From Bryobacterales bacterium (lineage in GTDB: Bacteria > Acidobacteriota > Terriglobia > Bryobacterales > Bryobacteraceae), in the NCBI GenBank assembly GCA_003167255.1, contig PMTR01000179.1, positions 1 through 39,953 on the forward strand: DNA of 39,953 nucleotides. Reading direction: 5' to 3'. A program made the translations under genes and the position numbers. The notes below the pieces were generated by a model. That model did no database searches. It worked only from the letters and a program-made list of their open reading frames with translations, and was not told the DNA's origin. This document shows, one piece after another, positions 1 through 39,953 of the stretch (within the stretch, counting starts at the first letter, position 1; the number at the start of each line of letters is the position of its first letter).

Positions 1-145
1 CCCCTACGTGTCGCGCACCCATCCGGGCGATTTCTTTACTTCCTCTTGCGGATCGCGGGCGGGACGGTCACACCCGTGAGGAATCGGCCCATTCCGTTCG
101 GGGCGGCGGGCGTGTTCTAATAGAGTTTCGCGGTTTCTTTTCATT

Positions 146-2323
146 ATGATTCCTTTGTATCGTCTGGGGTTGATGGTGTGCGCGGCATCCGTGCTTGTGG
201 CAGCGGGACGTCCGGTGCGCCAGGACCCAGCGCTGGCGCAGGCCGCCGCGGCGCTGGCCAAGTCGCCACTGCGCTTCGAAGCCAACCAGGGGCAGTTCGC
301 TCCGTCCGTGCGGTATGCGGCGCGGACCGCCGGTTTTGCGCTGGCGCTGACCGCGCGGGGAGCGTCGTTGCGCTTCGCGGATTCGCGGCCGCTCGACATC
401 GCGCTGCTCGATTCCAACCCGTGGCCGTTGATCCAGCCCCTCGGCCGGCTGAGCGCGCAGACGGACTATTTCATCGGCGCGAAGCAGAACTGGCACCCCG
501 GCGTGACCAACTACTCGCGCGTGAAGTATCAGGCCGTGTATCCGGGCATCGACGTGGTTTATTACGGCAAAGGCAGCCAGTTGGAGTACGATTTCGTGCT
601 GCAACCAGGCGCCGACGCGAGCGCCATCCGAATGCAATTCTCAGACGCCGGCAAGGTGATGGTTACCCCGGCGGGCGACCTGGGCGTTGTGACGGCAAAC
701 GGCCTGGTGCTGCAAAAGAAACCGGTGATTTACCAGCAGGGCCGGCAGGTTTCGGGACGTTACAAGCTGCTCGCGGCGAATCTGGTGGGGATCCAGGTGG
801 ACCGGTACGACCGCAGCCAGCCGCTGGTGATCGACCCGGCGATCGTATATTCGACGCTGATCGGCGGTACGGGAACCGACGTGGTGACGGCCATGAAAAT
901 CGGGGCCAACGGGCTGCTCTATATTGCCGGCTGGACGCAGACCGGAGAGCTGCTGACCCTCGATACGCCGTACAACAACCTCACCGACACCTATGTGCAG
1001 GTGGTGGATCCGTCGCCGTCGGGCGGCTACGGCGTGCTCTATGCGACTTACCTGGGCGGCACCAACGTGGACCAGGCGCTGGCGCTGGATGTGGACGTGC
1101 CGGGCTTCATTTATCTGACGGGCACCACCACTTCCACGGATTTTCCGGTGGTGGGGAATGCGGTCCAGACCAGCGGCGCGGCCACTACCATATCCGGATT
1201 CGTCTCCAAGATCGATCCCCACTTTGCCGGCACGGGGAATTCGCTGGTCTATTCGACTTTCCTGGGCGGCACGATAGGGGGCACCACGCCTAAGGGAATC
1301 AAGGCGGGCTCCGATAACATGATCTACGTGGTAGGCAACACGCAGACCGCGGATTTTCCCACCACCGACAACGCCTACGCGGCGTCGCTCTACGGGGCGT
1401 CGGACGTGTTCATCAGCAAGATCGACGTCACCAACGCGAATCTGGTTTATTCCACCTTCATGGGAAGCGAACTGGATGACGACGCCTGCGGGCTGGCGCT
1501 CGACAAGAATAACGTGGTCTATTTTGCCGGCACCACATTGGGCACGCAGTTTCCCATGGCGGGATACTCCTTCAACGGCAACAGCTCGGGCAACTACGAT
1601 GTGGTCGTGGGCGTGGTGGACACCACGCAATCGGGCGTGAATTCGCTGATCTGGGGCACCTACTTTGGCGGATCGGGCGAGGACGAAGCGCGCGGGGTCT
1701 CGCTGGATGCACAAGGGCGCGTGCTGGTGACGGGATTCACGATTTCGCCCGATCTGCCGGTGACGGCCGCCACCGCGATCCAGCCAAACTACGGCGGCAA
1801 TGGCGATGTCTTCGTGGCCATCTTCGACCCTACCATGCAGGGCCGGCAGTCGCTGGCATATTCCACATTCCTGGGAGGTTCGCAGGGGGAAGTGGCCTAC
1901 GCGGTGCTGGCGGATAACGCCGGCTATGTCTACGTGACGGGCTACACGCTTTCGCCGGACTTCCCCTTGGTGAACCCCATCCAGGGGAACTGGGGCGGCG
2001 GCATCGACTTGTTTCTGACGCGGTTCAATCCGGCGGTGGCGGGACCGGCGGGCATCGACTATTCCACGTATATCGGTATCGACGCGACTATCGTGGGGAG
2101 TTGCCTGACGGTGGATTCCAGGAACAATCTGTACGTCGGCGGGTATACCGAAGGCTACCTGCCGCTGCTGGGAACGCCGTGGCAGGAGAACTACGGCGGC
2201 GGTTTCAGCGACGGATTCTTCTTTGTGGTGCCGGGCGGCAGCGGCGCGCCGAATAACGGCACGAGCCAAGAGCGGAACCCGCACAAACTGCCCGGCGACG
2301 TGCGGCGCATCATTAAGCGATAG
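146..2323 (+). CDS. Exported SBBP beta-propeller repeat protein
   Basis: 725 residues, beginning with a hydrophobic signal-like segment (about residues 1-22) that ends near an AAG site, so export is likely. Residues about 45-235 match the N-terminal domain that precedes SBBP propellers (FEANQGQ motif, then DYFIGAKQNWHPGV and YPGIDVVYYG). From about residue 230 to 690 there are repeated blade units of the form YSTFLGGT, then A-x-D-x-x-G-x-x-YVTGYT, then DFP, which is the SBBP repeat pattern. The C-terminus ends in a short basic tail with no sorting motif that I recognise. The family is common in Acidobacteriota and the role is unknown; surface binding is an inference. The start is the first ATG of the frame. 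No good ribosome binding site is visible. The gene sits just upstream of the RAYT element. Confidence 0.85.
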   Translation: MIPLYRLGLMVCAASVLVAAGRPVRQDPALAQAAAALAKSPLRFEANQGQFAPSVRYAARTAGFALALTARGASLRFADSRPLDIALLDSNPWPLIQPLGRLSAQTDYFIGAKQNWHPGVTNYSRVKYQAVYPGIDVVYYGKGSQLEYDFVLQPGADASAIRMQFSDAGKVMVTPAGDLGVVTANGLVLQKKPVIYQQGRQVSGRYKLLAANLVGIQVDRYDRSQPLVIDPAIVYSTLIGGTGTDVVTAMKIGANGLLYIAGWTQTGELLTLDTPYNNLTDTYVQVVDPSPSGGYGVLYATYLGGTNVDQALALDVDVPGFIYLTGTTTSTDFPVVGNAVQTSGAATTISGFVSKIDPHFAGTGNSLVYSTFLGGTIGGTTPKGIKAGSDNMIYVVGNTQTADFPTTDNAYAASLYGASDVFISKIDVTNANLVYSTFMGSELDDDACGLALDKNNVVYFAGTTLGTQFPMAGYSFNGNSSGNYDVVVGVVDTTQSGVNSLIWGTYFGGSGEDEARGVSLDAQGRVLVTGFTISPDLPVTAATAIQPNYGGNGDVFVAIFDPTMQGRQSLAYSTFLGGSQGEVAYAVLADNAGYVYVTGYTLSPDFPLVNPIQGNWGGGIDLFLTRFNPAVAGPAGIDYSTYIGIDATIVGSCLTVDSRNNLYVGGYTEGYLPLLGTPWQENYGGGFSDGFFFVVPGGSGAPNNGTSQERNPHKLPGDVRRIIKR

Positions 2324-2339
2324 CCGATCCGAGCCGCGA

Positions 2340-2398
2340 GCATCGGCATGAGTGCCGACGCTGCACGCACGAGTGCGTGCGCTGGAGTTTCTACATTT
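2340..2398. repeat. Left inverted arm of RAYT element with double hairpin
   Basis: Two adjacent hairpins at 2340-2361 (loop TGAG, imperfect 9 bp arms) and 2363-2380 (GCACGCA/TGCGTGC, loop CGAG), separated by one base. Bases 2363-2398 match the reverse complement of 3079-3114 at 32 of 36 positions by hand alignment. The two arms bracket the RAYT gene and probably mark the ends of the element or of its last duplication. I saw no clear target-site duplication outside the arms. Confidence 0.8.
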
Positions 2399-2431
2399 TT
2401 CTGCGATTTTCCTGCCGTGCGAGCACTAAAT

Positions 2432-2459
2432 GTGGGGCAGGCGCTTTCGCCTGCCAACC
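2432..2459 (+). repeat. REP hairpin upstream of RAYT start
   Basis: GTGG head at 2432-2435, stem GGCAGGCG/CGCCTGCC, loop CTTT, tail AACC. It ends ten bases before the RAYT ATG, where a Shine-Dalgarno sequence would normally lie, and no other ribosome binding site is visible. The hairpin could restrain translation of the transposase; that is an inference. Confidence 0.85.
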
Positions 2460-2468
2460 CTATCCTAA

Positions 2469-3086
2469 ATGTTCTACCGCAGAAAACTTCCCCACTGGCA
2501 TCCCGATAAGGACGAGGCAAGCTTCCTATTCGTTACCTGGCGCTTGTCTGGCTCCATCCCGCAGGTCCGACTGCCGCAGCGGTTGGCAGGCGAAAGCGCC
2601 TGCCCCACGTCCCCAGTTGCCGGACTTGCCTTTCTCGCCTCAGACCGCGAAGCCGACAAAGCTGCTTTCGGACCGGTTTGGCTGAGGGATCCGCGTATAG
2701 CAAATGTGGTGGCCCATGCCCTGCTGCATGGCGAGAGCGGAAGACACTTCTACCAGCTTCGAGCCTGGGTGATCATGCCCAACCACGTGCATGTGGTACT
2801 GCGGGCCGAGACCCACCTGCCGGTAATTACACGCTGGTTGAAAGGCTCCACAGCACGTCAAGCCAACCTGATCCTGGGCCGAACGGGAAAGGCCTTCTGG
2901 CAAGATGAATCGTTTGACCATCGTGTGCGGGATGAAGTGGAACTGGCCCGCATCGTTCACTATGTGGAGCACAATCCGGTTAGCGCCGGTCTGGTATCGG
3001 ATCCAGCCGATTGGCCTTGGTCGAGTGCGCGGTTGGCAGGCGAAAGCGCCTGCCCCACGATTGCGGCAAACCTTGGCCAAATGTAG
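2469..3086 (+). CDS. REP-associated tyrosine transposase (RAYT, Y1/IS200-like)
   Basis: 205 residues. It opens with FYRRKLPHWH and FLFVTWRLSGS, the usual start of acidobacterial RAYTs. The HUH pair is MPNHVHVV with His106 and His108. It is followed by FWQDESFDHRVRDE and HYVEHNPVSAGLV; Tyr165 in the latter is the likely nucleophile. WPWSSA near residue 186 is the usual end of the family domain. RAYTs are single-strand endonucleases acting on REP hairpins with a GTRG head, and such hairpins occur throughout this window. Two REPs lie inside the frame and encode RLAGESACPT at residues 38-47 and 188-197, the first as an insertion between the N-terminal strand and the HUH core, the second as a tail. 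The stop codon falls inside the right inverted arm. The protein looks intact, though the first insertion may affect folding. Confidence 0.88.
   Translation: MFYRRKLPHWHPDKDEASFLFVTWRLSGSIPQVRLPQRLAGESACPTSPVAGLAFLASDREADKAAFGPVWLRDPRIANVVAHALLHGESGRHFYQLRAWVIMPNHVHVVLRAETHLPVITRWLKGSTARQANLILGRTGKAFWQDESFDHRVRDEVELARIVHYVEHNPVSAGLVSDPADWPWSSARLAGESACPTIAANLGQM
2581..2608 (-). repeat. REP hairpin inside RAYT reading frame, copy 1
   Basis: Same stem and loop as the hairpin at 2432, in opposite orientation (head reads CCAC at 2605-2608 on the plus strand, AACC tail at the left). It is in frame and encodes residues 38-47 of the transposase. The unit keeps the frame open with no stop. Confidence 0.85.
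3031..3058 (-). repeat. REP hairpin inside RAYT reading frame, copy 2
   Basis: Identical over 28 bases to the copy at 2581-2608 and in the same reading phase, exactly 450 bases (150 codons) downstream. It encodes residues 188-197, directly after the conserved WPWSSA end of the transposase domain. Confidence 0.85.
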
Positions 3087-3119
3087 AAACTCCATGGCAC
3101 GCACGAGTGCGTGCGCCAC
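3079..3119. repeat. Right inverted arm of RAYT element with REP-like hairpin
   Basis: Inverted partner of 2363-2398. It holds the hairpin GCACGCA/TGCGTGC (3097-3114, loop CGAG), followed by CCAC at 3116-3119, which is GTGG on the other strand. The RAYT stop codon TAG (3084-3086) lies at the inner edge of the arm. Confidence 0.8.
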
Positions 3120-3192
3120 CTCATCACCACCGAAGGCCTGTGAGAAATGCGATCTACAGCTTCGGCGGATTGTGCCGATAAGCTTATTAGCA

Positions 3193-3903
3193 ATGGCGCT
3201 ATGTCGGCTGAAGCGGTGGTCCCTGATCGTGCTCGGCGGTATCGCCGGCGCGGCGGTGCTGGCTGCTGTGCCCTTTTACGGGCTGATCGACGGCGCGTTG
3301 CGCTCCCGATTGCCGGGGTATGTGGCATCGGTGCTGGCGCTGGCGGTGGCGGTGCTGCTCTGGCGGTCGATCGGGGTGGAGAGGCGGCCGGGGAAGGGTT
3401 CCACGTTCTGGTTCCTGCTCCCTTTGAAAGTGGCGGCGGATGAGACGGTTCCCGCATCTCAACAGCCGGCCGCCGGTCCGTTGCTGCCCTCGCTTCCGGC
3501 AGGCGGACGCCGCGTTTTGATCGTTGAAGACAACCCCATCAACCAGATCGTGGCTCTGCGCGCGCTCACCGGTCTGGGCTACCAAGCCGAGTTAGCGCCC
3601 GGAGGAGAAGAAGCCCTGGCTGCGTTTGCCCGCGACCACTTCGACGCCATTCTGATGGATTGCCAGATGCCCGGTATGGACGGGTACCAGGTGGCCTCCG
3701 AAATGCGCCGGATGGAAGCGCTGGCAACTGCCGCAAAACCTACGCCGATCATCGCCATGACCGCCAACGTCATTGAGGGCGACCAGCAAAAGTGCGTGGC
3801 GGCCGGGATGAACGACTATCTCTCCAAGCCCATGCGGCTGGCCCCGCTGGCGCGGGCGTTAGAACGGTGGACCGCCCCGGCCACAGCCTCGCTGGTATCC
3901 TGA
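3193..3903 (+). CDS. Membrane-anchored receiver-domain protein, probable hybrid histidine kinase remnant
   Basis: The best start is the ATG at 3193, giving 236 residues; the open frame runs further upstream but overlaps the RAYT gene. Two hydrophobic segments (about residues 8-32 and 42-62) are followed at once by RRPGKGSTFWFLLPL, which is the extreme C-terminal piece of a kinase ATPase domain (GxGSTFWF). A complete receiver follows: VLIVEDNPINQ, the phospho-acceptor Asp in LMDCQMPGMDG, Thr in IAMTAN and Lys in YLSKPM. The usual HAMP/PAS, HisKA and most of the HATPase domain are absent. The simplest reading is a hybrid kinase that lost its centre by in-frame deletion, leaving a membrane anchor joined to a receiver. 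It may be nonfunctional or may act as a phosphate sink. No strong ribosome binding site is visible. Confidence 0.6.
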   Translation: MALCRLKRWSLIVLGGIAGAAVLAAVPFYGLIDGALRSRLPGYVASVLALAVAVLLWRSIGVERRPGKGSTFWFLLPLKVAADETVPASQQPAAGPLLPSLPAGGRRVLIVEDNPINQIVALRALTGLGYQAELAPGGEEALAAFARDHFDAILMDCQMPGMDGYQVASEMRRMEALATAAKPTPIIAMTANVIEGDQQKCVAAGMNDYLSKPMRLAPLARALERWTAPATASLVS

Positions 3904-3906
3904 AGA

Positions 3907-5121
3907 TTGGCAAAAATCTATCCTTTCCAACCCTTCCGATACTCTGAAAAAGCCGGCTTGCCCGAGAACCTGGTTACGCAGCCTTATGACAAGATCTCTC
4001 CGGCCATGCGCTCGCGTTACCTGGCGGGCAGCCCGTACAACCTGGTGCGGGTGATCCTGGGCGAGCGCGGCCTGGCGGATTCCGATCGCGAAAACGTCTA
4101 CACGCGCGCGGCGGCTCACCTGGACCAGTGGATCGCCTCCGGCATCCTGGTACGCGACGGCGAGCCCGGCGTGTTTCCGTACTTTCAGGAATTCACGGCG
4201 CCGGATACGGGCGAGCGGCTGGTGCGCAAGGGCTTCATCGCGCTGGGGAAGGTGGAGGATTATTCCAAAGGCGTGGTGCACCGGCATGAGCAGACGCTAT
4301 CCGGTCCCAAGAAAGACCGGCTGGAATTGCTGCGCCACACCCACGCGCACTTCGGCCAGCTCTTCATGCTCTACGCGGATCAGGCGGGAGCTGTCGATGG
4401 CCTGTTGGAGGAAGCCGCGGGGCAGGCGCCGCTTCTGGAGGTGGTGGACGAATACGGCGCGGTGCATCGCGTTTGGAAAATTGGCGATGCCCGGCGCATT
4501 CAGGAACTGATGGCCGATAAGAAGCTGCTGATCGCCGACGGGCATCACCGGTATGAAACGGCGCTGACGTTCCGGAATGAAAACCCCTCGCTCGCCGGTG
4601 CGGACCGCGTCATGATGACGTTCGTCAATATGCACTCGCCGGGGTTGAAGATCCTGGCGACGCATCGGCTGGTGAGCGGCCTGGCGGCGGCGGCCCTGCC
4701 GGAACTCCCCGATTTCGACGTAACGGAAATCGATTCCGTCGAACGGCTGAAACGCGCGTGGGAGGAATCGGGTGACCGCACCATGATCGGCGCGGCCATC
4801 GGCAGCCGGCTCTTTGTGCTGGAGGATCGCGCGGCGCGGCGCTCGCTCGACGTGAAGGTTCTGCACGAGCGTCTGCTGGGGAAAGCCTTGGGGATCGGCG
4901 AAGAGGCGGTCCGCGACGAAAAACACCTGCGCTACATCCGCGGCCTGGATCGGGCGGTGGAAGAGGCGCGCGTGGGCGCCGCGCAGATCGCTTTTTTACT
5001 GAAGCCCACCTCCGTCGAACAGGTGGCCGCCACGTCGTTCGCGGGCGGCGTGATGCCGCAGAAGTCCACGGACTTTTACCCGAAACTTCTTTCCGGGCTC
5101 ACCATCTACAAGCTGGACTAG
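3907..5121 (+). CDS. DUF1015 family protein
   Basis: 404 residues, the usual size of the DUF1015 family. The start is a TTG at 3907, three bases after the previous stop; the residues after it (AKIYPFQPFRYS) are the conserved family N-terminus, which supports this unusual start. Other typical landmarks are QPYDKIS, YFQEF and the DGHHRYETAL motif near residue 215. Some family members are annotated as uncharacterised or as possible HTH-containing proteins; the biochemical role is not established. No signal peptide or membrane segment is visible, so it is cytoplasmic. The close spacing suggests cotranscription with the receiver-domain remnant upstream. Confidence 0.85.
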   Translation: MAKIYPFQPFRYSEKAGLPENLVTQPYDKISPAMRSRYLAGSPYNLVRVILGERGLADSDRENVYTRAAAHLDQWIASGILVRDGEPGVFPYFQEFTAPDTGERLVRKGFIALGKVEDYSKGVVHRHEQTLSGPKKDRLELLRHTHAHFGQLFMLYADQAGAVDGLLEEAAGQAPLLEVVDEYGAVHRVWKIGDARRIQELMADKKLLIADGHHRYETALTFRNENPSLAGADRVMMTFVNMHSPGLKILATHRLVSGLAAAALPELPDFDVTEIDSVERLKRAWEESGDRTMIGAAIGSRLFVLEDRAARRSLDVKVLHERLLGKALGIGEEAVRDEKHLRYIRGLDRAVEEARVGAAQIAFLLKPTSVEQVAATSFAGGVMPQKSTDFYPKLLSGLTIYKLD

Positions 5122-5132
5122 CCGGTTGACGG

Positions 5133-5240
5133 AAAGGCTTAGCCGCCGATGAACGCCGATGAACGCAGATTGAAAACGAAAACAAAATCCGCGTTGATCC
5201 GTGTTTATCGGCGGCTGAAATTGGGCTTTTCAGCATCCTG
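5133..5240. repeat. Dispersed ~100-base inverted repeat, copy 1
   Basis: Begins AAAGGCTTAGCCGCCGATGA and ends TTTTCAGCATCCTG. It closely matches 9733-9830, with differences mainly in the centre, where this copy carries an extra GAACGCCGAT-type unit. The ends (GCCGCCGAT and ATCGGCGGC) are complementary, so the unit can fold into a long hairpin. No coding potential is seen. Confidence 0.8.
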
Positions 5241-5328
5241 GTGGTAACTGCGCTAGACCGGCCGGTTAACGCTGGACCCTCCCGCGGCGTCTTCTCCTCA
5301 GATCCATCCCAAAGGAGGGGAATGATCG

Positions 5329-5769
5329 ATGCGACATACACTACGGAATACGACGCCCGCCCTGGCCGTTCTGGCATTGGCGGGTCAACTATGGGCCGGC
5401 GGATTCTTTTTGACCCTGGGGAGTCCGGATTCGAGCCCCGAAGCACGCAAACTCAACGCGGTCCTCACCATCAAAATGGATGGCTGCCATGACCCGGGTG
5501 CGGCTACGGTAACGGCCACGGCGATCGGAATGGTGAACGGGGAGCGCCGGGAGATCCCGCTCCAGTTGCATGCTATGACGACTCCGGGAATGTATGCACT
5601 GGCGCAGCAGTGGCCCAAGGAGGGACGCTGGGTGCTGAAGCTGGCGGCGCGCAATGGCGAGCTGTTTACCAATTCGCTGGTCCCGGTGACTCCTAATGGT
5701 ATTAGTACTGAGGCCAAAAGAGACTACCGCGAATTCAACGCGGCCGATATATCTGCCATGCTGAAGTGA
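5329..5769 (+). CDS. Small exported protein of unknown function
   Basis: 146 residues starting at the ATG at 5329, preceded by a strong AAAGGAGGGG about nine bases upstream. A signal peptide is clear (hydrophobic residues 9-24, ending LWAGG). The mature part has beta-rich composition with two cysteines at most and resembles a single immunoglobulin-like or YtkA-like domain (GVMNGERREIPLQLHA, then YALAQQWPKEGRWVLKL), but I do not recognise the family with confidence. Its TGA stop overlaps the GTG start of the ECF sigma gene, so the two are translationally coupled. An accessory or signal-sensing role for the sigma system is an inference from that coupling. Confidence 0.75.
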   Translation: MRHTLRNTTPALAVLALAGQLWAGGFFLTLGSPDSSPEARKLNAVLTIKMDGCHDPGAATVTATAIGMVNGERREIPLQLHAMTTPGMYALAQQWPKEGRWVLKLAARNGELFTNSLVPVTPNGISTEAKRDYREFNAADISAMLK

Positions 5770-6314
5770 GCCCGATGCAAGCGATGCTGCCGCGCGAAGC
5801 TGCTGAGGATGACGGCCTGATCCGGGCCGCCGCCGCGGGAGATCGCGCGGCCTTCGGTGAACTCTACGAGCGGTACGCGCGCATGGTGCACGCGATCCTG
5901 CTGGTGCGCGTGCCGCCCGGAGATGCCGAAGACCTGGTGCAGGATGTCTTCGTCTCCGCCATGCGGCAGCTTAGCGGCCTGCGCACGGAGGCGGCCTTCC
6001 GCGGATGGCTGGCCGCCATTGCGCGTAACCGCGCCCGGGATTACTTTCGGGGTGCGCACGCCAGCGTGCCGCTTGAAAACGCGGCGCGCGAGTGCGCGGC
6101 GCGCGACGCCGGGCCGGATGCGGTGCTGGTGCTCGGGCAGATCCGCAGCTTGCCGGAAGCCTACCGCGAGACCTTGCTCATGCGGTTGGTGGAAGGCATG
6201 ACCGGGCCGGAGATTGCGCGGCAGACCGGGCTGAAACCGGAATCGGTGCGGGTCAATCTATGCCGCGGGATGAAGATGTTGCGGGAGTTGCTGGGAGGCG
6301 TGGAAGCGCGATGA
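5766..6314 (+). CDS. ECF-type RNA polymerase sigma factor
   Basis: 182 residues from the GTG at 5766; the ATG at 5775 is an alternative start. Sigma region 2 is seen in LIRAAAAGDRAAFGELYERY, then DAEDLVQDVFVSAMR and FRGWLAAIARNRARDYFR. Region 4 is seen in LPEAYRETLLMRLVEGMT and the helix-turn-helix GPEIARQTGLKPESVRVNLCRG. Regions 1 and 3 are lacking, as expected for the ECF class. The start overlaps the stop of the exported protein gene (GTGA), and the stop overlaps the start of the FecR-like gene (ATGA), giving a tightly coupled three-gene operon. It directs core polymerase to promoters I cannot define from this window. Confidence 0.92.
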   Translation: MSPMQAMLPREAAEDDGLIRAAAAGDRAAFGELYERYARMVHAILLVRVPPGDAEDLVQDVFVSAMRQLSGLRTEAAFRGWLAAIARNRARDYFRGAHASVPLENAARECAARDAGPDAVLVLGQIRSLPEAYRETLLMRLVEGMTGPEIARQTGLKPESVRVNLCRGMKMLRELLGGVEAR

Positions 6315-7282
6315 CGGAAGACTACTTGTGGGACCGGTCAGGACCGCCCGATCCGGAAATCGAAAACCTGGAGCGGACGCTGGCGGCGGTAAGCTACAGG
6401 GCCTTGGGGCGGCCGCGCGAGGTGGTCCCGCGGCCGGCGCGGTCGCGCGTCTGGTGGGCAGTGGCGGCGGCCGCCGTACTGGGGGCGGTAGCGCTTTCCC
6501 GATTGACGCCTCCCGCGCCGGCCACGGCCTGGCGCGTGGATTCATTCGCCGGGCAGGCGCAACTGGGCGGGCAGGTGGCGGCCGTCTCCATGTCGCTGCA
6601 TGCCGGACAGTTGGTCTCCACGGACGACAGATCTGAAGTGACCCTGCGGGCGGACGAATTCGGAACCATCTCGATCGGTCCCGATTCCCGGCTGCATGCC
6701 GCCAGCAACCGGCGCGTCACGCTGGAACGCGGCGTGCTGCATGCATTCATCTGGTCGCCGCCGCGCGAGTTCGTGGTCGATACGCCGTCGGCGCGCGCAG
6801 TCGATCTGGGCTGCCAGTACACGCTTCAAGTGGATCCCTCGGGCGATGGGCTGCTCAAGGTTTCGCTCGGCTGGGTGGCGTTTCAATTCGGGGAGCACGA
6901 ATCGTTCATCCCCGCGGGCGCGGAATGCGTAACGCGGAAACGCGGCGGACCGGGGATTCCTTACTATGAAGACGCGCCGGAGAGCCTGCGCCAATCGCTG
7001 GCGCTCCTGGAGCGGGGTGATGACGCGGCCCTTCCCGGCGTGCTGGCCGCCGCGCGGCCCGCCGACGCCCTCACGTTGTGGCATCTGCTGACGCGCGCCG
7101 CGGAACGCGATCGCGGCGCGGTTTTCGACCGCTTCGCACAACTGGTGACGCTGCCGCCCGAAGTCACGCGCGCGGCGGTGCTGCGGCGCGACTCGCACTC
7201 ACTCGATCTGTGCTGGGACGCGCTGAAACTGGAAAACACCGAGTGGTGGCGCGGCTGGGAGCGGCGCTGGGATTCACGCTGA
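6311..7282 (+). CDS. FecR-domain membrane protein, likely anti-sigma factor
   Basis: 323 residues from the ATG at 6311, which overlaps the sigma stop by four bases. The N-terminal cytoplasmic part (about 1-55) carries SYRALGRP and a basic stretch. One membrane helix follows (WWAVAAAAVLGAVALSRL, about 56-75). The periplasmic FecR-like domain (about 85-215) includes LVSTDDRSEVTLR, ISIGPDSRL, LERGVLHAFIW and DLGCQYTLQVD. The C-terminal 100 residues are helical and unassigned. FecR-type proteins hold their sigma factor until a periplasmic signal arrives. The protein lacks the classic FecR N-terminal zinc or HTH region, so the sigma contact is inferred from position. Convergent with the dehydrogenase gene downstream. 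Confidence 0.85.
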   Translation: MTEDYLWDRSGPPDPEIENLERTLAAVSYRALGRPREVVPRPARSRVWWAVAAAAVLGAVALSRLTPPAPATAWRVDSFAGQAQLGGQVAAVSMSLHAGQLVSTDDRSEVTLRADEFGTISIGPDSRLHAASNRRVTLERGVLHAFIWSPPREFVVDTPSARAVDLGCQYTLQVDPSGDGLLKVSLGWVAFQFGEHESFIPAGAECVTRKRGGPGIPYYEDAPESLRQSLALLERGDDAALPGVLAAARPADALTLWHLLTRAAERDRGAVFDRFAQLVTLPPEVTRAAVLRRDSHSLDLCWDALKLENTEWWRGWERRWDSR

Positions 7283-7366
7283 CACCGATGCGAGCCACGC
7301 CTCCGCACCGAGCCGCGACCGTAAGGGAGCGGAGGTCCGCTAGCACCAAATCAACCGCTCCACGCA

Positions 7367-8329
7367 CTAGCAACCAGCCACTACGTTCTGCGGCAGGCCG
7401 TCGAGCCAAGCCCGGATGTTCTCCACGGCCAGGCGCAAGCCGGCTTCCATGGCTTCCGGCGTAATGCCGGCGCAGTGCGGGCTGAGAACTACGTTGGCCA
7501 TCCGTGTCAGGGGATGAGCGGGCGGCAGCGGCTCCACCGCGAAGACGTCGAGGCCCGCTCCGGCGATGCGGCCGTTCGCCAGCGCGTCCACCAGGGCGGC
7601 TTCATCGACAATCGCGCCGCGGGCCGTGTTGATCAGAATGGCGGACGGTTTCATGAGGGCGAACTGCGCCGGGCCGAGGAAGCCGGTGGTTTCAGGCGAG
7701 AGGCGCAGGTGCAGGCTGACGACGTCGCACGCGCGATAGAGTTCGTCCAGCTCCACCAGTTCGACACCCGGCATTGGCTTGGGGTGCATGGTCCAGGCCT
7801 GCACCCGCATGCCGATGCCACCGGCCAGCCGGGCAAATTGCCCGCCGACGGCGCCGAGGCCAATCACGCCGCAGGTTTTTCCGCGTAGCTCGATGGATTG
7901 GCCGCGCGGCCAGCCGCCGGCCCGCGTGGCGGCGTCCAGTTGCGGAATGTGGCGCGCCACCGCGAGCAGCAGCGCTACCGCATGTTCCGCGATCGAGATG
8001 GCCGAGACCCCCGGCGTATTGCAAACGGTGACGCCGTGGCGGGCGGCGGCCGCCAGATCCACGTGGTCGGTGCCGGTTCCCCAGAGCGAAAGCAGCCGCA
8101 ACCGCCTGCAGGCGGCGAAAACCCGTTCGCCGAATTTGGAGGACGCGCGAATGTTGAGAACCACTTCGGCATTCGCGATGCGCTCGATCAGGCGTTCCTC
8201 CGATCCAGGCAGGCTGTCGTGATAATCGATGTGATGCGCCGCCAGTTCCGCCCAGACCGCGCTCGCGCGCAGCACCGGAGGGGCATCGTCGGGAATGCAG
8301 ATGGTCGGCCGCAAAATGGCTCTTTTCAT
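7367..8329 (-). CDS. D-isomer-specific 2-hydroxyacid dehydrogenase, NAD-binding
   Basis: 320 residues, start ATG at 8329. The dinucleotide motif is GVIGLGAVGGQFARL. The catalytic set of the family is visible: Arg in INTARG, Glu in LDVFAVEPLP and His in LSPHCAGIT. The N-terminal substrate domain has ANAEVVLNIRASSKF and LSLWGTGTDHVDLAAA. Family members include 3-phosphoglycerate, glyoxylate/hydroxypyruvate and formate dehydrogenases. The length of about 320 and the lack of an ACT domain exclude a standard SerA with a regulatory tail, and the substrate cannot be fixed from sequence alone. It is cytoplasmic. It diverges from the VOC protein gene, with 49 bases between the starts, so the two may share a promoter region. 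Confidence 0.9.
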   Translation of the reverse strand: MKRAILRPTICIPDDAPPVLRASAVWAELAAHHIDYHDSLPGSEERLIERIANAEVVLNIRASSKFGERVFAACRRLRLLSLWGTGTDHVDLAAAARHGVTVCNTPGVSAISIAEHAVALLLAVARHIPQLDAATRAGGWPRGQSIELRGKTCGVIGLGAVGGQFARLAGGIGMRVQAWTMHPKPMPGVELVELDELYRACDVVSLHLRLSPETTGFLGPAQFALMKPSAILINTARGAIVDEAALVDALANGRIAGAGLDVFAVEPLPPAHPLTRMANVVLSPHCAGITPEAMEAGLRLAVENIRAWLDGLPQNVVAGC

Positions 8330-8378
8330 CCTCGCACCGTTTGTTGCATGCTAGGGAAGCAGCACTCGGGAGGAATCT

Positions 8379-8777
8379 ATGTTTTCGAGCGGTAACGTAA
8401 CCATCGGTGTGGCGAACATGGATCGCGCGGTGCGCTTCTATACGGAGACCCTCGGGCTGAAACTGGCGTACCGGTTCGGCGATCATTGGGCCTCGGTGGA
8501 GTTGGGCAAAGGCCTGACCATCGGTTTGCACCCGGCGTCGGGAGAAACGCTTGCCGGGGCCAAGGGCTCGATGGCCATCGGCCTGGAGCTGAGCGGTTCC
8601 ATTGAAGACGCGATGAAGACACTGGAAGCCAAGGGCGTCAAATTCCAAGGCCCGGTGAACGAAGGCAAATCGGGCAAATTCTCGGTCTTTGAAGATCCCG
8701 ACGGAAATGCGCTGTACCTGGCGCAGCTCAACTGGACGCACGTCGAGCAGGGCGTCGGCAAATACCAGCAGGCTTGA
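8379..8777 (+). CDS. VOC (glyoxalase/bleomycin-resistance) family protein
   Basis: 132 residues with a good GGAGGA ribosome binding site before the ATG at 8379. Paired beta-alpha-beta-beta-beta modules are visible: VANMDRAVRFYTETLGLKL at the start and VFEDPDGNALYLAQ at the end, the most conserved VOC signatures. His at about residue 49 and Glu in FEDPDGN are candidate metal ligands, but the set is incomplete for a classic glyoxalase I. The substrate is unknown. Divergent from the 2-hydroxyacid dehydrogenase, which suggests a shared role in small oxo- or hydroxy-acid handling; that is an inference. Confidence 0.88.
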   Translation: MFSSGNVTIGVANMDRAVRFYTETLGLKLAYRFGDHWASVELGKGLTIGLHPASGETLAGAKGSMAIGLELSGSIEDAMKTLEAKGVKFQGPVNEGKSGKFSVFEDPDGNALYLAQLNWTHVEQGVGKYQQA

Positions 8778-8844
8778 CGGGTTTGACGAGTGGCGCCTGG
8801 TTGCGCTTGGGCCTCGCCAGGTCCATAATTTACCAGAGGATTTT

Positions 8845-9615
8845 ATGCAACTACGACGCACACTACTGTTCTGTCTGGCCGTCACCGGGGTGATGATGGC
8901 CGCCGATTCGCCTTTTGTCGGCAAGTGGAAACTCAACACCGCGAAAAGCAAGTTCACCGGACTTACCACCACCTACGAAGCGCTCCCCACCGGGGAGATG
9001 CAAGTAACCGCTGAAGGCCAATCATCTAAATTCAAGGTCGATGGCAAGGAGTATCCCGCCATATTCGGCGCGGGCGCCACTTGGAAACAGATCGATCCCA
9101 CGACCTGGGAAACCACCTACCGGTTCAACGGTGCGGTCTTGAGCGTGGATACCACGCACATTTCCGCCGACGGCAAAACCATGACGGTCACCTCCAAGGG
9201 AACCAAGCCCAACGGCGAAGCCTTCAACGATAGCATCACTTTACAGCGCACTTCGGGCGGTCCGGGCCTTGCCGGCAAATGGAAATCGACCGAAGTGAAG
9301 AGTTCCACCGAGATGTGGGACATCAGTCCCAACGGCGATGACGGTCTGACCATGAAGATCGTCGACTTTAACGCCATCTGCATGATGAAATTCGATGGCA
9401 AGGATTACCCGGCCACGGGTCCTACGGTGCCCAAGAATTTCACGCTGGCCGTCAAGAAGACGGGAGCGCGCTCCCTTGAGATGACCGAAAAGATGGACGG
9501 CAAAGTGGTCTCTATGGATACTTTTACCATCTCCGCCGACGGCAAGACTCTCACCGACGATGCTGTGCCGGCTGGCACCACCGAAAAAATCAAAGCGGTC
9601 TACGACAAACAGTAG
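8845..9615 (+). CDS. Exported protein with two duplicated beta-domains
   Basis: 256 residues from the ATG at 8845, preceded by AGAGGA. The upstream extension of the frame overlaps the VOC gene and is not coding. A signal peptide covers about residues 1-20 (ending MMAADS). The mature protein has two related halves: FVGKWKLNTAKSKF, FKVDGKEYPA, TTHISADGKTMTVTS in the first and LAGKWKSTEVKSS, MKFDGKDYPA, DTFTISADGKTLTDD in the second. The layout is lipocalin-like (GKW near the start of each half, DGK turns), and such proteins are frequent in Acidobacteriota. The ligand is unknown. It follows the VOC gene on the same strand by 67 bases. Confidence 0.8.
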   Translation: MQLRRTLLFCLAVTGVMMAADSPFVGKWKLNTAKSKFTGLTTTYEALPTGEMQVTAEGQSSKFKVDGKEYPAIFGAGATWKQIDPTTWETTYRFNGAVLSVDTTHISADGKTMTVTSKGTKPNGEAFNDSITLQRTSGGPGLAGKWKSTEVKSSTEMWDISPNGDDGLTMKIVDFNAICMMKFDGKDYPATGPTVPKNFTLAVKKTGARSLEMTEKMDGKVVSMDTFTISADGKTLTDDAVPAGTTEKIKAVYDKQ

Positions 9616-9630
9616 CGGCCATTTCTTACG

Positions 9631-9654
9631 GTGGCGCAGGCGGTGCCGCCTGCG
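9631..9654 (+). repeat. REP hairpin (GTGG head, loop GTGC)
   Basis: GTGG head, stem CGCAGGCG/CGCCTGCG, loop GTGC, placed 15 bases after the stop of the exported protein gene. It may also act as a transcription barrier, but no T-tract follows. Confidence 0.7.
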
Positions 9655-9732
9655 ATCCGCGGTACACAGCTTGGTACGGCCGTGGCTCCGCGCGAAGCCG
9701 CGAGCGAACGGCGTTCTAAAGAGGTTGATGAA

Positions 9733-9830
9733 AGAGGCTTAGCCGCCGATGAACGCAGATTAACGCAGATTGAAAACAAGGAATTTATCCGCGTTCATCG
9801 GCGGCTGAAATTGGGTTTTTCAGCATCCTG
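9733..9830. repeat. Dispersed ~100-base inverted repeat, copy 2
   Basis: Second copy of the unit at 5133-5240. Here the outer arms are a perfect complement over 15 bases (GCCGCCGATGAACGC at 9742 and GCGTTCATCGGCGGC near 9791), and the end TTTTCAGCATCCTG is shared. It lies between convergent genes, directly beside the stop of the cytochrome fusion gene. Confidence 0.8.
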
Positions 9831-9836
9831 CAAAAT

Positions 9837-10697
9837 CTACTGATTCATCTGGTTCAAAAAACTCACGACATCCTGAATCTCGGTCTCTTCCAGGGATGGC
9901 GGTGGCAACTTGAGGGCCGTGGCGCGCTGGCACATTTTCTGCTCGGCCCGCGCCAACCGCGTGGCCAGCATTACTGTATTCAACAGCCGCCCTGCCGCGT
10001 GCAGCACTGGCCCGCGCCGGCTTCCTTCGCCGTGCGCGCCATGGCACGCGCTGCAGCCGCTTCCGGCGAATGCCGAAGCCCCCGCGCGCGCCGACCCGAC
10101 CCGCGCCCTGGCCGGCTGGGTGGCCGCCGGACGCAGAATGTGCCGCTTGCCTGCGCCGGTATCGAGGCTCGGCGCCACCAGTTCCTCTACTGTGTATTCC
10201 GGCTGGTCCATGTCCCGAGCCCCGTGGTCACGGGTCTCGGCGAAGATATGATCGAACTCGTGCGCCAGCACGCGTCCGATCGCTCTGCCCAGCACCTGGT
10301 CGCGCTCCCGCGCCGGCCAGGCGAGCAGTTGTTTATGGACGAACCCCAGAATGCTGTCGCAGTCGATTCCCGCGAACGGCAGCACCTTTCCATCGCTGAC
10401 CTGGCTCCATCCCAGCCGCGTTCCCCACTCTGGCTGGGTGGGCGGGTTGGCGCCCGTGCAGTGGCCTTGAAATGTCACCACCGCTATGGCCGACGAAACA
10501 TCACTTCCCGTCGAGGGCAAGTTTTTCCACTGGAGACGAAGCCCCGCGGGCGCCATCAGAGCCGAAGCCTCTTCCTGGATGGCGCTCAACACGGCCTTGG
10601 AAGGCTCGTGTTGGAATTGGGTATAGATCGCGATCGATCCTACTTGGCTGCTCCCTGGCAACGCGGCCAGCAGAAGGCAGCAGAAAGCGCGAGTCAT
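9837..10697 (-). CDS. Exported zincin-like domain fused to cytochrome c
   Basis: 286 residues, start ATG at 10697. A short signal peptide (about 1-17) leads into a metalloprotease-like domain with LAHEFDHIFAETRDHG, where His146, Glu147 and His150 form an HExxH motif and His158 is a possible third zinc ligand. The C-terminal domain from about residue 205 is a class I cytochrome c with the haem site C215-S-A-C218-H219 followed by GAHGEGSRRGPVL. EIQDVVSFLNQ at the end is the usual last helix. The axial methionine is probably in the EQKMCQR region. Export is consistent with haem attachment in the periplasm. Proteins with the N-terminal domain alone occur in Acidobacteriota; the haem fusion is less usual. 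A ribosome-binding AAAGGAG lies about 16 bases upstream. Likely downstream in an operon with the GH2 gene (73-base gap). Confidence 0.8.
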   Translation of the reverse strand: MTRAFCCLLLAALPGSSQVGSIAIYTQFQHEPSKAVLSAIQEEASALMAPAGLRLQWKNLPSTGSDVSSAIAVVTFQGHCTGANPPTQPEWGTRLGWSQVSDGKVLPFAGIDCDSILGFVHKQLLAWPARERDQVLGRAIGRVLAHEFDHIFAETRDHGARDMDQPEYTVEELVAPSLDTGAGKRHILRPAATQPARARVGSARAGASAFAGSGCSACHGAHGEGSRRGPVLHAAGRLLNTVMLATRLARAEQKMCQRATALKLPPPSLEETEIQDVVSFLNQMNQ

Positions 10698-10754
10698 ATA
10701 TAAAGATCAAATACTCCTTTATCGGAGCAAAGGGCGCCGATGATGTCAACCTAC

Positions 10755-10772
10755 ATATCGGCTATATCGGCT
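10755..10772. promoter_or_regulatory. Tandem 9-base direct repeat between GH2 and cytochrome genes
   Basis: ATATCGGCT occurs twice in a row, at the end of the GH2 gene and before the cytochrome fusion gene on the minus strand. It could be an operator for the latter, but there is no further support in the window. Confidence 0.3.
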
Positions 10773-13188
10773 AAAATCTCCGGATGCCCGGCAGAGTACG
10801 CTGTAACCGGAGTTCAGCCGCAGGCAGCCCATTAGCCGACGCCCGAACCGTCACGAAGCCGGCTTCGGATCCCGTCCGAACCAGCGCCAAAATGCGGCCC
10901 TGATACGCTGTACGGTGGCCTGCCTGCACGGAAGCTACGTCGCGCGGATCGCTGTTGTCGAGAGCTGCCAGTTCGCCTGGGCCCGTGACGGCCACGGAGA
11001 TGGGCAATGCCGCCCCGAACACGCGATGACCGGCGGCATCCACGATCCGGATCTCGATGCTGATAAGCTCCGGACCAGCCGCCAGGTCGAAGGGATCGGC
11101 GGCGAGTTCCAGGCGCGCCGGCGCTCCCGCGGTTGCCAGCTCGAAGTGCGCGCATTCGTCCGGCTTGCCGGCCCATTGCCCCACCGCCCGCACCACCCCG
11201 GCTTCGTTGGGCACGTCCCACCGCAGCACCGGCTCCAGCAGGTTGGGCGGCGACTTGGTCCCGAGCGACCTCCCGTTCAAGGATAGTTCCACCGAACTGC
11301 ACCGCGTGTACACTTCCACCGGAATGGTCTTGCGCGAGTCTTCAGCCCAGTTCCAATGTTCCACCAGCCGGCCGCCTCCGCGACCACCTGCCGGGACCGC
11401 CTCGCGCGCCGCGGCGTAGAGCATCGGATGGTCGGTCCACAACGCCTCGCGCAGGTAGGATTCCGGTTTGCGGAATCCGCAATAATCGAGCAGACCGGCC
11501 ACGCTGCCACGGTCGGGATAGCGGTTCGATTCGCCCAGGTAATCGACGCCGGTCCACAGGAATTGGCCTGCCACCCAGGCGTTCTGCGCCACGATCTGCC
11601 ACGCCGCCAGGGAATGCGAATTCTCGCTTCCCAAGACGATGCGTTGCGGGTAGGTCTCGTGATCGCGCGCGTAATTCTGCTCCAGATAGTTGTATCCGGC
11701 CACGTCCAGCAGACTCGCCAACCCGGTGGCGTTGGAGGATTGAATATCAGCGAGCGCCTGCGTCACCGGCCGCGTGCCATCCAGCAGCTTGATGGCGGAA
11801 ATCAACCGCCGCGCGATTGGCGGCAATTGGTCCGCCGAGGGTGCGTTAGGCCGCATGCCGCCGCGGCCGCGCGGATGGCTGAACGGGTCGTTCGGGTACT
11901 CGATCTCGTTCCCGATGCTCCACAGAATCACGCTGGGGTGATTGCGGTCGCGCAACACCATATCGGAGATGTCGCGGACGGCCCACTCATCGAAGGCCTG
12001 GTTGTACCCATCGTGGCTGGGTGTGCCGACATTCCGTCCCTGCACCCATTTGTTCTTGCCGAGCGTCCACTCATCGAAACCCTCGTCCATCACCAGGAGG
12101 CCCAGCCGGTCGCACGCTTCGTAGAGCTCCGGCGCCATGGGATTGTGCGAACAGCGGATGGCATTCACGCCAATTTGTTTCAGCAGCTTCAAGCGCCGTT
12201 CGAGCGCCGCTTCGTTGAAGGCCGCTCCCAGGGCTCCCAGGTCGTGGTGGATGCACACGCCTTTGAGTTTTTCCGGCCGCCCATTCAGGTAGAAGCCGGT
12301 GTTGGCATCAAAACGAATGTCGCGGATGCCGAACGGCGTTCGATATTCATCCGCGGCCGCCCCATCCACATAGACGCGCGATACCGCCGTGTATAGCTCA
12401 GGCCGCTCGAGGTCCCACAGCTTCGGATTGGTCACGACTGCCTGCTGCGCGATCGACCGGCTCTCCGCGGCCTTCAACGAAGCCTCCGCAGTAGCTGTAC
12501 CCACCTCATGACCGGCCGCATTTTCGATGGTAGTCACCAGGCGCACGCGCGTGGCGGAGGCCGAATCATTCACCACCGCCGTCTCCACCGATACCAGCGC
12601 CTCCGCTACCCCGGCTACCGGCGTTCGCACGTACGTCCCCCAGTGCGCCACATGGACCGGCGCCGTGATGGTCAACCAGACATGCCGATAGATTCCCGAG
12701 CCCGTGTACCAGCGCGAATCCGCGGCCTGGCTGTGGTCCACGCGCACCGCCACCAGGTTCGACTGGTTGCCGGTCTTCAAGTAGGGCGTCAGATCATATG
12801 CAAAGGATGAGTAGCCATACGGCCGATGTCCCAGGTGGTGGCCGTTGATCCATACGTCGCTGTCCCGGTATACGCCGTCAAACTCAAGAGACACCATCCG
12901 CCCGCCGGCGGCCTCCGGCACGGGAAAACTCTTCCGGTACCATCCGACGCCGCCCGGCAGGTATCCGTTGCCGCTGGGGTTGGAGGCGCTATAGGGCTGC
13001 TCGATCGACCAGTCATGGGGCAGGGTGAGTTTCCGCCAGCCGCTGTCGTTGAGGTCGGCTTGTTCGCCGCCAGTGACATCTCCCAAGTGAAATCGCCACG
13101 CTTCGTCGAAGCCCCGCCGCACGCGCCCGCCATCGGCCGCGTGAAGGCAGCTCAAAGCAGCAAGAAGAAAGCCGTATCGGAGAATCAT
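10771..13188 (-). CDS. Exported glycoside hydrolase family 2 (beta-galactosidase-like)
   Basis: 805 residues. I place the start at the ATG at 13188 (MILRYGF), which gives a proper signal peptide ending LHAADG and has AAGGGTGA just upstream; the frame extends further but only through a REP hairpin. The N-terminal sugar-binding domain has FDEAWRFHLGD, LPHDWSIEQPY and the DVWINGHHLGHRPYGYSSF block. The immunoglobulin-like domain follows, then the TIM barrel with KGVCIHHDLGALGAAF, IRCSHNPMAPE and the acid/base Glu428 in SIGNEIEYP. The nucleophile candidate is Glu522 in VLGSENS. The C-terminal part (about 600-805) matches the extra beta-domains seen in exported GH2 enzymes. Likely substrates are terminal beta-galactosides or related residues of polysaccharides in the periplasm. 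The exact specificity is open. Confidence 0.9.
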   Translation of the reverse strand: MILRYGFLLAALSCLHAADGGRVRRGFDEAWRFHLGDVTGGEQADLNDSGWRKLTLPHDWSIEQPYSASNPSGNGYLPGGVGWYRKSFPVPEAAGGRMVSLEFDGVYRDSDVWINGHHLGHRPYGYSSFAYDLTPYLKTGNQSNLVAVRVDHSQAADSRWYTGSGIYRHVWLTITAPVHVAHWGTYVRTPVAGVAEALVSVETAVVNDSASATRVRLVTTIENAAGHEVGTATAEASLKAAESRSIAQQAVVTNPKLWDLERPELYTAVSRVYVDGAAADEYRTPFGIRDIRFDANTGFYLNGRPEKLKGVCIHHDLGALGAAFNEAALERRLKLLKQIGVNAIRCSHNPMAPELYEACDRLGLLVMDEGFDEWTLGKNKWVQGRNVGTPSHDGYNQAFDEWAVRDISDMVLRDRNHPSVILWSIGNEIEYPNDPFSHPRGRGGMRPNAPSADQLPPIARRLISAIKLLDGTRPVTQALADIQSSNATGLASLLDVAGYNYLEQNYARDHETYPQRIVLGSENSHSLAAWQIVAQNAWVAGQFLWTGVDYLGESNRYPDRGSVAGLLDYCGFRKPESYLREALWTDHPMLYAAAREAVPAGGRGGGRLVEHWNWAEDSRKTIPVEVYTRCSSVELSLNGRSLGTKSPPNLLEPVLRWDVPNEAGVVRAVGQWAGKPDECAHFELATAGAPARLELAADPFDLAAGPELISIEIRIVDAAGHRVFGAALPISVAVTGPGELAALDNSDPRDVASVQAGHRTAYQGRILALVRTGSEAGFVTVRASANGLPAAELRLQRTLPGIRRF

Positions 13189-13235
13189 TCGTTCACCCTT
13201 GGCGCAGAGCCTCGCTGAGGAGCCGTGAAAGAATA

Positions 13236-13295
13236 GGTTGGCAGGCGAAAGCGCCTGCCCCACAAAAGTGGGACAGACGCTTTCGTCTGTCAACC
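13236..13295. repeat. Head-to-head REP pair (BIME-like)
   Basis: Two hairpins facing each other: 13236-13263 on the minus strand (stem GGCAGGCG/CGCCTGCC, tail AACC) and 13268-13295 on the plus strand (stem GACAGACG/CGTCTGTC, tail AACC). They are separated by AAAA between the CCAC and GTGG heads. The second stem differs from the first at two positions on each arm, and both changes keep pairing. Confidence 0.85.
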
Positions 13296-13326
13296 CGGCG
13301 ATCTCAGCGAGTCTTTCACAGCTGTC

Positions 13327-14229
13327 TTATTTGGAAATTTCCGCCGGCAGGTCCGCGTGCGCGCTCCAGTCCTCCCACGATCCGTCGTAGAGCCGCGCAT
13401 CCAATCCCAAATACCGCGCCACGAAGTAGATCACGGTGGCTTGCTGCCCGATATGACAATACGAGACCACGCGGTCGCCCGGCTTAATCCCCACGCCCTC
13501 CATTTGCTTCCGCAACTCCTCAGCCGGTTTCCACTTCCCGTCGGCATCCACCAGCGTGCTGTAGGGCAGATTGCTCGCGCCCGGTATGTGGCCCGCCCGC
13601 TGGCCCTGCGGAGTCCGCGTCCCGCTATAGAATTCCGCGGTGCGTGCGTCCACGATGTCGACGCCGGCGTGATGCAGATTGTCGCGCACGTAATCCAGGG
13701 TCACAATCACGTCGTTCTGCGGGCAGACGTCGAGCTTGCCGCGCTTCGCCTGGCGCACTTCCGTGGTGATGGCGCGGCCCTCTTTTTGCCAGAGCGGAGA
13801 GCCGCCGTCCAGAATGGAGGTGCGCGCGCCGAAGCCCATGGCATCCAGGGTCAGGAAGGTGCGCGTAGTGATGGTGAGCTGGTCCTTCGCCACATAAAGA
13901 ATAATGTGGGAATCGTTGTTCACCCCCAGCTTCTCGAAGACCTCCTTCAATTGCGCCATGGGCGGCAATTCCACATTCGGCTCCTGTCCGGCCGGGGCCA
14001 TCGCGCGGATCTCGGTATAGTCGAGCGAAAGCGCGCCGGGAATGTGGCCCGCATCGTAGTCCTGCTGTTGTCCCACGGAGAGAATCACGAGGCCCGAATC
14101 TTTCAGGTGCTTGGCCAGCCATGCCGTGGACACGATCATGCTGTTGCGGTCCCCATGCCCTCCGCACACCGGCGTTGCCGCGTGCAGGAGCGCAACGCAG
14201 GCCATCAAACTTACAAGTTTTAGTTGCAT
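13327..14229 (-). CDS. Exported tandem-rhodanese thiosulfate sulfurtransferase
   Basis: 300 residues with a signal peptide (about 1-18, ending LHAATP). Two rhodanese domains are present. The first (about 30-155) has ILSVGQQQDYDAGHIPGALSLD and lacks the active-site cysteine. The second (about 170-298) has DIVDARTAEFYSG, GHIPGASNLPYS and the catalytic loop VSYCHIGQQAT, with Cys as sulfur carrier. This inactive-plus-active arrangement is standard for thiosulfate sulfurtransferases, which move sulfane sulfur from thiosulfate to cyanide or another acceptor, here in the periplasm. It lies 19 bases downstream of the YeiH-type transporter gene on the same strand, most likely as one operon, which supports a role in sulfur-compound handling. 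Confidence 0.9.
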   Translation of the reverse strand: MQLKLVSLMACVALLHAATPVCGGHGDRNSMIVSTAWLAKHLKDSGLVILSVGQQQDYDAGHIPGALSLDYTEIRAMAPAGQEPNVELPPMAQLKEVFEKLGVNNDSHIILYVAKDQLTITTRTFLTLDAMGFGARTSILDGGSPLWQKEGRAITTEVRQAKRGKLDVCPQNDVIVTLDYVRDNLHHAGVDIVDARTAEFYSGTRTPQGQRAGHIPGASNLPYSTLVDADGKWKPAEELRKQMEGVGIKPGDRVVSYCHIGQQATVIYFVARYLGLDARLYDGSWEDWSAHADLPAEISK

Positions 14230-14248
14230 TTGTGGTCACTATAGCGCA

Positions 14249-15334
14249 TCACAGCAGCAGGTGGATCAAGAGCAGGCTGGCGCCGCACAACACCACCGAC
14301 GCCGCCGCTCCCGTCAGCACCGCGCGTCCGCCGGTGCGCGCCAGGAAGCGGACGTTCACTTCCAGGCCCATGGCCGCCATGGAAACCGTCAACAGCAACT
14401 CGCCCAGGTTGGTCAGAATATCCGCCAGGGGAAACGCTCCGAAGCGAAACTGCAGAACCGGAAATAGGCCCAGCGTGTTGCCCAAGGAGAGCGCGAGGAA
14501 TCCGAAGACGAAGGGCGGGACCAGGCGCGACCATTGCAGGGACACGGTCTGGCGGCGGCGCCGGGCGTGCCAGAAGCCCAGCCCAAAGAGGAACGGCGCC
14601 AGCAGTGTCACCCTCACCAGCTTCACCAACGTGGCCAGCGCTCCGGCCTGCGCGCTGTACGCAAAGCCGGCCGCCACCACCTGCGGCACGGCGTGAATGG
14701 TGGTGCCGGCCCAGACTCCGAAGGCATCGTCGCGCAAACCGAGCAGCCCGCCGGCTGCCGGCAGCGCGAACATCAGGACGAGCCCCAGAATGTTGACCGT
14801 CCCGATGGAAATCATCAGGTCGTGGTCGTCGGCTTCGATCAGCGGGGCCACCGCCACAATCGCGCTGGTGCCGCAGATGGCCGTGCCCGCGCCGATCAGC
14901 AGCCCGGTGCGCGGCAAGAGACCGAACCACCGCGCCAGCCATACCGTCGCGGCCATCGCGATCGTCATGCACAGCACAACGATGGCCAGCGCCCGCGAAC
15001 CCACCGACGCCACGCGGACCAGGTTCAGCCCCGCGCCGGTCAGCACGATGGTCACTGGAATGATGCGGCGCGCCAGACCCTTGGCGCCTTCGATGGACGC
15101 CGCCGGTAGCGGAAGGAGATTGCGCACCACCACGCCCGCGACGATTGCGATGATCGCCGCGCTCACCGGGTAGCGCGCGCCCGCGCCGCTCATCACGCGA
15201 AACGGCGGGAAGGGAAGATAGTGCATCCCGTATGCCAGACCCGCCACCAGAGCCGCCGGAATGTACGCCCACCACTTCGGAGCGGCTGTCGCAGCCGGTT
15301 GCGCCGATTCGGGCAACTGGTGGATGCCTTCCAT
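14249..15334 (-). CDS. YeiH-type putative sulfate exporter family transporter
   Basis: 361 residues from the ATG at 15334 (MEGIHQLPES); the longer frame upstream runs through a divergent promoter region and is not used. About ten hydrophobic segments cover the protein. Family signatures are present: GAGLNL in segment 3, GLLIGAGTAICGTSAIVAVAPLI, FGVWAGTTIHAVPQVVAAGF and the C-terminal AAMGLEVNVRFL. This is the UPF0324/YeiH family of inner membrane proteins, often named putative sulfate exporters; transport of sulfate or sulfite is proposed rather than proven. The rhodanese gene directly downstream strengthens a sulfur role. The start lies opposite the ECF sigma gene, with 186 bases between them. 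Confidence 0.9.
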   Translation of the reverse strand: MEGIHQLPESAQPAATAAPKWWAYIPAALVAGLAYGMHYLPFPPFRVMSGAGARYPVSAAIIAIVAGVVVRNLLPLPAASIEGAKGLARRIIPVTIVLTGAGLNLVRVASVGSRALAIVVLCMTIAMAATVWLARWFGLLPRTGLLIGAGTAICGTSAIVAVAPLIEADDHDLMISIGTVNILGLVLMFALPAAGGLLGLRDDAFGVWAGTTIHAVPQVVAAGFAYSAQAGALATLVKLVRVTLLAPFLFGLGFWHARRRRQTVSLQWSRLVPPFVFGFLALSLGNTLGLFPVLQFRFGAFPLADILTNLGELLLTVSMAAMGLEVNVRFLARTGGRAVLTGAAASVVLCGASLLLIHLLL

Positions 15335-15444
15335 GGAATCGAGCGAAAGCAGGGCTTCGTCGCTGATGTAGCCAAAAGCGGAACTGTGCAGAGATCCCCC
15401 GAATGCGGCGCCAGATGGCGTGAAACGATCAGTATACCGTGGTG

Positions 15445-15484
15445 GCCGGCTAAAGCCGGCTGCGGCCAGAATTGGCCGCCCCAC
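15445..15484 (-). repeat. Double-hairpin REP in divergent intergenic region
   Basis: Hairpins GCCGGC/GCCGGC (loop TAAA) and GCGGCCA/TGGCCGC (loop GAAT), separated by one T and followed by CCCAC, i.e. a GTGG head on the minus strand. It lies between the divergent transporter and sigma genes, about 36 bases before the sigma start. The same two-hairpin layout is seen at 19185 and 37806. Confidence 0.8.
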
Positions 15485-15520
15485 AACTATTCTGGAACTT
15501 CCTCCCCTTTCCATGGCAAG

Positions 15521-16102
15521 ATGATCGAACGGCACATGGCGGAATCCGAACCGAGATCCGATCGTGACCTGGTGGACCGGTTTCGCCACGGCGATCGCGA
15601 GGCGTTCGCCGCGCTCTATCGGCGGCATTTTCCCGCCGTGTACCGGTTCGCGTTTTATATGACCAACGATTCGCCGCGCGCGGGAGAAATTACGCAGGAC
15701 GTTTTCATCTGGCTGGCCGGCCACCCTGCCCAGTTTGACCCGGCGCGCGGCGACCTGGGCGCGTTCCTGGGCGGCGTGGCCCGCAAGTTCGTTCACCGCC
15801 AGCAGCGCCATGACCAGCGCTGGCTGCCGCTCGAAGAGGCCGCCGGCCGGCAGGGCGATTCCGCCGATTTTGCGGGCGGCCTGGAGCGCCAGCAGGAAGC
15901 CGCGGGGTTGCGCAAGGCCATCGCCGCGCTGCCCGCGAGGTACCGGGAAGCCGTGGTGCTTTGCGACCTCGAAGGCCAGAGTTATGAGGCGGCCGCCGCG
16001 GCCATGGGATGCGCGGTGGGAACCGTGCGGTCCCGTTTGTTCCGCGCCCGCGAATTGCTGGTGCGCAAGTTTCAAGGAAACAGGGAAAGACAGAAATGTT
16101 AA
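15521..16102 (+). CDS. ECF-type RNA polymerase sigma factor
   Basis: 193 residues from the ATG at 15521 (MIERHMAESE); the ATG at 15536 is a possible alternative. Region 2: DLVDRFRHGDREAFAALYRRHFPAVYRFAFY, then EITQDVFIWLAGHP and LGAFLGGVARKFVHRQQ. Region 4: AIAALPARYREAVVLCDLEGQSY and the helix-turn-helix EAAAAAMGCAVGTVRSRLFRAREL. The stop overlaps the start of the anti-sigma gene, so expression is coupled. It belongs to a three-gene operon with the anti-sigma factor and an exported protein. Confidence 0.92.
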   Translation: MIERHMAESEPRSDRDLVDRFRHGDREAFAALYRRHFPAVYRFAFYMTNDSPRAGEITQDVFIWLAGHPAQFDPARGDLGAFLGGVARKFVHRQQRHDQRWLPLEEAAGRQGDSADFAGGLERQQEAAGLRKAIAALPARYREAVVLCDLEGQSYEAAAAAMGCAVGTVRSRLFRARELLVRKFQGNRERQKC

Positions 16103-16650
16103 TGAATTGCCGGGAATACCGGAGCGGTCTGATGGAATGGGCGCGCGGCAATCCGCCGGCTCCGGAAGTCGTCTCCCATCTCGAAGAGTGCCCCCCATGC
16201 GCGCGATTTCTCGAAGAGCAGCGCGCGCTGAGCGCGGCCATGGCCAGTCTGGGGGCCGAGCCGCTGCCGCCCGCGGAGCAGTTTCAGGCGCGCGTGATGG
16301 CGGAGTTCGACAAAGTGCAGCCTGCCCGAAGGCCGGTGTTGCGCTGGGTTCTGGCAGGAGCGCTGGCGGCCTCGGTCATTTTGGGCGCGGTGTGGAGCAA
16401 CCGCGGCGTGCCCTCCACGCCGGTTGCCCAGGATGACGGGGGGTTCCTCCCGCTACCCTACACCGTGCCGCTGTCGCCTCAGGAGCGCGCCACGGTTTGG
16501 CGGATGGAGATTCCGGTGACCAGGCTGAGGGCCGTCGGGTATCGCATACAGATCTCCGACCCGGGAGCAGTGGTGGAGGCCGATGTTCTGGTGGGCCAGG
16601 ACGGCCGCGCGCGCGCTATCCGGCCACTTTCGATTTCAAGTTCAAATTAA
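16096..16650 (+). CDS. Zinc-finger anti-sigma factor, membrane protein
   Basis: 184 residues; ATG at 16096, overlapping the end of the sigma gene by seven bases (a second ATG at 16102 is possible). The N-terminal domain has NCREYRSGLMEW and HLEECPPC, the Hx3Cx2C core of the zinc-binding anti-sigma fold that holds ECF factors. One membrane helix follows at about residues 85-105 (VLRWVLAGALAASVILGAVW). The remaining periplasmic part contains VAQDDGGFLPLPYTVPLSPQER and resembles tails found on acidobacterial anti-sigma proteins. Signal-triggered cleavage or release would free the sigma factor; the signal is unknown. Confidence 0.88.
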   Translation: MLMNCREYRSGLMEWARGNPPAPEVVSHLEECPPCARFLEEQRALSAAMASLGAEPLPPAEQFQARVMAEFDKVQPARRPVLRWVLAGALAASVILGAVWSNRGVPSTPVAQDDGGFLPLPYTVPLSPQERATVWRMEIPVTRLRAVGYRIQISDPGAVVEADVLVGQDGRARAIRPLSISSSN

Positions 16651-16669
16651 AGGAAAGAAAGGTAAATCT

Positions 16670-17554
16670 ATGAAAAAACAGTTCTTCGCAATCGCAACCG
16701 GCCTCACCTTGATGGCTGTAGGCCTGCCGGGTCAAAGCGGTACCGTCACCAGGGAGGGCACCATGACCGTCACCACCAACGGCGCTACACAGTCCTTCAT
16801 CTCCCAGCAGGCAGACAGCCTGGGGAACTTTGTGTTCATTGCAGGGGGCCGCGGCGGCCAGGGAGTTACTGGAAGCCCGGTCTCCGCTCGCGAGGAAACC
16901 AGGACGGTTCAAACTTTGGGCGATGGCACCCAGTTGGATTCGTCCGAGGTCAACCAGTTCTATCGCGACAGCCAGGGCCGCACGCGCACAGAGCGCACCG
17001 TTGACGGTGGGACCAACATCCAGATCCTCGACCCGGTCGCGTCCGTGAGGATCACGCTGAACCCGGCGGCGAAATCGGCCACCAGGATCAGCATGCCTGC
17101 GGTCGCCGGCCGCAGTGGCCGCGGCGGCGCGGTGAGTGTCACTGTGAATGCTGACGCGGAGCCCGCCTTTAGGAGTACTGTCGTGGTCGGTCTGGAGCCG
17201 CTGAGGGTAGGCTTTGCAACTACCAACCCGCAGCTCAAACGCGAAGATCTGGGCTTTCAGATGCAGAACGGCGTGATGGCGGAAGGCACGCGCGTGACGA
17301 GAACCATCCCCGCCGGTACCATAGGCAACAGTCGCGACCTCCACGTGGTCAATGAGCAGTGGTATTCCAAGGATCTGCAGATGATGGTGAAGACCGTCAA
17401 CTCCGATCCGCGCTACGGCGTGACCACTTACGAGATGACCAACATTTCGCTGGCCGCGCCGGATGCCGGGCTCTTCATGATTCCCGCCGGCTACACCATC
17501 ACCGAGCAGGCCGGCCGCGGCGGTCGGGGAGCGCAAGCCGGCGGCGGCCGTTAG
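16670..17554 (+). CDS. Exported protein with RGG-like tail, sigma-operon partner
   Basis: 294 residues from the ATG at 16670, preceded by AAAGGAAAGAAAGG. A signal peptide (about 1-25) is clear. The mature part has VNQFYRDSQGRTRTERTV, NSRDLHVVNEQWYSKDLQMMVKTVNSD and VTTYEMTNISLAAPDAGLF, a set of motifs I associate with exported proteins next to acidobacterial ECF operons. No enzymatic motif is seen. Glycine-arginine-rich stretches occur near residue 58 (GGRGGQG) and at the end (GRGGRGAQAGGGR). It starts 19 bases after the anti-sigma stop and is probably the third gene of the operon, either as target or as sensor. Confidence 0.78.
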   Translation: MKKQFFAIATGLTLMAVGLPGQSGTVTREGTMTVTTNGATQSFISQQADSLGNFVFIAGGRGGQGVTGSPVSAREETRTVQTLGDGTQLDSSEVNQFYRDSQGRTRTERTVDGGTNIQILDPVASVRITLNPAAKSATRISMPAVAGRSGRGGAVSVTVNADAEPAFRSTVVVGLEPLRVGFATTNPQLKREDLGFQMQNGVMAEGTRVTRTIPAGTIGNSRDLHVVNEQWYSKDLQMMVKTVNSDPRYGVTTYEMTNISLAAPDAGLFMIPAGYTITEQAGRGGRGAQAGGGR

Positions 17555-17563
17555 CTTACCGTG

Positions 17564-17640
17564 GTGGGGCATGCTTTAGCTTGCCCAGCTCGCGAACCAA
17601 AGAGAACTTGTCCCAGGGCAGGCGGCACCACCTGCCCCAC
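17564..17640. repeat. Two REP hairpins in tail-to-tail orientation
   Basis: 17564-17585 on the plus strand (GTGG head, stem GGCATGC with one mismatch, loop TTTA) and 17617-17640 on the minus strand (stem GGCAGGTG/CGCCTGCC with one G-T pair, loop GTGC, head CCAC). They lie between two convergent genes. Confidence 0.7.
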
Positions 17641-17657
17641 CATGGCGAACCAGAGTG

Positions 17658-19130
17658 TCAGGCCAGGCCGAGTTCTCTGAGCGCAGCGCCGGCGCCGCGG
17701 AGGTTGGCAAGCTTCATTTCGGAATACTTGCGGGAAAGCAGCACGCCATCGGCGCCCCCGCGGAAGGCGGCCAGGACGGCGTCTTTGCTGCCGTCGGGAG
17801 TGCAGCGGGCGTTGGTTTGGGCGGTGGGGATATCGATGTCGATGCCGGGCCAGAGTTGGGTCCTGGCGCCATTGAGAGCCTCCCGGGCGCGCCTGGTTTC
17901 CTCGTAAACGTAGTTGGCGGAGAGGCCGGATTTGGGGATTTCGGCGAGAGGCTTTTCCTTCTTGTAATCCATGACGCGGTAATGGAAGTCGAGCAACTCC
18001 TGCTGGGGGACGTCGCCGTACATCGTCGCGCCGACGGAGCGGATGTAAGTGGCCAGGCGCTCGCCGCCGCAGTTATGATACATCACCATCTTGAGGAAGT
18101 CGGAGTACTTAGAGAGCTCCGAGAGATCCTGCTCGGCGCGGTAAATGGGGCTGAAGGAATTGTTGTGCCAGATATGCCAGCCGACACCGACCGAAGGCTT
18201 CACGGATTTCACCTTGCCGTACATGGCGGCGTAAGTTTCACGCAGGCTGTCGGTCCAGAGCATCTCCCAGGCGAGTAACTCGGGGTAACGCAGCATGAGA
18301 CGCCATAGGGCGACATAGTAACCATCGACGGGGCGCTTGTTTTGGCGCGCGGCGGTGGTGAACTCGCCGAGGGCTTTGAATCCGGCGCGGGCGCGAGCGA
18401 CGTCGATCGAGCGCTCTTTGGCTTTGCGCTCGCAATGCTCGCAGAAGCACGTGACGGCGGCTGGATTGCGAGGGGTTCCACCGTGGGCCGCGCCGATCGA
18501 GTCGGCGAAAGCGCCCTGGCGTTCCGAGCCCCACATGATGCCGTCGATCTCGTAGGAACGCGAATAATCTTCCACCGTGCCTAAGAGCCAGTTCCGGTAG
18601 TTGGGATTGTTGAAGCACAGGTTGGTGGAGTTCTGGCCGTCGAGCTGCTTCTCCTGGGCCTGGGCGATATTGGGAACGTCGCGGCGCCAGACGTCTTCAA
18701 ACCAGCAGATGGTCTTCATGCCGCGTTTGCGGGCGGCGGGGATGACGGTTTCGAGGACGTCGAAACGCCCAAGTTCGGGCGCGCGGAAATCCTGGATGAC
18801 GGTGTCCTTGTAATACTGCGGGTGAGTCTCGGTGTAGCTGCCGCCATGGAAGGCGTTGGCATTGCCCGGGGTGTCGTACTCCTGCTTGCCGTGATCGGGA
18901 AGCGGCTGGCCGGGAGACTGGCGGCCGGCGATGCCGCGGCCATACGTGAAGGTGGCGACGAAGAGGGTGTTGACGAAGGCGTCCTGCTGGATCTCGTCGA
19001 GGGCCTTCTCGACGCCTTCATCCAAGAAGGATACGGCCCCGACTTGCAGTCCGATCATTTTGGGCGTGGGAGCGGCCGAGGCAACGAGGGCGCCGGCGGC
19101 GGCGGATTGAAGAAAGTGACGTCGGTTCAT
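17658..19130 (-). CDS. Tat-exported TIM-barrel glycosidase-like protein
   Basis: 490 residues from the ATG at 19130; the frame extends upstream only through a REP. The N-terminus NRRHFLQSAAAGALVASAA is a twin-arginine signal. The body reads as a TIM barrel of the hypothetical glycosidase type: LFVATFTYGRG, VLETVIPAARKRGMKTICWFED, NWLLGTVEDYSRSYEIDGIMWGSERQG, then a cysteine pair region CFCEHCERKAKERSID, and VGVGWHIWHN. The acidic residues in WGSER and the FED segment are candidate catalytic groups, but I cannot assign a family number. The cysteine cluster just after the IDGIMWGSE strand is typical of these exported barrel proteins. Downstream of the BNR propeller gene on the same strand. Confidence 0.75.
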   Translation of the reverse strand: MNRRHFLQSAAAGALVASAAPTPKMIGLQVGAVSFLDEGVEKALDEIQQDAFVNTLFVATFTYGRGIAGRQSPGQPLPDHGKQEYDTPGNANAFHGGSYTETHPQYYKDTVIQDFRAPELGRFDVLETVIPAARKRGMKTICWFEDVWRRDVPNIAQAQEKQLDGQNSTNLCFNNPNYRNWLLGTVEDYSRSYEIDGIMWGSERQGAFADSIGAAHGGTPRNPAAVTCFCEHCERKAKERSIDVARARAGFKALGEFTTAARQNKRPVDGYYVALWRLMLRYPELLAWEMLWTDSLRETYAAMYGKVKSVKPSVGVGWHIWHNNSFSPIYRAEQDLSELSKYSDFLKMVMYHNCGGERLATYIRSVGATMYGDVPQQELLDFHYRVMDYKKEKPLAEIPKSGLSANYVYEETRRAREALNGARTQLWPGIDIDIPTAQTNARCTPDGSKDAVLAAFRGGADGVLLSRKYSEMKLANLRGAGAALRELGLA

Positions 19131-19184
19131 GAAGTGCTCCTGGAATTTAAGGTCCAACGCGAAGGCGCCGAGGCGCGGAGAAAA

Positions 19185-19230
19185 GCGTCGACACGAGTGT
19201 CGACGCGGCACGCACGAGTGCGTGCGCCAC
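19185..19230 (-). repeat. Double-hairpin REP (both loops CGAG)
   Basis: Hairpins GCGTCGACA/TGTCGACGC and GCACGCA/TGCGTGC, each with loop CGAG, separated by one G, then G and CCAC (GTGG head on the minus strand). The second hairpin is identical to the one in both RAYT arms. A short GCGGAG-rich stretch (19152-19184) precedes it. Confidence 0.85.
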
Positions 19231-19260
19231 AAAGCTGCTGCGATCGAGATCGGACATACG

Positions 19261-22200
19261 TCAGCCTGCGGGCGCGGGGGCCGGAGTTGGTGGTTTGGTT
19301 TCGGTCTTGGTGGGGACCAGCTCTTTCAGGGAGCGGTCCGTGAGTTGTTTGTTGACTTGGGGCAAGACCGTTTTGAGGACCGTGTCGAGGGCCGTCTGCT
19401 GCCCGGTGAGGCGGTCCTTCAGGAGCTTGAAGACCTCGTAGGAGGAGGCGGTGGGCTTGCCGTCACCGTGCTCGATGCTGGAACCGAGGGCGGCGATCTT
19501 ATTGTTCAACTTGATGGGGAAGTTGAGCGGGTCCTGGCCGCTGCGATTGCGCACCTGGTAGACCTCTTCTTCAATGACGCTGAGTTTGTCGCGGAAACTG
19601 TCGAGCGAGGTTTTGAGGGCGGCGTCGGTGGAGGATTTGAGGCGGTCGTCCATTTGCTTTTTCAATTCGCGGATGAGGATGACGATTTCGTCGGCTTGAG
19701 AAAGAGCATCGCGGACCTGGAGCGCGAGGGTGAACTGCTCGGCGAGATCGGCGACGGTGACGCTGTCGAGGCGCGGGTCCTTTTCAATGACCAGCTTTTC
19801 GGTGAAGCTCTGGCCGTCGGCGGTGAGGCGGACCTGGTAGGAGCCGGGCACGGCGGTGGGACCTTGGGTGTTGCCGCTCCAGAGGACCATGCCTTCGAAG
19901 GTGACGGCGGCGGAGTAACGCATATCCCAGGTGAAGCGGTTGAGGCCGGCGCGGTCGGGCGCATTGACGCCGCCGCCGCGTCCGCGGCCACCACCGCCGC
20001 CGGCCGCGGGTGGCTCGCCTTCGGCGCCGGGGTCGCCGGCGGCGGCCGGCTCGCCGGTGGCAAGACCACCGGCGCTACCACCGCGTCCGCCGGTGGCAAG
20101 ACCACCGGCGCTACGTCCACCGCGTCCGCCGGTGGCAAGACCACCGGCGCCACGAGCGGCGTTGGGAGTGCCGGTGAAGGAGCGGATGACCTGGCCTTTG
20201 GAATCGAGGATATCGAGAGTGATCTTGTCGGCTGGCTTCGCGAGATAGTAATCGACGCGCGCCTGGCTGACGTTGCGCTCGACGGTGGGCGGTTGGAAGA
20301 GGTGGACGTTTTCGGTGAGCAGGGTGGGCTTCAACTGGCGCAGGGGGCTGATGTCGTCGAGCACATAGAAGGAGCGGCCATGCGTGGCGATGACGACGTC
20401 GGCGCCCTGAATGACAATGTCGGAGACTTGGACGTCGGGCAGGTTGAGCGCGATGGATTGCCACTGCGCGCCATCATCGAAGGAAACGTAGATGCCGTGC
20501 TCTGTTCCAGCAAATAAGAGGCCCGGGCGGACGGGATCTTCGCGGACGGCGTGGACGAAGTCATTCTCGGGAATGCCCGTGACGATCGTGGTCCAGGTCT
20601 TGCCGTAGTCGGCGGTCTTGAAGATGTAGGGGCGGCGGTCTTCGTTCTGGTAATTCTTGACGGCCACATAAGCGGCGCCGGGCGAGTGCGGAGAAGCATC
20701 GATCAAGCTGATGCGCCCGAAATCGGGCATGCCGGGCGGCGTGATTTTGGTCCAGTGCGGAGACTTGGATTGGCCGTCGCGGGTGATGTAGACCAGGCCG
20801 TCGTCGGACCCGGTCCAGATGGTGTTCCCGTCTTTGCGGGACGGAGCGATGGTGAAGATGGTGCCGTAGATTTCGGGGCCGTTCTGATCGTGGGTGATGG
20901 GGCCGCCGGAATCGCCGAGCGTTTTGGGATCGGCGCGGGTGAGGTCTGGGGAGATGCGCGTCCAACTGTGACCGTCGTCGGTGGTCTTCCAGAGGTGCTG
21001 CGAGGAAGTAAAGATGATGTCGGGATTGACGGGCGAAAAAACGATGGGGTAAGTCCACTGCCAGCGCTCGGGAAGGGAGCCGGCGCTTTCCCCGGAGAAG
21101 AACAGCGGGTAGACCTGGACATCGCGGGAGTAATTGGTGCGGCGATCGTAGCGGGTGAGCAGCGCGCCCTGCGATCCGGCGAAGAAGATGTTGGGATTGC
21201 GCGGGTCGGGAGCGATGTAGCCGCTCTCGCCGCCGCCGACGCCGTACGTGTTGGCTGAGCCGCGCCCGCCGCGGCCTCCGGCCGTGCTGGGAGTGCAGAT
21301 GGTGGAGCTATCCTGCTGGGCGCCGCAGACGTGATAGGGAATGTCGGTGGTGACGGCCACGTGATAAAGCTGCGCGGTGGCATACTGCTGGCCGGTCCAG
21401 GTCTGGCCGCCGTTGATGGAGACGTTGCCGCCGCCGTCGTTGCTTTCGACCATGCGGAGCGGATTGGCGGGATCGATCCAGAGATCGTGGTTGTCGCCGT
21501 GTGGGGTCTGGACGGTGCGGAAAGTCTTGCCGCCGTCGGTGGAGCGGTAGAAGGAGGTGTTGAGAACGTAGAGGGTGTCTTTGGTTTTCGGGTCGGCGTA
21601 GATGCGGGTGTAATAGAAGGCGCGCTGGCGGAGGTTGCGGTCCTCGTTGATCTTCTTCCAGGTGGCGCCGGCGTCGTCGGAAACGAAGAGGCCGCCGTTT
21701 TCGTTTTCGACCATGGCGTAGATGCGGCCCGAATCGGCGCCGGAGACGGCTATGCCGATCTTGCCGATGATGCCGGCGGGCATGCCGGGGTTGCGGGTGA
21801 TGTCGGTCCAGTGGTCGCCGCCGTCGGTGGTTTTGTAGAGACCGCTCGAGGGCCCGCCGCTGGTGAGACCCCAGGGCGTGCGGTTGGCGTCCCAGATGGC
21901 GGCGAAGAGGACGTTGGGATTTTGCGGGTCCATAACGAGATCGACCGCGCCTGAATGGTGGTCGCGGAAGAGCACGGGCTGCCAGGTGGCGCCGCCGTCG
22001 CGGGAGCGGAAGACGCCGCGTTCGCGGTTGGGGCCGTAGGGATGGCCGAGAGCGGCAACGTAGACGATGTTGGGATCAGTGGGATGGACGCGGATGCGGG
22101 AGATGGCTTGGGTATCGGCGAGGCCGGTGTCCTTCCAGGTGCGGCCGGCGTCGGTGGATTTGTAGACGCCATCGCCTTGCATGATGTTGCCGCGAAGCTC

Positions 22201-22524
22201 GGTTTCGCCCATGCCGAGGTAGATGATGTCGGGGTTGGAGGGGGCGACGGCGACAGCGCCGACCGAGGAGCTGTGGAGCTGGCCATCGGTGATGGCGCGC
22301 CAGGTGGTGCCGCCATCGGTGGTCTTCCAGAGTCCGCCGCCGGTGGCGCCGAAGTAATACTCATTGGGGCGCGCGGAACTGCCGGCGCAGGCGATGGAAC
22401 GCCCGCCGCGCAGGGGGCCGATGCTGCGCCATTGCAGAGAGCCGAAAACAGCGGCGTCGTAAGTGGCGGCGATGGCGAGAGCGGTGACAGCGCCGATCAG
22501 AAGTGGGAGGCGGAGTTTGTGCAT
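19261..22524 (-). CDS. Exported VPS10/BNR-type beta-propeller protein
   Basis: 1087 residues with a signal peptide (about 1-20). Residues about 30-720 carry many BNR/Asp-box blades of the form GLWKTTDGGTTWRAI, GVYKSTDAGRTWKD, GVFRSRDGGATWQPV, HLWKTTDDGHSWTRI and IFKTADYGKTWTTI, the pattern of sortilin/VPS10 and sialidase-like propellers. After about residue 740 comes a linker rich in GGLATGGRGG units, then a beta-domain (FTWDMRYSAAVTFEGMVLW) and a helical C-terminal part with a proline-rich end. Proteins of this size and layout are common in Acidobacteriota and are often named glycosyl hydrolases with BNR repeats, but no catalytic set is visible; binding of surface or secreted polymers is an inference. 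Confidence 0.85.
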   Translation of the reverse strand: MHKLRLPLLIGAVTALAIAATYDAAVFGSLQWRSIGPLRGGRSIACAGSSARPNEYYFGATGGGLWKTTDGGTTWRAITDGQLHSSSVGAVAVAPSNPDIIYLGMGETELRGNIMQGDGVYKSTDAGRTWKDTGLADTQAISRIRVHPTDPNIVYVAALGHPYGPNRERGVFRSRDGGATWQPVLFRDHHSGAVDLVMDPQNPNVLFAAIWDANRTPWGLTSGGPSSGLYKTTDGGDHWTDITRNPGMPAGIIGKIGIAVSGADSGRIYAMVENENGGLFVSDDAGATWKKINEDRNLRQRAFYYTRIYADPKTKDTLYVLNTSFYRSTDGGKTFRTVQTPHGDNHDLWIDPANPLRMVESNDGGGNVSINGGQTWTGQQYATAQLYHVAVTTDIPYHVCGAQQDSSTICTPSTAGGRGGRGSANTYGVGGGESGYIAPDPRNPNIFFAGSQGALLTRYDRRTNYSRDVQVYPLFFSGESAGSLPERWQWTYPIVFSPVNPDIIFTSSQHLWKTTDDGHSWTRISPDLTRADPKTLGDSGGPITHDQNGPEIYGTIFTIAPSRKDGNTIWTGSDDGLVYITRDGQSKSPHWTKITPPGMPDFGRISLIDASPHSPGAAYVAVKNYQNEDRRPYIFKTADYGKTWTTIVTGIPENDFVHAVREDPVRPGLLFAGTEHGIYVSFDDGAQWQSIALNLPDVQVSDIVIQGADVVIATHGRSFYVLDDISPLRQLKPTLLTENVHLFQPPTVERNVSQARVDYYLAKPADKITLDILDSKGQVIRSFTGTPNAARGAGGLATGGRGGRSAGGLATGGRGGSAGGLATGEPAAAGDPGAEGEPPAAGGGGGRGRGGGVNAPDRAGLNRFTWDMRYSAAVTFEGMVLWSGNTQGPTAVPGSYQVRLTADGQSFTEKLVIEKDPRLDSVTVADLAEQFTLALQVRDALSQADEIVILIRELKKQMDDRLKSSTDAALKTSLDSFRDKLSVIEEEVYQVRNRSGQDPLNFPIKLNNKIAALGSSIEHGDGKPTASSYEVFKLLKDRLTGQQTALDTVLKTVLPQVNKQLTDRSLKELVPTKTETKPPTPAPAPAG
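20053..20148 (-). repeat. In-frame tandem hairpin repeat in propeller gene
   Basis: The 21-base palindromic unit GCCGGTGG-(5)-CCACCGGC occurs three times, at 20053, 20089 and 20128. The periods are 36 and 39, both multiples of three. It encodes the repeated AGGLATG segments with GRGG spacers near residues 793-825. Confidence 0.85.
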
Positions 22525-22532
22525 CGAGGAGA

Positions 22533-23216
22533 TTATATCGCCGGTTGAGGAGAAGCGGGCTGAAGGGGGAAGGAGGGGGGCTCATCAGTGGATGGAGGAA
22601 CGAAGACAACTTCGAAGGCAGGGAGACTGTCTTCGGCGGGTTCAGGGAGCCGGACCAGGGGGTCCGGCGCAGGCGAGGGCGCCTGTCCCACGGTTTGAGG
22701 AACGAAGCCAATTTCGGGGTTGGTGGGTTTTGATTCAGCGGGTTGTGGTGGCGGGTCGGTGGGGCGTTCGGCCTTGAGTTTCTGCAATTCCTGGCGGGCC
22801 AGGATGTTGGAGCGCAGGATATCGTTCTTGCGGCGCTGGAAGCGAGCGAAAACCGAGCTGGCGCCGCAGTAGGCGCGGCCGAACTCGCAGTCGGGCAGAC
22901 TCCGGCTATAACCCTGCAACTGGTACTCCCACATTTCGGTGTCGGCGCGTTCGAGGCGGCGGAGTTGCCAATCGTTGCGGATGAGGATGTCGACATAGAA
23001 CTGCTCAAGGACGGTAACGGGTTGGCATTCGCGGTAGTAGACGGCGGCGAGGGCTTCGAGATCGGCGGCATTTTCGCCGCGGATGATGTTGGACTGAGCG
23101 TCGATGCCGGATTTCAGGGCATTCATGGAAGAAGCGGCCTTGCCCTCAGCGGAGCGGGGGCCGGTAGATTTCTCGGAATTGATGCGGTTAGCGGCGATTT
23201 GGCGGAGCGAAGACAT
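22533..23216 (-). CDS. Hypothetical protein with KSTGPRS-EGK motif
   Basis: 227 residues, start ATG at 23216. The N-terminal part has RQIAANRINSEKSTGPRSAEGKAASSMNALKSGI, a motif I recognise from abundant uncharacterised acidobacterial proteins. A helical middle region follows (VLEQFYVDILIRNDWQLRRLERADTEMWEYQL, then FARFQRRKNDILRSNILARQELQKLKAER). From residue about 150 the protein is proline-rich and looks disordered. That tail contains VGQAPSPA, the translation of a REP hairpin lying in frame (22668-22691). No signal peptide or catalytic motif is seen. It lies 8 bases upstream of the propeller gene, but a functional link is not evident. Confidence 0.7.
   Translation of the reverse strand: MSSLRQIAANRINSEKSTGPRSAEGKAASSMNALKSGIDAQSNIIRGENAADLEALAAVYYRECQPVTVLEQFYVDILIRNDWQLRRLERADTEMWEYQLQGYSRSLPDCEFGRAYCGASSVFARFQRRKNDILRSNILARQELQKLKAERPTDPPPQPAESKPTNPEIGFVPQTVGQAPSPAPDPLVRLPEPAEDSLPAFEVVFVPPSTDEPPSFPLQPASPQPAI
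22668..22691 (-). repeat. REP hairpin inside coding frame of hypothetical protein
   Basis: Stem GACAGGCG/CGCCTGCG with one mismatch, loop CCCT (minus strand), GTGG head. Translated in frame as VGQAPSPAP, close to the VGQALSPAN that canonical copies would give in this phase. Confidence 0.7.
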
Positions 23217-23236
23217 ATTAGAGTCCTTAAATGGAA

Positions 23237-23260
23237 ATGGGACAGGCGCGAAGGCCTATC
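23237..23260 (+). repeat. Degenerate REP hairpin
   Basis: ATGG in place of the GTGG head, stem GACAGGC/GCCTATC with one G-T pair. It lies just upstream of the hypothetical gene (minus strand) in the 231-base divergent region before the ATPase gene. The rest of that region shows no clear promoter or other feature. Confidence 0.45.
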
Positions 23261-23447
23261 CCGATTTCACGGTAGCAGGCTGGATTGGAGAGTTTAGGGT
23301 GCGAAACAGGTAAATGGTTTGGAATGAACGGAAAATATTTGTGATGAGGGCGTGACTGTTAGATCAGAGTCCTGGTGAGTATACAGCCCGCTACGAGAAG
23401 CAGCGGAGGAAAGGTTGTAAAATGCAAGTGCCTTTGAAGCCGCTTCA

Positions 23448-25787
23448 ATGACTCCACCATATTCCGCCAAGGACGTCCCGCTCCCGGCTGGCCTCACGAG
23501 CGATGAAGCCCGCCGCCGGCTGGAGAAGTTCGGTCCAAACGCAATTCCCGACACGACTTCCGGTCCATTGCGCAGGGCGCTGACCAAGTTCTGGGCGCCG
23601 GTTCCATGGATGCTCGAAGCTGCGATCGTGCTCGAGGTTGTGCTGGGCAAGTATGTCGAGGCTGCGATCATCGCGGTACTGCTGGCCTTCAACGCGGCTC
23701 TCGGGTTCTTGCAGGAAGGGCGCGCCCAGGCGACGCTTGCCGCGCTGAAGTCGCGGCTGGCGCTGAACGCGCCGGTGCGTCGCGATGCTGTTTGGGCGAC
23801 CGTGCCTGCTGCCGGACTGGTGCCTGGCGATATTGTGAAGCTATCGCTCGGCGGCGTGGTTGCCGCCGACGTGCGCCTGACGGAAGGATCGGTGCTGCTT
23901 GACCAGTCCATGCTCACCGGCGAATCCGTTCCGATCGAAGCCGGCGCCGGGTTCGAAACCTACGCAGGGGCGCTGGTGCGGCGCGGCGAAGCGGTGGCGG
24001 AAGTTACGGCGACGGGAACGCGCACCAAGTTTGGACGCACGGCGGAGTTGGTTCGCACCGCGCACGTGGAAAGTTCCCAGCAGAAGGCCGTTCTGCGCGT
24101 GGTGCGCAATCTCGCCATGTTCAACGGCGGCATCATCGCGATGCTGGTGGGGTATGCCTACGTTCTCAAGCTGCCGCCTGGCGAGATCATTCCGCTGGTG
24201 CTCACGGCGGTGCTGGCGTCGATCCCAGTGGCGCTGCCGGCTACCTTTACGCTTGCTGCGGCGCTCGGCGCGCGGGCTCTGGCGCAGTTGGGCGTCCTGC
24301 CGACGCGGCTCTCGGCGGTGGATGAAGCGGCCAGCATCGACGTGCTGTGCGCGGATAAGACGGGCACGTTGACGCGCAACGAGCTGAAAGTGACAGCCGT
24401 ACATCCTATGCCCGGCTTTGACGAGTCACACGTGCTGGGAATGGCCGCTCTTGCCAGCTCGGATGGCGGGCAGGATCCGGTAGACGCGGCCATTCGCTCG
24501 GCCGCCTCCCAGGCGGCGGCCTCCGATCTGCCGAAGCTGAGTCAATTTGTGCCCTTCGATCCCGCCACGAAGATGTCCGAGGCCACGGCGGTGGACGCGG
24601 GCGGCGCCACGGTGCGCGTCGTGAAGGGAGCCTTTGCCGCAGTCATGGGCGTTGCGCAGGCATCGCCCGATGGGTCCACGTCAGCGGACCAACTGGAGGC
24701 ACAGGGCTTCCGGGTGCTGGCGGTGGCGGTGGGTCCGCCGGACGCCTTGAAGCTGGCGGGAATGATCGCTCTTAGCGATCCGCCTCGAACGGATTCGGCG
24801 GCGCTGATTACGGAGTTGCACAGTTTGGGGGTTCGCACCGTAATGGTGACGGGCGATGCTCCGGCGACGGCCACTATTGTGGCTCGCGCGGTAGGTCTGG
24901 ATGGAGCGGTCTCCCCACCTGGACCAATCGCAGACAGTGTAAGCCCCAAGGATTTTGCGGTCTTCGCAGGCATCCTTCCCGAGGGAAAGTACAACCTGGT
25001 CAAGGCGTTCCAGAAGAACGGCCACACTGTCGGAATGTGCGGCGACGGCGCCAACGACGCGCCGGCGCTGCGCCAGGCGCAGATGGGAATCGCGGTATCG
25101 ACGGCGACCGACGTTGCCAAGTCGGCGGCCGGCATCGTACTGACCAAACCAGGACTCGGCGGAATCGTGGCTTCGGTAAAAGAGGGCCGCGTGACGTTCC
25201 AGCGCATCCTCACTTATACGCTAAACTCGGTCACCAAGAAAACTGTGCAGGTGCTCTTCCTGGCGGTAGGTCTGGTGATGACCGGACACGCCATCCTGAC
25301 TCCCATGTTAATGGTCATTATCATGCTCACCGGCGACTTACTCGGCATGTCCCTGACGACGGACAACGTGCGGCCGTCCCCGATGCCCAATGCCTGGCGA
25401 ATCGGCGAATTGACCATCGCTGGTGTCTTCATGGGAATCTCCGAGTTAGTGTTTTGCACCGCTCTGCTGGCCATCGCCAGGTTCCGCCTGGGTCTGGGAA
25501 TCGAAACGCTAAGAACGGTGGCCTTCGTGGCAATTGTGTTCGGCAATCAAGCCACGACTTATACGAATAGGGAGCGCCAGCGCCTGGGGTCCTCACGACC
25601 GAGCGTGTGGCTCGTCGCGTCGTCTGTAGTCGACGTGCTGATCGGCGCAACGCTGGCGACTTGCGGAATTGGAATGACTCCTCTGCCTATATGGGCTGTG
25701 GGAGGAACACTGGCGGCGGCAGCGGTCTTCGCATTCCTCGTGGACTTTGCCAAAGTCCCGGTGTTCAAGCGGCTCAAGATCGCATAG
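23448..25787 (+). CDS. Plasma-membrane proton-efflux P-type ATPase (P3A)
   Basis: 779 residues. The N-terminal cation ATPase domain has GLTSDEARRRLEKFGPNAIPD. The actuator motif is MLTGESVPIE (about residue 156). Membrane helix 4 reads ASIPVALPATFTLAAALGARALA. The phosphorylation site is Asp303 in CADKTGTLTRNEL. The hinge has MVTGDAPATATIVARAVGL, and MCGDGANDAPALRQAQMGIAVSTATDVAKSAAGIVLT lies near residue 531. The helix 4 sequence and short length fit the P3A group that pumps protons out of the cell, as in fungal and plant enzymes and some bacteria and archaea, rather than calcium or metal pumps. It has no metal-binding N-terminal domain. It lies alone, between divergent and convergent neighbours. 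Confidence 0.9.
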   Translation: MTPPYSAKDVPLPAGLTSDEARRRLEKFGPNAIPDTTSGPLRRALTKFWAPVPWMLEAAIVLEVVLGKYVEAAIIAVLLAFNAALGFLQEGRAQATLAALKSRLALNAPVRRDAVWATVPAAGLVPGDIVKLSLGGVVAADVRLTEGSVLLDQSMLTGESVPIEAGAGFETYAGALVRRGEAVAEVTATGTRTKFGRTAELVRTAHVESSQQKAVLRVVRNLAMFNGGIIAMLVGYAYVLKLPPGEIIPLVLTAVLASIPVALPATFTLAAALGARALAQLGVLPTRLSAVDEAASIDVLCADKTGTLTRNELKVTAVHPMPGFDESHVLGMAALASSDGGQDPVDAAIRSAASQAAASDLPKLSQFVPFDPATKMSEATAVDAGGATVRVVKGAFAAVMGVAQASPDGSTSADQLEAQGFRVLAVAVGPPDALKLAGMIALSDPPRTDSAALITELHSLGVRTVMVTGDAPATATIVARAVGLDGAVSPPGPIADSVSPKDFAVFAGILPEGKYNLVKAFQKNGHTVGMCGDGANDAPALRQAQMGIAVSTATDVAKSAAGIVLTKPGLGGIVASVKEGRVTFQRILTYTLNSVTKKTVQVLFLAVGLVMTGHAILTPMLMVIIMLTGDLLGMSLTTDNVRPSPMPNAWRIGELTIAGVFMGISELVFCTALLAIARFRLGLGIETLRTVAFVAIVFGNQATTYTNRERQRLGSSRPSVWLVASSVVDVLIGATLATCGIGMTPLPIWAVGGTLAAAAVFAFLVDFAKVPVFKRLKIA

Positions 25788-25805
25788 AGAAGGCGTAACC
25801 GGAGA

Positions 25806-25829
25806 GACAGGCCAGGAGGCCTGTCCTAC
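25806..25829 (-). repeat. REP hairpin with GTAG head
   Basis: Stem GACAGGCC/GGCCTGTC, loop TCCT on the minus strand, head CTAC (GTAG). It lies six bases before the end of the convergent aminotransferase gene. Perfect 8 bp stem, but sequence unlike the 2432 type apart from shape and head. Confidence 0.75.
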
Positions 25830-25834
25830 AGAAG

Positions 25835-27079
25835 TCAGGCGATTTTGACTTCTCTTTCGACGGCGTCGGCGAAGACGTCGATCTCTTTCAGGGTGGTGTA
25901 GATATTAGGAGTGATGCGCAGGCCGGTGTACTCTTCGTTTCCTATGGTGGAGGTATAGATGCTGTATTTATTGACCAGCGCGGCGCCGAGCTTGCCGGGA
26001 TCGATGCCGTTGAAGGCCAGGAAACCGATGCCGCAGGATTGCGCGGGGTCGGGGCTGTGCAGAATCTTGCATTTTGGATTCTGCGCCAAGCGGAGCGCCC
26101 AGCGGTCGCGAAGGTAGCGGAGTCGCGCGGCCTTGCGATCGATGCCGATGTTGTCGTTGAACACCAGGGCTTCCGAGATGGCGTTGAGATTGGCGGCGGG
26201 ATGGGTGCCGATCTCTTCGAACTTCCGGATGTCGTCTTTCTGCGTGGCGCCGGAAGCCATCAGGGACCAGGTGGAAGCGATGCGGGACTTCTTTACATAG
26301 AGGAAACCGGTGCCGACGGGGGCGCAAGTCCACTTATGCAGACTTACTCCGTAGTAATCGCAATCGAGGTCGGAGATCTTATAAGGGAAGTGACTGAAGG
26401 CGTGGGCGCCATCGACGATCACGGGGATGCCGCGGGCGTGGGCCATATCGCAGATGCGGCGGACGGGGAAGATCTGGCCGGTACGGTTGGTGATGTGACA
26501 GAAGAGGATGAGCCTGGTTTTGGGCGTGACGGCCTGCTCGAAGAGGCGAACCAGAAGATCCATGCCGGGGTTGGGAACGGGGAAGGAAATCATTTTGAGG
26601 ACGATGCCATCGCGGCGCTCGCGCTGTTTGAAGGTTTCGATCATGCGGGGGTAGTCCTGGTTGGTGGTGAGGACTTCGTCGCCGGGCTTGAGGTCGATGC
26701 CGTACTGGGCGTTTTCGAGGGATTCGGAGGCGTTGCGGGTGATGGCGATTTCCTCGGGATCGCAGCCGGCGTATTGGGCGAGGCGGCGGCGGACGGCTTC
26801 GAGCTGCCGGTACAGCACATTGACCATGGTGGGATAGGGGCCCATGTCGCTGTAGTCGAGGTAGCGGCGCATGGCGTCCTGGACGGTGCGCGGCGAGGGG
26901 CTGACGTAGCCGTTGTTGAGATTGATGAAATTGCGGTCGATGGAGAAGGCGGAGCGGATCTCAGACCAGTAGTCTTCGTCGGTGGCGACGTCTTCGGGGG
27001 TGCGGCCACTGACCGCGGCGGAAGCGGCGGCGACAGCGCTGGCGCCCAGCGCGAGTTGGAAAAAGTTGCGGCGATGCAT
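25835..27079 (-). CDS. Tat-exported class V aminotransferase-fold PLP enzyme
   Basis: 414 residues from the ATG at 27079; a longer frame starts with TTG at 27175 but lacks a signal sequence at its start. The N-terminus HRRNFFQLALGASAVAAASAAV is a twin-arginine signal. The PLP fold is clear: NLNNGYVSPSPRTV, ITRNASESLENAQYGIDLKPGDEV, FCHITNRTGQIFPV, VIVDGAHAFSHF and the PLP lysine Lys249 in SLHKWTCAPVG. The sequence is closest in pattern to isopenicillin N epimerase-like and cysteine desulfurase-like members. Tat export makes sense for a protein folded around its cofactor. The substrate is unknown; epimerisation or cleavage of amino-acid derivatives outside the cytoplasm is possible. Confidence 0.88.
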   Translation of the reverse strand: MHRRNFFQLALGASAVAAASAAVSGRTPEDVATDEDYWSEIRSAFSIDRNFINLNNGYVSPSPRTVQDAMRRYLDYSDMGPYPTMVNVLYRQLEAVRRRLAQYAGCDPEEIAITRNASESLENAQYGIDLKPGDEVLTTNQDYPRMIETFKQRERRDGIVLKMISFPVPNPGMDLLVRLFEQAVTPKTRLILFCHITNRTGQIFPVRRICDMAHARGIPVIVDGAHAFSHFPYKISDLDCDYYGVSLHKWTCAPVGTGFLYVKKSRIASTWSLMASGATQKDDIRKFEEIGTHPAANLNAISEALVFNDNIGIDRKAARLRYLRDRWALRLAQNPKCKILHSPDPAQSCGIGFLAFNGIDPGKLGAALVNKYSIYTSTIGNEEYTGLRITPNIYTTLKEIDVFADAVEREVKIA

Positions 27080-27190
27080 GAGAAGCGGCCTCCTGACTGC
27101 CGGTTTTTCGATGCTATAGCAGTGGCGGGAGCAAAGCAAGGGGATGGTCAGCGGTGTGTCAAATTGCGGTGACAAACAGGAAACTGTTTA

Positions 27191-27260
27191 TTCAACGCGG
27201 AGGCGCGGAGACGCGGAGAAGAAGAAGCAAAGTCAAGACCTGAGAGCGCAGAGGAAACGG
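27191..27260. repeat. GCGGAG-rich low-complexity repeat
   Basis: AACGCGGAGGCGCGGAGACG followed by GAAGAAG and AGAGCGCAGAGGAAACGGAG. A shorter relative lies at 19152-19184. No coding or hairpin function is visible. Confidence 0.5.
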
Positions 27261-27309
27261 AGACTGCTGGTCTCAGGAAGCTACGAAGAAATCGGGCGTT
27301 AACGGGGCG

Positions 27310-27333
27310 GGCAGGCGGCACCGCCTGCCCCAC
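27310..27333 (-). repeat. REP hairpin (loop GTGC)
   Basis: Stem GGCAGGCG/CGCCTGCC as at 2432 but loop GTGC instead of CTTT, GTGG head on the minus strand. It sits seven bases past the end of the DNA glycosylase gene. Confidence 0.8.
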
Positions 27334-27340
27334 CGCGGCG

Positions 27341-28255
27341 TCAACGGCGCTTCAAGGCTTCGAGCTGGTCGAGGGAGCGCGGCCAATCTTCGCGCAGGAG
27401 GCGGGAGAGGGCTCGGTCGGCGAGAAGTTTACCGTTGGTCTGGCAGGGGGCGCAATAGTTGGTTTCGTTGGAAGCGTAGCGGATGCGCTGGATCGGTGCG
27501 CCGCAGCGGGGGCAGGGAAGGCCGTAGCGGCCGTGGACGGCCATGCCTTCGCGGAAGGCGGTGACCTTCTCGGGGAATGCGCCGAGGGATTGGGCGCGCA
27601 GCCGGCCGGTCCATTCGACGAGGGTTTCGCGCGTGGCGGCGTAGAGCTGCGCGATGTGGGCGGGAGGGAGTTTTTGGGTGAGCGCGACGGGCGAGAGGCG
27701 CGCGCGATGGAGAATCTCATCGGAATAGGAGTTGCCGATGCCGCTGAAGATGTGCGGGTCGGTGAGCGCTCGTTTGAGGGTGTGATTGGCGGATTGTAGG
27801 GCGGCGGTGAAAGCGGGGAGTGAGGCTGCGAGAACTTCCAGGCCGCCGGCGTCGAGTGAACGGAGGGCATCGGGGCCGGAGAGGACGTGGAGCGAAGCGC
27901 GGTGTTGGGCGCCGGCTTCGGTAAAGGTAAGGGTGCCGGTATCGAAGGAGAAGGCTGCGAGGAGTCCGCGGGCGGCGGCGGGTTTAGCGGCGGGTTTGGC
28001 AGGAGCGTCGCGCCAGTGCAGCCGGCCGGCGATCATGAGGTGCAAAGCGAGCCAGAGGTGGTCCTCGAGGCCGATGGCGATGCGTTTGCCAACGCGGAGG
28101 ATCTGGCAAACAGTCTTACCGTGGGTGGCTTCGACAGGCGGTGCGGTGGAGCGCAGAAGGAACGGACTGAGGATGGTGACGCGGTTGAGGCGGTGTCCGA
28201 CGGTGCGGGCGGCAACGGCTTCGACGTAGAGTGTGACGTCGGGCAGTTCGGGCAT
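27341..28255 (-). CDS. Fpg/Nei family DNA glycosylase
   Basis: 304 residues from the ATG at 28255, giving the MPELPDVTLY start in which Pro2 is the catalytic nucleophile and Glu3 assists. The helix-two-turn-helix segment is HTLKRALTDPHIFSGIGNSYSDEILHRARLSP. The C-terminal zinc finger has the C4 pattern CPRCGAP and YCAPC. After it comes a conserved extension (LLADRALSRLLREDWP). The enzyme excises oxidised bases and nicks the abasic site. The finger lacks the usual Gln-Arg before Thr-Phe that contacts the orphan base, so it is a divergent member. It diverges from receptor A, and its first codons are duplicated at 32411 as part of the tandem duplication. Confidence 0.88.
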   Translation of the reverse strand: MPELPDVTLYVEAVAARTVGHRLNRVTILSPFLLRSTAPPVEATHGKTVCQILRVGKRIAIGLEDHLWLALHLMIAGRLHWRDAPAKPAAKPAAARGLLAAFSFDTGTLTFTEAGAQHRASLHVLSGPDALRSLDAGGLEVLAASLPAFTAALQSANHTLKRALTDPHIFSGIGNSYSDEILHRARLSPVALTQKLPPAHIAQLYAATRETLVEWTGRLRAQSLGAFPEKVTAFREGMAVHGRYGLPCPRCGAPIQRIRYASNETNYCAPCQTNGKLLADRALSRLLREDWPRSLDQLEALKRR

Positions 28256-28536
28256 ATTAATAGGATCGCATTTCGGTCGCAGTTGTCGGCACAATGTTGA
28301 AAATGTCGCCAGTTCTTGCAAGGGAGCGGCGTATTGGGTGGGCAGTGTTGGATTGTGCAACATCCGTATATTGATTGATTAAGATATTTTCATCGTTTTA
28401 TCTTGAAACGTATTTGGACTTGTGTTACTCCTAAGGCATTACCGTCTGGTTTTGGTGTCGCTCCGGATAGTTGTGCGTAAGCGGAGCGCGTGAAAATTCA
28501 GGGTCTATTTAAAAAAGGGAGTTGTGAGGTTATAAT
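28239..28536 (+). promoter_or_regulatory. Leader A: duplicated region upstream of receptor A
   Basis: About 298 bases running from codon 6 of the glycosylase gene to the receptor A start. It matches 32411-32708 with about 20 differences in some 275 aligned bases (hand count). It contains a conserved hairpin at 28459-28488 (CGCTCCG/CGGAGCG, 16-base loop) about 50 bases before the ATG, most likely in the 5' untranslated RNA, and AT-rich stretches suited to promoters between 28365 and 28410. Confidence 0.75.
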
Positions 28537-31500
28537 ATGACTCGTTTCCGTTTTGCGTTGTTGTTTGTGGCGGTCTTGTTGGCCGCGACATCCTTAAATG
28601 CCCAAGTCGCCAGTAGCGTGACGGGCACCGTGGTGGATCCATCGGGCGCCGCTGTTCCCGGCGCCACGGTGAGCCTGCAGTTGACAGGCAGCGGCAGCAG
28701 CCTGTTTACCACGAAAACCAGCGCCAATGGCGCGTTCGACATCGCGTCGGTTCCGCCCAATACCTACGACATCGTGGTTGAGTTGACGGGCTTCTCGAAG
28801 CTTGTCGTGAGCAAGTTGGTGGTTGAGCCCAGCCGCGTCACCGACGTGCAGACGCTGAAACTGGCCATCGCGGGCGCCACAGAATCGGTGGAAGTCAGCG
28901 AAGCCGCTACCACGGTGCAGACCACCAGCTCCGATGTCTCCACCACCATCACCAAAACACAAATGCAGGACCTGCCGACCATGAACCGCAGCCCGCTGGG
29001 ATTCCTGCAGTCGCAGGCGGGCATCAACGACGCGCGCGGTTCCACCACGGTGGACGGGCAACGGTCCAGCTACGTCAATGTCACATTGGACGGCATCAAT
29101 ATCCAGGACAACTTCATCCGTACCAATGACATGGATTTCCTCCCGAACCTGTTGCTGCTCGATCAAGTGGCGGAAGTCACTGTGTCCTCTTCCAACGCCG
29201 ATGCCTCCGCATCGGGCGGATCTTCACAGGTGAATTTTGTGACGCCTTCCGGGACCAATCAATACCACGGGGCGCTGTACTGGTCCAATCGCAACAGTAA
29301 ATTGGCTGCCAACTCCTTCTTCAACAACGAGTCGAACACTCCGAATCCGCATCTCAACCAAAATCAGCTCGGTGGCAAGATTGGCGGCGCCATCATCAAG
29401 AACAAGCTCTTCTTTTACATCAACTATGAGGCGTACCGTCAAAAGGAGCAGACCACCCAAAACCACACGGTCCTGACACCCAATGCCCGCAATGGCATCT
29501 ACACCGAAAGCAACGGGACCCAGGTGAATCTCCTGGGTTTAATGAACGTGCAGCAGAACTCCGTGATGCAGGGCTTTCTGGCGAAAGTGCCCACCACCTA
29601 TAACAACTTCAACGCTGGCGATTCCAGCGCCGCGCTCCTCCGCAACACCGCGGGCTACCAGTTCAACGTGCGCGACAACCGCACACGCGACAACGTCACC
29701 GGCAAGTTCGACTACAACCTCTCCACCAAGAACAGCTTGAGCCTGACCCTGATCTACAATCGCGACATCCTGGACCGGCCGGACCAGGACGGCACCTTTG
29801 ATACGGTTCCCAACGTCACGAATGACGATGTCACGCGGCTGTTTTCGTTAGGCTGGCGCTACAACCCGCTCCCCTCGTTGACCAACGAGGTGCGGCTCGG
29901 CTTCAACCTGGCTCCGGCCCTCTTCGTATCGCAACCTGAAGGACCCGGCTTTTTCGTTACTGGCATGTCCTACAGCAACCCCATCAATACGTTTCTTTCG
30001 CAGGGCCGGTACACGAACACCTACAATGGGTCCGACAAGGCCGCATGGATACACGGGAACCACTCCGTGCAATTCGGCGTTACCGGGCAGAAGATGACCA
30101 TTCGGGCCTTCAACTACGCCAGCATCGATCCCAGTTACGCGGTTGGTTTTGGCACGGGGAACCAGGGACTGGTCTCCACGCAGTTGCCGGGCGCCAGTTC
30201 CAGCGACGTGTCCTCGGCCAACACCCTGCTCGCAAGCCTGGCGGGCTACCTGAACACCAATACCCAGTTATTCAACGTTACCTCGCGAACCTCGGGCTAC
30301 GTGAACCAGGCGCCTAACCTCCGTAATTACGACATTTCGAACTACGGCGCCTATGTGACCGACACCTGGCGGGTGAAGCCCGGCCTGACGGCCACTCTCG
30401 GCGTGCGTTGGGAGCACTACACGCCGGTCGACGAGCAGGACGCCCTGGCCCTGCTCCCGGTGATGGAAAATGGCAATCCGATTAGCACCGTACTCGACCC
30501 GAACCTGGTCCTGAATTTCGCAGGAAGCGCCGTAGGCCGTCCGTGGTATGCAACCAGTTGGCATGAATTTGCTCCCAACCTGGGACTCGCATGGTCCCCC
30601 TTCAAGGATGGCAAGACCGCGATTCGCGCGGGCTACAGCATCTCCTATGTGGACGACAACCTGGCCTATGCATTGAGCAACAGCGCCGTGAGCACCAACG
30701 CCGGTCTCGCCACCACGGTCAGCAACACCGGCTTGAAGGGTTTCATCAGCAGCACGCCACCAGCGCTCACCGTCCCGACCTTCCAGGTGCCGCGGACACT
30801 GGCGCAGAACTATGCGCTGAACCCGTCGGGGAATGCAGTGGCCATGCCCGACCCGGGCCTGACAACCCCCTACGTGCAACAGTGGAACATCAGCGTCGAG
30901 CACAGCTTCAAGGACGTGCTTCTCAGCGTCCGCTACGTGGGCAACCATGGGGTCAAGGAAATCCGCGGTCTGGACTACAACCAGGTGGTCATCGGCGGGC
31001 TCCTCCCAAGTTTTCTGCAGGCGCAGAACAACGGCTTCCTGGCGCAAGCGAAGACTGGGTCGTTCAACCCCGCTTATAACTCGACCATCGCCGGCAGCGT
31101 GGCGTTGCCCTACTTCGCAGCCATGCCGAACGGCGGTTATCTGACTAACTCCTCCGTCATAAGCTACCTTTCGACGGGAGCGGTGGGAGAGTTGGCGAAC
31201 TTCTATCAATACAACGGCATCAACGGTTCGAACAGCTACTACAAGAACCCCAACACGCTGGGCGCCAACCTGCTGCAGAATTACAGCAGCAGCACCTACA
31301 ATGCCGCCGTTGTGGAAGTCATGAAACGTTTTTCGAAAGGTCTGTCCTTCCAGGCCAACTACGTATTCTCGAAGAATCTGAGCGATTCCCAAGGGGCCGC
31401 GGGGACGGACTTCGAGCCGTTGCTGGATATGAACAACCCCAAGATCGAGAAGGCGCGGGTGGCCGCCATGGACATCACCAACGTGTTCAAGGCCAACTTC

Positions 31501-32097
31501 AGCTACACCCTGCCGATGGGCACGGGCCACAAACTGAGCGGCAACTCGCTGGTGAACAAAGTGATCGGCGACTGGAAAATGGCCGGCATCTTTACGCTGC
31601 AATCCGGCACGCCGTTCTCCATTCTCTCCGGCCGCGCGACCTTAAACCGCTCCGCGCGCTCCACTTCGCTTAATACCGCGGACACTTCGTTGAACCTCGG
31701 CCAACTGCAGAGTCTCTTCCAGGTTCGCTCGACCGCCAACGGCCCGTACTACGTCGCCGCCTCAGCCATTGGCTCGGACGGACGCGCGGTCGCTCCGGAC
31801 GGAACCGCGGCATTCGCCGGCCAGGTCTTCACCGAGCCCGGCGCCGGGACTATCGGAACACTGCAAAAGGCAGACCTCAACGCACCAGGGGTGTGGAATC
31901 TCGATTTCATGGCCTCCAAAGAGGTCAGGATCACGGAGAGCAAAAGTGTCCAGATTCGTATGGACAGCTCAAACTTCTTCAACCATACGACGTGGTACGT
32001 CGGGGACCAGACCCTCACCTCCACCACCTTCGGCAAGATCACGAGCCAGTACTACGGCAACCGGCTGATCCAGTTCGGCCTGTACCTTAAGTTCTAG
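28537..32097 (+). CDS. TonB-dependent receptor, Oar-like (receptor A)
   Basis: 1186 residues. A signal peptide (about 1-22, ending SLNAQ) precedes a carboxypeptidase-regulatory-like domain (about 25-105: VTGTVVDPSGAAVPGATVSL, GAFDIASVPPNTYDIVVELTGF). The plug domain follows (about 115-235: PTMNRSPLGFLQSQAGI, VTLDGINIQDNF, VAEVTVSSSNADA, GTNQYHGALYW). The rest is a 22-strand-type outer-membrane barrel with many aromatic-ended strands (YGAYVTDTWRVKPGLTATLGVRWEHY, FQANYVFSKNLSDS), and the last strand ends IQFGLYLKF. This is the large Oar-like class typical of Acidobacteriota, thought to import or handle oligosaccharides and other large solutes. The ligand is unknown. It shares leader and downstream flank with receptor B. 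Confidence 0.92.
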   Translation: MTRFRFALLFVAVLLAATSLNAQVASSVTGTVVDPSGAAVPGATVSLQLTGSGSSLFTTKTSANGAFDIASVPPNTYDIVVELTGFSKLVVSKLVVEPSRVTDVQTLKLAIAGATESVEVSEAATTVQTTSSDVSTTITKTQMQDLPTMNRSPLGFLQSQAGINDARGSTTVDGQRSSYVNVTLDGINIQDNFIRTNDMDFLPNLLLLDQVAEVTVSSSNADASASGGSSQVNFVTPSGTNQYHGALYWSNRNSKLAANSFFNNESNTPNPHLNQNQLGGKIGGAIIKNKLFFYINYEAYRQKEQTTQNHTVLTPNARNGIYTESNGTQVNLLGLMNVQQNSVMQGFLAKVPTTYNNFNAGDSSAALLRNTAGYQFNVRDNRTRDNVTGKFDYNLSTKNSLSLTLIYNRDILDRPDQDGTFDTVPNVTNDDVTRLFSLGWRYNPLPSLTNEVRLGFNLAPALFVSQPEGPGFFVTGMSYSNPINTFLSQGRYTNTYNGSDKAAWIHGNHSVQFGVTGQKMTIRAFNYASIDPSYAVGFGTGNQGLVSTQLPGASSSDVSSANTLLASLAGYLNTNTQLFNVTSRTSGYVNQAPNLRNYDISNYGAYVTDTWRVKPGLTATLGVRWEHYTPVDEQDALALLPVMENGNPISTVLDPNLVLNFAGSAVGRPWYATSWHEFAPNLGLAWSPFKDGKTAIRAGYSISYVDDNLAYALSNSAVSTNAGLATTVSNTGLKGFISSTPPALTVPTFQVPRTLAQNYALNPSGNAVAMPDPGLTTPYVQQWNISVEHSFKDVLLSVRYVGNHGVKEIRGLDYNQVVIGGLLPSFLQAQNNGFLAQAKTGSFNPAYNSTIAGSVALPYFAAMPNGGYLTNSSVISYLSTGAVGELANFYQYNGINGSNSYYKNPNTLGANLLQNYSSSTYNAAVVEVMKRFSKGLSFQANYVFSKNLSDSQGAAGTDFEPLLDMNNPKIEKARVAAMDITNVFKANFSYTLPMGTGHKLSGNSLVNKVIGDWKMAGIFTLQSGTPFSILSGRATLNRSARSTSLNTADTSLNLGQLQSLFQVRSTANGPYYVAASAIGSDGRAVAPDGTAAFAGQVFTEPGAGTIGTLQKADLNAPGVWNLDFMASKEVRITESKSVQIRMDSSNFFNHTTWYVGDQTLTSTTFGKITSQYYGNRLIQFGLYLKF

Positions 32098-32122
32098 CCC
32101 GGAAACCTCGCGCTTTTTTTAA

Positions 32123-32173
32123 GCCGGGGAGCCGCGGTCCCAAGTGGCCGCGGCTCCCCGGCATTTTCTTTTC
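32123..32173 (+). terminator. Rho-independent terminator of receptor A
   Basis: A perfect 15 bp stem (GCCGGGGAGCCGCGG at 32123-32137 with its complement at 32148-32162), a 10-base loop and then ATTTTCTTTT. It lies 25 bases after the stop codon. Confidence 0.9.
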
Positions 32174-32292
32174 AGGGAGCCGGCCTGCCGCCCCAACGGC
32201 GCTGTAAGGCTTGCATCCAGGCCAAATGCGCGCAGAATTGGGATGAAGATAGCCGGACCTTAGTACATGTTAGAAGGTAGAGGAGCTTAGGT

Positions 32293-32433
32293 ATGAACCT
32301 CTCGATTCTGACCGTAGCGGTTGTTCTGGTTGGCGCACCCGCGTGGGTGGCCGCCGCCGATCTGGAAAGCACTTTCCAAAGCCTGAAGGACGCAGAAGCC
32401 AAGGGCGATGTCGGGGCAGTTCGGGCATATTAA
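32293..32433 (+). pseudogene. Truncated copy of the downstream exported helical-repeat gene
   Basis: Begins with the same MNLSILT start and signal peptide as the gene at 36775 and keeps the GAGG ribosome binding site. After codon 39 (AEAKGD) the sequence jumps into the start of the DNA glycosylase gene in antisense, ending at a TAA after VGAVRAY, 46 codons in all. The first 118 bases and about 55 upstream bases match 36720-36895 with about 16 differences in 180. It is the left junction product of a tandem duplication. It could still be translated into a short exported peptide. Confidence 0.85.
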
Positions 32434-32708
32434 TAGGATCGCATTTCGGTCGCGGTTGTCGGCACAATGTTGAAAATGTCGGCAGTTCTTGCAAGGGAGC
32501 GGCGTATTGGGTGGGCAGTGTTTGATTTTGCAACATCCGTATATTAATTGATTAAGAGCTTTTCATCGTTTTATCTTGAAACTGATCTGTACTTGTGCTA
32601 CTCCTAATGGCATCACCGTCTAGTTTTGGTGTCGCTCCGGCTAGTTGTGCGTAAGCGGAGCGGATGAAAATTACGGGTCTATTTAAGAAATTTAGGGGGT
32701 TGTAAGGT
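32411..32708 (+). promoter_or_regulatory. Leader B: duplicated region upstream of receptor B
   Basis: Near copy of 28239-28536. It contains the first five codons of the glycosylase gene on the minus strand and then the whole intergenic region. The hairpin is kept at 32633-32662 with both arms unchanged and the loop altered at two positions. Confidence 0.75.
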
Positions 32709-35700
32709 ATGAGAAGAATATTCGCATTGTTGGCTCTGTCTGCGTGCATTGCTTTTGCACAGACAGCAATCACCACTGCGCGAATGGACGGGACAGTCAC
32801 GGATCCGCAGGGCGCAGTCGTCGTCGGCGCGGAAGTGACCGTCGTCAGCGCCAACGGAGCAAGTTTCAAAGCCACGACCGATGAGCACGGGCAGTGGGCA
32901 CTGCCGAGCATGCCGCAGGCGACGTATCGCGTCAGCGTTACGATGAAGGGCTTCCGCACCACGGTGGTCGATCGCGTGGTGATGGAACCCGGCATTCCGG
33001 TGACGGTCAACGCCAAGCTGGAAATCGGATCGATGACCGAGACGGTGGAGGTATCCGGCACCCAGGAACTGGTGCAGACCAGTTCCGCCACGGTCAACAA
33101 CAGCCTGGAAAAACGGCAGATGACGGAACTGCCGATGCTTTCGCGCAACGGTCTGGACATGCTGATGTCCCTGCCTGGGATCCAATCAGGCAGCGCCAAC
33201 CGCAATTCCACCATCAACGGTCTTCCCAGCGGAGCGATCAGCATTACCGTGGATGGTCTGAACACCCAAGACAACACCCTCAAGAGCAGCAGCGGCAGCA
33301 GCTATTTCACCTACATCCCGATTCTGCAGGACTCCGTGGAGGAAGTGGTGTTGAGCGGAGCGGCCGCCAACGCAGATTCCACCGGGGAAGGCGCGGCCCA
33401 AGTCAAGTTTGTGACGCGCAGTGGAACGAACCAGTTTCATGGCGGCGCCTTCTGGCAGAACCGCAACACGGCCCTCACCGCCAATTCCTATTTCAATACG
33501 ATCAACCGTCTGCCTCGCAGCATTGTGAAACTCAACCAGTTTGGGTTCCACGTGGGAGGCCCGATCTATATTCCGAAAGTTCTAGACCTGAAGAACAAGC
33601 TGTTCTTCTTCACGAACGTGGAATTCCGCAAACTGCCGCAATCGGCGCCGTTCAGCCGCACCATCGCCACACCGGCCGCGGCCGCCGGCAACTACACGTA
33701 CCCGGATTCGGCGGGCGTACAGCACACGGTCAATGTGCTCAGCCTCGCCAAGACGGCCGGTTTTAACGGCACGCCCGATCCGATCGTGGCTCAGACGTTC
33801 AGCCAGGTGCTGGCGCTGACCGGTAACTGCGGCAGTCTCGTGAACAACATTCCCAACAGCGATTACGACACCAACACCTGCGCCTATAACACGGCCGGCA
33901 CGGACCGGCGCCACTTCTCCATGACCCGCTTGGATTACAACCTGAACAGCAAGAACCAGGTTTCGATTACGTACAGCTATAACATGTACAATGCCGTTCC
34001 GGACGTGCTGAACAGCGTTGTGCCGATCTACCCGGGCACCGGCGACATCCTCGGCACCACCGTCGCCACCGGCCAAACCAGCAATCGCTTCATGGGCACG
34101 ATTGCGCTGCGATCCACTATCACGTCGCACCTGACCAACGCCTTCCAGGGCGGGCTCAATGGCGGCACCGTGGTGTTCGGCGCAGGTGCTTCGTCCCCGG
34201 CCAATTATGCGGAATGGAAGGGCTATATTCCCTATTTCGCTTTCGGCCTGGGTTCGACGACCACCACGGGGATCAGCAGCGAAACCAGCCCGCAGAGGCG
34301 CAACGACCCGGTGAAGCAGCTCAGCGACACCTTGTCGTGGTTGAAGGGCTCGCATATGATCACCATAGGCGGCGATTTCGCGCAGATCAACTATTGGGGC
34401 CAGTACTTCGGCAGCGAGACTTTTCCCGGCATCACCTTCAGTATCGCTAGCGGCGACCCGGTGCATACCGGCAGCACCGATGTATTCAACACAACAGCCA
34501 TGCCCGGCGCCACGCAGACTTATATGGACAACGCCGCGGCCCTCTACGCCACCCTCACCGGCCGCGTCTCGTCTATCTCGCGGCAAGTGGTCGAGAGCGA
34601 AACCACGCATCAATACGGCAACGCTCCGTTGATTAACCGCGACCAGCAGCGCCAGTTCGGTTTCTTCGTGCAAGACCAGTGGCGCGTGGCCCCGAATCTG
34701 ACGTTCAGCCTCGGGGTACGCTTCGAGGAGCAGGGCCCCCCCAAAAACCTCAGCGGCACTTATACCGCGTCAACCATCCAGGCGGTTTACGGCATCTCCG
34801 GCATCGGCAACATGTTCAAGCCCGGCGTTACGACCGGCGGACTGACTCCGGTGGCGGGTGGCGCGGCCTATGCGCCAGCCATTCCGGCATTCCAGCAGCT
34901 TTCGACCATGAACGCCTATAACGTCCCCAACAGTTGGGATCCGAACGTTGGCCTCGCCTGGCAGATACCCACCTCGAACGGCTTGCTCCGCGCCCTTCTG
35001 GGCGATCACACGGGGAGCTCCGTGCTGCGCGCCGGCTTCTCCATTTCCACCATCCGGGAGAACATTGCCCAGTTGTCCTCCATGTACGGCAGCAACCCCG
35101 GCTTGACGTACCCCGCCAGCGTCGACCCCGTCAACTACCCGTCGGTCTTCGGCCAGCCGGGAAGCGTGCTTTTCTCGCAGTCAACGTTCCCGGTTATGCC
35201 GACTCCTACGGCGCCGACCTACCCCATGAACACGAGTCCCTCGACTTCCATCAACGCGTTCGATCCCAATTTGAAGCTGGGATACGTGGAGAGCTGGAAC
35301 GTGGGCTTCCAACGGGAGTTCGCGCACAACAACGTCATCGAAATCCGCTACCAGGGCAACCACGAAGTGCATGGCTGGCGGCAGGTGCAAGTTAATGAAC
35401 AGAACCTGTTCGAGAGCGGGTTCCTGACCGACTTCTACAACGCTTACAACAACCTGCTGATTGCTCGCGGCGGCAACATCCTCAACACCAACAGCAACAA
35501 CTTCAGCAACCAGGGACTGCCGGGTCAACAGCCTATCCCGATTCTTCAGACTGCCCTCGGCTCGCTGACCAATAACTCCTCCTACGCCACCTATCTCCGC
35601 CAGAACCGGGCGGGTAGCCTGTCGGGCGTGATCTACGCGAACGCCACCTACATGGGACGCCTGGTGGCGGCGGGCTATCCGGCCAACCTGTTCACCGTCA

Positions 35701-36623
35701 ACCCGTCGGTGGGCAGCAGCGGAGCTTGGCTGGTCGAGAATGGGAGCAGTTCGTTTTGGGACGCCGGCGTGATCGAATACCGGCGCCGTCTGGCCTCCGG
35801 GCTGCAATTCCAGGCCAACTACGTGTTTTCGAAGGGCCTCGCAAACGGCTCCACGGGCAACAGCAGTGTCTACTCCGAACCGACCACCTTCCGCAACCTG
35901 GCGCTGGACAAGCTGCCTCCGGGCTTCGACATTCGCCAGGCATTCAAGCTCAACTTCATTTACGAGCTGCCGTTTGGAGCCGGCAAGCCGTTCCTTTCCG
36001 GCAATGGCTTTTTGAACAAGGTCTTTGGCGGTTGGCAGATCACCGGCATCGATCGCAACCAGACGGGAACGCCCACCCAGCTTACCGCCAGCCGCGCCGG
36101 CATGAACGGCAGCGACACCGGCGTGGTGCTGGAAAACATGACCACGGCGCAACTACAAAGCATGATGGCCATCACCAAGACGACCGGTTCTAACGGTATT
36201 GGTCAAGTCTGGTGGCTGCCGAAGTCGCCGACAGGCACGGCCGCGGGCAGTACCTTCATCAACAACTCCCAGGCCGCCTTTGAAGCCAGCGGCTATAACT
36301 GGACCAACATCAACGTGAGTTCACCTTACGTGGCTCCGCAGTTGGCGCCCGGCAAGTTCGGCTACCGGGTGTTCATCTATGGCCCGATGCAGAACCACTT
36401 CGACACCAGCCTGAGCAAGCGGGTCACTTTCGCCCACGAAAAGGCCAACCTGTTGATTCAGGCCAACTGCCTGAATTGCCTCAACCTGACCGACTTCTAT
36501 CTGGCTAACGTCAACCCGTCGAGCAGTAGTTTCGGCCTGACGACCAGCGCATACACCGACATCTCGAACACGAACGATCCGGGCGGCCGGATCGTCGAGT
36601 TTATTGTGCGCGTGAACTTCTAA
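32709..36623 (+). CDS. TonB-dependent receptor, Oar-like (receptor B)
   Basis: 1304 residues. Signal peptide about 1-18 (ending AFAQT). A carboxypeptidase-regulatory-like domain is at about 25-105 (MDGTVTDPQGAVVVGAEVTVV, GQWALPSMPQATYRVSVTMKGF). The plug is at about 115-240 (LPMLSRNGLDMLMSLPGIQ, ITVDGLNTQDNTLK, EVVLSGAAANADSTGEGAAQV). A long barrel follows and ends IVEFIVRVNF. It aligns with receptor A in order of domains and in landmarks such as SGTNQFHGGAFWQNRN and LQFQANYVFSKGL, but most positions differ and it is 118 residues longer. Leader and downstream DNA are nearly identical to those of receptor A. It probably recognises a different ligand. Confidence 0.92.
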   Translation: MRRIFALLALSACIAFAQTAITTARMDGTVTDPQGAVVVGAEVTVVSANGASFKATTDEHGQWALPSMPQATYRVSVTMKGFRTTVVDRVVMEPGIPVTVNAKLEIGSMTETVEVSGTQELVQTSSATVNNSLEKRQMTELPMLSRNGLDMLMSLPGIQSGSANRNSTINGLPSGAISITVDGLNTQDNTLKSSSGSSYFTYIPILQDSVEEVVLSGAAANADSTGEGAAQVKFVTRSGTNQFHGGAFWQNRNTALTANSYFNTINRLPRSIVKLNQFGFHVGGPIYIPKVLDLKNKLFFFTNVEFRKLPQSAPFSRTIATPAAAAGNYTYPDSAGVQHTVNVLSLAKTAGFNGTPDPIVAQTFSQVLALTGNCGSLVNNIPNSDYDTNTCAYNTAGTDRRHFSMTRLDYNLNSKNQVSITYSYNMYNAVPDVLNSVVPIYPGTGDILGTTVATGQTSNRFMGTIALRSTITSHLTNAFQGGLNGGTVVFGAGASSPANYAEWKGYIPYFAFGLGSTTTTGISSETSPQRRNDPVKQLSDTLSWLKGSHMITIGGDFAQINYWGQYFGSETFPGITFSIASGDPVHTGSTDVFNTTAMPGATQTYMDNAAALYATLTGRVSSISRQVVESETTHQYGNAPLINRDQQRQFGFFVQDQWRVAPNLTFSLGVRFEEQGPPKNLSGTYTASTIQAVYGISGIGNMFKPGVTTGGLTPVAGGAAYAPAIPAFQQLSTMNAYNVPNSWDPNVGLAWQIPTSNGLLRALLGDHTGSSVLRAGFSISTIRENIAQLSSMYGSNPGLTYPASVDPVNYPSVFGQPGSVLFSQSTFPVMPTPTAPTYPMNTSPSTSINAFDPNLKLGYVESWNVGFQREFAHNNVIEIRYQGNHEVHGWRQVQVNEQNLFESGFLTDFYNAYNNLLIARGGNILNTNSNNFSNQGLPGQQPIPILQTALGSLTNNSSYATYLRQNRAGSLSGVIYANATYMGRLVAAGYPANLFTVNPSVGSSGAWLVENGSSSFWDAGVIEYRRRLASGLQFQANYVFSKGLANGSTGNSSVYSEPTTFRNLALDKLPPGFDIRQAFKLNFIYELPFGAGKPFLSGNGFLNKVFGGWQITGIDRNQTGTPTQLTASRAGMNGSDTGVVLENMTTAQLQSMMAITKTTGSNGIGQVWWLPKSPTGTAAGSTFINNSQAAFEASGYNWTNINVSSPYVAPQLAPGKFGYRVFIYGPMQNHFDTSLSKRVTFAHEKANLLIQANCLNCLNLTDFYLANVNPSSSSFGLTTSAYTDISNTNDPGGRIVEFIVRVNF

Positions 36624-36641
36624 CCACCCTGTATTCCGAAG

Positions 36642-36680
36642 CGGGCCCGGCGGCGTAAATGCTTCCGGGCCCGTTTTGCG
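36642..36680 (+). terminator. Rho-independent terminator of receptor B
   Basis: Stem CGGGCCCGG (36642-36650) with CCGGGCCCG (36665-36673), 14-base loop, followed by TTTTGCGTTT. It differs entirely in sequence from the terminator of receptor A. Confidence 0.8.
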
Positions 36681-36774
36681 TTTACGGAGGCTTGCATTGT
36701 GAGGCAAGAACGCGCAGAATTGGGATGAAGATATTTGTGCCTTAATACAGGTTAAAAGGTAGAGGAGATTAGGT

Positions 36775-37686
36775 ATGAACCTCTCGATTCTGACTCTAGC
36801 GGTTGTTCTGGTTGGCGCACCCGTGCCGGTGGCCGCCGCCGATCTGGAAAGCACTTTCCAAAGCCTGAAGGACGCCGAAGCCAAGGGTGATGCCGCGCTG
36901 GTGAAAAAACTGGCGGTGGAAACCGGCGCCATGGCGAAAGCGGCTGCGGCCGAGGCTGCTCCGGCCGACGCCGACGAAAAGCAAGCCTGGACCGACCGGG
37001 TGAAGTACGCGCAGGACGTCCAATCCTATACCGAGTACGCGCTGTACGCAGTGGCCGTAAAGGGGCCCGCGGCCACGACGGTGGATCTGATGTCGACGCT
37101 CGAAGAACAGAATCCCAAGAGCAAGTATCTGGACCAGGGGTATGGCACTTACCTGGGGGCCTTGGAGCAGACCGGCGCTTCCGCGAAGATTCCGGCAGTA
37201 GTCGAGAAGGGCCTGCAGAACCTCCCGGAGAACGAAGACCTCTTGCTGGTGGCGGCCCGAAATGCGCAGGCAAAGCAGCCCGACAAGGCGCTGGCTTATG
37301 CCAATCGCCTGGTTGCGGCGGCCAACAAGCACACCAGGCCGGAGAACATCGCGGCCGCCGACTGGGACCGGAAACACAATATTTCTCTCGAGTATGGTCA
37401 CTGGATCGCCGGTGTGATTCACGGCGAGAAGCAACAGTACCTGGCGGCCGACAAGGATTTGCGCGCCGCGCTGCCGCTGCTCAAAGGCAACGACGCCATG
37501 ATGGGGCCGGCATTGTTCCATCTGGGCATGGCCAACTACAATCTGGGCAAGATGACCAACAGCAAAGCCAAAGTGCTGGAAGGCGCCAAGTTCAGTGAAG
37601 ATTGCGCCAAGATCACGGGACCATACACCGACCAGGCGTGGCACAACGCCCAAGTGATGAAGACCGAAGCCGGCCAGATGCGGTAG
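36775..37686 (+). CDS. Exported helical-repeat (TPR-like) protein
   Basis: 303 residues, ATG at 36775 with GAGGAG upstream. Signal peptide about 1-22 (ending VAAAD). The mature protein is almost wholly helical with TPR-like spacing: LESTFQSLKDAEAKGDAALV, YTEYALYAVAVKG, LLLVAARNAQAKQPDKALAYANRLV, DLRAALPLLKGNDAMMGPALFHLGMANYNLGKM. No enzymatic motif is visible. It likely acts as a periplasmic scaffold. It follows receptor B after a terminator and has a truncated twin after receptor A, so receptor plus this protein forms the repeated unit. A direct role in receptor function is an inference from this pairing. Confidence 0.8.
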   Translation: MNLSILTLAVVLVGAPVPVAAADLESTFQSLKDAEAKGDAALVKKLAVETGAMAKAAAAEAAPADADEKQAWTDRVKYAQDVQSYTEYALYAVAVKGPAATTVDLMSTLEEQNPKSKYLDQGYGTYLGALEQTGASAKIPAVVEKGLQNLPENEDLLLVAARNAQAKQPDKALAYANRLVAAANKHTRPENIAAADWDRKHNISLEYGHWIAGVIHGEKQQYLAADKDLRAALPLLKGNDAMMGPALFHLGMANYNLGKMTNSKAKVLEGAKFSEDCAKITGPYTDQAWHNAQVMKTEAGQMR

Positions 37687-37725
37687 GGCAAGCAGAGCCG
37701 GCTGCAAAGGGGCTTGCAGGAATTC

Positions 37726-37847
37726 GTGGGGCAGACCCCCAGGTCTGCGCGGGCCCCCTGGAACCGCTGTTCGCTCGAAGAATCAAGTCTTGCCATTCGC
37801 GGAAAGCCGGCCAGGGGGCCGGCTGCGGACGAGGGCGTCCGCCCTAC
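37726..37847. repeat. Outward-headed REP pair, one single and one double hairpin
   Basis: 37726-37748 on the plus strand: GTGG head, stem GCAGACC/GGTCTGC, loop CCCA; a second hairpin after it looks eroded. 37806-37847 on the minus strand: hairpins GCCGGCC/GGCCGGC and GCGGACG/CGTCCGC, both with loop AGGG, one T between, then CCTAC (GTAG head). It fills the gap between the helical-repeat gene and the peptidase gene. Confidence 0.8.
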
Positions 37848-37871
37848 TCCTGATATACTTCCCTTTCACTT

Positions 37872-39866
37872 ATGAAACTGTGCATTTACCTGGCTGCCCT
37901 GGTGCTGCCGCTCTGCGCGGCTGAGCCGGTTCGCTATGAACTGAAGTTTCCCAATGCGGCGCACCACGAGGCCGAAGTACGGGTGACGTTTTCGGGGGTG
38001 AAGCAGCCTTCGCTCGAAGTGCTGATGAGCCGGTCGTCCCCGGGGCGGTACGCGCTGCACGAGTTCGCCAAGAACGTTTACAACATCCGCGCCAGCGATG
38101 GGCAAGGCCGGGCGCTGACGGTGACGCAGGCGGCGCCGAGCGAGTGGAACGTGTCGGGGCACAAGGGGACGGTGGTTGTGGAGTACACGGTTTTTGGCGA
38201 TCGGGCGGACGGCACGTACGATGGCATCGACCCGACCCACGCGCATCTGAACCTTCCGGCGACGCTGATGTGGGCGCACGGATTCGAGAAGACGCCGGTG
38301 GTGTTGAAGTTCGAGATTCCGGCTGGGTCGGGATGGAAGATCGCGACGCAGCTCGCGCCACAGGACGACGGGACGTGGACGGCGCCGGGCATGGACCGCA
38401 TGATGGACAGCCCGGTGGAGATGTCGGCGCACGCGCTGCTGGAGTGGAAGGTGGGTAATTCGCAATTCCGCATGGCGCTGCATCACCGCGGCAACGACGA
38501 AGAAGCGGCCGCCTTCGCCAAGCTGTGCCAGGCGGTGACGGCGGAGGAAGAAGGGGTATTCGGCGCGTTTCCGAAATACGATACGGGCACCTATACGTTC
38601 CTGCTGGACTACCTGCCGTACGTGAGCGGCGATGGAATGGAGCACCGCAATTCGACCTCGATTTCCGGCACGCGCGATCTGCGCGATTCGGCCGCGGGGC
38701 TGATCGGGACGGTGGCGCACGAGTTTTTCCACTCGTGGGACGTGAAGCGCATCCGGCCGAAGACGCTCGAGCCCTTCAATTTCGAAGACGCCAACATGTC
38801 GGGCGAGTTGTGGTTCGCGGAGGGTTTCACGAACTACTACGGGCCGCTGGCGATGAAGAGGGCGGGCCTGGAGAGCATCGAGCGGTTTGTGCGTTCGCTG
38901 GGCGGGGCGGTCAACGCGGTGATGACGGCGCCGGGGCGGGAGATCTTCAGCGTGGTGGAGATGAGCCGGCACGCGCCGTTTATCGACGGCGCCGCGGCCA
39001 GTGACCCGACCAACAATACCAACAACATCATTTCTTACTACACCTACGGGGAGGCCATTGCGTTGGGGACGGACCTGGCCATCCGCGCGCAGTTTCCCGG
39101 CAAGAGCCTGGACGATTGGATGAAGGCCATGTGGCGGGCGCACCCGGACAGCGACAAACCATACACGCTCGACGGTTTGCAGCAGGCGCTGGCGGAAGTC
39201 ACGAACCAGGAATTCGCCGCCGATCTGTTCACTCACCATATTTACGGGAAAGAGCCGATGGATTACGCAAGCCTGCTGGCGCACGCCGGGATTCTGTTGC
39301 GCAAGGCCGCGACGCCCAAGGTGTGGATGGGCGTGCAGGGGATGGGTGGCCTGGCTTTCTCGGACCGCGGAGCCGACATCGCGGGGACGACGTTGCGCGG
39401 ATCGCCGCTCTACAACGCCGGGCTGGACCGTGGCGACCGCATCGTGACGTGGGAAGGCAAAGCCATCAAGACTCAGGCGGACCTGAACAGCTTCCTGGAG
39501 CCGCATAAACCGGGCGACCGCATCAAGCTTGAAGTGGAAACGCGGGGCGGGGCGAAGAAGGAAGTGGAGATGGAACTGGCGGGGCCGCCGGGATATGAGA
39601 CCGAGCCGTACGAAATGGCGGACCGGGAATTGACGGCCGGGATGAAAGCCTTCCGCGCCGCATGGCTGAGCTCGAAGGCGATTCATCCGGCGCCGGCTCC
39701 GGTGAAGTACTGCCCGACGTGCAAGCGGCCGCTCGCCTTCGAGTATCAAAACTGCCCGTATGACGGAGCCACCCTGCAGTTCACCGAGCATAGCTTCCCG
39801 GCGTTGCCGCAGAGCGGTAGCGCGGGCGGGGGGCGCGGCGGCCGCGGAGGACGGGGCGGGCAGTAG
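37872..39866 (+). CDS. Exported M61 family metallopeptidase with PDZ domain
   Basis: 664 residues with a signal peptide (about 1-18). The N-terminal beta-domain (about 20-170) is that of M61 glycyl aminopeptidases. The catalytic domain has VAHEFFHSWDVKRIRPKTLEPF with His283, Glu284 and His287, and Glu317 in WFAEGFTNYYG as third zinc ligand. NNIISYYTYGEAIAL and LDDWMKAMWR are also typical of the family. A PDZ domain covers about 475-570 (SPLYNAGLDRGDRIVTWEGKAI). Beyond the usual family end there is a half zinc ribbon (CPTC at 614-617 and CPYDG at 628) and a glycine-arginine tail. M61 enzymes cleave N-terminal glycine or other small residues. The role in the periplasm is unknown. Confidence 0.92.
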   Translation: MKLCIYLAALVLPLCAAEPVRYELKFPNAAHHEAEVRVTFSGVKQPSLEVLMSRSSPGRYALHEFAKNVYNIRASDGQGRALTVTQAAPSEWNVSGHKGTVVVEYTVFGDRADGTYDGIDPTHAHLNLPATLMWAHGFEKTPVVLKFEIPAGSGWKIATQLAPQDDGTWTAPGMDRMMDSPVEMSAHALLEWKVGNSQFRMALHHRGNDEEAAAFAKLCQAVTAEEEGVFGAFPKYDTGTYTFLLDYLPYVSGDGMEHRNSTSISGTRDLRDSAAGLIGTVAHEFFHSWDVKRIRPKTLEPFNFEDANMSGELWFAEGFTNYYGPLAMKRAGLESIERFVRSLGGAVNAVMTAPGREIFSVVEMSRHAPFIDGAAASDPTNNTNNIISYYTYGEAIALGTDLAIRAQFPGKSLDDWMKAMWRAHPDSDKPYTLDGLQQALAEVTNQEFAADLFTHHIYGKEPMDYASLLAHAGILLRKAATPKVWMGVQGMGGLAFSDRGADIAGTTLRGSPLYNAGLDRGDRIVTWEGKAIKTQADLNSFLEPHKPGDRIKLEVETRGGAKKEVEMELAGPPGYETEPYEMADRELTAGMKAFRAAWLSSKAIHPAPAPVKYCPTCKRPLAFEYQNCPYDGATLQFTEHSFPALPQSGSAGGGRGGRGGRGGQ

Positions 39867-39953
39867 GGCTCATGGGGGACCATCGCCTTCGTGGTCTGTT
39901 GCTGAGGGCCTTCGGCCCGCGAAATCTCATGAAAAAGTGGGGGAGCCTGGATG
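39867..39953 (+). other. Right edge, no supported gene
   Basis: A short GGGCC-type inverted repeat lies near 39905-39918. An ATG at 39929 opens a frame (MKKWGSLD) that runs off the window; it could be the start of the next gene, but too little is visible. Confidence 0.3.

Follow-up and report, generated by a model that had tools for sequence, protein, structure and literature searches.

Probable replacement of TonB-dependent receptor genes between the conserved edges of a doubled slot in a Bryobacterales genome

How do two neighbouring receptor genes come to lie behind almost the same upstream region when the receptors themselves are strongly diverged? The question is raised by an interval of the window (the whole stretch of 39,953 nucleotides that was analysed, from a soil bacterium) in which a leftward glycosylase gene is followed by a leader, a receptor gene (R1), a piece of a gene referred to here as gene X, a second leader, a second receptor gene (R2) and gene X itself (Table 1). 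The interval was compared with itself, with the same place in G001, the one same-genus genome among those listed (82% complete, 6% contaminated), and with receptor loci from further genomes.

Layout of the slot and likeness of its edges

Self-comparison of the window resolved the interval into two tandem units, unit 1 at 28241-32413 and unit 2 at 32414-36895. The leaders (28241-28530 and 32414-32708) were 90.8% identical over 295 columns and the 3' edges (32207-32413 and 36688-36895) 88.0% identical over 208 columns, with E-values of 5e-114 and 2e-69, a likeness far beyond chance; global alignment gave 268/290 (92%) for the leaders and 182/207 (88%) for the 3' edges. Both analyses confirmed the reading of the initial annotation that the order glycosylase 5' end, leader, receptor and 5' end of a helical-repeat gene (gene X) occurs twice in tandem, and they fixed its extent. 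The glycosylase was read from MPELP, which puts its start at 28255 (assigned by eye), so just its first 5 codons (15 bases) fall in the repeat, the rest of that part being divergent intergenic region; gene X contributes about 39 codons and 86 upstream bases. Both receptors are predicted to be TonB-dependent receptors with a CarboxypepD_reg domain, as PF13620 and PF25183 scored above cut-off in R1 and R2, and PF00593 in R1 only. Gene X had no match in Pfam or NCBIfam.

Table 1. Features of the glycosylase-X slot, in window coordinates.
Feature	Position	Strand	Basis
Fpg/Nei-like DNA glycosylase, left neighbour of slot	27341..28255	-	Pfam Fapy_DNA_glyco, H2TH, zf-FPG_IleRS; 91% aa in G001
Leader copy 1: first 5 glycosylase codons and divergent intergenic region	28241..28536	+	repeat alignments
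Receptor 1 (R1, 1186 aa): CarboxypepD_reg and outer-membrane barrel, TonB-dependent kind	28537..32097	+	PF25183, PF13620, PF00593
Terminator-like hairpin after R1, 17 pairs	32123..32162	+	terminator scan; alignment
Truncated gene X remnant: 86 upstream bases and ~39 codons, ATG at 32293	32207..32412	+	repeat alignment; protein search
Fusion point of X remnant and glycosylase remnant	32410..32414	.	sequences side by side
Leader copy 2, with 5-codon glycosylase remnant at 32414-32428	32414..32708	+	repeat alignments
Receptor 2 (R2, 1304 aa): domain order as R1, distant clade	32709..36623	+	PF25183, PF13620; tree
G+C-rich hairpin after R2, common to the same-slot locus of G001	36643..36672	+	by eye; not flagged by terminator scan
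Intact copy of the 3' edge repeat, extending into gene X	36688..36895	+	repeat alignments
Gene X (303 aa), right neighbour of slot	36775..37686	+	signal-peptide-like start by eye; 81% aa in G001

The likeness between the units falls sharply at both ends of the receptors. In bins of 100 alignment columns, identity between unit 1 and unit 2 was 98, 90 and 85% along the leader, 35-61% across the receptors and 31% where the bin covers the R1 stop and hairpin, before rising to 68, 91 and 94% at the 3' edge. The leaders match as far as the ribosome-binding region and diverge within about 10 bases of the start codon, and the R1 and R2 proteins were 29% identical. The drops in identity beside the start codon and past the stop, which had been proposed as the mark of receptor exchange, were present. 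The flanks, which had been described as near-identical, were so in overall likeness, but the likeness was uneven, with more differences close to the receptor. In the leader there were 2/100 differences in the part far from the receptor versus 20/190 in the near part (p = 0.009, with the cut at 100 picked after the bins were inspected), and on the X side 8/121 far versus 17/87 near (p = 0.008). Pooling the two sides gave 10/221 versus 37/277 (p = 0.001), a test made after the bins had been seen and in which the far part on the X side is coding, so that coding constraint lies partly behind the gradient there. The likeness of the leader to that of G001 was 67, 64 and then 47% by part; as the first two parts are nearly equally like G001, constraint does not easily explain the gradient on the leader side.

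The segment between the receptors consists of the upstream region of gene X and about 39 of its codons, a join, and five glycosylase codons with their intergenic region. A search with the gene X protein matched this middle piece, with internal stops, and comparison by eye at the junction (32410-32414) revealed few shared bases at most. Since truncated pieces of both neighbours are fused at one point, the doubling is one of the DNA itself, over a stretch that spans the slot, and neither shared promoters alone nor gene conversion of the edges alone is sufficient. Shared promoters as the sole cause of the likeness were accordingly ruled out by the X and glycosylase remnants. The initial annotation had offered receptor replacement or gene conversion restricted to the flanks; replacement is supported, but conversion by itself cannot make the fused pieces, and a doubling is needed in addition. 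These pieces point to one of two events: head-to-tail copying of the stretch from the glycosylase into gene X, or the joining of a second allele beside the first. Within the genome the two leaders share 92% of aligned bases, versus about 60% with the G001 leader, which indicates that the doubling is much more recent than the receptors.

An arrangement of this kind might also be produced in assembly from mixed strains carrying different alleles, and the genome is in 200 contigs. Its contamination, however, is listed as 0.37%, the slot region contains no N, and allele mixing, which usually gives bubbles or breaks in an assembly, would not be expected to link X to glycosylase across so few common bases. 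We therefore consider an artefact very unlikely.

Regulatory and recombination elements were also looked for around the slot. An Rfam scan of 27000-37900 gave three weak matches, all below gathering score and all outside the leaders, so a known RNA element in the leader was rejected. A terminator and promoter pattern scan gave no excess over shuffled sequence (10 versus 9.4 terminators, 3 versus 2.6 promoters); the hairpin after R1 was the longest stem listed in it, and alignment and scan showed no counterpart of it behind R2 or the G001 receptor. The promoter scan found no consensus promoter in the part common to both leaders, and the promoter that it flagged at 28508-28536 ends in bases without a counterpart in leader copy 2. 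The shared leader nevertheless suggests that both receptors may be under like control. Inverted repeats of at least 18 bases were absent from the edges (28000-37000), where the only two inverted pairs (18-21 bases, 81-89%) have all their arms within the receptor genes. As the edges carry direct and not inverted repeats at this length, inversion through the edge repeats was rejected, and the inverted repeats of 18 bases or more that would suit a site-specific receptor shufflon are lacking. No dedicated recombinase was found among the eight ORFs scanned.

The slot in a same-genus genome and the ancestry of the receptors

In G001 the slot is single, in the order aminotransferase (96% identity), glycosylase (91%), leader, receptor (56%) and gene X (81%), and the position and gene order of the slot, with its conserved edges, are the same. 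The slot table lists the flank genes at 96, 89 and 81%, and the 91% for the glycosylase is from the locus search; the glycosylase query against G001 was without its first residue. The leader was present in 2/61 genomes searched, the window's own and G001, the two leaders being 72% identical over 187 columns. Thus the search of relatives for the leader, from which the same leader with a different receptor had been predicted, found a related leader in front of a different receptor. The sequence bearing the hairpin after R2 is common to G001, the two being 79% alike from a point 18 bases past the stop. A different hairpin follows R1, and likeness between the units starts 110 bases after the R1 stop. 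These two different 3' boundaries point to at least two replacement events.

R1, R2 and the G001 receptor represent separate lineages of one receptor family. In a tree of 68 rows, R1 fell in a clade of 31 rows and R2 in a separate clade of 33 rows, both well supported, and the sister group of R2 consisted of receptors from two genus g71 genomes (SH-aLRT 100). R1 and R2 are not each other's nearest relatives in this tree, unlike the outcome of a simple tandem duplication. The G001 slot receptor paired with a receptor of G061 at 100/100, and a tree holding it with R1 was rejected (p-AU 0.000136; 16 rows from the 68-row tree, with rows and question chosen after that tree was seen). Taken with the R1 and R2 clades, the grouping with G061 places three receptor lineages in a single slot across two genomes. 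A clade of six rows does contain both R1 and the G001 receptor, so old paralogy with loss is a less remote explanation for these two than it is for R2. Among 237 genomes of the family, with two candidates scored per genome, the nearest relatives were 61% identical to R1 and 51% to R2, and no close donor was found for either; with best relatives at just these values, no recent swap is documented. Base composition was rejected as a mark of foreign origin, because the GC3 of the receptors (79.9 and 80.1) is like that of their neighbours (74.6-83.9 in six other genes measured).

These results bear on the idea that the whole unit was duplicated in tandem and that selection then drove the receptors apart rapidly, with little change at the edges. 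A doubling did take place, but R1 and R2 sit in deep clades with relatives in many genera and so are older than edges that are about 90% identical, which makes this history extremely improbable. The view of the initial annotation that simple duplication and divergence are inadequate is borne out by these old, separate lineages.

A different possibility is that R1 and R2 are two old neighbouring paralogs whose leaders were kept alike by selection or gene conversion. In line with it, genome G002 also has an R1-like receptor next to an R2-like one, and another tandem pair of receptors has a shared leader of promoter/operator size. However, neither slot neighbour was found in the 19.9 kb retrieved around the G002 pair, a range that extends about 10 kb past it in one direction and 2 kb in the other. 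G001, of the same genus, has one unit only, and the copies in the window include fused truncated pieces of gene X and glycosylase. This explanation, which the initial annotation had named as one that could overturn its proposal, fails on the truncated neighbour pieces joined at one point, and we hold it to be highly unlikely. Neighbourhoods of R1 relatives in four other genera (G257, G193, G082 and G061) contained no slot flank gene, although in the last three the contig ends near the receptor and one flank is missing; several R2-like receptors have a common neighbourhood of their own.

Replacement, doubling and known systems

The best reading of these results is that at least two receptor replacements took place at one glycosylase-X slot and that the slot was doubled in tandem. 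The glycosylase-X interval would be a slot for one large outer-membrane receptor gene, in which receptors are replaced by homologous recombination between the conserved edges while the upstream region is retained. The stretch from glycosylase codon 5 to about codon 39 of gene X would have been doubled head to tail by an unhomologous or short-homology join, so that two receptors with separate origins now lie side by side, each preceded by almost the same leader. We put the probability of replacement by recombination at conserved edges, plus a head-to-tail doubling that kept two receptors, at roughly 0.72. Replacement of the receptor between conserved flanks had been the central proposal of the initial annotation, and it is supported by the steps at the edges, the G001 receptor and the age of the receptor lineages. 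Homologous recombination is the most likely agent of the replacements, going by the pattern of identity.

The order of events could have been doubling followed by replacement of one copy, or a second allele may have been joined in one step, for example as a circle integrating through one crossover. Taken without any later replacement, the latter would mean that a piece from another strain, carrying glycosylase, leader, R2 and X, was put beside the resident allele. Such joining yields the same final order, the sequence after R2 also follows the G001 receptor, and edge differences of 8-12% could be differences between strains. On the other hand, the leader gradient described above (2/100 versus 20/190) fits replacement within a doubled slot better, and R2 would still need to have replaced another receptor in the donor; one-step joining is thus possible but not probable. 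The pattern of differences leans towards a second receptor that entered an already doubled slot rather than came with the doubling. A broader and more speculative version, which we think rather doubtful, is that the interval is a standing dock in this genus, where one retained leader is repeatedly given a new receptor, drawn from many lineages and from other genera as well, and that the doubled dock keeps an old receptor while trying a new one.

The rag locus of Porphyromonas gingivalis is reportedly the subject of a reference by Hall et al. from 2005. Like the slot, it is a TonB-dependent receptor locus with strongly different types; four ragAB types occur among strains, with RagA of types 2 to 4 sharing 58-69% with that of the reference type, whereas the receptors here are 29% alike and in tandem (PMC11817032). 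The types of the pyoverdine receptor gene fpvA in Pseudomonas aeruginosa are scattered over lineages and recombination has been suggested for them, as here, but they are matched to the strain's own siderophore type and the accessible portion of that paper describes no doubled slot (PMC2777410). The closest parallel in form is with replacement flexible genomic islands, in which different genes for exposed structures occupy the same place between conserved edges, homologous recombination is proposed as it is here, and substitutions are raised at the boundaries of exchanged surface islands (Lopez-Perez et al. 2014, PMC4033161). There, gene clusters are swapped between close strains and near-identical contents have been found, whereas here a single receptor gene is concerned, there is no close donor, and the slot is doubled with two persisting occupants (PMC4033161). 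As near-identical contents were not found in a diverged strain, the slot is not classed as a proven replacement flexible genomic island.

Solibacter is placed in Bryobacterales, and Candidatus Solibacter usitatus likely belongs to the same order as the window and the sister genome. Its genome is similar in having divergent paralogs from old transfer and duplication, with TonB receptors among the paralog groups tested, and slot-wise replacement is not described in the portion of that study available (PMC3174227). Exchange of surface genes at conserved edges and receptor types at a single locus are therefore known already. In open-licence literature, searched by titles and abstract openings, we found no description of a doubled receptor slot with unrelated occupants, which points to the doubled slot with two anciently different receptors as the new element, a form of known surface-protein exchange. 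If the reading is true, a slot with a fixed leader and a changing receptor would explain part of the receptor variety of this genome, in which the barrel family PF25183 has 75 matches, fragments included. The doubled slot would be a fossil of exchange, holding both occupants plus truncated neighbour pieces that mark the copied extent, and sequencing the interval across strains would allow a direct test of whether receptor turnover is driven by nutrients, toxins or phages.

Receptors at other places and repeat screens

Receptor neighbourhoods were retrieved from the window's genome and G001 and paired by flank genes, using 61 receptor ORFs of the window's genome (at least 250 aa, alike to R1 or R2). 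A receptor was present at the matching G001 place for 26/61, and 34 were without a matched place; one (L148_7) was dropped because it had a flank match but no usable receptor match, its likely partner being 89.6% identical. R2 (30%) and R1 (56%), both paired to the same G001 receptor, were the least alike of the 26. The other 24 had a median of 89% (range 63.1-95.5%), which makes the slot an outlier among matched places; the median for flank genes was 90.5% (81 reciprocal pairs). Just 2/24 of these pairs were below 70% (63 and 64%), and they are possible further cases of replacement. In the 64% pair (L148_6), the G001 partner gene is broken in two, and 4 N lie in that stretch. That G001 receptor region (L127, 8732-11447) is split in two ORFs and the copy in the window's genome is intact; given the 4 N, the split may reflect assembly quality. 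The receptor of L218 (6576-9764) was 63% identical to that of L208 between flank genes at 93 and 96%, with 84% at the N-terminus and falling thereafter, and this pair is a candidate for a second slot of this sort. The receptor of L142 (1422-4847) was 46-60% alike to that of L176 over the first 150 residues and 74-96% over the remainder, a possible swap of the N-terminal domain only.

Relatives of the 34 unmatched receptors were sought in the retrieved G001 loci: 4 had one at 90% or more, 3 had one at 58-67% and 27 had none above 45%, counts on which the incompleteness of G001 bears. The 27/34 indicate that plain gain and loss of receptors is common too.

Direct repeats were scanned over 141 retrieved loci (2.03 Mb), and receptors between repeats were screened with R1 and R2 as sole queries, so that distant receptors between repeats can be missed. 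Repeats outside the receptors flanked a receptor in L196 (93 columns, 80%), L139 (149 columns, 68%) and L132 (146 columns, 88%). Those of L139 and L132 lie near the 3' ends of minus-strand genes and so are not leaders, and a pair flagged as outside the receptor in L221 is on one side inside the receptor ORF. In L196 (G001:C70) the 93-column repeats are the leaders of tandem receptors that are 32% alike; this likeness is of promoter/operator size and stops short of the start codons, and regulation by itself could be enough to account for it. The suggestion that receptor swapping might be general is therefore weakly supported: few matched pairs fell below 70%, and the other tandem with a shared leader shares a stretch of promoter/operator size only.

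Several further repeats were noted. The match of L196 in the window's genome, L170 (G000:C162), carries a single receptor, together with a duplicated stretch that includes regulator-like genes (LacI-like by eye) and a leader. In L180 (G001:C124), the end of a receptor gene has a copy as a fragment about 3 kb away (7384-7566 and 10422-10604; 183 columns, 93%). In L221 (G000:C85) there are related receptor genes with a DNA likeness of about 67-68%, one of which, the second copy, is broken into pieces with other ORFs between. Within the window itself, an exact repeat of 28-31 bases occurs at four places in both orientations (2431-2459, 2579-2609, 3029-3059 and 13236-13264), and 5124-5240 and 9723-9830 form a direct repeat of 118 columns that is 82% alike.
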